Assembly: GCA_016282095.1 (NCBI GenBank)
Contig: JAEEJW010000171.1
Span: 1-49,276, forward strand
DNA from: Ruminiclostridium sp.
Lineage (GTDB): Bacteria; Bacillota; Clostridia; Oscillospirales; Ruminococcaceae
Length of the DNA stretch: 49,276 nucleotides
Direction: 5' to 3'
Shown here in pieces: positions 1 to 49,276 of the stretch (within the stretch, counting starts at the first letter, position 1; every line of letters starts with the position of its first letter). A program made the translations under genes and the position numbers. The notes beneath the pieces are model-generated. The model was not told the origin of the DNA, did not search any database, and worked only from the letters and a program-made list of their open reading frames with translations.

Positions 1-255
1 GGGGTTTGAAGCGATCACATCGGAAATATGGCTTAATTCCTCCGCAGAGAGGTCACCGCTCACATATACCGATATCTCGTTCTTTTCCTCTATATTTGCC
101 ATTATGATATTTATATCCATTGCGATGAGCACGGACAGCCCTATGAGCAGAAGGCTCACGAGCAGTACGCAGAAGCTCGCAACGGACATCATGGCATTTC
201 TGAAAACCGAACCTACCCCGCGTCTGACAAGGTAGCCGAAGTTGCTCATTCTCAT
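1..255 (-). CDS. ftsX: Cell division ABC transporter permease FtsX, N-terminal part (truncated by window edge)
   Basis: Reverse-strand translation MRMSNFGYLVRRGVGSVFRNAMMSVASFCVLLVSLLLIGLSVLIAMDINIIM... directly downstream of ftsE; typical FtsX N-terminus. Confidence 0.9.
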   Translation of the reverse strand, partial: MRMSNFGYLVRRGVGSVFRNAMMSVASFCVLLVSLLLIGLSVLIAMDINIIMANIEEKNEISVYVSGDLSAEELSHISDVIASNP

Positions 256-262
256 TAAATGC

Positions 263-961
263 TTATTCTCCTTCTATTGCGCTTTCTATTATACCGTCGT
301 AGGCTACGCTGCCTTCCCTGAGGTTTATGACTCTGCCGCCGTAGAATTTCACCAGGTCGTGGTTATGGGTTACCATTATGACCGTCGTTCCGCAGTCGTT
401 GATATCCTGAAGCAGTTCCACGATATCATAGGAGAGCTTTGGGTCGATGTTTCCGGTAGGCTCGTCCGCTATGATGATCTTGGGGTCACAGGCGAAGGCG
501 CGGGCTATGGCGACACGCTGCTGTTCACCGCCGGAGAGCTGGCCCGGATAGGCCTTGGCCTTGTCGGTGAGTCTTACAAGGTCGAGCACATAAGGCACGC
601 GCTGTCTGATATATTTCTTTGACTTGTCTATGACACGCAGAACGAAAGCCACATTCTCGTAAACGGTAAGCGTCGGTATAAGCCTGAAATCCTGGAATAT
701 CATACCGAGGGAACGCCTGAAATACGGGAGCTTGCGGTTTCTGAGCTTTTTGAGGTTATAGCCGTTGACGAACACTCTGCCGCCCGTAGGCTGTATCTCA
801 CGGGTAAGCAGCTTGAGCAGAGTACTCTTGCCCGCGCCGCTGTCGCCGACGATGAATACGAACTCACCGTCGTTTATGCGTATATTCACATCGTTGAGCG
901 CGTCAACGCCGCCCTTCACGCCGTCAACGTAGTGGACGTCCACATTCTTTAATTCTACCAT
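263..961 (-). CDS. ftsE: Cell division ATP-binding protein FtsE
   Basis: Walker [10 protein letters not shown], signature LSGGEQQR, Walker [13 protein letters not shown]; adjacent to ftsX. Confidence 0.97.
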
Positions 962-973
962 TAATTATCTCCG

Positions 974-1021
974 TTTAAAAACAATATCCGAGGCAGAACA
1001 TGGTCTGCCTCGTCCGATATT
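974..1021 (-). terminator. Putative intrinsic terminator after the PucR/CdaR-like gene
   Basis: Inverted repeat AATATC-CGAGGCAGA/TCTGCCTCG-tcc-GATATT, followed on the minus strand by GTTTTT. Confidence 0.65.
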
Positions 1022-1088
1022 CTATGCCTGCGCAAGGCCGGGGAGCCGTTTTGCCGGTTCCCTGTTCCCTGCCTGCCGAAGCGGCCGA

Positions 1089-2174
1089 TCAGAACTTAAC
1101 GGGGTCGGCAGAAAGGTATTTCTTGACCATGAGAGCTATCTTGAATATGATAGCGTGGTCGAACTCGCGGAGATCAAGGCCGGTGAGCTTCTTGATCTTG
1201 TCGAGTCTGTAAACGAGTGTGTTTCTGTGTACGAACAGCTTTCTCGATGTCTCGGAAACATTGAGGTTGTTTTCGAAGAATCTCTGTATCGTGAACAGTG
1301 TCTCGTGATCGAGGGACTCTATCGAACCCTTCTTGAACACTTCCTTGAGGAAGGTCTCACAAAGCGTTGTAGGCAGGTGATAGATAAGTCTCGCGATACC
1401 GAGGTTGTCGTAGCTTACGATGTTCTTTTCGGTGTCGAATACCTTGCCGACTTCAATTGCGATCTGGGCTTCCTTGAACGAACGCGCAAGATCCTTAACG
1501 CCGATGACAGGTGTGCCGATACCGATGTTGACGCGTGTGAAGAACTCTGTCTGGAGCGTATCAGCTATTGAGCGCGCCAGCTTTTCGAGATCCTTTACGT
1601 CTATGCCGCTCTTGATCTCCTTGACCAGAACTATCTCGCTCTCGGTGATATTGAATACGAAGTCCTTGTTCTTGTCCGGGAAGAGGTTCTGGATAACGTC
1701 ATAAGCCGAAACGTCGTTGGACGAGATGATGCTTATGAGGAAGACCACGCGGTTGATATCCGCGTTGAAATGCAGCTCGCGGGATTTTATGCTTATATCT
1801 CCGGGGAGCACATTGTCGAGGATTATGTTCTTTACGAAGTTGTTGCGGTCATACTTCTCGTCATAGTACTGCTTGATGCTCGACAGTGATATAGCGAGTA
1901 TGGAAGCGTACTTGCCCGCCATTTCGTCCGTTCCTTCGACAAATACCGCGTAATCCGGCTTTACATGAACACCGAACGGCTTGTAGGTATAACCGTCACG
2001 GATAAAGATATCGTGCGAATCACTGAACTCTATCGAGAAGAAATCATTGGAGGTGCCGATCTTCGACAGCTCACTGCAAGCAACTATTGTCGCATTCTCA
2101 TCGATAACGCCGATGATTCTTCCGACGGTATCTCTCATCTGATGAACTACTCCCTGAAATAATCTGTTTGACAT
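1089..2174 (-). CDS. PucR/CdaR-family helix-turn-helix transcriptional regulator
   Basis: C-terminal NNLNVSETSRKLFVHRNTLVYRLDKIKKLTGLDLREFDHAIIFKIAL is the typical PucR/CdaR HTH_30. Start placed at MSNRLFQGVVHQMRD (2174) rather than the ORF start at 2345, which lies within the promoter region. Confidence 0.85.
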   Translation of the reverse strand: MSNRLFQGVVHQMRDTVGRIIGVIDENATIVACSELSKIGTSNDFFSIEFSDSHDIFIRDGYTYKPFGVHVKPDYAVFVEGTDEMAGKYASILAISLSSIKQYYDEKYDRNNFVKNIILDNVLPGDISIKSRELHFNADINRVVFLISIISSNDVSAYDVIQNLFPDKNKDFVFNITESEIVLVKEIKSGIDVKDLEKLARSIADTLQTEFFTRVNIGIGTPVIGVKDLARSFKEAQIAIEVGKVFDTEKNIVSYDNLGIARLIYHLPTTLCETFLKEVFKKGSIESLDHETLFTIQRFFENNLNVSETSRKLFVHRNTLVYRLDKIKKLTGLDLREFDHAIIFKIALMVKKYLSADPVKF

Positions 2175-2316
2175 AATACTGCCCTGTCCTTTCTGCGGCT
2201 TCAGCCATTGCCCGCCGGGCTTTCCGTCTCTCGACCCCGTGGTCGCGCACTTACCTGCGGCGGTAGTTTTTTTACGTTCTTTTCGCATAAAAATATGCAA
2301 AATCATACATACTTCT

Positions 2317-2345
2317 ATTTTAATAGAAAATTCAAAAAAAATCAA
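2317..2345 (-). promoter_or_regulatory. Sigma-A promoter for the PucR/CdaR-like gene
   Basis: Minus strand TTGATT - 17 nt - TAAAAT. Confidence 0.6.
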
Positions 2346-2393
2346 GTCTTTTCTGTTAAAAATGTAAATTTTTCTTATAATTTTTTTTACATA

Positions 2394-2422
2394 TTGCCAA
2401 AATGGCCGATTTGTGGTATAAT
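2394..2422 (+). promoter_or_regulatory. Sigma-A promoter for metG
   Basis: TTGCCA - 17 nt - TATAAT with extended TG element, about 45 nt upstream of the metG start. Confidence 0.85.
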
Positions 2423-2468
2423 ATTTACTGATTTATTATACTCGTTACGATAAAAAGGAGCTGTTATT

Positions 2469-4400
2469 ATGAGCAAGACATTCTATATAACCACGCCCAT
2501 CTACTATCCGTCCGGAAATCCTCATATCGGTCACTGCTACACCACTGTAGCCTGTGATGTCATCGCCCGCTTCAAGAGAATGCAGGGCTATGATGTGCTT
2601 TTCTCCACCGGCACGGACGAGCACGGCGCAAAGATACAGCAGAAAGCGGAATCCGAAGGAAAGACCCCCAAGGAGTACGTTGACGGCATAGTTGCGAACT
2701 TCAAGCGCCTCTGGAGCTTCATGGGCGTCAGCTATGATCGCTACATCAGAACTACCGATGAATGTCATATCCAGACAGTGCAGAATATCTTCAGGAAGCT
2801 CTATGACAAAGGCTATATCTACAAAGGCACATACAAGGGCAAGTACTGCGTCCCCTGCGAGAGCTTCTGGACAGAGACACAGCTCATCGACGGCAAATGC
2901 CCCGACTGCGGCAGAGAAGTCAAGGAAGCAGAGGAAGAAGCATATTTTCTGAAACTCTCCGTTATGACCGACAGGATAATCGACCTTCTCCGCAACACCG
3001 ACTATCTGCGCCCCGAAAGCAGAGTCAATGAAATGATAAACAACTTCGTCAAGGACGGCCTCGAAGACCTGTGCATCACAAGAACCACTGTCAAGTGGGG
3101 CATTCCTGTGCCTTTTGATGAAAAGCATACGATCTATGTGTGGGTCGATGCTCTCATAAACTATATCAGCCTTCTGGGTTACGGCAACGACACATTTAAC
3201 GATTTCGACAAATACTGGCCGGCAGATATGCACATGACCGCAAAGGAGATCGTGCGCTTCCACTCCATCGTATGGCCGGCAATGCTGATGATGCTGGATC
3301 TTCCCGTTCCGAAAAGACTTTACGGCCACGGCTGGATAACCTTCAACGGTGCCAAGATGTCCAAATCCCTGGGCAATGTTGTCGATCCTTTCGTCCTCGG
3401 CGAAAGATACGGCGTCGACGCTGTCCGCTATCAGATACTCCGCGATATGCCCTACGGCTCCGATTCCAACTTCTCCAACGAGATAATGATAAACCGCATC
3501 AACAGCGACCTTGCAAACGCGCTGGGCAACCTCGTTTCCCGCACCGTTGCAATGGCAGACAAGTACTTCGGCGGCACTCTGCCCATTGACAGAAAAGCCG
3601 AGCCGCTGGACGATGAACTCATCTCTATGGCAAAGGCTCTGCGTGAGCCCGTTTCCGCCTATATCGACGAGGCGCAGCATTCCCTCGCCCTCGCGGAGAT
3701 ATTCAAGGTGATAGACCGCGCCAACAAGTACATCGACGAGACCGAGCCGTGGGTACTCGGACGCAGCGAGGAGAACAAAGCCCGCCTTGCGTCTGTACTT
3801 TATAACCTGCTCGAAACGATCAGGATATGCTCCGTGCTTCTCAGCCCGTTCATGCCGACCACCATGCCCAAAGTATGGGAACAGATCGGCGCGAAGGAAG
3901 AAGATGTAACCTATGAAAATTCCGCCGAATTCGGTGTACTGCCTGCGGACGTTACCGTTCACAAGGGTGAGATACTCTTCCCGCGCATTGATATCGACAA
4001 GGAGATCGACGAGCTGAACGCTATGCTTACTCCCGCAAAGACGATACGCAAGGACGAAGACCTCGACAAGGCAAATATCATCACAATAGACAAGTTCATG
4101 GAAACTAAGCTCCGCACCGGCGAAGTAATCGCCTGCGAAAAGGTAGTCAAATCCAAGAAGCTGCTGAAATTGCAGATAGACGACGGCAGAAACGGCAGAC
4201 AGATAGTTTCCGGCATAGCACAGTGGTACAAACCCGAGGATCTCATCGGAAAAAAGATCATTTTCGTGGCTAATCTTGCTCCCGCAAAGCTTTGCGGCGA
4301 AGAGAGCCAAGGTATGATACTCGCGGCGGATACCGAGGGCGGTGCCGCAAGCGTCGTATTCCTTGACAGCAGCATCCCGAACGGAAGCACTATCAGATAA
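2469..4400 (+). CDS. metG: Methionyl-tRNA synthetase with C-terminal tRNA-binding domain
   Basis: TTPIYYPSGNPHIGH (HIGH motif), GAKMSKSLGN (KMSKS motif), C-terminal EMAP/Trbp-like region; RBS AAGGAG upstream. Confidence 0.98.
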   Translation: MSKTFYITTPIYYPSGNPHIGHCYTTVACDVIARFKRMQGYDVLFSTGTDEHGAKIQQKAESEGKTPKEYVDGIVANFKRLWSFMGVSYDRYIRTTDECHIQTVQNIFRKLYDKGYIYKGTYKGKYCVPCESFWTETQLIDGKCPDCGREVKEAEEEAYFLKLSVMTDRIIDLLRNTDYLRPESRVNEMINNFVKDGLEDLCITRTTVKWGIPVPFDEKHTIYVWVDALINYISLLGYGNDTFNDFDKYWPADMHMTAKEIVRFHSIVWPAMLMMLDLPVPKRLYGHGWITFNGAKMSKSLGNVVDPFVLGERYGVDAVRYQILRDMPYGSDSNFSNEIMINRINSDLANALGNLVSRTVAMADKYFGGTLPIDRKAEPLDDELISMAKALREPVSAYIDEAQHSLALAEIFKVIDRANKYIDETEPWVLGRSEENKARLASVLYNLLETIRICSVLLSPFMPTTMPKVWEQIGAKEEDVTYENSAEFGVLPADVTVHKGEILFPRIDIDKEIDELNAMLTPAKTIRKDEDLDKANIITIDKFMETKLRTGEVIACEKVVKSKKLLKLQIDDGRNGRQIVSGIAQWYKPEDLIGKKIIFVANLAPAKLCGEESQGMILAADTEGGAASVVFLDSSIPNGSTIR

Positions 4401-4479
4401 GCTGTGATTCATAACCGCCAAGTCACTTCGACACAGTCTTTATTATTGTGTAAAAAATGTGTAAGCTCGGAGAGGTTTA

Positions 4480-5532
4480 ATGGGTAAGAAAAAAACAAAC
4501 AAAATATATCTGATAATATGCGGCATAGCATTTATTGTCATGGTATTCGTACTGATGTCGGAGGGCATAGATAATATATTAAATGCCCTTGCACAGCTCA
4601 ATCCCATGTTCCTGCTGCTGGCAGTCGGATGCATGGTGGTCTACTGGCTGGGCGAAGGCATAGGACTGCATCTCGCGGCAAAGAGCCTTGATCCGAAGGT
4701 GACATTCCGCACAACGATGCTGGTCACTATGATCGGACAGTACTTCAACTGCATAACGCCATTTGCATCGGGCGGACAGCCAATGCAGGCATATACTTAT
4801 TACAAGCGCGGTCTGCCGCTGAGTTCGGCGCTGACCGCTCTGCTGAGCAGATTCATAGTGTACCAGTTCACTCTGACATTGTATTCGGTGGTGTTCCTGA
4901 TATTCAAGCTGCCGATGTTCACGGAAGGCGATCTTAAACCGCTGACATTCCTTGTCATAGCCGGGTTTATCATAAACACCTTCGTTATAATCATGCTGTT
5001 CATGCTGGCTTTCTTCCGCGCCCCCACAAACAAGCTCGTTCACGGGGTGATAGTCCTGCTTGGCAAGATACACATCCTGAAGCATCCCGAAGATGTCCGG
5101 GAGTCGGTGGACAAGGAGCTCTCGCAGTACTATGAGAATTTCACGTTCATCAAAAGCCGTCCGGTCATGGTGCTGAAAATGTTTCTCGCCACAGTAATAC
5201 AGCTTCTCGTGTACTTCTCGATAACCTATGTCATATATATCGGCTTCGGCATGCGTGAAACTGACTTCTTCACGATAATTGCCTGTCAGGCGTTCGTGCT
5301 GATGATCTCCGGATTTGTGCCTCTGCCCGGTGCCATGGGCGCTGCGGAGGGCAGCTACGCGGCCTTCTTCAAGCCGATATTCGGTGATTATTACACCGGC
5401 GTTTCAACGTTTATCTGGCGTTTTCTGACTTTCTATCTGCCTATACTTATCGGAATCATCATCAACCTGCGCATGGCCAAAAGCGGTGTTGATCTCGACA
5501 ACGCTGAAAACAATATCAAGCTCGAAGAATAG
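4480..5532 (+). CDS. Lysylphosphatidylglycerol synthase TM region / UPF0104 (YbhN-like) flippase-like membrane protein
   Basis: Multi-TM protein with ITPFASGGQPMQAYTYYKRGL and GFVPLPGAMGAAEGSYAAFF motifs typical of this family. Confidence 0.85.
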   Translation: MGKKKTNKIYLIICGIAFIVMVFVLMSEGIDNILNALAQLNPMFLLLAVGCMVVYWLGEGIGLHLAAKSLDPKVTFRTTMLVTMIGQYFNCITPFASGGQPMQAYTYYKRGLPLSSALTALLSRFIVYQFTLTLYSVVFLIFKLPMFTEGDLKPLTFLVIAGFIINTFVIIMLFMLAFFRAPTNKLVHGVIVLLGKIHILKHPEDVRESVDKELSQYYENFTFIKSRPVMVLKMFLATVIQLLVYFSITYVIYIGFGMRETDFFTIIACQAFVLMISGFVPLPGAMGAAEGSYAAFFKPIFGDYYTGVSTFIWRFLTFYLPILIGIIINLRMAKSGVDLDNAENNIKLEE

Positions 5533-5560
5533 CCTGCTTCAGAAATTCTTGTAAAAATCA

Positions 5561-5598
5561 AAATCTGCGCCTTTTGTCCTGAAAGCGCAGATTTTTTT
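5561..5598 (+). terminator. Intrinsic terminator
   Basis: AAATCTGCGC - loop - GCGCAGATTTTTTT directly after the 4480..5532 gene. Confidence 0.9.
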
Positions 5599-5686
5599 GG
5601 TTTTCGTTCTTATTTCTTCGATACTATTGCAGTACTCAAAGAATCCGCAAGGCGAAGCGTCTTATTGCTCCCGTCTCAGACGACTC

Positions 5687-6178
5687 TTACAAAGTCTTAT
5701 AATACAGCATTATATCGTCATAGGAGCCGTCGGGGAGAAGGAAACCGTCGGGTATAGTGCCGAGGGATACAAAACCGAGGCTTTCGTAGAGCTTCTGGGC
5801 TCCGGCGTTCGAGGCGGTCACGGCGTTGAACTGCATGATGTGAAAGCCACGCTCCTTGCCCTTGTTAAGTGAGTGTTCCACAAGCATCCGTCCTATACCG
5901 TATCTGCGTGCGTTCTTTGCTACGGCGTAGCTCGCGTTGCAGATGTGACTGCATCTGCCCACGTTGTTCGGGTGAAGTATGTACAGCCCTACGATATCAT
6001 GGCTGTCCGCATCTTCGGCAACACCCGTGAAAGTCTGTGATGTGAAGAAATTCGCTGCTGTATGGCTGTCCAGCTTGTTGCTCTGCGGAAATGCGTTGGC
6101 ATCATCGACGACCTCGTTCCATATCGCGATCATTTCATCGAGGTCATTCGGTTCAAATTCTCTGATGTTTATATCCAT
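5687..6178 (-). CDS. GNAT family N-acetyltransferase
   Basis: VAKNARRYGIGRMLVEHSL...FNAVTASNAGAQKLYESLGFVSLGTIP acetyl-CoA binding fold motifs. Confidence 0.93.
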   Translation of the reverse strand: MDINIREFEPNDLDEMIAIWNEVVDDANAFPQSNKLDSHTAANFFTSQTFTGVAEDADSHDIVGLYILHPNNVGRCSHICNASYAVAKNARRYGIGRMLVEHSLNKGKERGFHIMQFNAVTASNAGAQKLYESLGFVSLGTIPDGFLLPDGSYDDIMLYYKTL

Positions 6179-6213
6179 ATTATCACCGCTGTCCCTTGTA
6201 TACCACTTCAGAC

Positions 6214-6241
6214 AAAAAGCTCCGACTTTGCGGAGCTTTTT
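6214..6241 (-). terminator. Intrinsic terminator (bidirectional-looking)
   Basis: AAAAAGCTCCG-actttg-CGGAGCTTTTT between 6263..7639 and the GNAT gene. Confidence 0.85.
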
Positions 6242-6262
6242 GTTATTGTCAATATCGATTGA

Positions 6263-7639
6263 TTACTTTCTCTTCTTTGCGATCACGAAAGCACCTGCGG
6301 CAGCTACTGCAAGACCTGCAACAGCAGCAACATCAGCAACGCCTGTGTCAGGAGAACCCTTGCTTGTTTCAGCAGCAGCAGCTACATCACCGGCAGCGGG
6401 AGCTTCTTCAACTGTCTCCTCGGGAGCGGGAGCGATAAGTTCAGGAGTCTCTTCCTTCTCAACTTCTACAGGGGTTGTGGACCAGAGAACTTCGCCGTCA
6501 GCGTCGAGAACTTCGATCTGAAGGATAGTTACGCTGCCGCCCCATGTCTGCATCCAGAGATGAGCGTATGTATCATCCGCGGAGAAGATAGGCTCTGTAT
6601 CCATCCACTCGATGATGCCGTTCTCGAAGTCAGGAGTGATCTCCTTTTCGCCGCTTGCCTTGCCCCACTCGTGAGCTTCCCAGCCGGTGGATTCGGAGTT
6701 AGCGCCGATACCGCCGCCGATCCATGCAGCATCGTCAGCAACTTCTGCATCGTCAAAATCTACAGTATATCTGATACCGTAAACATCGAGTATCTCATCT
6801 GTCATACCAACATAAAGAGAAGCTTCGCCGCTGTCAGCGCCGGAAAGGATACGGAAATAACCATTATCGTTTACTTCGTCGGGGGTGTAGTCTGTTTTGG
6901 GATCAATGACTAAATCGAGATCATCATCATCGTCGTCATCGTCAGCATCGATAACCTCTTCCTCAGCTGTATCAGCCTTGTCGGTATCTTCGCCTTCAGT
7001 AACGGTTTCTTCCTCTGCGGCAGCCTCAGCTTCTTCCTCAGCGGGAGCTTCTTCTGCGGGAGCTGCGCCGATCTCACCGGCTACGCCGCCCTTGACATAC
7101 TTGAAATCATATACGGTAACGGTAGCTTCGATATCGCCGTAAGCATCAAGATCAGCCTTCGGGATCTCTACTTTGTAGATGTCGAATGTGCCGTCAATAC
7201 CGGGGTTGTACTGATCCTTTACGATGTCCTTGGAAATATCGATCGTACCTTCGCTGATAACGCCGTTTGCACCTGTGAGCTTGTAGTCAACCTTTGCTGT
7301 GTAGCTGTCGCCGATCTCGAACTCAGCCTTGTTGCTGCCGTCCTTGTCGGTGAAGAACTGGAGACCGAACTGAACTGTGTCATCGCCCTTGGGGTTGATG
7401 TCAGCAGCCTTTGCTGTGCACTTGAGTGTGCCCTTGCCGTCAGCTTCTTCAAACTTAACTGTGCCGCCGGATGTCCATGCCCAGTTAGATGTGCCCATAG
7501 CCCAGATCTGTGCGCCGAAGTCGGAATACTCGACAACGCCGTTAAGATCGTATGCGCTGGAAACGATAGCAGTGGATGTAGCCATTAAAGCTGCTGCTAA
7601 TGCGGCAGAACCGATTCTGCCAAATCTTCTGAATTTCAT
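6263..7639 (-). CDS. Secreted modular protein with C-terminal SPDTG-TM-KKRK tail (paralogue 1)
   Basis: N-terminal signal peptide-like segment (SAALAAALMATSTAIVSSAYD); two beta-rich modules separated by acidic linker with an 8-Asp run; C-terminus TSKGSPDTGVADVAAVAGLAVAAAGAFVIAKKRK. Confidence 0.8.
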   Translation of the reverse strand: MKFRRFGRIGSAALAAALMATSTAIVSSAYDLNGVVEYSDFGAQIWAMGTSNWAWTSGGTVKFEEADGKGTLKCTAKAADINPKGDDTVQFGLQFFTDKDGSNKAEFEIGDSYTAKVDYKLTGANGVISEGTIDISKDIVKDQYNPGIDGTFDIYKVEIPKADLDAYGDIEATVTVYDFKYVKGGVAGEIGAAPAEEAPAEEEAEAAAEEETVTEGEDTDKADTAEEEVIDADDDDDDDDLDLVIDPKTDYTPDEVNDNGYFRILSGADSGEASLYVGMTDEILDVYGIRYTVDFDDAEVADDAAWIGGGIGANSESTGWEAHEWGKASGEKEITPDFENGIIEWMDTEPIFSADDTYAHLWMQTWGGSVTILQIEVLDADGEVLWSTTPVEVEKEETPELIAPAPEETVEEAPAAGDVAAAAETSKGSPDTGVADVAAVAGLAVAAAGAFVIAKKRK

Positions 7640-7701
7640 TTGAGTTGTCCTCCTGAATTTTTTTCGCGGCTTTCGGGCCGCTGTGGTTTTTAACGTTTTA
7701 A

Positions 7702-7731
7702 ATGACCGGGACCGTTACCGATCCCGGTCAT
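7702..7731 (-). terminator. Hairpin between SPDTG paralogues 2 and 1 (weak terminator/attenuator candidate)
   Basis: ATGACCGGGA/TCCCGGTCAT perfect 10-bp stem with a poor T-tract (CATTTAAAA). Confidence 0.45.
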
Positions 7732-7752
7732 AACAGTTCCAATTTTATGAGC

Positions 7753-9030
7753 TTACTTTCTCTTCTTTGCTACTACTACTGCGCCTGCAGCGATTACTGC
7801 GAGACCTGCAACAGCAGCCACATCGGCAACACCTGTATCAGGCGAGCCCTTGGAAGTTTCTGCAGCAGCAGCCACATCACCGGATACGGGAGCGGGAGCG
7901 GGTTCTTCTTCGATAACGTCGCCGCGGCCTGCATCGGGAGCTACCCATTCAACTATAACATTGTTGTCAGCATCGAGGAATCTGAGAGCCAGAACCTTAG
8001 CGCCTGCTTCTGTGCCGTTCCACCAGTTCTGAACCTGGAGTTCAGCAAATGCTGCCTTGCCGTCTTCGTCTACTGTATAAGCAGATTCAAGAGGAGCACC
8101 GAGGTCAAGGATAGTCTGTGTAGCAAATCCGTCGGGAGCAAGAGCCTCGTTAGCGTTTGCAGCACCGAATTCAGCGCCCATGTTCCATGTTTCGCCGTTT
8201 ACAAGACCGTTAGCGATGCCGGCACCGCCGCACCACTTCTCACCGGGTGTCCAGCTGAAGTCAGCTTCGATCTTTGTGAACTTGTTCCAGCCTTCGCCGA
8301 GAAGTGCAACAAGGTCAAGCTTGCCGCCGAGCTCGAAGGATTCGTTCATTTCCTTCATAGCCTCGAAATCATACTGATCCCATGCATCAGCGCTGGCAGC
8401 AGCCTCATCCGCACCGTCGAGACCCTTGACTGTGAATGTAACTTCGATTTTATCGTCAAAGCTGATTGTGCTCTTGTCGATAGCGGGATCCTTGAGTGTA
8501 TCGCCGTACTCGTTCTGGATCTCTATTCTGAGCTTGCCGTTGCCTTCGATATCGCCGTAGAGGATCTTGGAGAGATCAACAGCGATGTCATTGGTAGTTC
8601 CGTCAGCATTGTATGTCTTGATAGCGAGATCTTCGATAGTAATGCCCTTCTGCTGTGCGAAAGCCATCTTCTCAGCAGTAGTCTTGAGGTCGTCATATCC
8701 CTCAGCGCCCTTGCCGAAACCGTATTCTTCTGCGAGGCCTTCGATATCTACGCAGAATACCATTGCGCCGTTAGCCTGAACGACTGTGAGTTCGCCTGTT
8801 TCCTCGTCTTCAGCCTTTGCGCCGTCGATAGAACTGTCGATATATACTGTGTATGTACCGTCGCCTGTTACGTCAGCTGTTCCCGGGCAGGAAGCCGCAT
8901 CCCATACACCCCATGCCCAACTGTCATCAGTGTACATAAGGAAAGCATCGTTTGCACTTGCAGCAGCAGCAAGAGCTGTTGCGGCAACTGCGGTCGCCAT
9001 TACGCCCGCAAATAAATTCTTCAGTTTCAT
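7753..9030 (-). CDS. Secreted modular protein with C-terminal SPDTG-TM-KKRK tail (paralogue 2)
   Basis: Signal peptide-like N-terminus (MATAVAATALAAAASAND); module with GDGTYTVYIDS...EVTFTVKGLDG; second module ending ALRFLDADNNVIVEW; tail TSKGSPDTGVADVAAVAGLAVIAAGAVVVAKKRK. Confidence 0.8.
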   Translation of the reverse strand: MKLKNLFAGVMATAVAATALAAAASANDAFLMYTDDSWAWGVWDAASCPGTADVTGDGTYTVYIDSSIDGAKAEDEETGELTVVQANGAMVFCVDIEGLAEEYGFGKGAEGYDDLKTTAEKMAFAQQKGITIEDLAIKTYNADGTTNDIAVDLSKILYGDIEGNGKLRIEIQNEYGDTLKDPAIDKSTISFDDKIEVTFTVKGLDGADEAAASADAWDQYDFEAMKEMNESFELGGKLDLVALLGEGWNKFTKIEADFSWTPGEKWCGGAGIANGLVNGETWNMGAEFGAANANEALAPDGFATQTILDLGAPLESAYTVDEDGKAAFAELQVQNWWNGTEAGAKVLALRFLDADNNVIVEWVAPDAGRGDVIEEEPAPAPVSGDVAAAAETSKGSPDTGVADVAAVAGLAVIAAGAVVVAKKRK

Positions 9031-9111
9031 TAAATAATCCTCCGTTTGATCGTGTTGATCGTGTTGATAGTAAAATCGTTTTAATCGCTTATAAAGCGAC
9101 TTACAGATACA

Positions 9112-9140
9112 TTATAGCGCATTGTCGTTTTTTTTACAAT
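9112..9140 (-). promoter_or_regulatory. Sigma-A promoter for SPDTG paralogue 2
   Basis: Minus strand TTGTAA - 17 nt - TATAAT. Confidence 0.7.
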
Positions 9141-9250
9141 ACGCATTTTGCACAAAATTCATTTTGCCATTTGTTATTTTTGTTCAAAAAAACTAATATT
9201 TTCTTGCAAATTTAACAAAAATTCTACAACGGGTTGAAATCACACCCGGC

Positions 9251-9284
9251 AAAAAATATCCTCCGGAAAACCGGAGGATATTTC
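9251..9284 (-). terminator. Intrinsic terminator after SPDTG paralogue 3
   Basis: AATATCCTCCGG-ttttCCGGAGGATATT followed by T-run on the minus strand. Confidence 0.9.
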
Positions 9285-9316
9285 TATAGCTTAATCAGAT
9301 CTTTGATCCGACAAAC

Positions 9317-10114
9317 TTACTTTCTCTTTCTTGTCAGAGCAATACCAGCACCGGCAGCGATAGCGAGACCTGCAACAGCAGCGACATCAGCAACGCCTGT
9401 GTCAGGAGAACCCTTGGAAGAAGTTGTAGCAGCAGCTACATCACCTGTAGCAGCAGCTGTGGTTTCAGCAGCAGTCTCTTCAACAGCAGCTGCAGCAGCA
9501 CCGCCGCCGAGGCCTTCAACTGTGAATGTGATAGCTACATCGCTTGTCGGGAAAGCAAGTCCCCAAGCTCCTACATCAGGATTCCAGATGTTAGCGAAAT
9601 CGATCTCGATGTACTGAGCTGTCTCATCGTATGTAACTGTATCGAGTGTCTTAACAACTGTGCCGTCAACTGCAACGCTTGCATCCTTGATAACGATGCC
9701 TTCGCCAGCAGGAAGGTCAGTGGATACGAATACGAGGTTGAAGTCTGTTTCGCCCTTCAGATCCCAGTCGATGCCCTCAGCCTTTACAGTGTAAGTGCCG
9801 TCAGCGTCGATTGCAGCGTCTGTGTACTTAGCGGGAAGAACATAACCGTTGATATCATAATCAAAGTTGTCCTCATACTCCGGGAAGGACTCTTCCGGTG
9901 AATCACCGTCGCCCCATACTACCCAGCCGTTGAAATAAGGTGTAGCAGCACCGTAGCTGCCCTCTGTCCATGCGTTTCTGAAGCTGTAGGTCTGTGTCTG
10001 GAGACCGATATAAGCGTTGTAAGCGCCAGCCGAAACTGCGAGTACCGATGCGGATACAGCTGCTGCAGCGATAACCGCGATCATTCTGCTCTTTTTCATT
10101 TTTTTATCCTCCAT
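9317..10114 (-). CDS. Secreted protein with C-terminal SPDTG-TM-RKRK tail (paralogue 3)
   Basis: Signal peptide-like N-terminus (AVIAAAAVSASVLAVSAGAYN); DADGTYTVKAEG...AITFTVEGLGG module similar to the N-module of paralogue 2; tail SKGSPDTGVADVAAVAGLAIAAGAGIALTRKRK. Confidence 0.8.
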   Translation of the reverse strand: MEDKKMKKSRMIAVIAAAAVSASVLAVSAGAYNAYIGLQTQTYSFRNAWTEGSYGAATPYFNGWVVWGDGDSPEESFPEYEDNFDYDINGYVLPAKYTDAAIDADGTYTVKAEGIDWDLKGETDFNLVFVSTDLPAGEGIVIKDASVAVDGTVVKTLDTVTYDETAQYIEIDFANIWNPDVGAWGLAFPTSDVAITFTVEGLGGGAAAAAVEETAAETTAAATGDVAAATTSSKGSPDTGVADVAAVAGLAIAAGAGIALTRKRK

Positions 10115-10162
10115 AGATATTTTTATCGCTTTAAGCGGTATAATCCGCTTATTAACGTTTAC

Positions 10163-10191
10163 ATTATATCACACACTTTTTAGAATTTCAA
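10163..10191 (-). promoter_or_regulatory. Sigma-A promoter for SPDTG paralogue 3
   Basis: Minus strand TTGAAA - 17 nt - TATAAT. Confidence 0.75.
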
Positions 10192-10222
10192 TAGTTTTTT
10201 TAAATATTATGCGTATTTTCTG

Positions 10223-12001
10223 CTAATTTACTGAAATATGTGTGTTTTTTTCGTTATATTTGTCGATAAAAAGGCGCCATTTCGTGTTTCCGGCATCGTC
10301 CGAGCTTATTTTTTCGAATCCGAAAGTGCCGAAAAGTTCGCGGACCATCGAGTTTTTAGCGGTGGGATAATAGTAGCCGTAGATCTCTGTGATGCCTTTC
10401 TCCTTTGCGAGTCGTACAAGCTCGTCGAGCATCGCAAATTCCATGTCACGCTTGAGAACACGGCAGCTCATTATCCAGAGGTCGATATGCAGCTCTTTGC
10501 CGCGGATATTTCCGATGACCACGGATACTACGCCGTTGTCTCCGAATTTGTCCGAGAGCCTTCCGTAGATCGGGATATACGAAATGTCATGGCTGATGTT
10601 GGCAATCTCCGCCTCGGAATAGCGCCTTGTGGTCACGTTGAACTGGTTGCTCTTATTGGTGAGCTGGGCTATTCTCGCAATATACATAGGTATGAAAGTG
10701 CGTATCTCAGCCTTCATCTCAAGGCTGTCGAGATACTCGCCGTAGTCCGCTATGCTGTGCTGGGCGGCTGCGCGGGCGGCGTTCGCCTTGTACATCTCGC
10801 CGCGCTTAAGATCGTCCTCGGAAAGCCGGAGAACTTCAAAATATCTGTTGCGGTCGAGTATGCGGATATAGTTCTCAGCCCCCTCCATATCCGGTACTGC
10901 TATACCGTTTATGCGGTCTCGCACGATCTGTCGTTCGGCAGGATTGTCGTCTGCGAAAACAAAACTCTCCGGCAGCAGCGAGAGCTCATCCGCCGTATGG
11001 AGCAGATTCTCGTCCTTGTTTTCCCAGTTTGCCTTTATCACTGTGAAATCAGCAGGGCGAAGAGTCCCGTCAGGGTGCTCAAGTCCCGATATCGCTACCC
11101 CGAGATCATTTTTCGAGCAGACCGTAAGAAGAACGCCGATGTCCTTGTGGAGCCTGACGTACTCCTGAAATTCCGAATACACCTGACCGCCGGGAAGATC
11201 CTTGCCGATCTGAAGATTTTCGGCTCCGTCATCGCCCACTACTCCGCCCCAGAGCGTGTTGTCGAGGTCGAGAGCAAGTACTTTGCGGCTCTTGCCGTAC
11301 ATAGCCTTGATGATCGCAGCGAGATTCGCCGCGTAATAAGGCACCGCCTGCATCGGCAGAGCGTATTTGTACATATACCACTGTGTCCCGTCATGCCACT
11401 TGTCAAGTCCGTAGCAGGCACTGACATAGTTGATATCGCAGATGTAAAAGCCCGTATGCGATGCGGCATATTCCGCGAAGCGGGCATTCAGGCGGTTGAT
11501 GTAGTTCACGCGGCCGTGTATGTCCGCAAAACCGCTGTTGCCCAGCAGCCGGAAAGGCGGCAGTTCAAAGTTGTTCTGGATTATCGGACATTTCAGCTTT
11601 TCTGCGACGCTCTCCCACGCCTGCGTAAAATGCGCGAACTGTGCGTCAAGTCCGGCATTCACTTCCTCCGCCGACTCGCTGGTCTTCGGAAAATCCGTCA
11701 GGGTGCGGTATGAGGTACAGAAGTACACGACATCGGGTTTGAAAGCAAGAAGTTCCTCGGGGGGATATACTGCATCATTGTAGTACTGCGCGTACTCCGA
11801 AATGTAGAACTCCGGTTCAATGCCGCTGTTCAGCAGGAACAGCTCCGTCACGTCGGCTATGGCGTCCACAGTCGAGCCGCCAAGTATCGCTATACGCTTC
11901 TTGATGCGCGTGGTGCCGTCCTCCAGCAGCTCTCTTTTCAGCTTTTTGCTTTTTCTCATTATCTCCGCCGCATCGAACGGATATTCAAATATCTCTTTCA
12001 T
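10223..12001 (-). CDS. FkbH-like HAD-superfamily (HAD-IIIC) protein
   Basis: HAD motif VLALDLDNTLWGGVVGDDG; C-terminal GNAT-like half MEFAMLDELVRLAKEKGITEIYGYYYPTAKNSMVRELFGTFGFEKI. Start chosen at MKEIFEYPF (12001); the ORF itself extends to 12040. Confidence 0.88.
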   Translation of the reverse strand: MKEIFEYPFDAAEIMRKSKKLKRELLEDGTTRIKKRIAILGGSTVDAIADVTELFLLNSGIEPEFYISEYAQYYNDAVYPPEELLAFKPDVVYFCTSYRTLTDFPKTSESAEEVNAGLDAQFAHFTQAWESVAEKLKCPIIQNNFELPPFRLLGNSGFADIHGRVNYINRLNARFAEYAASHTGFYICDINYVSACYGLDKWHDGTQWYMYKYALPMQAVPYYAANLAAIIKAMYGKSRKVLALDLDNTLWGGVVGDDGAENLQIGKDLPGGQVYSEFQEYVRLHKDIGVLLTVCSKNDLGVAISGLEHPDGTLRPADFTVIKANWENKDENLLHTADELSLLPESFVFADDNPAERQIVRDRINGIAVPDMEGAENYIRILDRNRYFEVLRLSEDDLKRGEMYKANAARAAAQHSIADYGEYLDSLEMKAEIRTFIPMYIARIAQLTNKSNQFNVTTRRYSEAEIANISHDISYIPIYGRLSDKFGDNGVVSVVIGNIRGKELHIDLWIMSCRVLKRDMEFAMLDELVRLAKEKGITEIYGYYYPTAKNSMVRELFGTFGFEKISSDDAGNTKWRLFIDKYNEKNTHISVN

Positions 12002-12039
12002 CAGATTCCTCCGTATGATCGTCCGGCCTTGACCGATCA

Positions 12040-13410
12040 TTATAAATTAAGCATATATTCAAGGTATTTGCCTGCTGTGCCGGCAACCATCATCACGCAG
12101 TCAGTGAACAGAAGGTCGGTGGCTCCCACATCTTTGCAGAACTGCACGGCGTTCAGGTCAAAGTATCTCATATCACAGACATAAATGTTTTCAAAGCTTG
12201 ATGTAAGGAACGGTATAATGGCGTTGCCGTAACTCATTTTATAGACTACCAGCGTCCTGCCGTTCTTCACGTCGGTCTCGATCTTCGCTATGCGGTCATC
12301 GGAGCCGAGGAACGAGCAGTAGTAGGAGGAGGCGTTCCTTGCCACGAACAGGTCGCCGGAATACGCGCCGCCGAAATATGTATTATAATAGGTGGTCTTT
12401 AGACTGTCCGCGTTCGGGGACAGGTACATGGTGAAATCCTCGGGATCATTGTACAGATGTGCGTCCTTCGAGTAAGTGTACATCGAACCGACATATCCCC
12501 CGCAGGTAACGGGAGTATAACTGCCGATAGACGGGAAATCAACGCCGGCCGAGCCTGCGAAGGCCTTCGCCGCATAGTACGCGCCGAGGGGCTGCCAGTG
12601 ATGGTCGGTGCGGGAATAAATATCCTCCGAAGTGTGGGCGGCAAGAGCCGAATAAGCGTCAACAGAGGTCACGCCCACAAGGTTTTCGCGTATGTGGTCG
12701 CACTTGTTGAGCTGCTTTGTAGTGAAGCCCTGGTCCCAGTATTTCTGCGGAGTGTAGAACTCGCTGGCTATCGGCACCACCATGCTGTAAACTCTGGTAT
12801 CCGGGAGCTTCGAAGCGAATTTGTTGATCGCGGAGGTCCACCTGTCGCACATATCGTAAGTGCCGTAGCAGGCCATAATACCCCGGTAGTGACCGTTCTG
12901 ATAGGACACAAGTATACCGTTCTCGCCGATAACGTTGTAGTCGGAGGACTGCACGGGAGCCGCCGTAACAGCCGGTGCCGCAGCAGTTGTTTCCGCAGTC
13001 TCGGGAGCTGCCGTAGTGGTTGTGGTCTCCGGCGCTGCCGTGGTGGTTACGGTCTCCGGTGCGGCCACAGCAGTTGTGGTCTCTGAAGCCGGGGCAGCCG
13101 CTTCTGTTTCCGTCGTTTCCGTATCCGCGGCCGATTTCTCGTCCGCTGCCGTATCGGCGGCTTTCGTCGAAGTCTCGCCGTCATCCAGCACTATATCGTA
13201 ATCGACTTCGCCGGGACCTTCATCGTCCGGGTCAATGATCACGATCTTTTCGGTAGTTTTTTTCGTGTCCGACTTTCCGGAGGTAGTCGCGACGCTGAAA
13301 CCCTTGCCGCTGTCCGGAGCTCCCGCTTCGCTCATGTCATTGCAGGCACCTGCCGTCAGCACGGCAAGCGTGACTGCGGCGAGCTTCTTTGCGTTATCGG
13401 AAATCTTCAT
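12040..13410 (-). CDS. DHHW/AlgX-like extracytoplasmic protein (copy 1)
   Basis: TRTDHHWQPLGAYYAAKAFA motif...MSYGNAIIPFLTSSFENIYVCDMRYF; N-terminal export-like segment and Thr/Ala-rich linker. Confidence 0.83.
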   Translation of the reverse strand: MKISDNAKKLAAVTLAVLTAGACNDMSEAGAPDSGKGFSVATTSGKSDTKKTTEKIVIIDPDDEGPGEVDYDIVLDDGETSTKAADTAADEKSAADTETTETEAAAPASETTTAVAAPETVTTTAAPETTTTTAAPETAETTAAAPAVTAAPVQSSDYNVIGENGILVSYQNGHYRGIMACYGTYDMCDRWTSAINKFASKLPDTRVYSMVVPIASEFYTPQKYWDQGFTTKQLNKCDHIRENLVGVTSVDAYSALAAHTSEDIYSRTDHHWQPLGAYYAAKAFAGSAGVDFPSIGSYTPVTCGGYVGSMYTYSKDAHLYNDPEDFTMYLSPNADSLKTTYYNTYFGGAYSGDLFVARNASSYYCSFLGSDDRIAKIETDVKNGRTLVVYKMSYGNAIIPFLTSSFENIYVCDMRYFDLNAVQFCKDVGATDLLFTDCVMMVAGTAGKYLEYMLNL

Positions 13411-15612
13411 TTAATTTGCAGTCTCCTTTATTTCTGTTACAGGATTGTTCAGTATGGTTTCAAGGTGGTTAGCGTTCGTCCCCACTGCCGAGAATGTGCA
13501 CATCGTGAAAAGCAGGTCGGTGGCGCCGGTGTATTTTATGAATTCCACGGCGTTCAGCGAGAAATAGCGCATATCGCATACCCATATCTCGTCAAACGAG
13601 CCGAAGTAGAACGGTATCTCCGCGTTGCCGTAGCTGTCCTTGAACACCACGAGCTTTCTGCCTGTTCCCGCGTCCGTGGTGATACGCACTATCTTGTCGT
13701 CGCCCGCCATGAATGTCGAGTACGAGCCGCTTACAGGCATGGGGATAAAGAACGGGAGCTGGTAATCGAACTGATAGGATCTGTTATAATAATAAGTCGT
13801 GTAGTTGTTGGTCGGTTTGTAATATGTGAAGGTCTCCGGGTCGCTCAGCAGGTTCGCGCTTTCTGTAAAGCTGTACATCGTACCCATATAGCCGGGCACA
13901 TCCACCTGCTCCATGGTCGAGAGATCCGCGAACCTGACTCCTGCCGTTTCCGCAAAGCACTTCGCCGCATAGTACGCGCCGAGGGGCTGCCAGTGATGGT
14001 CGGTTCGTGTGTATATTGGTTCGCCCGTATGCTTCCAGAGTTCCATTGAAGCCGGAACGCTTATTACTCCGGAGAGCTGCGAGTCTATACTGTCTATGCT
14101 CTTCTGGTGGCTGGCCGAATATGCCGAGTAGGAATCCGGCAGATAATATTCTCCGGCCGTAGGGACTACCATGCTGTATATCTTCACTTCATCGCCCAGC
14201 TCTTCCCTGAAACGGTTCAGAGCCGCCGCATATTTAGCGCCCTTACCGCCGCCGAACAGGGATATGCCCCACCAATGGCCGTCGGAGAGCTTTGTCACTA
14301 CCTGTCCGTTGGTGATGACGCCTTCGGCGATCTCGTTGACGTTTTTCGTTGTCTCGACAGGCTGAGTGGTCGTTTCAGTCGTAGTGGTCTCCGGCGGAGC
14401 AGTCGTGCCGGCAGTAGTGTTTTCCGCAGTTCCGGGAGCTGTACCGGATGTCTGCGTCACAGGCTCCGGTACCGTTGTGACCGCGGGTGTGGTGTCCTCA
14501 ACGATAACGGGCTCCGGCTCGGTGTCTTCTTCCTCGGTTATCACGGCGATAGGTCCGGATATCTCGACATCGCCGTAGCTTACGCCGAACATACCGCGTA
14601 CCTGCGCGGCCATTTTTTTCAGGTCGTCGCGGAACGGGACACGGTCATTGAAAAATTCCGTAATGCCATTCGTATATCCGCCGTTCAGGAATGACTCGGC
14701 AGAAAACTCCGGAAATTCCGCCAGATTGCGCTGCTCGGTCTCCGAAGTCTCCGGCCTTGGCAGGAAAATAAACGCCGCCGCTATTATCGTGAACACCACA
14801 GACGGATAGGCTATATTCGCCACTCTGAACAGCGGTTTCAGCGGCTTTATCTCTGCGGGCTTCTCTTTCTTTTTCTTTGCAGCGGACTTGTCAGCCCCGG
14901 CAGTTTCCGTTTTCTTCGCCGAATATGCGGATTCAGTCTTCTTTGCTCCAGGTTCGGGAGCAGATCCGACTGTCCTTGTCGTTTCAGCCTTTTCTGCGCG
15001 TTTCTCTTTCTTAGACGCAAGAACCTTTTTCTTCTTCAGCTCGGCATCGGCAGCGGCGCTTTTCATATCCTCAAAATTACCGGAAGTTCGGCGGTGATGA
15101 TGCTCGCCTTCCGAAGAGTGGCGGTGATGATGCTCGCCTTCCGAAGAATGGCGGTGATGATGCTCGCTCTCCGCGGAATGATGATGGTGATGATGCTCCT
15201 GTTCCGCCATTTCGGCTCCGGCCTGCGCAGGTATCATGCGCGGAGACTTCGACTTGCCGAAGCTGTCGGGAGAATAAGGCTGATCGTCGTCCGCCTCATC
15301 GTCAAGATCGAAAATCGGTATCTGCGTCATCTCAAGAGTGACATCGGAGGGCTTCTCGGGCTGCCTGTCCGAGAGCCTCTCAAACGTGCCGGTCATGCTG
15401 ACCTTACCATTGTAAGTGCTCTTTATCTTCTTCTGAGCCGGGTCGGTCATTTCGAGGTTTTCCGTGCGGTCGTACCTGCTGATGTCTATATGATATCCTT
15501 CTTCGGTACCGGCGAAAGTCTCCGCCGTGTTCCCGGCGTACTCCTTCAATTCCGGAAAAGAATTACTGCTCCGATCATTGCTGTTATTCTTAATGCTTCC
15601 CATTTTACTCAT
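13411..15612 (-). CDS. DHHW/AlgX-like membrane protein (copy 2) with His-rich cytoplasmic N-terminus
   Basis: TRTDHHWQPLGAYYAAKCFA; single TM (IAYPSVVFTIIAAAFIFLP) followed by ETEQRNLAEFPEFSAESFLNGGYTNGITEFFNDRVPFRDDL, typical of the DHHW family. Confidence 0.85.
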   Translation of the reverse strand: MSKMGSIKNNSNDRSSNSFPELKEYAGNTAETFAGTEEGYHIDISRYDRTENLEMTDPAQKKIKSTYNGKVSMTGTFERLSDRQPEKPSDVTLEMTQIPIFDLDDEADDDQPYSPDSFGKSKSPRMIPAQAGAEMAEQEHHHHHHSAESEHHHRHSSEGEHHHRHSSEGEHHHRRTSGNFEDMKSAAADAELKKKKVLASKKEKRAEKAETTRTVGSAPEPGAKKTESAYSAKKTETAGADKSAAKKKKEKPAEIKPLKPLFRVANIAYPSVVFTIIAAAFIFLPRPETSETEQRNLAEFPEFSAESFLNGGYTNGITEFFNDRVPFRDDLKKMAAQVRGMFGVSYGDVEISGPIAVITEEEDTEPEPVIVEDTTPAVTTVPEPVTQTSGTAPGTAENTTAGTTAPPETTTTETTTQPVETTKNVNEIAEGVITNGQVVTKLSDGHWWGISLFGGGKGAKYAAALNRFREELGDEVKIYSMVVPTAGEYYLPDSYSAYSASHQKSIDSIDSQLSGVISVPASMELWKHTGEPIYTRTDHHWQPLGAYYAAKCFAETAGVRFADLSTMEQVDVPGYMGTMYSFTESANLLSDPETFTYYKPTNNYTTYYYNRSYQFDYQLPFFIPMPVSGSYSTFMAGDDKIVRITTDAGTGRKLVVFKDSYGNAEIPFYFGSFDEIWVCDMRYFSLNAVEFIKYTGATDLLFTMCTFSAVGTNANHLETILNNPVTEIKETAN
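15085..15200 (-). repeat. In-frame 30-bp tandem repeat encoding (E)HHHRHSSEG-type His-rich units
   Basis: gcggtgatgatgctcgccttccgaagartg repeated at 15091, 15121 and (degenerate) 15151, flanked by an EHHHHHH codon run. Confidence 0.9.
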
Positions 15613-15614
15613 TC

Positions 15615-16247
15615 CTATGAATTATACTTGTTCATCGCTTCGTCGGTCTTTCCTGCGGCTATGAGCTTTGCGGCTTCGGCGGCATCAGAGAATGCCTTTT
15701 CGAGCAGCTCGCCCTGTTCCTTCGGAAACTGCCCCAGCACCCATGCCGCAAGGTCGTAATCCGGGTGGGGTTTGGCTCCAACACCGAGTTTTATCCTGGT
15801 GAAAGTATCGCTGCCCGTGAGGTAGATGATGCTTTTCAGTCCGTTATGGCCGCCGTCGCTGCCCTTTCTGCGTATACGCACTCTCCCCACATCAAGGGAA
15901 ATGTCATCAACTATGACCAGCAGGTTTTCGGTTCCCAGCTTATAGAAGTTCAGCGCCTCGACGACAGCCTCACCGCTGTTGTTCATGAACGTGGTGGGCT
16001 TCATCAGAAGACAGTGCCGTCCTCCGATCACCGCATCACCGGTCAGCGACTTGAAGCGCAGCTTCTTCACCTGCACATTCAGGCTTTCCGCCAGTGTGTC
16101 CAGCGCCATGAAGCCCATGTTGTGCCGTGTGTTCTCATACTGCGTTCCGGGATTGCCGAGCCCGCAGATTATGAAATCCACAGCACCCGCCGGAGCTTCT
16201 GCCGCACGCTGTTCGTCCAGCTTTTTGAAGATATCGAATACGGACAT
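15615..16247 (-). CDS. pth: Peptidyl-tRNA hydrolase
   Basis: FIICGLGNPGTQYENTRHNMGFMALD, LMKPTTFMNNSGEAV, GGHNGLKSI. Confidence 0.97.
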   Translation of the reverse strand: MSVFDIFKKLDEQRAAEAPAGAVDFIICGLGNPGTQYENTRHNMGFMALDTLAESLNVQVKKLRFKSLTGDAVIGGRHCLLMKPTTFMNNSGEAVVEALNFYKLGTENLLVIVDDISLDVGRVRIRRKGSDGGHNGLKSIIYLTGSDTFTRIKLGVGAKPHPDYDLAAWVLGQFPKEQGELLEKAFSDAAEAAKLIAAGKTDEAMNKYNS

Positions 16248-16498
16248 TACTTATTATCTCCGTCCGTGCTGTTATTATTGCCCTGTACGAAGTCCTTTAT
16301 CTCCTTGCCTACGCTTTCCGCGACTTCGGTAAGGCGGTCATCGGCTTCTCTCATTCCTTTGTCGAAGCGTTCTCTGAGCTCCGCCTTCTTCTCGGGAGTC
16401 ATCGTTTCGTCGTATTTAGCCTTAGCGCGTCCGGCAACGTCGGTCGCTGCGTTTTCAAGCTGCTCAGCAGCCTGTTCAAGTTTATCCATTATTCCCAT
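16247..16498 (-). CDS. Small hypothetical, charged helical protein
   Basis: 83-aa ORF in a tight operon between mfd and pth. Confidence 0.6.
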   Translation of the reverse strand: MGIMDKLEQAAEQLENAATDVAGRAKAKYDETMTPEKKAELRERFDKGMREADDRLTEVAESVGKEIKDFVQGNNNSTDGDNK

Positions 16499-16518
16499 TT
16501 TACTCGTCCTCGCTTTCT

Positions 16519-19500
16519 TTACTTTGCCTCTGCGTAGCCGTCAACGACTGTCTTTACAACAGCAAGCGGCTTTTCGCCCTTCTCAGGCACTATACGGAAA
16601 CACATCTTTCCCATAAGATCCAGACTTATGCGGCCTCCGAGCTTTGAATTGAGCTTACCTATGCGTTCCATATCCGGCTCTTCGGTATAGAAGGCTATGC
16701 CCTCCTTGCCCTGAACTATCTCGGATATGCCCAGTGCCTGCGCGGTGCTGCGTATCCGGGCGACCTCGATAAGTCCCTCCACCGGTGCAGGTATCTCACC
16801 GTAGCGGTCTATGAGCTCATCTGTCACATCGTAGGCATCGTCTTCGTTGCGGATCAGCGCTATGCGTTTGTAGCAGCTTATACGCTGCGACTGGTTCGAT
16901 ATATAGTCTTCGGGTATATAGGCGTCCACTTTGATATCTATGAGGCACTCGCTTTCCTTCTTCGGCTCCTCGCCGCGCTGTTCGCGGACAGCCTCATCAA
17001 GCAGTTTCAGGTACATATCATAGCCTACTGCCGACATATGGCCGGACTGACTTGCGCCGAGTATCGAGCCTGCGCCGCGTATCTCAAGGTCGCGCATAGC
17101 GATGCGGAAGCCTGAGCCGAACCTCGTGAACTCGCGAATCGCTTCAAGACGCTTTGAAGCTGTTTCGCTCAGTTCCTTACCGCGGCGGAACGTGAAATAG
17201 GCGAACGCCCTGCGGTTCGTTCTTCCGACACGGCCGCGAAGCTGGTGAAGCTGCGCGAGACCCATACAGTCGGCATTCTCGATTATCAGAGTGTTGCAGT
17301 TGGGCACATCGACGCCCGTTTCTATAAGCGTCGTGCAGACGAGCACATCTATCTCATGCTCCAGCAGTTTGCGCCACACTTCCAGCAGTTCGTCCTCCTC
17401 CATACGCCCGTGGGCTATGCCTATACGGGCTTCGGGGACTGCCTTGTGCAGATCGGTGGCACACTGCACTATGGATTCTATCCGGTTGTGTATATAGTAG
17501 ACCTGTCCGTTCCTGCGCAGTTCCTTGTTTATAGCCTGCGCGATAACGCCCTCGTTATGCTCGATGACATAGGTGGTGACCGGCTGTCTGTCCTGCGGCG
17601 GAGTTTCGATCACGCTCATATCGCGTATGCCGGACATAGCCATGTTCAGCGTTCTCGGTATCGGAGTCGCCGACAGCGTCAGTATATCAACGCCCGCGAA
17701 CATCTGCTTGAATTTATCCTTGTGGGCAACGCCGAAACGCTGCTCCTCATCGATTATCACAAGGCCGAGATCCTTGAAGGATATATCGTCCTGCACCAGC
17801 CTGTGTGTGCCTATGACGATATCGCAGGTCCCACGTTTCATCTTCTCTATGGCGGCCTTTATCTCCTTCTGTGTGCGGAAGCGCGACAGCAGCTCGATAT
17901 CTATGCCGAAACCGTCCATACGCTTCACCACGGTCTGGTAATGCTGCCACGCCAACACCGTCGTCGGGCAGAGCAGCGCGCACTGCTTTCCGCTCATTAT
18001 GCACTTGAACGCCGCCCTCAGCGCCACCTCGGTCTTTCCGAAGCCAACGTCGCCGCAGAGCAGGCGCTCCATGGGCTTGTCAGCCTCCATATCCTGCTTT
18101 ATCTCGCCTATACAGCGCAGCTGATCGTCAGTCTCGACATAACTGAAATGATTCTCGAACTCATACTGCTCGGTGCCGTCGGGATCGAAAGCGTAACCCT
18201 TGGTGCGCATACGCTTGGCATACAGTTCGATGAACTCCGCGGCCATTTCCTTAGCGGCTGCCTTGGCACGAGTCTTGGTCTTCTGCCATGTGTCGGTATT
18301 CATCTTCGACAGCTTGACGGTGCTCTGATCGCCCGTTCCGATATAGCGGGAGATCAGATCGAGCTGTGTAACGGGAACGTACAGCACATCGGTACCGGCA
18401 TATCTGATCTTGATATAGTCCTTGCTGACGCGATCCTCGGTCAGCTTCCGGACGCCTTCGAACACACCAATGCCGTAGCTGTTATGTACAACAAGATCGC
18501 CGACCGATATATCGTTCAGCGAATTGATGATCTCTGCTTTTTTACGTTTTGTGGGTGCCTCGCGGGTCTGTAATGTAACGGAAGTGTGGGATATGGCGGC
18601 GAGGCGCGCCTCCGGGTAGCTGTATCCCGAAGTAAGGACTCCGGGTGTTATATACACTCGCTTGGCGTATAGTTTCTTCGGTTCACTGGCAAAATCAGCG
18701 GGAAGCCCGTCACTGCGGAGATCCTCCGCCAGCACTTTAGCCGCCTTTTCAGTACCCGCCATCACGATGACGCTGAAATTTTCCGAAAGATAGTTGCGCA
18801 GTTCTTCGAGCAGCACTTTGTACTCGCCGCTCCATGCCGCCACCTGTCCTGCCGATACGCTTATCAGCTGCGACAGCCGAAGGTCTCCGCCGCGCATGAA
18901 ATTGTCGAAGTACGCGCTCACGCGCTTTTCGCAGGCTGCCTGATATTCGGCACGGGTCAGCATATACCGGTCGAGTCCCTTGCAGAGTATGCCGTCCTCG
19001 AACAGCAGTTTCAGGTCTTCCGTGTGCTGCGTGAACGCAGCCTTGAGGCTCTCGTTGCAGGCGGTGTTCTCACATATTATCACATTGTCCGCATAATCGA
19101 ACAGCGTCTCTTCCTCATCATAGCAGACTGGCAGATATCTGTCGGTATTCGCGCAGCAGACGCCGGCTTCGGTGTTCCCGATGTCCTGCTGTATGCGCGC
19201 TTTGACGTCCGCAGCGCGTTTGCCTCTTATTTTCGGCAGCAGCGCACGGAGCTTTTCACATATCTGGGCGCCGTCAAGAAAAAGCGTCTCCAGCGCCGGA
19301 GCCACGTCTATACTTTTTATGGTATCTATGCGGCGCTGGCTCTCGATATCGAAGGTGGAGATGCTGTCAACATCATCGCCCCAGAGCTCTATGCGCACAG
19401 GCGAGCCGAAATTAACAGGGTAAATATCAAGTATGGAGCCCCTGACAGAGAACTGGGAAACTCCCTCGATCTGATCGCAGCGTGAATAACCCGCTTCAAC

Positions 19501-19971
19501 CAGTGCAGCGGAGATCGCCGGCAGTGAAATAGTGTCTCCGGCCTTTACGGTAATGGTACGTTTTGCGAGTATCCGCCGCGGTATAGTTATCTGTGAGGCA
19601 GCCTCCGGGGTAGCGCAGACTATGGGCGCCCTGCCCGAGACCATTCTCGATAAAATGCCGATACGGCGATGTTCGTATTCGCGGGAGACCGCGTCAACAT
19701 CGCCGAGTACCAGATCTTTAGCGGGATACGAGAACGCTGTCTCCTCACCCGTCATTGTATTTATATCCGCGCACAGCCTTGTGCCCTCGCCCTCGGTATC
19801 ACAGATGACGATGAGCGGGAGCCTGTAATCCGGCTCCATTGAGAGCGCAGCAAGGAAATGCGCCTTGTGTATATGCGAAAGCCCCGTAATCATGACGGGC
19901 ATTCCGCCCGGTGCAGCAGCCGCCGCTCTGTATTCACGCAGCTGCCGCGCCGTATTCAGAAAATATTCCAT
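16519..19971 (-). CDS. mfd: Transcription-repair coupling factor Mfd
   Basis: 1150 aa; CarD-like RNAP-interaction region (VGDLVVHNSYGIGVFEG), helicase motifs GDVGFGKTEVALRAAF, DEEQRFGV, SATPIPRTLNMA, QLRGRVGR. Confidence 0.98.
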   Translation of the reverse strand: MEYFLNTARQLREYRAAAAAPGGMPVMITGLSHIHKAHFLAALSMEPDYRLPLIVICDTEGEGTRLCADINTMTGEETAFSYPAKDLVLGDVDAVSREYEHRRIGILSRMVSGRAPIVCATPEAASQITIPRRILAKRTITVKAGDTISLPAISAALVEAGYSRCDQIEGVSQFSVRGSILDIYPVNFGSPVRIELWGDDVDSISTFDIESQRRIDTIKSIDVAPALETLFLDGAQICEKLRALLPKIRGKRAADVKARIQQDIGNTEAGVCCANTDRYLPVCYDEEETLFDYADNVIICENTACNESLKAAFTQHTEDLKLLFEDGILCKGLDRYMLTRAEYQAACEKRVSAYFDNFMRGGDLRLSQLISVSAGQVAAWSGEYKVLLEELRNYLSENFSVIVMAGTEKAAKVLAEDLRSDGLPADFASEPKKLYAKRVYITPGVLTSGYSYPEARLAAISHTSVTLQTREAPTKRKKAEIINSLNDISVGDLVVHNSYGIGVFEGVRKLTEDRVSKDYIKIRYAGTDVLYVPVTQLDLISRYIGTGDQSTVKLSKMNTDTWQKTKTRAKAAAKEMAAEFIELYAKRMRTKGYAFDPDGTEQYEFENHFSYVETDDQLRCIGEIKQDMEADKPMERLLCGDVGFGKTEVALRAAFKCIMSGKQCALLCPTTVLAWQHYQTVVKRMDGFGIDIELLSRFRTQKEIKAAIEKMKRGTCDIVIGTHRLVQDDISFKDLGLVIIDEEQRFGVAHKDKFKQMFAGVDILTLSATPIPRTLNMAMSGIRDMSVIETPPQDRQPVTTYVIEHNEGVIAQAINKELRRNGQVYYIHNRIESIVQCATDLHKAVPEARIGIAHGRMEEDELLEVWRKLLEHEIDVLVCTTLIETGVDVPNCNTLIIENADCMGLAQLHQLRGRVGRTNRRAFAYFTFRRGKELSETASKRLEAIREFTRFGSGFRIAMRDLEIRGAGSILGASQSGHMSAVGYDMYLKLLDEAVREQRGEEPKKESECLIDIKVDAYIPEDYISNQSQRISCYKRIALIRNEDDAYDVTDELIDRYGEIPAPVEGLIEVARIRSTAQALGISEIVQGKEGIAFYTEEPDMERIGKLNSKLGGRISLDLMGKMCFRIVPEKGEKPLAVVKTVVDGYAEAK

Positions 19972-20091
19972 TTTTGTTGCTTACGTCCGAGTTAGGGAAG
20001 TCTTTTCTGAAAGATCTTTCCCCTGAAACCCTTTCCAAAAACTTTATCGGCTTCGCCCGAAAGCCGGACGGATGCTGTTCCCCCACAGGGA

Positions 20092-20724
20092 TCAGCGGTT
20101 GTTGAGCATCTTCTTGGCGTAGCCGATAAGCGTTACCGTCACAGCACTGAGCGCCATGTTCACGAAAAGCTCGACAACGAAATTCATGCCGACCATACCG
20201 GTGATGATGAATTCGAGGGCAGGTGTACCCGAAGCCCATTCATTGATAGTGTCAAGGAAAAATACCATACAGCCGATAACGAACAGCCCGGTGTTCACCA
20301 CAGGCGCGACCACGCCGGCCGCCACTACTGCGGCATATATGTTCTTCTTTTCGAGCAGCTTGTATATAAGACTCGCGAGAAGTCCGGCAAATGTGCTCTT
20401 GCAGAGTACGACGATTATAGTACCGGGTACGTTCACAGTAAGGAATGCCGACGCGTCACCGCTCAGCAGTACCGTAAGACCCATTACAAGACCGAGCCAC
20501 GAACCGCCCTTGACACCGTAGAGCGCACCGCCCACGATTATCGGCGTAAGCGCCAGTGTTATGCTGAACGGGCCGAAATGTATCACCGACGACATCAGCT
20601 GCAGGACTACAACTATTGCCGTAAGTACACCCATACCTGCAATTGTCTTGATGTAGACTCTGTTCTTTTCTTTCTCCGATAAGACCGTTGTCTCCTCTGC
20701 GACCTTCTTTTCTGTTTCTTCCAT
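20092..20724 (-). CDS. ECF transporter S component (substrate not assigned)
   Basis: AGMGVLTAIVVVLQLMSSVIHFGPFSITLALTPIIVGGALYGVKGGSWLGLVMGLTVLLSG; six-TM S-component pattern. Confidence 0.82.
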   Translation of the reverse strand: MEETEKKVAEETTVLSEKEKNRVYIKTIAGMGVLTAIVVVLQLMSSVIHFGPFSITLALTPIIVGGALYGVKGGSWLGLVMGLTVLLSGDASAFLTVNVPGTIIVVLCKSTFAGLLASLIYKLLEKKNIYAAVVAAGVVAPVVNTGLFVIGCMVFFLDTINEWASGTPALEFIITGMVGMNFVVELFVNMALSAVTVTLIGYAKKMLNNR

Positions 20725-20781
20725 AGTTTCCTCCTTGTCTCTGCCTCCCCGTAACGGGTGAAGCGAAAAATACCGAAAGTT

Positions 20782-21009
20782 TTATTTTATGAAAACAGCA
20801 GGAACTCTGCCGGATTCATCACTTCTCTCGCGCGAGAACTGTGCTATTATAGTTCCGCCGTCAGTTTCGGCAAGAACGACATGATCACGTCCGCCGCACA
20901 TGAGAGTGTATCTCATCACCGCGTCCGCGAAATCATCGAAATCTTCACTCTCGACCTTCATATTTCCGCCGTTGTCATAGCGTTCGGTATAACAGAGAAG
21001 ATATTTCAT
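20782..21009 (-). CDS. Small hypothetical protein
   Basis: 75-aa ORF directly downstream of a strong promoter and an RBS. Confidence 0.6.
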   Translation of the reverse strand: MKYLLCYTERYDNGGNMKVESEDFDDFADAVMRYTLMCGGRDHVVLAETDGGTIIAQFSRERSDESGRVPAVFIK

Positions 21010-21050
21010 AAGCGTTCCTTTCTTCCTTACGGACAGAGCTATGCTTTATT

Positions 21051-21079
21051 ATTATAACACATTTTATATATCAAGGCAA
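21051..21079 (-). promoter_or_regulatory. Sigma-A promoter
   Basis: Minus strand TTGCCT - 17 nt - TATAAT upstream of 20782..21009. Confidence 0.75.
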
Positions 21080-21144
21080 GGTTAAAATAAACACAAAATC
21101 AAGGGAATTTTATCAATTTTAGGGCATTTTTTACATTGCGGAAT

Positions 21145-21180
21145 AAAAGCACCGGCGCAGCTTCTGCTGTGCCGGTGCTA
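21145..21180 (-). terminator. Intrinsic terminator after the htrA-like gene
   Basis: AGCACCGGC(A/G)CAGC...GCTG(T/C)GCCGGTGCT stem followed by TTTTATT on the minus strand. Confidence 0.75.
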
Positions 21181-21203
21181 TAAGCATTATACATATTTCA
21201 GCA

Positions 21204-22655
21204 TTATTTTGTATCCTGTCTGCTTTCGGTGAGTACGATGTCAATGTCAACGCTGTCAACGCCGCCGAGTCCGTTCTCGCGGGCTACGGTAACGGTTACG
21301 GTATCGCCTACCTTGAATTTGCTCAGTATGCTCTGTACATCCTTGAGGCTGGCCACATTCTTGCCGTTGACCTTGGTGATTATATCACCAACGCTCAGGC
21401 CGCTCTTTTCAACAGGCTCGCCCTCATTTATAGCAGCGACCAACATACCTTTTGAAAGCTTTGTGCCGTAGAGCTTTGCTCTGTATTCCGTGAGTTCAAT
21501 GGTGGAGATGCCCAGTACCGGACGGCTCTTTACATAGCCGTAGGTGAGAAGGTCTTCCATTATGGGCTTTGCTTCGTCTATCGTCAGCGCGAAGCCTATG
21601 CCCTCATACGTTGTCGCAATTATCTTGGAGTTTACGACACCTACGATATTGCCGTACATATCGAACATACCGCCGCCGGAGTTGCCGCTGTTGATAGCCG
21701 CGTCGGTCTGGATAAGGCTGATGCTGTAGCCGCTCTCATTCAGGCACTCAACGTCGAGGCCGGAAACGATACCCGTTGTCATGGTGTGCGCAAACATTAT
21801 ATCCGCTGTAACGCCGGGGTTGCCGATTACCGCCACCTGCTCACCTACACGGAGACTGGAGCTGTCGCCTATCTTGGCCGCGAGGAACGGCTCGTCACGT
21901 TCGATCTTTATGACCGCGATATCGGTGGAATCGTCGGAGCCTATGACCTTTGCCTCGTATTCGTGTGTCACTGCGGAGTCTTCATAATCGTTGACCTCAA
22001 CGAGCAGCTTGGAGGCACCCTTCACGACATGGGCATTCGTGAGGATATACCCGTCCTCAGTGAACATTATGCCGCTGCCGTAACCCGCATATACCGGCTC
22101 GGAGCTGCCCTTGCTGCCGCTGTCTCCGCCGTATCCGAAGAAGTAATCATAGTAGTCATACGACTCCGATGTATCTTCATATACCTTTACCAGCACGATT
22201 GTGTCATTGACCGCCTCGTAAAGCTCGGGGAGCGTGTACTGACCGTTAACGCCTGTGGGCACCACGCTTGAAGCGCTTACCTTCGCCGTCACACCGCCGT
22301 TTCCGCTGCCGGATTCGGAGATCGCTGCGAGAGCCGAGGATACCGACGGATCTGTATTCTTTGAGCCGCCATCAGAGGACGATGTACCCGACTGGTTATT
22401 GTATGTCGCTGTGACTCTGCCTGAGTCTGTGCCGATCACGCGGTTCGCAAAGTACGCACCGCCAAATCCTGCTCCGCCCGCAATTACTGCCACCGCAGCC
22501 ACAAGAGCCGCGGCCTTGGCGAATTTATGCTTTTTCTTCGGCTGAGCCTGAGGCATTACCGGCTGAGCGTAAACATAAGTTCCGTTCGCTCCGTTATCGT
22601 TATTGCTGTACTCGCTGTTATAGCCGTTGTAATTGTAATTCTGATTCTGTTCCAT
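21204..22655 (-). CDS. HtrA/DegP-like trypsin-like serine protease with PDZ domain
   Basis: N-terminal TM anchor; GYILTNAHVV, TDIAVIKI, QTDAAINSGNSGGGMFDMYGNIVGV; C-terminal PDZ PVEKSGLSVGDIITKVNGKNV. Confidence 0.95.
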   Translation of the reverse strand: MEQNQNYNYNGYNSEYSNNDNGANGTYVYAQPVMPQAQPKKKHKFAKAAALVAAVAVIAGGAGFGGAYFANRVIGTDSGRVTATYNNQSGTSSSDGGSKNTDPSVSSALAAISESGSGNGGVTAKVSASSVVPTGVNGQYTLPELYEAVNDTIVLVKVYEDTSESYDYYDYFFGYGGDSGSKGSSEPVYAGYGSGIMFTEDGYILTNAHVVKGASKLLVEVNDYEDSAVTHEYEAKVIGSDDSTDIAVIKIERDEPFLAAKIGDSSSLRVGEQVAVIGNPGVTADIMFAHTMTTGIVSGLDVECLNESGYSISLIQTDAAINSGNSGGGMFDMYGNIVGVVNSKIIATTYEGIGFALTIDEAKPIMEDLLTYGYVKSRPVLGISTIELTEYRAKLYGTKLSKGMLVAAINEGEPVEKSGLSVGDIITKVNGKNVASLKDVQSILSKFKVGDTVTVTVARENGLGGVDSVDIDIVLTESRQDTK

Positions 22656-22741
22656 AAAGCAACATCCTTTCTTCCGTATTTACGGTCTTATGTATTCCGG
22701 GAGTTCCTTATCTCCTGCTTCGGTTATTATATTACACCCCG

Positions 22742-22760
22742 TTTGTGACAAATTTGTGAC
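22742..22760. promoter_or_regulatory. Direct repeat TTTGTGAC-aaa-TTTGTGAC upstream of the htrA-like gene (putative regulator site)
   Basis: Two identical 8-mers, 11-bp period, in the htrA upstream intergenic region. Confidence 0.4.
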
Positions 22761-22842
22761 CGTATATTTACAAAATGGGATAAATTGTGAAAAAGAAAGG
22801 CAGTCCGAATGTGAAAGAATATGAAAGAATGTGATGATCCTG

Positions 22843-24258
22843 TCAGCAGCCCGGGGTAGCGGTGCTTTCACTGCCGCTGTGCTCGCCGAGCTTCACGCCG
22901 AGGGCTATGCCGCATTCCACGCGCTTCTTCATCATGGCACACTGTATCTTGTGCGGCACGCGTACATCACCTTCATAGATGAAGCCGTTGGCGTTGCAGC
23001 CGCCGGAGCAGTAGAACCGCGCCCAGCAGTCCGAGCAGCCCTGCTTGCTGTAAATATGCGTCTTTGCGAAGTAGTCCGCTATCTTCGGATCGACGTCGCC
23101 CGTATATATGTTACCCATTTTCCACTCATCGATACCGACAAATTGATGACAGGGATAAATATCTCCGTCGGGTGTCACCGCGACATACTCGTTGCCGCAG
23201 CCGCAGCCGCGCAGTCTCTTGACAGCGCAGGGTCCCTGATTCAGATCTATCATATAGTGGAAGAAATTGAAAGGCTTTTTTCCGGTTTTTTCCACGCTGT
23301 CCGCCATTATCTCGTACAGCTTGTCATACTGTTCGTATATCGCCGGCAGATCGTCCTCAGTGATAGCCCACGGTTTATCGGCAGGCGCAGACACCGGCTC
23401 GACCGAAAGCTGATAGAAGCCCAGATCCGCTATGTGCTTCACGTCTTCTGTGAAATCGAGATTGTACTTTGTGAAAGTTCCTCTCACATAGTAATCGGTG
23501 CGTCCCTCGTTCACTCTGCCCTCAACGAGCTTCTTGTAGCGCGGAACTATGATATCATAGCAGCCCTTGCCGTTGGGAGTCACGCGTATATCATCGTTGA
23601 CTTCCTTCCTGCCGTCCAGTGAGAGCACACAGTTTGACATCTCACGGTTGATGTAGTCTATTTTCTCATCGTCCAGCAGCATACCGTTAGTCGTCACGGT
23701 GAAGCGGAAATTCTTGCCGTGCTGCTTCTCTATGCTGCGGGCGTAGTCAACGGTCGCCTTTACGGTCTCCCACGCCATGAGGGGCTCGCCGCCGAAGAAA
23801 TCGAGCTCAAGGTTCTGCCTGCCCATAGACTTCTCGATCAGAAAGTCTATCGCTTTTCTGCCTGTCTCAGGCGTCATTATCTTTCTGCCCGTACCGAAGT
23901 CGCCGGTCGATGCAAAGCAGTATTTGCAGCGCAGATTACAGTCATGAGAAACGTGCAGGCACATCGCCTTTATCGGAGCCTTGACCTTGATATCGGCGTA
24001 TTTTCTGTACTCGTCCGCGCTGTAAAGGATCCCGTCCTTGTAAAGCTCATATATCTCGGCGTAGCACTCACGGAGCTCGCTCTCGGGGTAGGCGCTCATC
24101 TTTGCAGGCAGTTCCGCCGGCATTTCCTCAGTCAGCGGAGGTTCCAGATATCCGGTCATATCGTAGACTATATCATCTACTATGTGTACCCCGCCGCTGT
24201 TTACGTCGAGGACAATATTTTCCCCGCCCTGTCTGAATCTATGTATGGTATTCGTCAT
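22843..24258 (-). CDS. Thioether cross-link-forming SCIFF peptide maturase (radical SAM/SPASM)
   Basis: CNLRCKYCFAS radical SAM motif, FFGGEPLMAW, SPASM Cys cluster CGCGNEYVAVTPDGDIYPCHQFVG...CSDCWARFYCSGGCNANG; adjacent SCIFF precursor. Confidence 0.95.
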   Translation of the reverse strand: MTNTIHRFRQGGENIVLDVNSGGVHIVDDIVYDMTGYLEPPLTEEMPAELPAKMSAYPESELRECYAEIYELYKDGILYSADEYRKYADIKVKAPIKAMCLHVSHDCNLRCKYCFASTGDFGTGRKIMTPETGRKAIDFLIEKSMGRQNLELDFFGGEPLMAWETVKATVDYARSIEKQHGKNFRFTVTTNGMLLDDEKIDYINREMSNCVLSLDGRKEVNDDIRVTPNGKGCYDIIVPRYKKLVEGRVNEGRTDYYVRGTFTKYNLDFTEDVKHIADLGFYQLSVEPVSAPADKPWAITEDDLPAIYEQYDKLYEIMADSVEKTGKKPFNFFHYMIDLNQGPCAVKRLRGCGCGNEYVAVTPDGDIYPCHQFVGIDEWKMGNIYTGDVDPKIADYFAKTHIYSKQGCSDCWARFYCSGGCNANGFIYEGDVRVPHKIQCAMMKKRVECGIALGVKLGEHSGSESTATPGC

Positions 24259-24280
24259 AATAACTCCTTTAAAAAGTACA

Positions 24281-24301
24281 GGGCAGCTTATTCAGCCGCC
24301 C
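24281..24301 (-). promoter_or_regulatory. Intercistronic hairpin between SCIFF precursor and maturase
   Basis: Minus strand GGGCGGCT-gaata-AGCTGCCC (8-bp stem with one G-U), followed by tgtaCTTTTT. Confidence 0.6.
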
Positions 24302-24326
24302 GTTACCCGCATACTCAAAGTATAAC

Positions 24327-24470
24327 TTACTTGTTAGCCTCGCACTGCTGATTAGCAATAGTGCAGGAGGTCTTGCAAGCGGACTGGCAGGAAGTCTGGC
24401 ACTTGCCGCAGCCGCCCTTTGCCGCTGTTTCCTTTAAGTTAGCCTTGTTGATCGTCTTGATGTGCTTCAT
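24327..24470 (-). CDS. SCIFF (six-cysteines-in-forty-five) ranthipeptide precursor
   Basis: Translated by hand: MKHIKTINKANLKETAAKGGCGKCQTSCQSACKTSCTIANQQCEANK* (47 aa, Cys 21/24/28/32/36/43). RBS AGGAGG upstream (TATAGGAGGTTGATCATTATG). Absent from the supplied ORF track because of its length. Confidence 0.96.
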   Translation of the reverse strand: MKHIKTINKANLKETAAKGGCGKCQTSCQSACKTSCTIANQQCEANK

Positions 24471-24502
24471 AATGATCAACCTCCTATATTTATTTCCTTA
24501 AT

Positions 24503-24531
24503 ATTATATCATAGTTTTTCACAAATTGCAA
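24503..24531 (-). promoter_or_regulatory. Sigma-A promoter for the SCIFF operon
   Basis: Minus strand TTGCAA - 17 nt - TATAAT. Confidence 0.85.
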
Positions 24532-24618
24532 TACCCGCAGAGAAAAATCATTAAAAGTTACATTTTGCGGGCGTTAACTTTCGTACCGTCCGCCGGAGGC
24601 AACCCGAGCGCAAGCGGC

Positions 24619-26646
24619 CTAATCCGCCTTCCGCAGCTTCGCAAGAACGCGGGAGCTTTCGAGATCGACCTTCGCGCGGACGGGGAGAAGCCCGACGGTA
24701 TCCTTGGCGATATCTCGGCGCGCAATGCCGAATTCCTCGAAAATATCAAGTATAATACCGAATTTGCAGCAGTTTATATCCATACGGTCAGCAGTTATCT
24801 CCGCCCTTGACAGGGAGCGGGTACTGCGGAGTATGTCGTAGACCTGTCTGCGCTCTGCATCGGTGGGGATCATTCTGACCAGCAGCTTCGGATCTACGCT
24901 GCCGCAGCGGTAGTCTTCGTAGGCGGTCTTCGCCGCGAGATAACGTTCCTGCCGGAACCCCACATACCGCATATCCCGCACGAACGCCGAAATGCTGCGT
25001 TCGCCGCGAAACTCATTGATCATCAGCGTAACGATCATATCCACACGATCGCCTTCTACATAAGGAAAAGCATCAAATGCCATGCCTGAGTACACCGCGC
25101 GGAGCTCCCTGCCGCCGAAGTTCAGTCCGAAGGACGTGCTTCTGCCCTCTTTGACAGCCTTCTTTGAACGTATTTCACAGTTCCGGAGCAGGAAAAGCGG
25201 CTCACGGTTGCCCTCACCGAAGGGTTCAAGATTCGAGATCGGCTCGATAGCTGCGATGTCTATGTCCTCGGGCGCAGCTTCGATATCTGCGATCAGCGTA
25301 TTGCAGCAGGTACCTTTGATTCGCTCCGCACAGTAGGCGTGGACAGCGTCCGTGAACTCCTGTAATCTGGAGGTCTCAACAGTAAGGCCTGCGGCGCGCG
25401 GATGTCCTCCGTGCCGCAAAAGCAGGTCGGAACAGTTTTCCAGCATCTCGAACATATTCAGCCCGTCAACACTGCGGGCACTTCCGCGGGCAGTATCGCC
25501 CTCACGGGTTATGACTATATTGGGTTTGCCATACTTTTTCAGCAGTTCACCGCTGGCAAGACCTATTACTCCGTGCTGCCAGCCGTCACCGCTGACGATC
25601 AGCAGCTTGTGATCCAGCAGACCGGGGTCGCGGCTTATCTGCTCGTCTATCTGGGCGGTTATCGCTTCGCCCAGCTCCTTGCGGCGGGTGTTCAGCTCAC
25701 ACAGGGTCAGGGCATTCGCTGTCGCAGTGTTCATTGTTTCGGCAAGCAGGGTTTCCATAGCCGCGGCAGGTGTGTCTATCCTGCCGGCTGCGTTTATCTT
25801 GGGACTTATCTTGAATCCGATGAAGGACGAGGTTATCTCCATGCCCTCCTCCCAGCCGCTCATGATCAGCAGGCGGTTGAGTCCCATATTCTCTGTGTTT
25901 TCCATGAGCCGCAGGCCTTCGCGCACGATCACGCGGTTCTCCCCGCCGATATCAACAACATCAGCAATAGTCCCCAGCGCCGCCATGTCGGCATACTGCA
26001 TGAATATGCTGTCGGCGCTCCCGCCGGTAAGGGTCTCTATCGCCATGAGCAGCTTCAGAGCCACTCCGCAGCCGGCAAACTCCTTGTACGGCGAAGTATC
26101 GTCCGGCCTGTGGGGATCGACTACGGCTATGGCGTCGGGAATCTCCTCCGGCACCTGGTGGTGGTCGGTGATTATGAGTTTCATGCCATTTTCTTTTATA
26201 TACCGTGCCTCCACCGCCGCAGAAATGCCGGTATCCACGGTAACTATCAGCTCGGTGCCGCGTTTTTTTAGCAGGTCGATAGAAGGGATATCCAGTCCAT
26301 AGCCCTCGTCACGGGTCGGGATATACCAGTCCACATCGGCTCCGCAGGCCTGTAAATAGCTCACCAGCATATATGTCGATGTAACGCCGTCACAGTCGTA
26401 GTCGCCGAAAACGGTTATCCGCGTCCCGTCCTCAACAGCCTGCGCAAGAGCTGCGGCGGCCTTGTCCATATCCTTTATGGTCATGGGGTCGGAGAGCCCG
26501 GTGCCGTTGAAGAACACGTCGGCGGCTTCCTTGGTCGCTATCCCGCGGGAGACGAGTATCCGGCATATCAGGGGCGGAAGCCCGGTATCCCTCCGCAGGG
26601 CTTCTGCGACTCCGGGATCGGGTTCATTTATCTGCCATTTATACAT
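24619..26646 (-). CDS. recJ: Single-stranded-DNA-specific exonuclease RecJ
   Basis: VFGDYDCDGVTSTYML, LIITDHHQVPEEIPDAIAVVDPHR, RHGGHPRAAGLTVE motifs of DHH/DHHA1 RecJ. Confidence 0.96.
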   Translation of the reverse strand: MYKWQINEPDPGVAEALRRDTGLPPLICRILVSRGIATKEAADVFFNGTGLSDPMTIKDMDKAAAALAQAVEDGTRITVFGDYDCDGVTSTYMLVSYLQACGADVDWYIPTRDEGYGLDIPSIDLLKKRGTELIVTVDTGISAAVEARYIKENGMKLIITDHHQVPEEIPDAIAVVDPHRPDDTSPYKEFAGCGVALKLLMAIETLTGGSADSIFMQYADMAALGTIADVVDIGGENRVIVREGLRLMENTENMGLNRLLIMSGWEEGMEITSSFIGFKISPKINAAGRIDTPAAAMETLLAETMNTATANALTLCELNTRRKELGEAITAQIDEQISRDPGLLDHKLLIVSGDGWQHGVIGLASGELLKKYGKPNIVITREGDTARGSARSVDGLNMFEMLENCSDLLLRHGGHPRAAGLTVETSRLQEFTDAVHAYCAERIKGTCCNTLIADIEAAPEDIDIAAIEPISNLEPFGEGNREPLFLLRNCEIRSKKAVKEGRSTSFGLNFGGRELRAVYSGMAFDAFPYVEGDRVDMIVTLMINEFRGERSISAFVRDMRYVGFRQERYLAAKTAYEDYRCGSVDPKLLVRMIPTDAERRQVYDILRSTRSLSRAEITADRMDINCCKFGIILDIFEEFGIARRDIAKDTVGLLPVRAKVDLESSRVLAKLRKAD

Positions 26647-26678
26647 AAATACCTCTGTTTTTTACATTATCAGTTTAT

Positions 26679-26707
26679 ATTATAGCACGCCATTCCGTGT
26701 TTTGCAA
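26679..26707 (-). promoter_or_regulatory. Sigma-A promoter for recJ
   Basis: Minus strand TTGCAA - 17 nt - TATAAT. Confidence 0.8.
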
Positions 26708-26738
26708 GCCCCTTTACGGGACTTTTCATATAAATGAG

Positions 26739-26774
26739 AAAAGGAAGCGCATTTAAAAACACGCTCCCTTTTCA
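26739..26774 (-). terminator. Putative intrinsic terminator after 26811..27713
   Basis: AAAAGGGAGCG / CGCTTCCTTTT stem followed by a TTTTCTCATTT tract on the minus strand. Confidence 0.6.
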
Positions 26775-26810
26775 GATATATAATTATCCAAACCAACAAG
26801 CAGCATTAAA

Positions 26811-27713
26811 TCATACGCTCGCGTTGAAGCGGCGTCCGTCCTCGGCATCATTGCCGAGAAGTATGTCAAGCTCGGATTGTTTGTCTTCAGTGCGCTCCGC
26901 AAGCAGCTTCGCGACTATATCGGCTTCCATATTCTTCATTTCGCCGATCTCTTCCGGTGATGCGGATTCGGCTTCATCTACCTCATCAGCCTCCTCCGCT
27001 GCCGCAAGCTCCTCCAGTTTCTTTGCGCGCAGCTCCGCAAGTTTCTCGGCCTGCGCATCACGGGCAGCTTTGAGCTTTTCGAGCATCTCCTCCACGCTGG
27101 ATGCTTTTATTGTGTCACTTCCGTCATCAGCAAACAAGCCTTCCATCAGCTTCGCGCGCAATGTAAGGTTCCCGTCCGCATCAATGGTCGTACCGAATTT
27201 ATCAACCATATCGGCGTCCTCGCCGAATTCTTTCTTGACAGCGTCGATACTTTCAATGCTCTGATCTATAAGGCCCTCGTACTTTGCGGCAGTCTCCTCG
27301 TCCGCTGCCATTCTTTCAAGCAGCGCAGGTGTAATGACCGCGTTATACTGACCTTTTCCGGTCGCGAGAAGCGCGTCCGCCTCTGCGTCCGTCTTATAAT
27401 CGGCGATGATGAAGTCAACGTTGCCGTACTTCTTTTTCAGGTCATCAAGGTATTTCTGCGCAGTCTCGCTGAGTTTCGGAGCCTTGTCCGAAGCCGCGCC
27501 TATGCGCATACCGCCGTCTACCGCGTTCTGCTGAGGTTCCTCAATGAACGATGAGAACTCGGCTTTATCGAAATTTCTTTCTGCAGCGTCGGAAGCCTGC
27601 TTTTTATCTCCGCCCACTTCGCTGCGCCACGGATCGCCCTTTTTCCCATTGTTTACCTGATGCGCCGAGCCGACCTTGCCGTAACCGTTGATATTATGGA
27701 TCATCTTCATCAC
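26811..27713 (-). CDS. Hypothetical protein (possibly DUF6033-like), adjacent to the flagellar operon
   Basis: 300-aa acidic, helical protein with FIIADYKTDAEADALLATGKGQYNAVITPALLERMAADE; own promoter and terminator. Start ambiguous (GTG 27713, ATG 27710 or ATG 27704). Confidence 0.7.
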   Translation of the reverse strand: MMKMIHNINGYGKVGSAHQVNNGKKGDPWRSEVGGDKKQASDAAERNFDKAEFSSFIEEPQQNAVDGGMRIGAASDKAPKLSETAQKYLDDLKKKYGNVDFIIADYKTDAEADALLATGKGQYNAVITPALLERMAADEETAAKYEGLIDQSIESIDAVKKEFGEDADMVDKFGTTIDADGNLTLRAKLMEGLFADDGSDTIKASSVEEMLEKLKAARDAQAEKLAELRAKKLEELAAAEEADEVDEAESASPEEIGEMKNMEADIVAKLLAERTEDKQSELDILLGNDAEDGRRFNASV

Positions 27714-27730
27714 CCTTCCGGAATGGATTC

Positions 27731-27759
27731 TTTATAATAATATCGTCTGCGGCAGTCAA
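27731..27759 (-). promoter_or_regulatory. Sigma-A promoter for 26811..27713
   Basis: Minus strand TTGACT - 17 nt - TATAAA. Confidence 0.75.
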
Positions 27760-27804
27760 AACTTTAGCGTTTTCCGGAAAGCCGTTCGGATTTTACACTT
27801 CACA

Positions 27805-27836
27805 CAAAAAAGCGCTTCCTTCCGGAAACGCTTTTT
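27805..27836 (-). terminator. Intrinsic terminator ending the flagellar operon
   Basis: AAAAAGCGTTTCC-ggaa-GGAAGCGCTTTTTT on the minus strand. Confidence 0.9.
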
Positions 27837-27843
27837 GTATATT

Positions 27844-29283
27844 TTACAGAATAACTATTGCACTGCCGTTGGACTTTATAGTCGGGTGCGGCATGTCATT
27901 ATGAATTATCTGCGTAAATCCGCCGATGTCGAGTATCGTGCCGCCGTACACCATTGTCTTGGCGCGCAGTGTAGCCGCTCCGGCAGCTGTGATGATGTCT
28001 TTCATTTTCTTCAGCTGTTCGACAAGCGGTCCCTTGTCTGCGACTTTCTGAGTGCGTATGCGCAGAGCGGCTTCGAGGAAGCTTTCGTCCTCAAGAGTCG
28101 CGGTTCCTTCTTTTTCACGCTCTCTTATCTCGCTGACCTGGTGCATGATCTTCGACAGTTCCTTGTCGATGCGCTTAAGGCCGTTTTCGAGGATCTCGGC
28201 CTCCCGGCTGTATTCATCGTGATTTCCCATAATTATGTGGGTTTCAAGACGATCACGGTTGCCGACGAGCACACAGTTGATACTGCCGGCGCATACCACC
28301 TCGCCGCCGGTTATGCGTCCCGCTCCGGTAAGGCAATCTATGCCATATACGCTCTTGGCTGTACAGCACTCGATTATATCGGCTATGATCTTTTCTCCCG
28401 CAACAAGAGTGCTTGTATAGAATTCCTTGCCTGTCAGCGTTCCGCTCGCGGCAGATACTGAAGTATCCTCGGTCTTGCCGTCTATCGTCACATTTCTGCC
28501 TGCTTCCAGAACGGCCGCATACACCTTGCCGTGTACGGTTATGCTGCCGCCCGCGCGGATCACGCTTCTGGCATTGACATTACCGTTTATTACTATCGAG
28601 CCCTCGAATTCCACAACGCCCATACTGTGCTCGATATTCCTGTCGAACACTTTTTCATTGATGACGCAATATTTACCGTCGCGCAGTACAAAACGCCCCA
28701 AACAGTCAGAGTAGAAATGATTGCCGCGTTTATATATACCCTCGCCGAAATCAAAGACCGCTTCTTTTCCCGGCTCTGCGGGAAGCACTCTGCCGCGCAC
28801 ATCCATGCCGTCCCTGCCGGGTTTCGGTACTGCAAGATGACAGAGCTCGGTGTCCTTTTCTACATTCGTACCATCCTCACCGGATGTCTGCACCTTCATC
28901 TTAACGGTACCGTCCGTTCCCTTTACGGGCGGAGTTCCGGTCGCTATGACCACAGGTGTGTTTACGATGTCTTCGGCCGCGATCCTCCGTACTGCCGCTT
29001 CGTCGATGCCGCAGAACACTCCGGCCGTCGAAGCTTCGCGCATTAAGTCATCGGCAGTGAATGGCTTGTGGTCATCCGAACCGGTCATTACGGTACAGAC
29101 AGCCCGCATATTGTCCGGCGATATCTTCACTGTTATGAGTATCATAGACTCCGCGAGCCCGGATATCCTTCCGGCGCTCTCATCTGCGAACGGATTCCGG
29201 AATGTACCTGCTTTTTCGGGGTGAATGATCTCCTCGAGGATACTGTCGAAAAGATCGTCCAGCTTTTTCAGATCTTCTTCCAT
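27844..29283 (-). CDS. FapA family (DUF342) protein
   Basis: VQTSGEDGTNVEKDTELCHLAVPKPGRDGMDVRGRVLPAEPGK...beta-helix-like GSIVINGNVNARSVIRAGGSITVHGKVYAAVLEAGRNVTIDG. Confidence 0.85.
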   Translation of the reverse strand: MEEDLKKLDDLFDSILEEIIHPEKAGTFRNPFADESAGRISGLAESMILITVKISPDNMRAVCTVMTGSDDHKPFTADDLMREASTAGVFCGIDEAAVRRIAAEDIVNTPVVIATGTPPVKGTDGTVKMKVQTSGEDGTNVEKDTELCHLAVPKPGRDGMDVRGRVLPAEPGKEAVFDFGEGIYKRGNHFYSDCLGRFVLRDGKYCVINEKVFDRNIEHSMGVVEFEGSIVINGNVNARSVIRAGGSITVHGKVYAAVLEAGRNVTIDGKTEDTSVSAASGTLTGKEFYTSTLVAGEKIIADIIECCTAKSVYGIDCLTGAGRITGGEVVCAGSINCVLVGNRDRLETHIIMGNHDEYSREAEILENGLKRIDKELSKIMHQVSEIREREKEGTATLEDESFLEAALRIRTQKVADKGPLVEQLKKMKDIITAAGAATLRAKTMVYGGTILDIGGFTQIIHNDMPHPTIKSNGSAIVIL

Positions 29284-29311
29284 ACAGCTCCTCCGATCCT
29301 GCGGTACAGAC

Positions 29312-29794
29312 TCACAGTTTCTTTTTGCCCTTGATCGTCGAGCTTATCTCAACGTCACCGTTTTCCGCCCAGAAAGTCATCGTGCGTCCGTAATTCAGAC
29401 CCGTGTCCTCCGCGATTATCGGTATGCGCAGCTTGCGCAGCGCTTCCTTGACAGCCTCGATATTGCGCTGCCCTATGTTGAACTTGGAATTGGTCGTCTG
29501 GAACATTACCGCCCCGCCTGCGATCTTAGCCTTCATCGCGGCAGGGTTCGCACCCATGATCCTCATTTTCTCCACCATATCCGGCAGAGCGGTGTCGGCG
29601 AACTTCATTCTTGTCGTATGTCCGTCTATGATAGCGGTACTGTCGGGAAGCATTATGTGCGAAAGCCCGGATATGCCCGTAGTCCTGTCATATATGCAGG
29701 TACCGATGCACGAGCCAAGCGCGTATGTAACAAGTATGTCATCGCCGCGGCCGATCTTCCAGTCCGATATGCCTATTATCAGCTTCTGCCCCAT
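29312..29794 (-). CDS. cheD: Chemoreceptor glutamine deamidase CheD
   Basis: TYALGSCIGTCIYDRTTGISGLSHIMLPDS...KFADTALPDMVEKMRIMGANPAAMKAKIAGGAVMF. Confidence 0.95.
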   Translation of the reverse strand: MGQKLIIGISDWKIGRGDDILVTYALGSCIGTCIYDRTTGISGLSHIMLPDSTAIIDGHTTRMKFADTALPDMVEKMRIMGANPAAMKAKIAGGAVMFQTTNSKFNIGQRNIEAVKEALRKLRIPIIAEDTGLNYGRTMTFWAENGDVEISSTIKGKKKL

Positions 29795-30414
29795 TACGCA
29801 ACCCCCAGCCTTCCGAGCAGATTATCAAGCGAGTCTATTGTGGGAAGAAGCAGCATCTTCGACTGTATGCTCGTTTTATCGATTATCATGTTATTGTCGA
29901 TGAAAAGCAGTTTATCGCCCATTTCGCCCATTTCTATAGCCGGAACGCTCATTATTGCTCCCAGCATATCAACAGCCATGACCGGCACCTCGATGTCTAT
30001 GGTCATTCCCGCCAGCTGCGCGATAGCGTTGACGTAAGAGCCGGCCATGATGTTGCCCATTTCGTTGAGTGCGGAATTCTCGGCCTCGGAAAGCGAGAAT
30101 ATATCCTTCGGAGCCTCACCGAAGAAGGTTTTTTCAATAAGCCCGATAAGGTTCTCTTCAAACAGGAACATAATCATGCCTTCGATATCGCCGTTTATCC
30201 TGATGAGGATACCCGCGATGACCTTTTCGGGGCCTCCTACCGCGTTTATCGCGTCATTGAAATCGAGAATCGCAACCTTTGGCACCTCTATATCTATCAT
30301 CTTTCCGACCATGGACGAGAGTGCCGTTGCGGCGTTTCCGGAGCCGATGTTGCCGACTTCACGGAGAACGTCGATCTGCATATCGTTGAGGTCTTCGTAT
30401 TTTCCGATACTCAT
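29794..30414 (-). CDS. cheC: Chemotaxis protein CheC (CheY-P phosphatase)
   Basis: Paired active-site-like motifs DVLREVGNIGSGNA and NSALNEMGNIMAGSY; next to cheD. Confidence 0.92.
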   Translation of the reverse strand: MSIGKYEDLNDMQIDVLREVGNIGSGNAATALSSMVGKMIDIEVPKVAILDFNDAINAVGGPEKVIAGILIRINGDIEGMIMFLFEENLIGLIEKTFFGEAPKDIFSLSEAENSALNEMGNIMAGSYVNAIAQLAGMTIDIEVPVMAVDMLGAIMSVPAIEMGEMGDKLLFIDNNMIIDKTSIQSKMLLLPTIDSLDNLLGRLGVA

Positions 30415-30447
30415 ATCTGTATATTTCCTTTCAAAAAATTAACATGG

Positions 30448-31230
30448 TCAGCCGCGCAGATTATTGGCTATATTCATCATTTCGTCAGATGTAGTGACCA
30501 CTCTCGCGCTGAACTGGTATGAGCGCTGGGTCTCGATGAGATGCACCATTTCCGAGGCAAGATCAACCGTGGACATTTCCAGAGCCTCGCGTATCAGCTC
30601 TCTGTCCTCCGCCACCACAGGCTCACCGGAACGCGGCGTGACTGCGAAGTGGTTGTCTTCGTTCTGGTCAAGTCCCCAGTTGTTGTCAACCGCGAAGATA
30701 CCGATCTGCTCCGTCAGGGCATCATAATCTATCTTTGTGGTCATATAGCGCTCAGTGCCGGTTATGTTGCCGTCCGCGTCCATGACCGGTCTTTCTTCCT
30801 CCACAAACGGTACGACTATATGATTCTTCTCATTGTCGAGCACAAACTCGCCGCGAGCCGTCACAAGCTCCCAGTGATCGTTGTCTATATGGGATATCTG
30901 GAACGAGCCGTCACGGGTCAGGTATTCCCTGCCGCGTTCGTCGCGTACCATGAAGAAGTTGTCGTTGGGTATTGCATAATCGAGAGGCTGGTCGCTCATA
31001 TAGAACATACCCTGCTCCCACATGAAATCGGTCTTCATTATGTACTGACCGTGACCGGTCTGCCACTCTTCCTCGGTGGCTCTCTGCACCGTGTAGACGC
31101 AGTCCGCGAAACTCGGGCGCAGCGACTTGAAACCAACGGTATTCACATTCGCAATGTTATGCGAGTATATGTTCATGCCTTCCTGCTGTGCGATCATTCC
31201 AGATGCACCGGTATAAAACGATATATTCAT
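30448..31230 (-). CDS. flgG: Flagellar hook-basal body/rod protein (FlgG/FlgF family)
   Basis: YTGASGMIAQQEGMNIYSHNIANVNTVGFK N-terminus; C-terminal VDLASEMVHLIETQRSYQFSARVVTTSDEMMNIANNLR. Confidence 0.85.
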   Translation of the reverse strand: MNISFYTGASGMIAQQEGMNIYSHNIANVNTVGFKSLRPSFADCVYTVQRATEEEWQTGHGQYIMKTDFMWEQGMFYMSDQPLDYAIPNDNFFMVRDERGREYLTRDGSFQISHIDNDHWELVTARGEFVLDNEKNHIVVPFVEEERPVMDADGNITGTERYMTTKIDYDALTEQIGIFAVDNNWGLDQNEDNHFAVTPRSGEPVVAEDRELIREALEMSTVDLASEMVHLIETQRSYQFSARVVTTSDEMMNIANNLRG

Positions 31231-31272
31231 AGATCTACCTCGCTCTTACGGCTCTTACGCCGCTTTCCGCAC

Positions 31273-32010
31273 TTACGATATCGAAGCGATATCTACTGCC
31301 TTGCTGTTGATCTGATCGAGTGCCTTGAGTATCTTGCTGTTTGCTTCATAAAGGCGGTGCGCCTCCATGAGCTGGGTTATTTCCTTGTTTCCGTCAACGT
31401 TCGAGTGTTCCCACGCGCCCTGTATCACGTCGAAGAATTCACCTTCAGGGAGCTGCTCGCCGCCCTCATAGAGCATCAGGTCGTTTCCGATCTTGTCTAC
31501 ATCGGCCTCTGGCGGTATATATGTGAGCAGCAGGGTATCGACTGTCTCGCCGTTGATCGTTATCACACCGTCGTTGTTTATCTCGAAATCATCGACTCCG
31601 AGGAATATATCTCCGTTCCTGCCCTGGACTCTGCCTGCCTTGCCGAGTATCAGATACCCTTCACCGTCCAGTTCCCACTGGCCGTTGCGGGTCTGATAGA
31701 CATTGCCTGCATTGTCACGGATATTGAAGTACACATTGCCGTATATAGCGACATCGAAATTGCTCTCGGTGTATGTGAAATTGCTCTGTTCAAGATTTGT
31801 CATGGAAATATCGGCGTAAGTCTGGAGAAAATGCCCCGAAGTCTCCCGCCGTCCGTTCACGAGTATCAGCTCGTCCATGAAGGTGTTCGTGACTATCTCA
31901 TCCTTGCGGTAGCCGGAGGTATTGACGTTTACGATGTTATTACCTATAGCGTCGAGTTGTCTCTGCTTGACTATCATGCCCTGCGCGGCATTGTAAAAAC
32001 CTCTTAACAC
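31273..32010 (-). CDS. flgF: Flagellar hook-basal body/rod protein (FlgF/FlgG family)
   Basis: MLRGFYNAAQGMIVKQRQLDAIGNNIVNVNTSGYRKDE; C-terminal EITQLMEAHRLYEANSKILKALDQINSKAVD. Confidence 0.85.
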   Translation of the reverse strand: MLRGFYNAAQGMIVKQRQLDAIGNNIVNVNTSGYRKDEIVTNTFMDELILVNGRRETSGHFLQTYADISMTNLEQSNFTYTESNFDVAIYGNVYFNIRDNAGNVYQTRNGQWELDGEGYLILGKAGRVQGRNGDIFLGVDDFEINNDGVITINGETVDTLLLTYIPPEADVDKIGNDLMLYEGGEQLPEGEFFDVIQGAWEHSNVDGNKEITQLMEAHRLYEANSKILKALDQINSKAVDIASIS

Positions 32011-32128
32011 GGGCTGTCCTCCTTATCTTCCGGTTCATACCGGATGTTATCTGCGTTCTGCTCCGGGCGGCTTTATGTCCGCCCGCCCGCTGCTGCGCGT
32101 ATCGGACAGGAACGCTGCCTGTTTATCG

Positions 32129-32869
32129 TTACTTTCTCATATAATCGGTGAGCTGATGCTTCAGGAACAGTATTGCCTTTGAATGTATCTGACTGACGCG
32201 GGACTCGGTAAGGCCGAGGACCCGTGCGATCTCACTGAATTTGAGCTGCTCGTAATAGTAGAGCGTTATGACCTGCTTTGCGCGGTCACTGAGTTCGTTT
32301 ATCGCTTCGGTGATGACTTTCTTCTGCTCGGCGCGGTACATAGCTGCATCGGCGGCGTCATCGGATTCCATTATGTCAAAGTTGTCCTCATACAGCAACT
32401 CCTCGAAAGACAGCGTCACAGCGCCGGCGGATTCTGCCATGCGCTTTTCCAGCATATCCCGTGAAAGCCCCATGTGCTCGGCGAGCTCGGCATTCTTCGG
32501 ATGACGTCCGAGCTTTGTGAAAAGCTCGTTGTATGCGGTGTCCAGCTCTCTGCCGAATGTGCGCACCTGACGCGGTATCCAGTCCTGCTTGCGGACGAAA
32601 TCGACAATAGCGCCCTTTATCTTGATGTTCGCGTAGGTCTCGAACTTGACGCCGCGGTCAAGGTCAAAGCTCTCTATCGCGGACATCAGCGCTATGACGC
32701 CTTCGTTCACCACGTCGTCGGGAGAAGCGTACTTTATGTAGATATTGCGAAGCGACATGGCAAGCATACGCACAAGGTCGAGGTAACGCAGAACGATATC
32801 ATTGCGCAAATTGATATCCTGCGTCTCACGATATTCGCGTATAGCCTGCAATACATCATAATCCGCCAA
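32129..32869 (-). CDS. fliA: RNA polymerase sigma factor for flagellar genes (FliA/SigD/WhiG family)
   Basis: LAMSLRNIYIKYASPDDVVNEGVIALMSAIESFDLDRGVKFETYANIKIKGAIVDFVRKQDWIPRQVR...VITLYYYEQLKFSEIARVLGLTESRVSQIHSKAILFLK. Confidence 0.95.
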   Translation of the reverse strand: MADYDVLQAIREYRETQDINLRNDIVLRYLDLVRMLAMSLRNIYIKYASPDDVVNEGVIALMSAIESFDLDRGVKFETYANIKIKGAIVDFVRKQDWIPRQVRTFGRELDTAYNELFTKLGRHPKNAELAEHMGLSRDMLEKRMAESAGAVTLSFEELLYEDNFDIMESDDAADAAMYRAEQKKVITEAINELSDRAKQVITLYYYEQLKFSEIARVLGLTESRVSQIHSKAILFLKHQLTDYMRK

Positions 32870-32916
32870 CTGCGTCCGCCCCCCTCCTTGGAAAATGCTG
32901 CGGCCTCATGCCGCAG

Positions 32917-34998
32917 TTATAATGCTATGCTCCCCACAGACTGTATCTGTGTCGTGCTGTCTATCTCACTGTACGAAAGCACGGTGATATTCTGGAGGAA
33001 CTGGTCTATCAGCTTCTTGAAATATACTCTTACTATAGGCGAAGTAAGTATGATTACGTTCGGGATAACGTCCTTTATCTTGTTCACTTCGTCCGTTGTC
33101 TTTGCCACGATGCGCTGAATCGTGTCGGGATCCATGGACAGATAGCTTCCCTGATCGGACTTCTTCACACTTGCGACGATCATATCCTCTATCCTCGGAT
33201 CTATGGTTATCACGCGCAGGGAGTTCGCCTCGGCGAAGCGCCTCGTTATAGTGCGGCGCAGAGCCTGTCTTACATACTCCACGGTGATATCTATATCCTT
33301 CATTGTGGTGAGATGGTCGCTCAGGGTCTCGAGTATTGTCTCCATATCCCTTATCGGAACGCCCTCACGCAGCAGCATGGAGAGTACCTTCTGGAGATAA
33401 CCGTAGGAAATGACATTCGGAACAAGATCCTCGACGATAGTGGCATTGGTTTTCTTGATGTTCTCCACCATAGTCTTGACATCCTGGCGTGTGAGGATCT
33501 CGCTGCAGTGCTGCTTGATGACTTCGGACAGGTGGGTTATCATTACGGAAACGGGGTCTATCAGAGTATATCCTGCCACATCCGCAGCGACCTTCTTGTC
33601 CTCGCTTATCCAGCGGGCAGGGATTCCGAAAGCCGGTTCTATGGTGTCGATACCGTCCACCGGCATCGATACATCGCCGTTATCCAGCGCGAGATAATGA
33701 TCGACAAGGATCTCTCCTCTGGCGACCTCCTCGCCCTTGATCTTGATTATGTACTGGTTCGGGTTTATATCCGGGTTATCGCGCATACGCACTGAAGGTA
33801 TTACCATGCCCATATCCAGCGCGAACTGCTTTCTGAACAGTACGACACGCTCTATGAAGTTTCCGCCGCTCCGCTCGTCAACGAGATGCAGCAGCGAGTA
33901 ACCGAACTCCATTTCCACCTGCTCCACATTGAGCAGCTTGAATACATTGTCGATATCGCGATAGTAGTCCGTGTCCGTGGTCGGCCGCTGTTCCTTGGCC
34001 TCCTCGACCTGTTTCTGCGCTTCGGCAGCCTCGGCAACCTGCGCCTCACGGGTCTGGGTACGCCGCAGATAAATACCGGCGTACAGGAGAGCCCCGCCCA
34101 GCAGCGCGAGTATGGGCTTCGGGAAGCCCGGCACCAGCATCAGCACGATCATTACCGCACCGGTTATGATCATAACTGTCGGGTTGTTTGTGAACTGGCG
34201 CTTTACGTCCTCGTTGAAGCTGCCCTCACTCGCGGTTCTGGTAACTACCATACCGGTGGCGACGGATATCAGCAGTGAGGGTATCTGCGAGCACAGACCG
34301 TCACCGACTGTCGCCAGCGAGTATGTGCTCATAACGGTGCCTACATCGGCACCTCCGATTATTCCTATGATAGCACCGCCGATAAGGTTTATCAGCGATG
34401 TGATTATCGACATTATAGCGTCACCTTTGACGAACTTGGTGGCACCGTCCATTGCTCCGAAAAAGTCCGCTTCACGCTGTACGTTAGCACGGCGTATCTT
34501 TGCTTCTTCGTCTGTTATTGCCCCTGTGTTGAGGTCGGCGTCTATGGACATCTGCTTACCGGGCATTGCGTCCAGGGTAAATCTCGCAGCAACTTCGGAA
34601 ACACGTTCCGAACCCTTGGTGATAACAAGGAAATTCGCGAGGAATATGATTATAAAGATGATAAATCCTACTACCGGGTCGCCGCCCATTACGAACTGTC
34701 CGAATGTTGCAATGACCGAACCCGCCTGTCCTGTGCTGAGTATGCCTCGGGTGGTCGAAACGTTCAGCGCAAGCCGGAATACCGTAGTGATGAGCAGTAT
34801 GGTCGGGAAGATCGAAAATTCGAGGGCTTCCTTTATATACATGGTCATCAGCAGTATTACCAGCGACAGACCTATATTGACAAGGAGCAGAAAATCAAGC
34901 AGCGCTCCGCCCATGATGCCGTTGAGTGGTATGATGAGCGCGAGGATGATAAATACGACGAACACGGCAAATACATTGCTCATCATTCTTTTTACCAT
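32917..34998 (-). CDS. flhA: Flagellar biosynthesis protein FlhA
   Basis: VVFIILALIIPLNGIMGGALLDFLLLVNIGLSLVILLMTMYI, GSERVSEVAARFTLDAMPGKQMSIDADLNTGAITDEEA. Confidence 0.98.
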   Translation of the reverse strand: MVKRMMSNVFAVFVVFIILALIIPLNGIMGGALLDFLLLVNIGLSLVILLMTMYIKEALEFSIFPTILLITTVFRLALNVSTTRGILSTGQAGSVIATFGQFVMGGDPVVGFIIFIIIFLANFLVITKGSERVSEVAARFTLDAMPGKQMSIDADLNTGAITDEEAKIRRANVQREADFFGAMDGATKFVKGDAIMSIITSLINLIGGAIIGIIGGADVGTVMSTYSLATVGDGLCSQIPSLLISVATGMVVTRTASEGSFNEDVKRQFTNNPTVMIITGAVMIVLMLVPGFPKPILALLGGALLYAGIYLRRTQTREAQVAEAAEAQKQVEEAKEQRPTTDTDYYRDIDNVFKLLNVEQVEMEFGYSLLHLVDERSGGNFIERVVLFRKQFALDMGMVIPSVRMRDNPDINPNQYIIKIKGEEVARGEILVDHYLALDNGDVSMPVDGIDTIEPAFGIPARWISEDKKVAADVAGYTLIDPVSVMITHLSEVIKQHCSEILTRQDVKTMVENIKKTNATIVEDLVPNVISYGYLQKVLSMLLREGVPIRDMETILETLSDHLTTMKDIDITVEYVRQALRRTITRRFAEANSLRVITIDPRIEDMIVASVKKSDQGSYLSMDPDTIQRIVAKTTDEVNKIKDVIPNVIILTSPIVRVYFKKLIDQFLQNITVLSYSEIDSTTQIQSVGSIAL

Positions 34999-35053
34999 CT
35001 CTTACTTCCTGCCTCCTTTCGTTTTTCTGTTTTATGTCATGTACCGGAAAATC

Positions 35054-36178
35054 TTATCCCGATCGTCCGTTCCCTTCGCCGGCACGGTTTGCACCGTCTG
35101 TGGGCGGTTCGAACTTTATGCCCTTTGCGGTAAACATATCAGAGATAACCACCGCCACTGCCTTGAACAGCGAACTCGGTATCTCCTGCCCTATCTCTAC
35201 GGTCTCGTACAGCTCTCTTGCGAGAGGACGATCCTCTGTTATGAATACGCCGCTTTTTTCGGCTATTTCGATTATCTTGAGTGCAAGAGCATCTTTGCCC
35301 TTTGCCACGACGAACGGCGCCAAATACGCCGATGTCTCGGTGTCATATTTCAGCGCCACAGCGTAGTGTGTAGGGTTTCTGACTACCACATCGGAGCCCG
35401 GTACCTGCTCCATCATACGCTGCTGCGCCATTTCACGCTGTTTCTGCTTTATCTTGCCCTTTATCTGCGGGTCACCTTCGGTCTGCTTGTACTCGTCCTT
35501 GACTTCCTGTTTTGACATTTTCAGGTTCTTCTCAAACTGGTACCACTGAAACAGGTAATCCCCCGCCGCCACGAACACGAATATGACACAGAGTATCATC
35601 ACTATCGTGAATATGGTGTTCGCTATATAAGCCACCGCATAAATGGGTTCGGTGTCCACAAGACTCACTATCTCTGTCATGCGGCTCTCGATCTGGCCGT
35701 AGACCACGAAGATTATCGCAGAGAGTTCGATAATGCCCTTGAGAATACCGACCGCAGCCTGCGCCGAGAACATCTTCTTGATGCCGTTCAGCGGATTCAG
35801 CTTCGAAAATTTCGGCTTCAGCGGCTTCATCGTGAACAGCCCGCGGGTCTGGGCCATGACTGTTATTACCACGATCAGGGCTATTATCGCACAAAGCGGC
35901 AGCACTATCATTACTGCCTGCTTTATTACATTGAAGAATATATTGGTATAGGTGCTGAATTCGTTGTCGTATTCCATTCCTACCTTTTCGAGCCCTTCGG
36001 TCATTATCTTTGTGAGCTGAACGAACATATAGGAACTGAGAACGGCAAGCGCCGAGAAAGTTCCGAGTATCGCCACGGCTGTAACGACCTCGTTGCTCTG
36101 GAGCACCTGGCCTTCTTTTTCTCTGGCGTCACGCCGTTTTTTCGGCGTCGCCTTTTCGGTTTTGTCTTCTCCCGGCAA
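35054..36178 (-). CDS. flhB: Flagellar biosynthesis protein FlhB
   Basis: DKTEKATPKKRRDAREKEGQV; autocleavage motif VVRNPTHYAVALKYD. Confidence 0.98.
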   Translation of the reverse strand: MPGEDKTEKATPKKRRDAREKEGQVLQSNEVVTAVAILGTFSALAVLSSYMFVQLTKIMTEGLEKVGMEYDNEFSTYTNIFFNVIKQAVMIVLPLCAIIALIVVITVMAQTRGLFTMKPLKPKFSKLNPLNGIKKMFSAQAAVGILKGIIELSAIIFVVYGQIESRMTEIVSLVDTEPIYAVAYIANTIFTIVMILCVIFVFVAAGDYLFQWYQFEKNLKMSKQEVKDEYKQTEGDPQIKGKIKQKQREMAQQRMMEQVPGSDVVVRNPTHYAVALKYDTETSAYLAPFVVAKGKDALALKIIEIAEKSGVFITEDRPLARELYETVEIGQEIPSSLFKAVAVVISDMFTAKGIKFEPPTDGANRAGEGNGRSG

Positions 36179-36200
36179 CGACGATCACCTCACCCGGGAA

Positions 36201-36992
36201 CTATACGAAATGCCTTACCGCCGCGTCAAGATTCGTCCACAGGTACCCGAACAGCTTATCGATGAACTCGGAATACGGTCCTGCCGCTGCGATTATGACT
36301 ATGAAGCCGACTATCAGCTTCAGGTGGATATTCAGAACAAATATCTGTATCGTAGGCACCGCTTTCATTATGATGCCCATGCAGAATTCGACTATCAACT
36401 CTGCCGCCAGCAGCGGCATAGCAAATTTCAGTGCCAGCTCCATTATCGTGCCCATATACATGACAATGATGAGCGCCAGATCAATGGTCGCCCCTGTAAA
36501 CCCGTACCCCAGCGGTATTGTCTCGTATGAGAGACTGAACAGCTTTATATACGACAGGTGACTGCCCGTGACAAAGAAGCATAGCACGAACATATAATAG
36601 TAGTAATTGCCGAATACCGGCATCGTAACTCCGGTCGCGGGGTCGTAAGCCTTAGCCATTCCGAGGCCGACCTCGGTATCCATGATCTCACCGGCGTACA
36701 GCAGTACCGTCAGTATCAGATTCGTGAAAAATCCGAATACTATGCCGATGAACAGTTCCTTTATGACTACGAACGCGAATCCGATGACTCCCGTAAATTC
36801 CGGAGCAGCGGCCGATCCGCCCATGGACGCCGTCATCAGTACTGCCAGAACTATGGACATGAAGGCTTTTATATTAGCCGGCGTGTTGTTCCGGGCGAAT
36901 ATCGGGTTGAAGGTAAATATCCCCGTAACCCGGCACAGCACGAATATGAACGCCGTGAAATTGCTGTAAAGTGTTTCCCAGACGAACATCAC
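36201..36992 (-). CDS. fliR: Flagellar biosynthetic protein FliR
   Basis: TGIFTFNPIFARNNTPANIKAFMSIVLAVLMT; position between fliQ and flhB. Confidence 0.96.
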   Translation of the reverse strand: MMFVWETLYSNFTAFIFVLCRVTGIFTFNPIFARNNTPANIKAFMSIVLAVLMTASMGGSAAAPEFTGVIGFAFVVIKELFIGIVFGFFTNLILTVLLYAGEIMDTEVGLGMAKAYDPATGVTMPVFGNYYYYMFVLCFFVTGSHLSYIKLFSLSYETIPLGYGFTGATIDLALIIVMYMGTIMELALKFAMPLLAAELIVEFCMGIIMKAVPTIQIFVLNIHLKLIVGFIVIIAAAGPYSEFIDKLFGYLWTNLDAAVRHFV

Positions 36993-37261
36993 GGAATAGG
37001 CGTGGTCGCCATGAGCTCAACTATACGGTTGAAGAAATCTATGATGCTGGAGCACATCCACGGTCCCATTGCGAGGAGCGCCAGCGCTACGATTATGGCT
37101 TTCGGCGCGAAGGTGAGAGTCTGCTCATGCACCTGCGTTGCGGCCTGTAATATCGCGATTATGAGTCCGACGAGCATCGCTATCAGCAGCGTCGGCACCG
37201 CAAGCTTGAACGCAAGGATTATAGCTTCGGTGAATATCTCAAGTACAAGATCCTCGGACAT
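36989..37261 (-). CDS. fliQ: Flagellar biosynthetic protein FliQ
   Basis: VPTLLIAMLVGLIIAILQAATQVHEQTLTFAPKAIIVALALLAMGPWM. Confidence 0.97.
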   Translation of the reverse strand: MSEDLVLEIFTEAIILAFKLAVPTLLIAMLVGLIIAILQAATQVHEQTLTFAPKAIIVALALLAMGPWMCSSIIDFFNRIVELMATTPIP

Positions 37262-37292
37262 TTATGCATCGACCTCCCCGATCCCTGCTCCG

Positions 37293-38288
37293 CTAAACAT
37301 TGAAGGAATTTACGAGTGTACCGACGAGCATCTGCCAGCCGTCAACAAGCACGAACAGCATTATCTTGAACGGCAGCGATATCATCGAAGGCGGCAGCAT
37401 CATCATACCCATTGCCATAAGGGTCGAGGAAACGACTATATCTATGACAAGGAAAGGTATGAAGAGCATGAAGCCCATCTGGAAGGCTCTCGTAAGCTCA
37501 CTGATTATAAACGACGGTATAACGACTTCCAGCCCGAGCTGGTCGGCATAGTCGGTAAGCTCCTCATCGGTCTGTGTCAGATCGACAGGCACTTTTACTA
37601 TGCTCTCTACCGGTTCTATCGGCTGTATAAAGTCCGGATCTATCACGCTGCCGTTATCCTCGGGGGCCGTAGTCTGCGCCGCAGCAGCCTCTTTAGCCTG
37701 TTCCTGCGCTTTGTAGACCGACTGACCTTTAAGTTCGAGGAAGAACTGCATATTCCTGCGCGATGTGTTTTTCAGCATGAATGTCTTGAGCGTATCCCCG
37801 GAACGGTCGAGCATCTCGTTTATGGATATCTCTCCCGCGGCATAGGGCTGATAGGCGTTGTCATTTATCTGAGTGAACGTCGGCCACATGACAAACAGTG
37901 TAAGAAATAACGAAAGCCCCATCAATACCGAGTTGGGCGGGATAGACTGGGTCTGCATCGCGTTTCTTAAAAAGCTGAAAACTATGACGATCCTTGTGAA
38001 TGATGTAAGCATCACAAGGAACGACGGGGCGACCGACAGTATGGTGATTATCAGTATCACTTCAAGGGACTGGGAGCCGTCTATGCCGATGAGCTGCTTG
38101 AGCAGCGAATCATCGACGGGTTCGGTGCCCGGATTCCCCGCAAGTACCTCGGTCTCTGCGTCTCCTTCCGCAGCGCCCAGCGCCGAGGCTGTGACGCATA
38201 TCACTGACATCAGCAGACACGTCACGACAAAGGATATGATGAACCTGATAAAATACTTACTGTTCTGTTTTATCGTTTCCTTGACCAT
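37293..38288 (-). CDS. fliP: Flagellar biosynthetic protein FliP (with extended periplasmic insert)
   Basis: SVAPSFLVMLTSFTRIVIVFSFLRNAMQTQSIPPNSVLMGLSLFLTLFVM...VVIPSFIISELTRAFQMGFMLFIPFLVIDIVVSSTLMAMGMMMLPP. Confidence 0.97.
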   Translation of the reverse strand: MVKETIKQNSKYFIRFIISFVVTCLLMSVICVTASALGAAEGDAETEVLAGNPGTEPVDDSLLKQLIGIDGSQSLEVILIITILSVAPSFLVMLTSFTRIVIVFSFLRNAMQTQSIPPNSVLMGLSLFLTLFVMWPTFTQINDNAYQPYAAGEISINEMLDRSGDTLKTFMLKNTSRRNMQFFLELKGQSVYKAQEQAKEAAAAQTTAPEDNGSVIDPDFIQPIEPVESIVKVPVDLTQTDEELTDYADQLGLEVVIPSFIISELTRAFQMGFMLFIPFLVIDIVVSSTLMAMGMMMLPPSMISLPFKIMLFVLVDGWQMLVGTLVNSFNV

Positions 38289-38646
38289 TGCCGTTATCCT
38301 TTCCCGTGCCTTTATTCCTTTTCATGACCTCGGCAAACGCAGCAGCAAATGACATACCGTTCTGCGCTTCGGGAGATGACTGCTGGGCATAGTATTCCTC
38401 GGGGCTCATATCTATGTCGGCGAGCTTTTCGATATGCTGCCCCGTAACGCCGACGAGCATCAGCTTACCGGCGACACAAACAACAACAAGCATACCGTCT
38501 CTTCCGAGTGATACTCTGTCGATGACCTTCATTCGATTCCCGTTGACATATCCGAGCCCGCCGTTGAGCTTCTTCATAGCATACACAAGTATGAAGAACA
38601 ACCCGAGTACGCCAGCAAGGGAAAGGATCATCCAGATCCATTCCAT
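38257..38646 (-). CDS. fliO: Flagellar biosynthetic protein FliO-like
   Basis: Single TM followed by MKVIDRVSLGRDGMLVVVCVAGKLMLVGVTGQHIEKLADID; syntenic position between cheY and fliP. Confidence 0.85.
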   Translation of the reverse strand: MEWIWMILSLAGVLGLFFILVYAMKKLNGGLGYVNGNRMKVIDRVSLGRDGMLVVVCVAGKLMLVGVTGQHIEKLADIDMSPEEYYAQQSSPEAQNGMSFAAAFAEVMKRNKGTGKDNGNGQGNDKTEQ

Positions 38647-38652
38647 ACCGGA

Positions 38653-39015
38653 TCAGCCGAGTATCTTGGTGACTGTCGCTATTATTCTGTCCGGTTTGAA
38701 CGGCTTTACGATGAAGTCCAGCGCGCCGAGCTTGATAGCCTCAACGACCATGGCTTCCTGACCCATGGCGCTGCACATAACGACCTTTGCCGCGGGATTC
38801 ATCTTCTTGATATCGGCAAGAGCCTCGATACCGGTCTTGTTGGGCATTGTTATGTCCATGATAACGAGATCGGGCTTCTCTGCTTCATAAGTCTGGCAGG
38901 CGATAGCGCCGTCCTGCGCCTCAAGGATATTCGTGTATCCGTTCTTTGTGAGGGTATCCTTGATGAGCATTCTCATGAAGGCTGCATCGTCGACCAATAA
39001 AATCTTCTTGTCCAT
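38653..39015 (-). CDS. cheY: Chemotaxis response regulator CheY
   Basis: ILLVDDAAFMRMLIKDTL...DLVIMDITMPNKTGIEAL...GALDFIVKPFKPDRI; receiver domain only. Confidence 0.96.
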   Translation of the reverse strand: MDKKILLVDDAAFMRMLIKDTLTKNGYTNILEAQDGAIACQTYEAEKPDLVIMDITMPNKTGIEALADIKKMNPAAKVVMCSAMGQEAMVVEAIKLGALDFIVKPFKPDRIIATVTKILG

Positions 39016-39021
39016 AGCTGT

Positions 39022-40401
39022 TTACTCCTTACTGATTGAATCCATAAGTTTAGATTTGATTATTTCCGTTATTCTGACAGCAAAGTTGTCGTCTATCACG
39101 ACTATATCGCCCTTGGCGATCAGGTTGCCGTTCACTATTATATCGACGGGAGCTCCCGCCTGACGCTCGAGCTCGATTATCGTGCCCTGCGTGAATTCAA
39201 GTATATCTTTCACCTTGCGCCGCGCTGTGCCTATCTCGACGGATATCTCCAGCGGAACTCCCATGAGCAGCTGGAGGTTTGTTTTCTGCTCGCCCGAAAG
39301 CTGTATATCCGGTGAGTCGAACTGATTGAGCTGCGCGTTCTGAAGGTTCATGGGCTGAGGCTGCTGGTAGCCGTAAGGCATCTGCGGCATAGCACCCTGC
39401 GGATAGCCGTACGGCATCTGCGGCATAGCGCCCTGCGGATAGCCGTATGGCATCTGCGGCATAGCGCCCTGCGGATAGCCGTATGGCATCTGCGGCATAG
39501 CACCCTGCGGCATCTGCGGCATTCCGCCCATCTGCGACATATCGGGAACAGGCTGCTGCATCTGCGGCTGCGGCGGAGCTGCCGGAGCGCCTCCGCCTGC
39601 CATTGCCGCAAACATGGCATCCATTTCGGCCTGCGACATGGTACCGCCGCCGCCCGAAGGCGCTGCCGGTGCGGGAGCCGCTGCTCCTCCTCCGCCTGCC
39701 ATAGACGCGAACATGGCGTCCATCTCGGCCTGCGACATAGTACCGCCGCCGCCACCCGAAGGCGCTGCCGGTGCGGGAACCGCGGGAGTCTCTTCCTCGT
39801 CCGCCGTCCCCAACACCTTGCGCGCTATATAGCTGGCAAGGTCGAGGGTCAGTATCGAAGCGAACTCGGACTTGATGACACCGTCGATCGTGAGATCGAA
39901 GTATATCGCGGTGACCTTTTCATCGGGCTCAAAGGTCTGCACCTCATTAAGGTCGATGTTTTCCATTATATACGGCGTCGGGGTCGAGATATCCACCACG
40001 ATGCCGAGGAAATCGGACAGCGCAGTCGCGCTGGCACCCATCATCTGGTTCATGACCTCGGACACGGCGCTTATGTTCAGCTCGTCAAACTCGAAATCGG
40101 GTGTGACTTCAAGGGGCTGACCCATGAGCTGATTGAGTATCATCTGCACGTCGTCCTGACGGAGAACCATGAGGTTATTGCCCGAAAGGCCTCTTACATA
40201 TTCTATTTTAACGCAGACAGCAGGCTCCAGCTTGTCGTATTGGAGCATATCGTCCGCTCTGACGACTTCCACTCTCGGAGTTGTGATCCACACCTTGGCG
40301 CTGAGAAGTTCGGAAACCGCGGTGGCGGCGCTTCCCATGCTTATATTCATGACTTCGCCGAGGGCGTCCTTCTCCATCTCGGAAAGGTCTGTCACAGCCA
40401 T
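39022..40401 (-). CDS. fliY: Flagellar motor switch phosphatase FliY (CheC-like N-domain, repetitive linker, SpoA C-domain)
   Basis: N-terminal EKDALGEVMNISMGSAATAVSELL; C-terminal LLMGVPLEISVEIGTARRKVKDILEFTQGTIIELERQAGAPVDIIVNGNLIAKGDIVVIDDNFAVRITEI. Confidence 0.95.
   Translation of the reverse strand: MAVTDLSEMEKDALGEVMNISMGSAATAVSELLSAKVWITTPRVEVVRADDMLQYDKLEPAVCVKIEYVRGLSGNNLMVLRQDDVQMILNQLMGQPLEVTPDFEFDELNISAVSEVMNQMMGASATALSDFLGIVVDISTPTPYIMENIDLNEVQTFEPDEKVTAIYFDLTIDGVIKSEFASILTLDLASYIARKVLGTADEEETPAVPAPAAPSGGGGGTMSQAEMDAMFASMAGGGGAAAPAPAAPSGGGGTMSQAEMDAMFAAMAGGGAPAAPPQPQMQQPVPDMSQMGGMPQMPQGAMPQMPYGYPQGAMPQMPYGYPQGAMPQMPYGYPQGAMPQMPYGYQQPQPMNLQNAQLNQFDSPDIQLSGEQKTNLQLLMGVPLEISVEIGTARRKVKDILEFTQGTIIELERQAGAPVDIIVNGNLIAKGDIVVIDDNFAVRITEIIKSKLMDSISKE
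39368..39511 (-). repeat. Four in-frame 36-bp tandem repeats encoding GAMPQMPYGYPQ in fliY
   Basis: Repeat starts at 39368, 39404, 39440 and 39476 with exact 36-bp period. Confidence 0.93.
39595..39741 (-). repeat. Duplicated linker segment GGGTMSQAEMDAMFA(S/A)MAGGG in fliY
   Basis: Two near-identical DNA segments at about 39595-39642 and 39694-39741. Confidence 0.9.
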
Positions 40402-40404
40402 AAA

Positions 40405-41394
40405 TCAAACCTCGCTTCTGTAAACATTTTCGATCTTTACCGCTTTGTTCTGATTGAACGAGCCGAGTTTTCCGTCGAACCAGATCTTACTGCCGATCCT
40501 TAGTTTCACGTTGCTTTCGATGCTGATGTCAAGCGGGATTATGTCATCTACCTGGAGATTGAGAACATCGTAGACATCAAGGGAAGTATTGCCCAGCACT
40601 GCGGTAATATCCAGCGAAGTTTCGTTGAGCGCCTTCATTATGTTTTCGCGTCTTTCCTGTTCTCTTACGGCATCGAATTTGCGCGTCGTCCTGACGGACC
40701 TCGTCATATACTTCTGCATGATCTCATCGAGTGTGAGTACGGGCATACAGATCGTTATTATCGTTTTTGTGTCGTTGACGGTAGCTTCCAGTGCCACGAG
40801 GATCATCGTATCATCGTAATCGACCGCCGAATAGACTCTGGAGTTGGTCTCGATGTTCACGACGGTGGGATTGACCTCAAGGTAAGGCTCCCACGGCTCG
40901 CGGAGCAGCGCCGCCATATTGTTGATTATCTTGTCTATTATGCTGACCTCTATCTCGGTGAAGTCTCTGTCGGCGTCCTTGTATTCGCCTCTGCCGCCGA
41001 GAAGTCTGTCGATCAGCGTATATGTAAGCGAGTTTGAAAGCTGGACTATCGAAGTCACTGTGCCTATATCGTCATCGTGTATGCCGAGGTCGAGCGTTCC
41101 CATCATTACATAGTCGGGCAGCGCGTTGTTGAACTCGAAATACCGCTGTTCCTCTATTGAAGCAAGCGTGACCTTGCAGTATAGTCTCAGGAGTCCCGTT
41201 AAATACGAGGAAAGAAGTCTTGCGTAGTTGTCGAAGATGCTGTCGAGTATCTTTATTCGCTCTTTGGTAAATTTCTTCGGTGCGCGGAAGTCATATTCCT
41301 TGACTTCCGGCTCCTTGCTGCTCTCGACTACCCCGCCGTTCATCGCGCTGCTTAAAAGCGCGTCTATCTGTTCCTGCGTAAGGGTCTCAGCCAT
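40405..41394 (-). CDS. fliM: Flagellar motor switch protein FliM
   Basis: N-terminal CheY-binding motif LTQEQIDALL; C-terminal SpoA domain; adjacent to fliY. Confidence 0.97.
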   Translation of the reverse strand: MAETLTQEQIDALLSSAMNGGVVESSKEPEVKEYDFRAPKKFTKERIKILDSIFDNYARLLSSYLTGLLRLYCKVTLASIEEQRYFEFNNALPDYVMMGTLDLGIHDDDIGTVTSIVQLSNSLTYTLIDRLLGGRGEYKDADRDFTEIEVSIIDKIINNMAALLREPWEPYLEVNPTVVNIETNSRVYSAVDYDDTMILVALEATVNDTKTIITICMPVLTLDEIMQKYMTRSVRTTRKFDAVREQERRENIMKALNETSLDITAVLGNTSLDVYDVLNLQVDDIIPLDISIESNVKLRIGSKIWFDGKLGSFNQNKAVKIENVYRSEV

Positions 41395-41445
41395 TCAAAC
41401 CTCACCTCACCTTCTGCTCTGAGATATCCGATACCTGACTGTGCC

Positions 41446-42504
41446 TTATTCAGCGGCCGCTTCCGTTTCCTCGGCGGCGGTCTCTTCGGGCTCAAGAAGT
41501 ATGGATTCCGGTATCTCCGATATCGGTATGCTGTATGTGGGTCCGGTATAGTCTTCCTCGCCGCCCTGCTGGTCTACCACTGCATCCGCGTACTTGCCGT
41601 CGAGGCCGTTGATGATCTGCTGCACGGTATCGTCGGAAGTGCCGCCGTATACGTCGGTGCGGTCGATTATATCGGAATGTGTATATTCGATACCGTAGTC
41701 ATACATCAGCATATCCTGGATAACTTCGGTATCCTGCGCCGCTATTTCGTTTCTCGTTATGACAAGCTCAACACGGCGGTTCTGGGCTCTGCCCTCTTCG
41801 GTGCTGTTATCGGCTATCGGGTCATGCTGTGCTCTGCCCTCGACAACGAACTTGTTGCTGTCCACAACAACGTTGAAGTCCATGTACTTCGTTACCGAAC
41901 TTGCTCTGGCCGCCGACAGATCCCAGTCGTTGACCGCCGAGAACGCCACAGCCGCGGTATGTCCCTGTACTCTTACGGATTTGATGTATTCACTGATAGC
42001 CTTTATGCCGGGCATTACGGTTCGCAGCGCCTTCTTGCCGGATTCTTTGAGCACGGCACTGTCGCCGTCGAACATTATCGCGTTGTCAAATCTTATATTT
42101 ATGCGGCCGGCGGAGCTCTGCGTAACAGAAACGGCTCCGGAGAACTCGCTTTCCGCCACGGCTTTGGAAGCCCACGCGAAGAGCTCGTCGAAGTTGTTCG
42201 GCAGACCCAGCGAATCCTTTTCGGTGCTGTGCTGCGTGCCTTCGCCGTTGTTTGCGGGAACATCGCTGTTGCCATCATTGTCGGACTTGCTGTCGCCCGC
42301 ATCTATATCCTCCATGACAAACGGGTTGATATACTGACCCTGGCTGTTGAAGGACTGGAATATATACTGGAATTTAGTCTCGTCCGGAGTCGACGCCGCA
42401 TACAGAAGCACGAAAAAGCACATCAGCAGCGTTACCATGTCTCCGTATGTGGACATCCACTCGTCAACACCGGTATGTATGATCTTGACTTTTTTCTTCG
42501 CCAT
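41446..42504 (-). CDS. motB: Flagellar motor protein MotB
   Basis: WMSTYGDMVTLLMCFFVLLYA TM with essential Asp; OmpA-like IADNSTEEGRAQNRRVELVITR. Confidence 0.96.
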   Translation of the reverse strand: MAKKKVKIIHTGVDEWMSTYGDMVTLLMCFFVLLYAASTPDETKFQYIFQSFNSQGQYINPFVMEDIDAGDSKSDNDGNSDVPANNGEGTQHSTEKDSLGLPNNFDELFAWASKAVAESEFSGAVSVTQSSAGRINIRFDNAIMFDGDSAVLKESGKKALRTVMPGIKAISEYIKSVRVQGHTAAVAFSAVNDWDLSAARASSVTKYMDFNVVVDSNKFVVEGRAQHDPIADNSTEEGRAQNRRVELVITRNEIAAQDTEVIQDMLMYDYGIEYTHSDIIDRTDVYGGTSDDTVQQIINGLDGKYADAVVDQQGGEEDYTGPTYSIPISEIPESILLEPEETAAEETEAAAE

Positions 42505-42558
42505 ATTTCTTTCCTCACTGACCTGTACTCACGGCAGATGAAAACAAGTCAGTAATAT

Positions 42559-42587
42559 ATTATACCATAAAAGCAGATCTTTTGCAA
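42559..42587 (-). promoter_or_regulatory. Internal sigma-A promoter upstream of motB
   Basis: Minus strand TTGCAA - 17 nt - TATAAT within the motA-motB intergenic gap. Confidence 0.75.
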
Positions 42588-42642
42588 TATTTTTCTGCAT
42601 TTTTACTGTCTGTTCTGCTCGCAGGGCGAGCAATTTCAGTCA

Positions 42643-43410
42643 TCAGCCGCCTGCGGCTTCTTCCTTCTTGGCCGACTTCGGCATCATGAACTCAAGTTTT
42701 TCCTTTATCATTCGGGGGTTCGAACCGGCAGCAATTGCCATTACGCCCTCGATGATAATCTGCATACAGAACACTTCATCGTCATGCGCGTTTTTCAGCG
42801 ATGTCGCGATAGGCGTGAAGATAACGTTCGCGAACAGTGAACCGTAGAACGTGGTAATGAGCGCGGTCGCCATAGCCGGACCGAGGTCACCGCCGTCCAG
42901 GTTCTGAAGCATGATAACAAGTCCGACCAGCGTACCTATCATTCCGAAGGCCGGACACAGGCTGGCGCCCTTCTCAAAGAATCCTCGGTTCGCTTCATGA
43001 CGGGCTTCGAGGAATTCCAGCGAGCCTTCGAGCATCTCTCTTACCTTTGCCGAATCGTTTGCGTCTACGATAAGCATAAGACTCTGCTTCATGAACGGGT
43101 CGTCGCACTTGTTGGCACTGTCTTCCAGCGCGAGAAGTCCCTTGCTTCGCGCTGTATTTGCGAATTCGACTATCTGATCTATGTACTTCTGCGGGTTGTA
43201 CTTCTGAGGCAGTATTGCGAGAATGAACAGCTTGGGAAGTGTTTTCAGCAGCGAGAGCGGTGAAAGTCCGATAAGTACACCGAACGTGCCTCCGACGGTG
43301 ATCATCAGCGACGGTATATCTATGAACCAGTCGAGCTGTCCGCCCTGGAAGATACCGAACAGGATAAGTCCGAACGCCAGTACCCAGCCTATTATAAGTG
43401 TAATATTCAA
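42643..43410 (-). CDS. motA: Flagellar motor protein MotA
   Basis: DIPSLMITVGGTFGVLI...GASLCPAFGMIGTLVGLVIMLQNL...PAMATALITTFYGSLFANVIFTPIATSL. Confidence 0.97.
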   Translation of the reverse strand: MNITLIIGWVLAFGLILFGIFQGGQLDWFIDIPSLMITVGGTFGVLIGLSPLSLLKTLPKLFILAILPQKYNPQKYIDQIVEFANTARSKGLLALEDSANKCDDPFMKQSLMLIVDANDSAKVREMLEGSLEFLEARHEANRGFFEKGASLCPAFGMIGTLVGLVIMLQNLDGGDLGPAMATALITTFYGSLFANVIFTPIATSLKNAHDDEVFCMQIIIEGVMAIAAGSNPRMIKEKLEFMMPKSAKKEEAAGG

Positions 43411-43523
43411 AATGGTTCCCTCCGGTAAAATTATATTTTTTCACACCAAATCCCGCATAAACCCGGATACCTGCCGCTCTGACGCAGCGAAGCATTCGGG
43501 ATCATACGGTAATAATGCGATAT

Positions 43524-43733
43524 TCAGCTTTCCCGCGGGTTCTCCCTGATCCGCGCATGGCAGGCGCGGTTGAAGCCCACGATCTTTCCCATTATCTCGT
43601 TAAGAGATTCCTGAACTATATAACTGTTTCCGTTCACCATATTGACCACAGTGTCCGGAGACTCCACAACATTTTCGATATGTGCTTCATTCAGCATTAT
43701 ATCCTTGCCGTTGAGTTTCGTTAAAATTATCAT
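43524..43733 (-). CDS. flbD: FlbD family flagellar protein
   Basis: MIILTKLNGKDIMLNEAHIENVVESPDTVVNMVNGNSYIVQESLNEI; between flgE and motA. Confidence 0.95.
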   Translation of the reverse strand: MIILTKLNGKDIMLNEAHIENVVESPDTVVNMVNGNSYIVQESLNEIMGKIVGFNRACHARIRENPRES

Positions 43734-43759
43734 ATTCTATCCTTGTATAAACCGCTTAT

Positions 43760-43784
43760 GCGGTGAGGGACAAGCCCTCACCGC
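43760..43784 (-). promoter_or_regulatory. Intercistronic hairpin downstream of flgE
   Basis: GCGGTGAGGG-acaag-CCCTCACCGC perfect 10-bp stem without a T-tract. Confidence 0.6.
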
Positions 43785-43796
43785 TGCGGAAGATGA

Positions 43797-45749
43797 TTAT
43801 CTCTTGAGGTTGATGAGCTCTTCGAGCATGGTATCCGATACTGTGATGATACGCGAGTTTGCCTGATAGCCTCTTTGCGTGATTATCATGTCGGAAAATT
43901 CCTGCGCGAGGTCAACATTGGACATTTCCAGCGCACCGGCAACCACATCGCCAGCGCCGTCCTTGCCCGCGATCTTCACCTGTGCCTCGCCGGAAGCGAG
44001 TGTCGCTCTCCAGAGCGTGGTGCCCGCCTGCTCAAGACCGGTGGGGTTCTCAAAAGTAGCAATGTCTATACGTCCGAGATAGAGCAGACCGTGTACCGCA
44101 TGACGGCCTATGATAGTACCGTCGTTCTGGATACGCAGGGACTCCAGGTCGTCAACCTCCTGCTCCGCCGCAAGTCGTCCGTCGGTAAGCGTTACCGTGC
44201 TCATAGCTGTGGCGATATCCGAGAAGAAGTTGTCACGGCCGCCGGCAAGTCCTAAGCGCTCGGTTTTTGCGCCGAGTGCGGTTGAGAAGCTGAAATTCGG
44301 GATATAAGCGGACTCAGCCACTTCGCTCTCCGTAGTATTGCCGCTGTCGTCGGTAGTGGTCACTTTGTGAGTGGTCTCGGCTGCGGAAACAGTGATCTTG
44401 TAATCTTCACCCTTGTCGGCCGCGGCGAGGTTCACTGCCTTCTGGATAGCTTCCAGAGTCGTGCTCTCGGGAACGGTTATGGTAAGTGTGCTGTCCTTCC
44501 ACTTCGCAACAGGCGCCGAGCCGATAGAAGAGGAATACTTGAGATCTATCTCGTATTTGTTTGCGAACTCGCCGGGAGTGTCGGCTGTGAATGTGAGGGA
44601 TATCTTATCCGCCACGCTGCCGTCGGCGTCGTAAGTATAGAGATCAAGCGTATTTGTGGCATTGAGCGCCTGCACATCGCTGTAGGAGGGCAGGTTATCG
44701 AAGCTCACGTCCAGGGGCAGGATATCCTCGGAAAGGTCAACACCGCCCTGCTTGATCGCATCGTTGAGCTTGGTCTCGAAATCATCGAGAGCAGCCTGCG
44801 TATATATATTTCTTGCATTGGAAATTTCTGCCGCAAAAGTTCTGTCTTCAGCGGAGAGCTCATTGATCTTGCCTTCGAGACGTCTGTAAGCCTCGGCGTA
44901 ATACTCAGGATCAGTCTCCCACGGCAGCGGGTCGGTATCGGGTGCGCCGTCGGGTCTGGTATTTCCGTACTTCTCGCGGAGATTGAGTATTATCGCGGCA
45001 GCCTCGGCGTCCTTGGGTTCCGTGGCTGTGGGATCCACATAGTCTGTGTACAGGTCTATCACAGTCTTGTTGTAGTCCTTGAGAGCTTCGCCGCCAAAGT
45101 CCTGGTCGAGATCCATGTATATGGTGAGGTTGGGGCCGCTCTTTGTGGCGAAGGGAGTATCCGAGTTCACGATAGAGAACGAGATGTTGCCCTCTTCTCC
45201 GGGAGAAGCCGCCGTGATAGTGATGTCGTAGCCGTTGACATTCTTGGTCGATGACGCTTTGTTGTCCTCGACTGCGGGTATTCTTATGTTGATGCGCTGT
45301 GACTGGCCTGTCTCAACACCGGTGGGGTCGCCCGAAACGCCCAGCACCATATTGCCGTTCTGGTCGCAGAGGTTGCCGTAGCTGTCCACGGAGAACTTGC
45401 CGGAACGGGTGTAATATATATTTCCCGAATCGTCCATTACCTGGAAGAAACCTTCGCCCTCAAGAGCGCAGTCATAATAGCTGTCGGTGTATGTAAAACC
45501 CGACTGTGTCATGATCTGCTGCACCGAACCGAGCTGTGCGCCGTAGCCTATCTGGGTGGGGTTCTTACCGCCCGTGGTGGCATCGCCCGCCGAAGCGTTG
45601 GTCTTGGTCTGGTAGTAAACGTCCTTGAACGTTACCGCGCTTGCCTTGTAGCCTGTTGTATTTACATTGGAGATGTTATTGCCTATAACGTCCATTCTCT
45701 GGTTATGGGTCTTCATTCCGGCAACACCGGAATACAATGATTTCATCAT
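43797..45749 (-). CDS. flgE: Flagellar hook protein FlgE
   Basis: MMKSLYSGVAGMKTHNQRMDVIGNNISNVNTTGYKASAVTFKDVYYQ; C-terminal MSNVDLAQEFSDMIITQRGYQANSRIITVSDTMLEELINLKR. Start chosen at MMKSLYS with RBS AAAGGAATT; the ORF extends to 45842. Confidence 0.96.
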   Translation of the reverse strand: MMKSLYSGVAGMKTHNQRMDVIGNNISNVNTTGYKASAVTFKDVYYQTKTNASAGDATTGGKNPTQIGYGAQLGSVQQIMTQSGFTYTDSYYDCALEGEGFFQVMDDSGNIYYTRSGKFSVDSYGNLCDQNGNMVLGVSGDPTGVETGQSQRINIRIPAVEDNKASSTKNVNGYDITITAASPGEEGNISFSIVNSDTPFATKSGPNLTIYMDLDQDFGGEALKDYNKTVIDLYTDYVDPTATEPKDAEAAAIILNLREKYGNTRPDGAPDTDPLPWETDPEYYAEAYRRLEGKINELSAEDRTFAAEISNARNIYTQAALDDFETKLNDAIKQGGVDLSEDILPLDVSFDNLPSYSDVQALNATNTLDLYTYDADGSVADKISLTFTADTPGEFANKYEIDLKYSSSIGSAPVAKWKDSTLTITVPESTTLEAIQKAVNLAAADKGEDYKITVSAAETTHKVTTTDDSGNTTESEVAESAYIPNFSFSTALGAKTERLGLAGGRDNFFSDIATAMSTVTLTDGRLAAEQEVDDLESLRIQNDGTIIGRHAVHGLLYLGRIDIATFENPTGLEQAGTTLWRATLASGEAQVKIAGKDGAGDVVAGALEMSNVDLAQEFSDMIITQRGYQANSRIITVSDTMLEELINLKR

Positions 45750-45838
45750 AGCGGTAATTCCTTTCTGGTCTGCCGCCGCGCCGTCCTTCTGTCGTTCGGG
45801 ACGGCCATATCTCCCGGGAACTTCTCCCGGGTCCGATA

Positions 45839-46243
45839 TCATACTATAACGGCGGAATCAATGTTGGTAAATACGTTTTCTTTTAGATCTTCTGCCGATA
45901 CCGTTGTTATGACGGTATTGTTCTTGACGCTCACGATAAATGCCGTGCTGTCCACGAGTATGAGACTCTCGTCACAGCCCTTCTCCGCTGCGAGCTCCAC
46001 TCCTCTGTTGAGACGCTCGATACGGTCGTTGCCGACAATGTCGATCTGTCTGCTCTCAAGGCGCTTTATCGCGTGATTGGAGAATTCCACTTCCTTGTTT
46101 CCGAGCTTTTCACGAAGCTCCTCCGCAAAGCTGCCTGCTCTGTCCTCCGCCCGTTCTGTGTTCTGTACTCCGGGTGAAGTCCGTCCCGCCCCTGTGGAAA
46201 CGCTTACCGCGCCGCGTCCGGCAAGATACTCACTTATCAGCAT
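45839..46243 (-). CDS. Flagellar operon protein (TIGR02530 family)
   Basis: VEFSNHAIKRLESRQIDIVGNDRIERLNRGVELAAEKGCDESLILVDSTAFIVSVKNNTVITTV; between flgD and flgE. Confidence 0.92.
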   Translation of the reverse strand: MLISEYLAGRGAVSVSTGAGRTSPGVQNTERAEDRAGSFAEELREKLGNKEVEFSNHAIKRLESRQIDIVGNDRIERLNRGVELAAEKGCDESLILVDSTAFIVSVKNNTVITTVSAEDLKENVFTNIDSAVIV

Positions 46244-46267
46244 CGTGTTCCCTCATTTCCGGTCGGT

Positions 46268-47086
46268 TCATTCAAATAACTCGTAAATATCTTCGATATC
46301 GTCCTCGTCGGTCTCAATAACGCCCGTATCGTCTCCGGAAGATGTCTGCTGCTGTGTGGAAGCCGCTTCTTCTGCCGCTGCCGCTGTGGGTGCGCTGACA
46401 TTCTCCTCTGCGGGTGTTTCCTCTTCGGGCTCGTCCGTACTCTGCGATGCCGCAGTTTCCTGAGCCTCGGGGCCGTTCACCTTGACTATCTCGGTGGCGT
46501 CATAAGCATAGCCGTTTACGATCACTCTCACGTTACCGTTCTCGATCTCCAGTGAGCTTGCCACGCCTTCATCGATGTAAGTCATTCCTGTGCTGTCTAC
46601 CGACTGTACAACAACTGTCCTGCCCAGTATACCTGCCGCGAAAGCTCCGTAGTCGCCTATACCGGAAGCGCTTTGTGTTTCGCTGCCGTGTACCTGGCTG
46701 ACCGAGCTGAGTGCGTACTGTGTGCCCTTTACGCTTACCTTCGGGTCGCTGCCGTGTGTGACAAAATCCACGGTTCCCGTTATCGCTTCGCCGTCTCCCG
46801 CAGTAACCGTAACTTTCTTGCCTACCAGGCTGTCCGCGTAGTTCTGCTTCTGTGTGTCATAAGCGTCCTGCTGTGCCTGAAGAGCCGTAAAGCTCGCCAT
46901 CTGGGAAATGAACTCGGTGTTCGATGTGGGCTCGAGGGGATCCTGATTCTGCATCTCCGCCACAAGAAGCGAATAGAAGTTGTCCATGGTGATAAGGTCG
47001 TGCTTATCGTTTGTGAACATATCCTTGTACTTCTCGTAATTGCTCTGCGGGGAGGCAAGATTGTCGAGTCCTGTTACAGATGCCAT
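46268..47086 (-). CDS. flgD: Flagellar hook capping/assembly protein FlgD
   Basis: MDNFYSLLVAEMQNQDPLEPTSNTEFISQMASFTALQ. Confidence 0.95.
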   Translation of the reverse strand: MASVTGLDNLASPQSNYEKYKDMFTNDKHDLITMDNFYSLLVAEMQNQDPLEPTSNTEFISQMASFTALQAQQDAYDTQKQNYADSLVGKKVTVTAGDGEAITGTVDFVTHGSDPKVSVKGTQYALSSVSQVHGSETQSASGIGDYGAFAAGILGRTVVVQSVDSTGMTYIDEGVASSLEIENGNVRVIVNGYAYDATEIVKVNGPEAQETAASQSTDEPEEETPAEENVSAPTAAAAEEAASTQQQTSSGDDTGVIETDEDDIEDIYELFE

Positions 47087-47110
47087 TGTTTCTCCTCCTT
47101 TACTGTTTCG

Positions 47111-48727
47111 TTAAATGCTTTGCAGAAGGTCGTAGAAGCTCTCTCCGTCATTATCGTCCTGCTTCTTTCCATCATCGTCCTGTCTGCCGTATGGGTTCTT
47201 GCTGCTGCCGTCGTAGCTCTGTTCGTTGAACTGCGTGTCCTCGTGCTCGGAAACTATCTGGCACTTCTCAAGCTGTACACCGCTGTCACGGAGCATACTC
47301 TGAAGTCCTTCATTCCTTGCTGCGAGCATGGCTCCCGTTCTCGGGTCGTCCGCCGTGATCTCCACCGATATCCTCTCACCTGCTGCCGCTATCTTGACTG
47401 TTATGCGTCCCAGCGATTCGGGATTGAGTACCATCGTGAACTCGGTATGGTCGTCCTGCATACTCTGTATGCGGTCGAGTATCTGTTCCGCTGTCTGGAC
47501 TTCGGGAGGTCTTACCTCCGCCGTTTCAGGGAACATAGGCTCGTTCTCTACCGGAATGTCAGTCTCTGTCCTGCTGCCCATCAGTTCAGCAGCCATGTGT
47601 ACCGCATCGTAGGTCTCGGTATCGGTCTCCGGTTTATTGCCGTCTTCCGTCACCATGTCGGCTCTCGTTCCGTTGAGGATATGGTCAAGCTCTCCTGTGC
47701 GGTCTGTCCGGAACATTCTGTTTGAAAGCTCTGCCTGACTGCCTTCCGCCATAGTCGGGGTCTCCTCGCCGTTACCGTATACATGACGCACGCTGATATC
47801 CGATATGCCGAGTTCGTCCTTTACCTCATCGATGAGATCGGCGAGCATCTTCACAGTCTCGGTCACCGTAAGGCTGCTCATATCCGGAGCTTCTTCCGGT
47901 TCCGCCGCTGCCGAAACAGCCTCAAAGTCTGCCGCCGCCGCTTCAACCGACAGTTTTCCGTCGGCAAGCTTCTGCACCGACTCTCCGACGAACGCTTTCA
48001 GTCCCTCGTCGAACTCCGGCTCGATGTACTCCGGTTCCTCCGGCATCTCTTCCGCCAGCACCGCAGCGAACTCCGCGCCGCTTTCCGCATCCGCAGTCAC
48101 GGTCAATTCCGCCTGTCCGGGTTCCGTAGTCACAACAACCGGTTCTTCCGTGCCCGGCGCTATATCCGATATCTGCATATCGTCAGCAGCCGCAGCCGCC
48201 ACAGCCGCGCCTTCCGCCGATCCGTCAGAGATCGCCGCCAGCACCTGCATAATGGCATCTATCAGCACGTCTTCCGGCAGTTCGGTGATGTCCTCACTGT
48301 CTTTCAGCGTTTCAAGCGCCTGCGAGAGCATTTCCGCAGCTTCGGCCTTATCTGGCTTTTCGCCTGTCTCGCGCACTGTCTGTGTCACGAGCTCGGCCGC
48401 CTTGCGCAGAAGATCCTCTGCCGCCTGAACATCAGCCGGTTCCGCGCTGTCGAACGTGCTGCTCTTTTCCTGCTGTCCGCGCATTTCACCGGATATTTTT
48501 TCTGCGGGTCTTGAAGTGCTTTTTTCGGTAAACCGGAACTCCTGTCTCAGATCCTTGCCGCCGCGCACTCCGCTGCCCTGAGCCGACATACCCTGACGGC
48601 TTCCGGTATCCTTCTTCACGGTACCCAGCACGTCGGAAAATCCTCCGTCGCCCTGCTCACGCTGTCCGGAGCGGTTCGCAGTCCCCACCTTCATATCCAT
48701 GGATACTGCCTTCGTTAACACATTCAC
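47111..48727 (-). CDS. fliK: Flagellar hook-length control protein FliK
   Basis: C-terminal FTMVLNPESLGRITVKIAAAGERISVEITADDPRTGAMLAARNEGLQSMLRDSGVQLEKCQIVSE; long low-complexity N-region. Confidence 0.9.
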   Translation of the reverse strand: MNVLTKAVSMDMKVGTANRSGQREQGDGGFSDVLGTVKKDTGSRQGMSAQGSGVRGGKDLRQEFRFTEKSTSRPAEKISGEMRGQQEKSSTFDSAEPADVQAAEDLLRKAAELVTQTVRETGEKPDKAEAAEMLSQALETLKDSEDITELPEDVLIDAIMQVLAAISDGSAEGAAVAAAAADDMQISDIAPGTEEPVVVTTEPGQAELTVTADAESGAEFAAVLAEEMPEEPEYIEPEFDEGLKAFVGESVQKLADGKLSVEAAAADFEAVSAAAEPEEAPDMSSLTVTETVKMLADLIDEVKDELGISDISVRHVYGNGEETPTMAEGSQAELSNRMFRTDRTGELDHILNGTRADMVTEDGNKPETDTETYDAVHMAAELMGSRTETDIPVENEPMFPETAEVRPPEVQTAEQILDRIQSMQDDHTEFTMVLNPESLGRITVKIAAAGERISVEITADDPRTGAMLAARNEGLQSMLRDSGVQLEKCQIVSEHEDTQFNEQSYDGSSKNPYGRQDDDGKKQDDNDGESFYDLLQSI

Positions 48728-48791
48728 ACCTCCTTTTCTTTGATATACAGCAGCAAAAGGGCATACTACCCCTTATACTACTATTAACTTC

Positions 48792-48820
48792 ATTATACAC
48801 AAATACACACGAAAAGTCAA
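48792..48820 (-). promoter_or_regulatory. Sigma-A promoter of the flagellar operon
   Basis: Minus strand TTGACT - 17 nt - TATAAT, about 65 nt upstream of fliK. Confidence 0.88.
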
Positions 48821-48907
48821 TGTAATTTTGTAACTTTTTACGATTATTTGCAATATCGGTAATATTTTTGTTACTTTTATACTAAAAATTTTGTACGAAT
48901 AACAAGG

Positions 48908-49276
48908 TCATTGCTCCGGGACGGCGTCGGCATCATATTTCGGCAGCCTCCGCCGCATGAAAACGAAGCAGATAAGGTGCACCAGAAACGTCACTATCCA
49001 CGATACGGGATAGGACATGAACAGCCAGAACTCGGTGTGAAACTCTTCGAGCTGAAAGCCCGTGAATATCCATAATATGCGCAGACCGCAGGCTCCAAGC
49101 AGCGACACTATCGTCGGTGTGACCGCGTATTCCATTCCCCTTATCGATCCGACTATGCAGTCCATAAGCCCGCAGGTCAGGTACAGCGTGCAGACGAGGC
49201 TCATACGCACAAGTCCGGCTTCTATCACATCGGGGCGGCTGTCATAAATGCTCAGCAGCGGCCGTCCGAACAGGAA
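48908..49276 (-). CDS. MATE family efflux transporter, C-terminal part (truncated by window edge)
   Basis: In-frame to window end: FLFGRPLLSIYDSRPDVIEAGLVRMSLVCTLYLTCGLMDCIVGSIRGMEYAVTPTIVSLLGACGLRILW... Confidence 0.85.
   Translation of the reverse strand, partial: FLFGRPLLSIYDSRPDVIEAGLVRMSLVCTLYLTCGLMDCIVGSIRGMEYAVTPTIVSLLGACGLRILWIFTGFQLEEFHTEFWLFMSYPVSWIVTFLVHLICFVFMRRRLPKYDADAVPEQ

Follow-up and report, generated by a model that had tools for sequence, protein, structure and literature searches.

A canonical SCIFF ranthipeptide pair from Ruminiclostridium sp., with comparative evidence on its cross-linked threonine and intercistronic hairpin

The window analyzed here, a stretch of 49,276 nucleotides from a Ruminiclostridium sp. 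metagenome contig, encodes a 47-residue peptide, ScfA, and an adjacent enzyme, ScfB, which very probably form a canonical SCIFF ranthipeptide pair with the expression and cross-linking scheme proposed below. The family is already known and only this member is new. The pair itself is ordinary, and its value lies in what comparison with relatives shows about the intercistronic hairpin, the acceptor residue of the cross-link and linkage to htrA and secDF. Its relatives bear on which threonine SCIFF peptides cross-link, a question on which published results disagree (PMC8326336), and on the expression of a peptide system that is among the most widespread in Clostridia. The relevant features, in the direction of transcription, are:

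24619..26646, minus strand: recJ single-strand exonuclease, upstream of scfA in close relatives (TIGR00644, synteny)
24503..24531, minus strand: sigma-70-type promoter of scfA, TTGCAA, 17 nt, TATAAT, with extended TG (10 of 12 matches)
24480..24485, minus strand: scfA ribosome-binding site AGGAGG, 9 nt before the ATG, found in relatives too
24327..24470, minus strand: scfA, 47-residue SCIFF precursor (TIGR03973 and PF13165 matches, translation, synonymous-biased divergence)
Within scfA, approximately residues 1-20: leader MKHIKTINKANLKETAAKGG, with the core from Cys21
24271..24301, minus strand: hairpin and T-tract between scfA and scfB, probable partial terminator (fold, relatives)
24264..24270, minus strand: scfB ribosome-binding site AAAGGAG, abutting the T-tract of the hairpin
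22843..24258, minus strand: scfB, 471-residue radical SAM/SPASM SCIFF maturase (TIGR03974, homology to 5wgg_A)
21204..22655, minus strand: HtrA-like serine protease with a PDZ domain, downstream of scfB (Pfam, synteny)

Translation of 24327..24470 on the minus strand yields MKHIKTINKANLKETAAKGGCGKCQTSCQSACKTSCTIANQQCEANK, with cysteines at positions 21, 24, 28, 32, 36 and 43 of 47, in the SCIFF spacing. The product scores 81.5 bits against TIGR03973 (cut-off 50) and 84.3 bits against PF13165 (cut-off 27). Where codons differ between scfA and its counterparts in 14 close relatives, the change is nearly always synonymous and at the third position; the copy at one of these loci (L007) differs by 11 synonymous and no non-synonymous substitutions. 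This dominance of silent changes shows a real, strongly conserved gene and, together with scores above both curated family cut-offs, excludes a chance reading frame. Related species have similar -35 and -10 elements and ribosome-binding sites ahead of their own copies. At 47 residues, scfA is below any 60-residue length cut-off and is hence missed by one. The mechanically longest start, a TTG that gives 50 residues, is implausible, as it falls directly on the ribosome-binding site. A 46-residue open reading frame overlapping scfA on the opposite strand was ruled out as a true gene, because the substitution pattern marks the minus frame as coding. Scanning the window for Rfam families and tRNAs returned no matches.

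The start of scfB lies 68 nt downstream of scfA, which places the precursor directly beside its maturase. ScfB scores 678.3 bits against TIGR03974 (cut-off 425). Two other models were rejected on score: the orphan not_ScfB (NF040492; 576.6 bits, under the cut-off of 855) and PapB (264 bits, under the cut-off of 340). The nearest solved structure is CteB (PDB 5wgg_A; E 4.3e-164, residues 4-452); the alignment begins in the N-terminal region at residue 4 and is whole-length. The CxxxCxxC motif of the radical SAM cluster is present (Cys107, 111 and 114), and the C-terminal SPASM region holds cysteines 344, 352, 370, 408, 411, 417, 421 and 440, all roles being assigned by alignment to CteB. An earlier note made from this DNA alone had proposed a six-cysteine, 47-residue SCIFF precursor at 24327..24470 with a strong ribosome-binding site and promoter, served by a radical SAM/SPASM maturase. 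These proposals hold: the minus-strand translation is identical letter for letter, the expression signals recur in relatives, and curated models and CteB homology confirm both partners. Of the maturase matches that are nearly complete, the closest (L012) has 95% identity, and most relatives are Oscillospiraceae from rumen and gut or "Ruminiclostridium" metagenome assemblies. The source assembly (3.0 Mb, 243 contigs) has a single maturase copy.

The claim that SCIFF precursors are near-universal in Clostridia is roughly borne out: within its own family the precursor is present in 158 of 199 genomes, or in 128 of 148 when good-quality genomes alone are counted, and the SCIFF core DNA motif occurs in 223 of 300 genomes of a phylum sample. 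The maturase is above its cut-off in 152 of the 199 family genomes, which divide into 151 with both partners, 7 with the precursor and a partial maturase match, 40 with neither and one with the maturase only. In that last genome (G067) the maturase match begins at contig base 3, so that the precursor would fall off the contig end. Co-occurrence is thus almost complete (Fisher p <= 1.5e-33, for 199 genomes that are not phylogenetically independent). Across families the core hardly varies and is as a rule present in one copy, and several reduced genomes (0.7-1.0 Mb) retain both scfA and scfB.

A single promoter upstream of scfA would drive both genes. Between them, a stem of GGGCGGC-loop-GCTGCCC at 24281..24301 is followed by the T-rich TGTACTTTTT, and the gap from this hairpin to scfB is too short in the window for a separate promoter. 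When the 90 nt after scfA were analyzed in 109 distinct loci, a terminator-like element (stem plus T-rich tail) was found in 84 of them, where 2.8 are expected from dinucleotide shuffles, and the fold z score was below -2 in 95. The stem sequence is wholly different between lineages, and the element is nonetheless conserved. An alignment of the intergenic hairpin sequences contains too many gaps to count covariation cleanly, so the tests against shuffles used position and fold. The likely role of the hairpin, judging from its fold and its recurrence, is partial termination: after the scfA stop codon it would pass only part of transcription into scfB, so that precursor would be abundant and enzyme scarce. 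Because scfB is left without room for its own promoter, read-through probably sets the peptide excess. A reading in which the hairpin is only an mRNA-stabilizing 3' end or a processing site appears rather unlikely; it draws on the 25 loci that failed the terminator test, most of which nevertheless fold strongly, but is at odds with the frequency of T-rich tails behind the stem. Partial termination between scfA and scfB was not mentioned in the literature searched, coverage of which is incomplete, nor was the hairpin as such.

In the proposed scheme, the N-terminal recognition domain of ScfB would bind the ScfA leader, by homology to the published CteB-leader structure, and the radical SAM and SPASM clusters would then join Cys32 to its acceptor through a single thioether; conservation points to the gamma carbon of Thr34 as the most likely acceptor, rather than to Thr37. 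One thioether only is reported for characterized SCIFF peptides (PMC8326336), despite six cysteines; thus, a single -2 Da shift is expected rather than one per cysteine. Published cross-links disagree on the acceptor, being given as Cys32-Thr37 or as Cys32-Thr34 (PMC8326336; PMC8172795). Thr34 is present in all 109 precursors compared, one of which has Gly37 (L072). In phylum-wide pattern searches that left positions 34, 35 and 37 free, Thr34-Ser35 was found in all of the approximately 150 SCIFF-like sites among the matches listed, two off-target matches aside, while Gly37 occurred in four among the matches listed (G220, G493, G492 and G228). Overall, Thr37 is replaced by Gly in five loci and in a doubled form, every one beside an intact full-length ScfB. 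The maturases of the five loci (L147, L148, L149, L150 and L072) come from several families and form one clade with 100/100 support, so the replacement represents one event rather than many and may not speak for all SCIFF peptides.

Because Thr34 is nearly invariant and Thr37 is Gly in one ScfB clade with intact maturases, these comparisons favour Cys32-Thr34 over Cys32-Thr37 in canonical members. One precursor counts against Thr34: that of G103 (L155; genome size 1.0 Mb) has Ser34 in SACKSSCTTANQ and keeps Thr37, the adjacent maturase being intact, and Ser cannot form a gamma-carbon link at that residue. In genus g68, Cys32 is lost and ScfB retained, which we count against the proposed scheme. 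The comparison thus also reveals a SCIFF family that is not uniform. Its natural variants (Thr37-to-Gly, Thr34-to-Ser and loss of Cys32) could serve directly as test substrates.

Several relatives are unusual in other ways. Tandem double SCIFF precursors occur in one open reading frame in G097 (L156:1304 onward) and G183 (L158, minus strand), with Gly for Thr37 in both units and an adjoining full-length maturase; G183 additionally has a canonical pair (L157). The precursors of L171 (G068) and L172 (G162), in genomes of 0.7-0.8 Mb, have lost Cys32 (SAAKTSCSV and TASKTSSAV) and are not adjacent to scfB, the maturase being full length. A degenerate SCIFF-like open reading frame with an altered cysteine pattern (L177, G097:C3:8722-8844; 28.3 bits) is possibly a decaying or diverged copy.

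The gene order recJ, scfA, scfB, htrA, a small open reading frame, an ECF transporter and mfd is conserved in close relatives, and the linkage of scfB to htrA reaches more distant Oscillospiraceae. The small frame, of 75 residues (20782..21009, minus strand, between the ECF transporter and htrA), is 68-95% conserved in relatives and has no Pfam or NCBIfam match. On the other side, relatives share a DUF6033 protein (26811..27713, minus strand) that sits between recJ and fapA, and a flagellar and chemotaxis cluster (FapA, CheD, FlhA, FlgE-type, FliK; 27844..48727) lies upstream of recJ on the same strand. Neither an exporter nor a leader peptidase was identified beside scfA and scfB.

The earlier note had called the native function poorly defined. 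This stands, yet the field is not blank: according to the review PMC8102284, Chen et al. (2020) disrupted the SCIFF genes of C. beijerinckii, whereupon sporulation genes went down and agr went up. Spo0A is present in the source genome and AgrB gave no match in its assembly (91.6% complete), so the agr response is not directly transferable here. The mature peptide might be a conserved signalling or housekeeping peptide of the cell's own that feeds growth-phase or sporulation control, rather than a bacteriocin; its conservation, usual single copy and near-invariance fit this better. This is the weakest step of our proposal, and we consider the chances even.

An unlikely alternative places the function of the pair in the cell envelope or protein export; it might, for example, be a cysteine-rich sensor of redox state or metals that serves Sec-exported proteins, and the effect on sporulation would be secondary. 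The linkage to envelope and export genes is suggestive of such a role and is not proof of function. Within the window's own lineage htrA follows scfB in roughly 33 of 46 loci (L003 to L048). Lachnospiraceae-type loci instead have recJ on the downstream side, at a similar distance in most, and one locus (L056) has a SecDF gene between scfB and recJ. Retention of the pair in several genomes of 0.7-1.0 Mb is expected of a basic function. On the other hand, the neighbours vary between lineages and include the DNA-repair genes recJ and mfd, so that the linkage may mean no more than a stable chromosome; a family search confirmed SecDF in that one locus only, and the precursor has no signal peptide by eye. 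In the source genome, secD and secF are on another contig. Still more doubtful is a combined picture, in which a Gly37 subfamily (with tandem doubles in one genus) and Cys32-less lineages with tiny genomes that keep the maturase would mean that ScfB makes more than the single textbook cross-link, in a basic envelope- or export-linked role tuned by a conserved intercistronic attenuator.

A role as a bacteriocin or toxin against competitors is highly improbable: ranthipeptides are counted with bacteriocin classes in genome-mining studies (PMC13289728) and many other thioether peptides are antimicrobial (PMC8326336), but the widespread, nearly identical and usually single-copy SCIFF core is unlike a diversifying bacteriocin, the neighbours mfd, the ECF transporter, the 75-residue frame, htrA and recJ include no recognizable immunity or dedicated peptide-export gene, and both sources take the wide spread as an argument against a bacteriocin and describe antimicrobial activity as not well characterized.

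The proposed signalling or housekeeping peptide and its maturase have several characterized counterparts. CteA and CteB of Clostridium thermocellum (thermocellin; PDB 5WGG and 5WHY) belong to the same precursor family, and Cys32, Thr34 and Thr37 of ScfA match the residue numbers reported for CteA. ScfB is homologous to CteB over its whole length but has a longer C-terminus (471 residues, the last 19 unaligned), the differences being at the sequence level only. Tte1186a and Tte1186 of Caldanaerobacter subterraneus are likewise a SCIFF precursor and maturase, with a reported Cys32-Thr37 thioether (PMC8326336, PMC8172795), whereas our comparative data favour Thr34 as the acceptor. The ranthipeptides of C. 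beijerinckii and C. ljungdahlii belong to the same family and have known functional genetics (Chen et al. 2020, via the review PMC8102284); in comparison, the genome studied here has Spo0A and no detectable AgrB. Freyrasin, made by PapB, whose model matches ScfB below cut-off, is also a radical SAM non-alpha thioether peptide, with six Cys-Asp links in contrast to the one reported Cys-Thr link of SCIFF peptides (PMC8326336).
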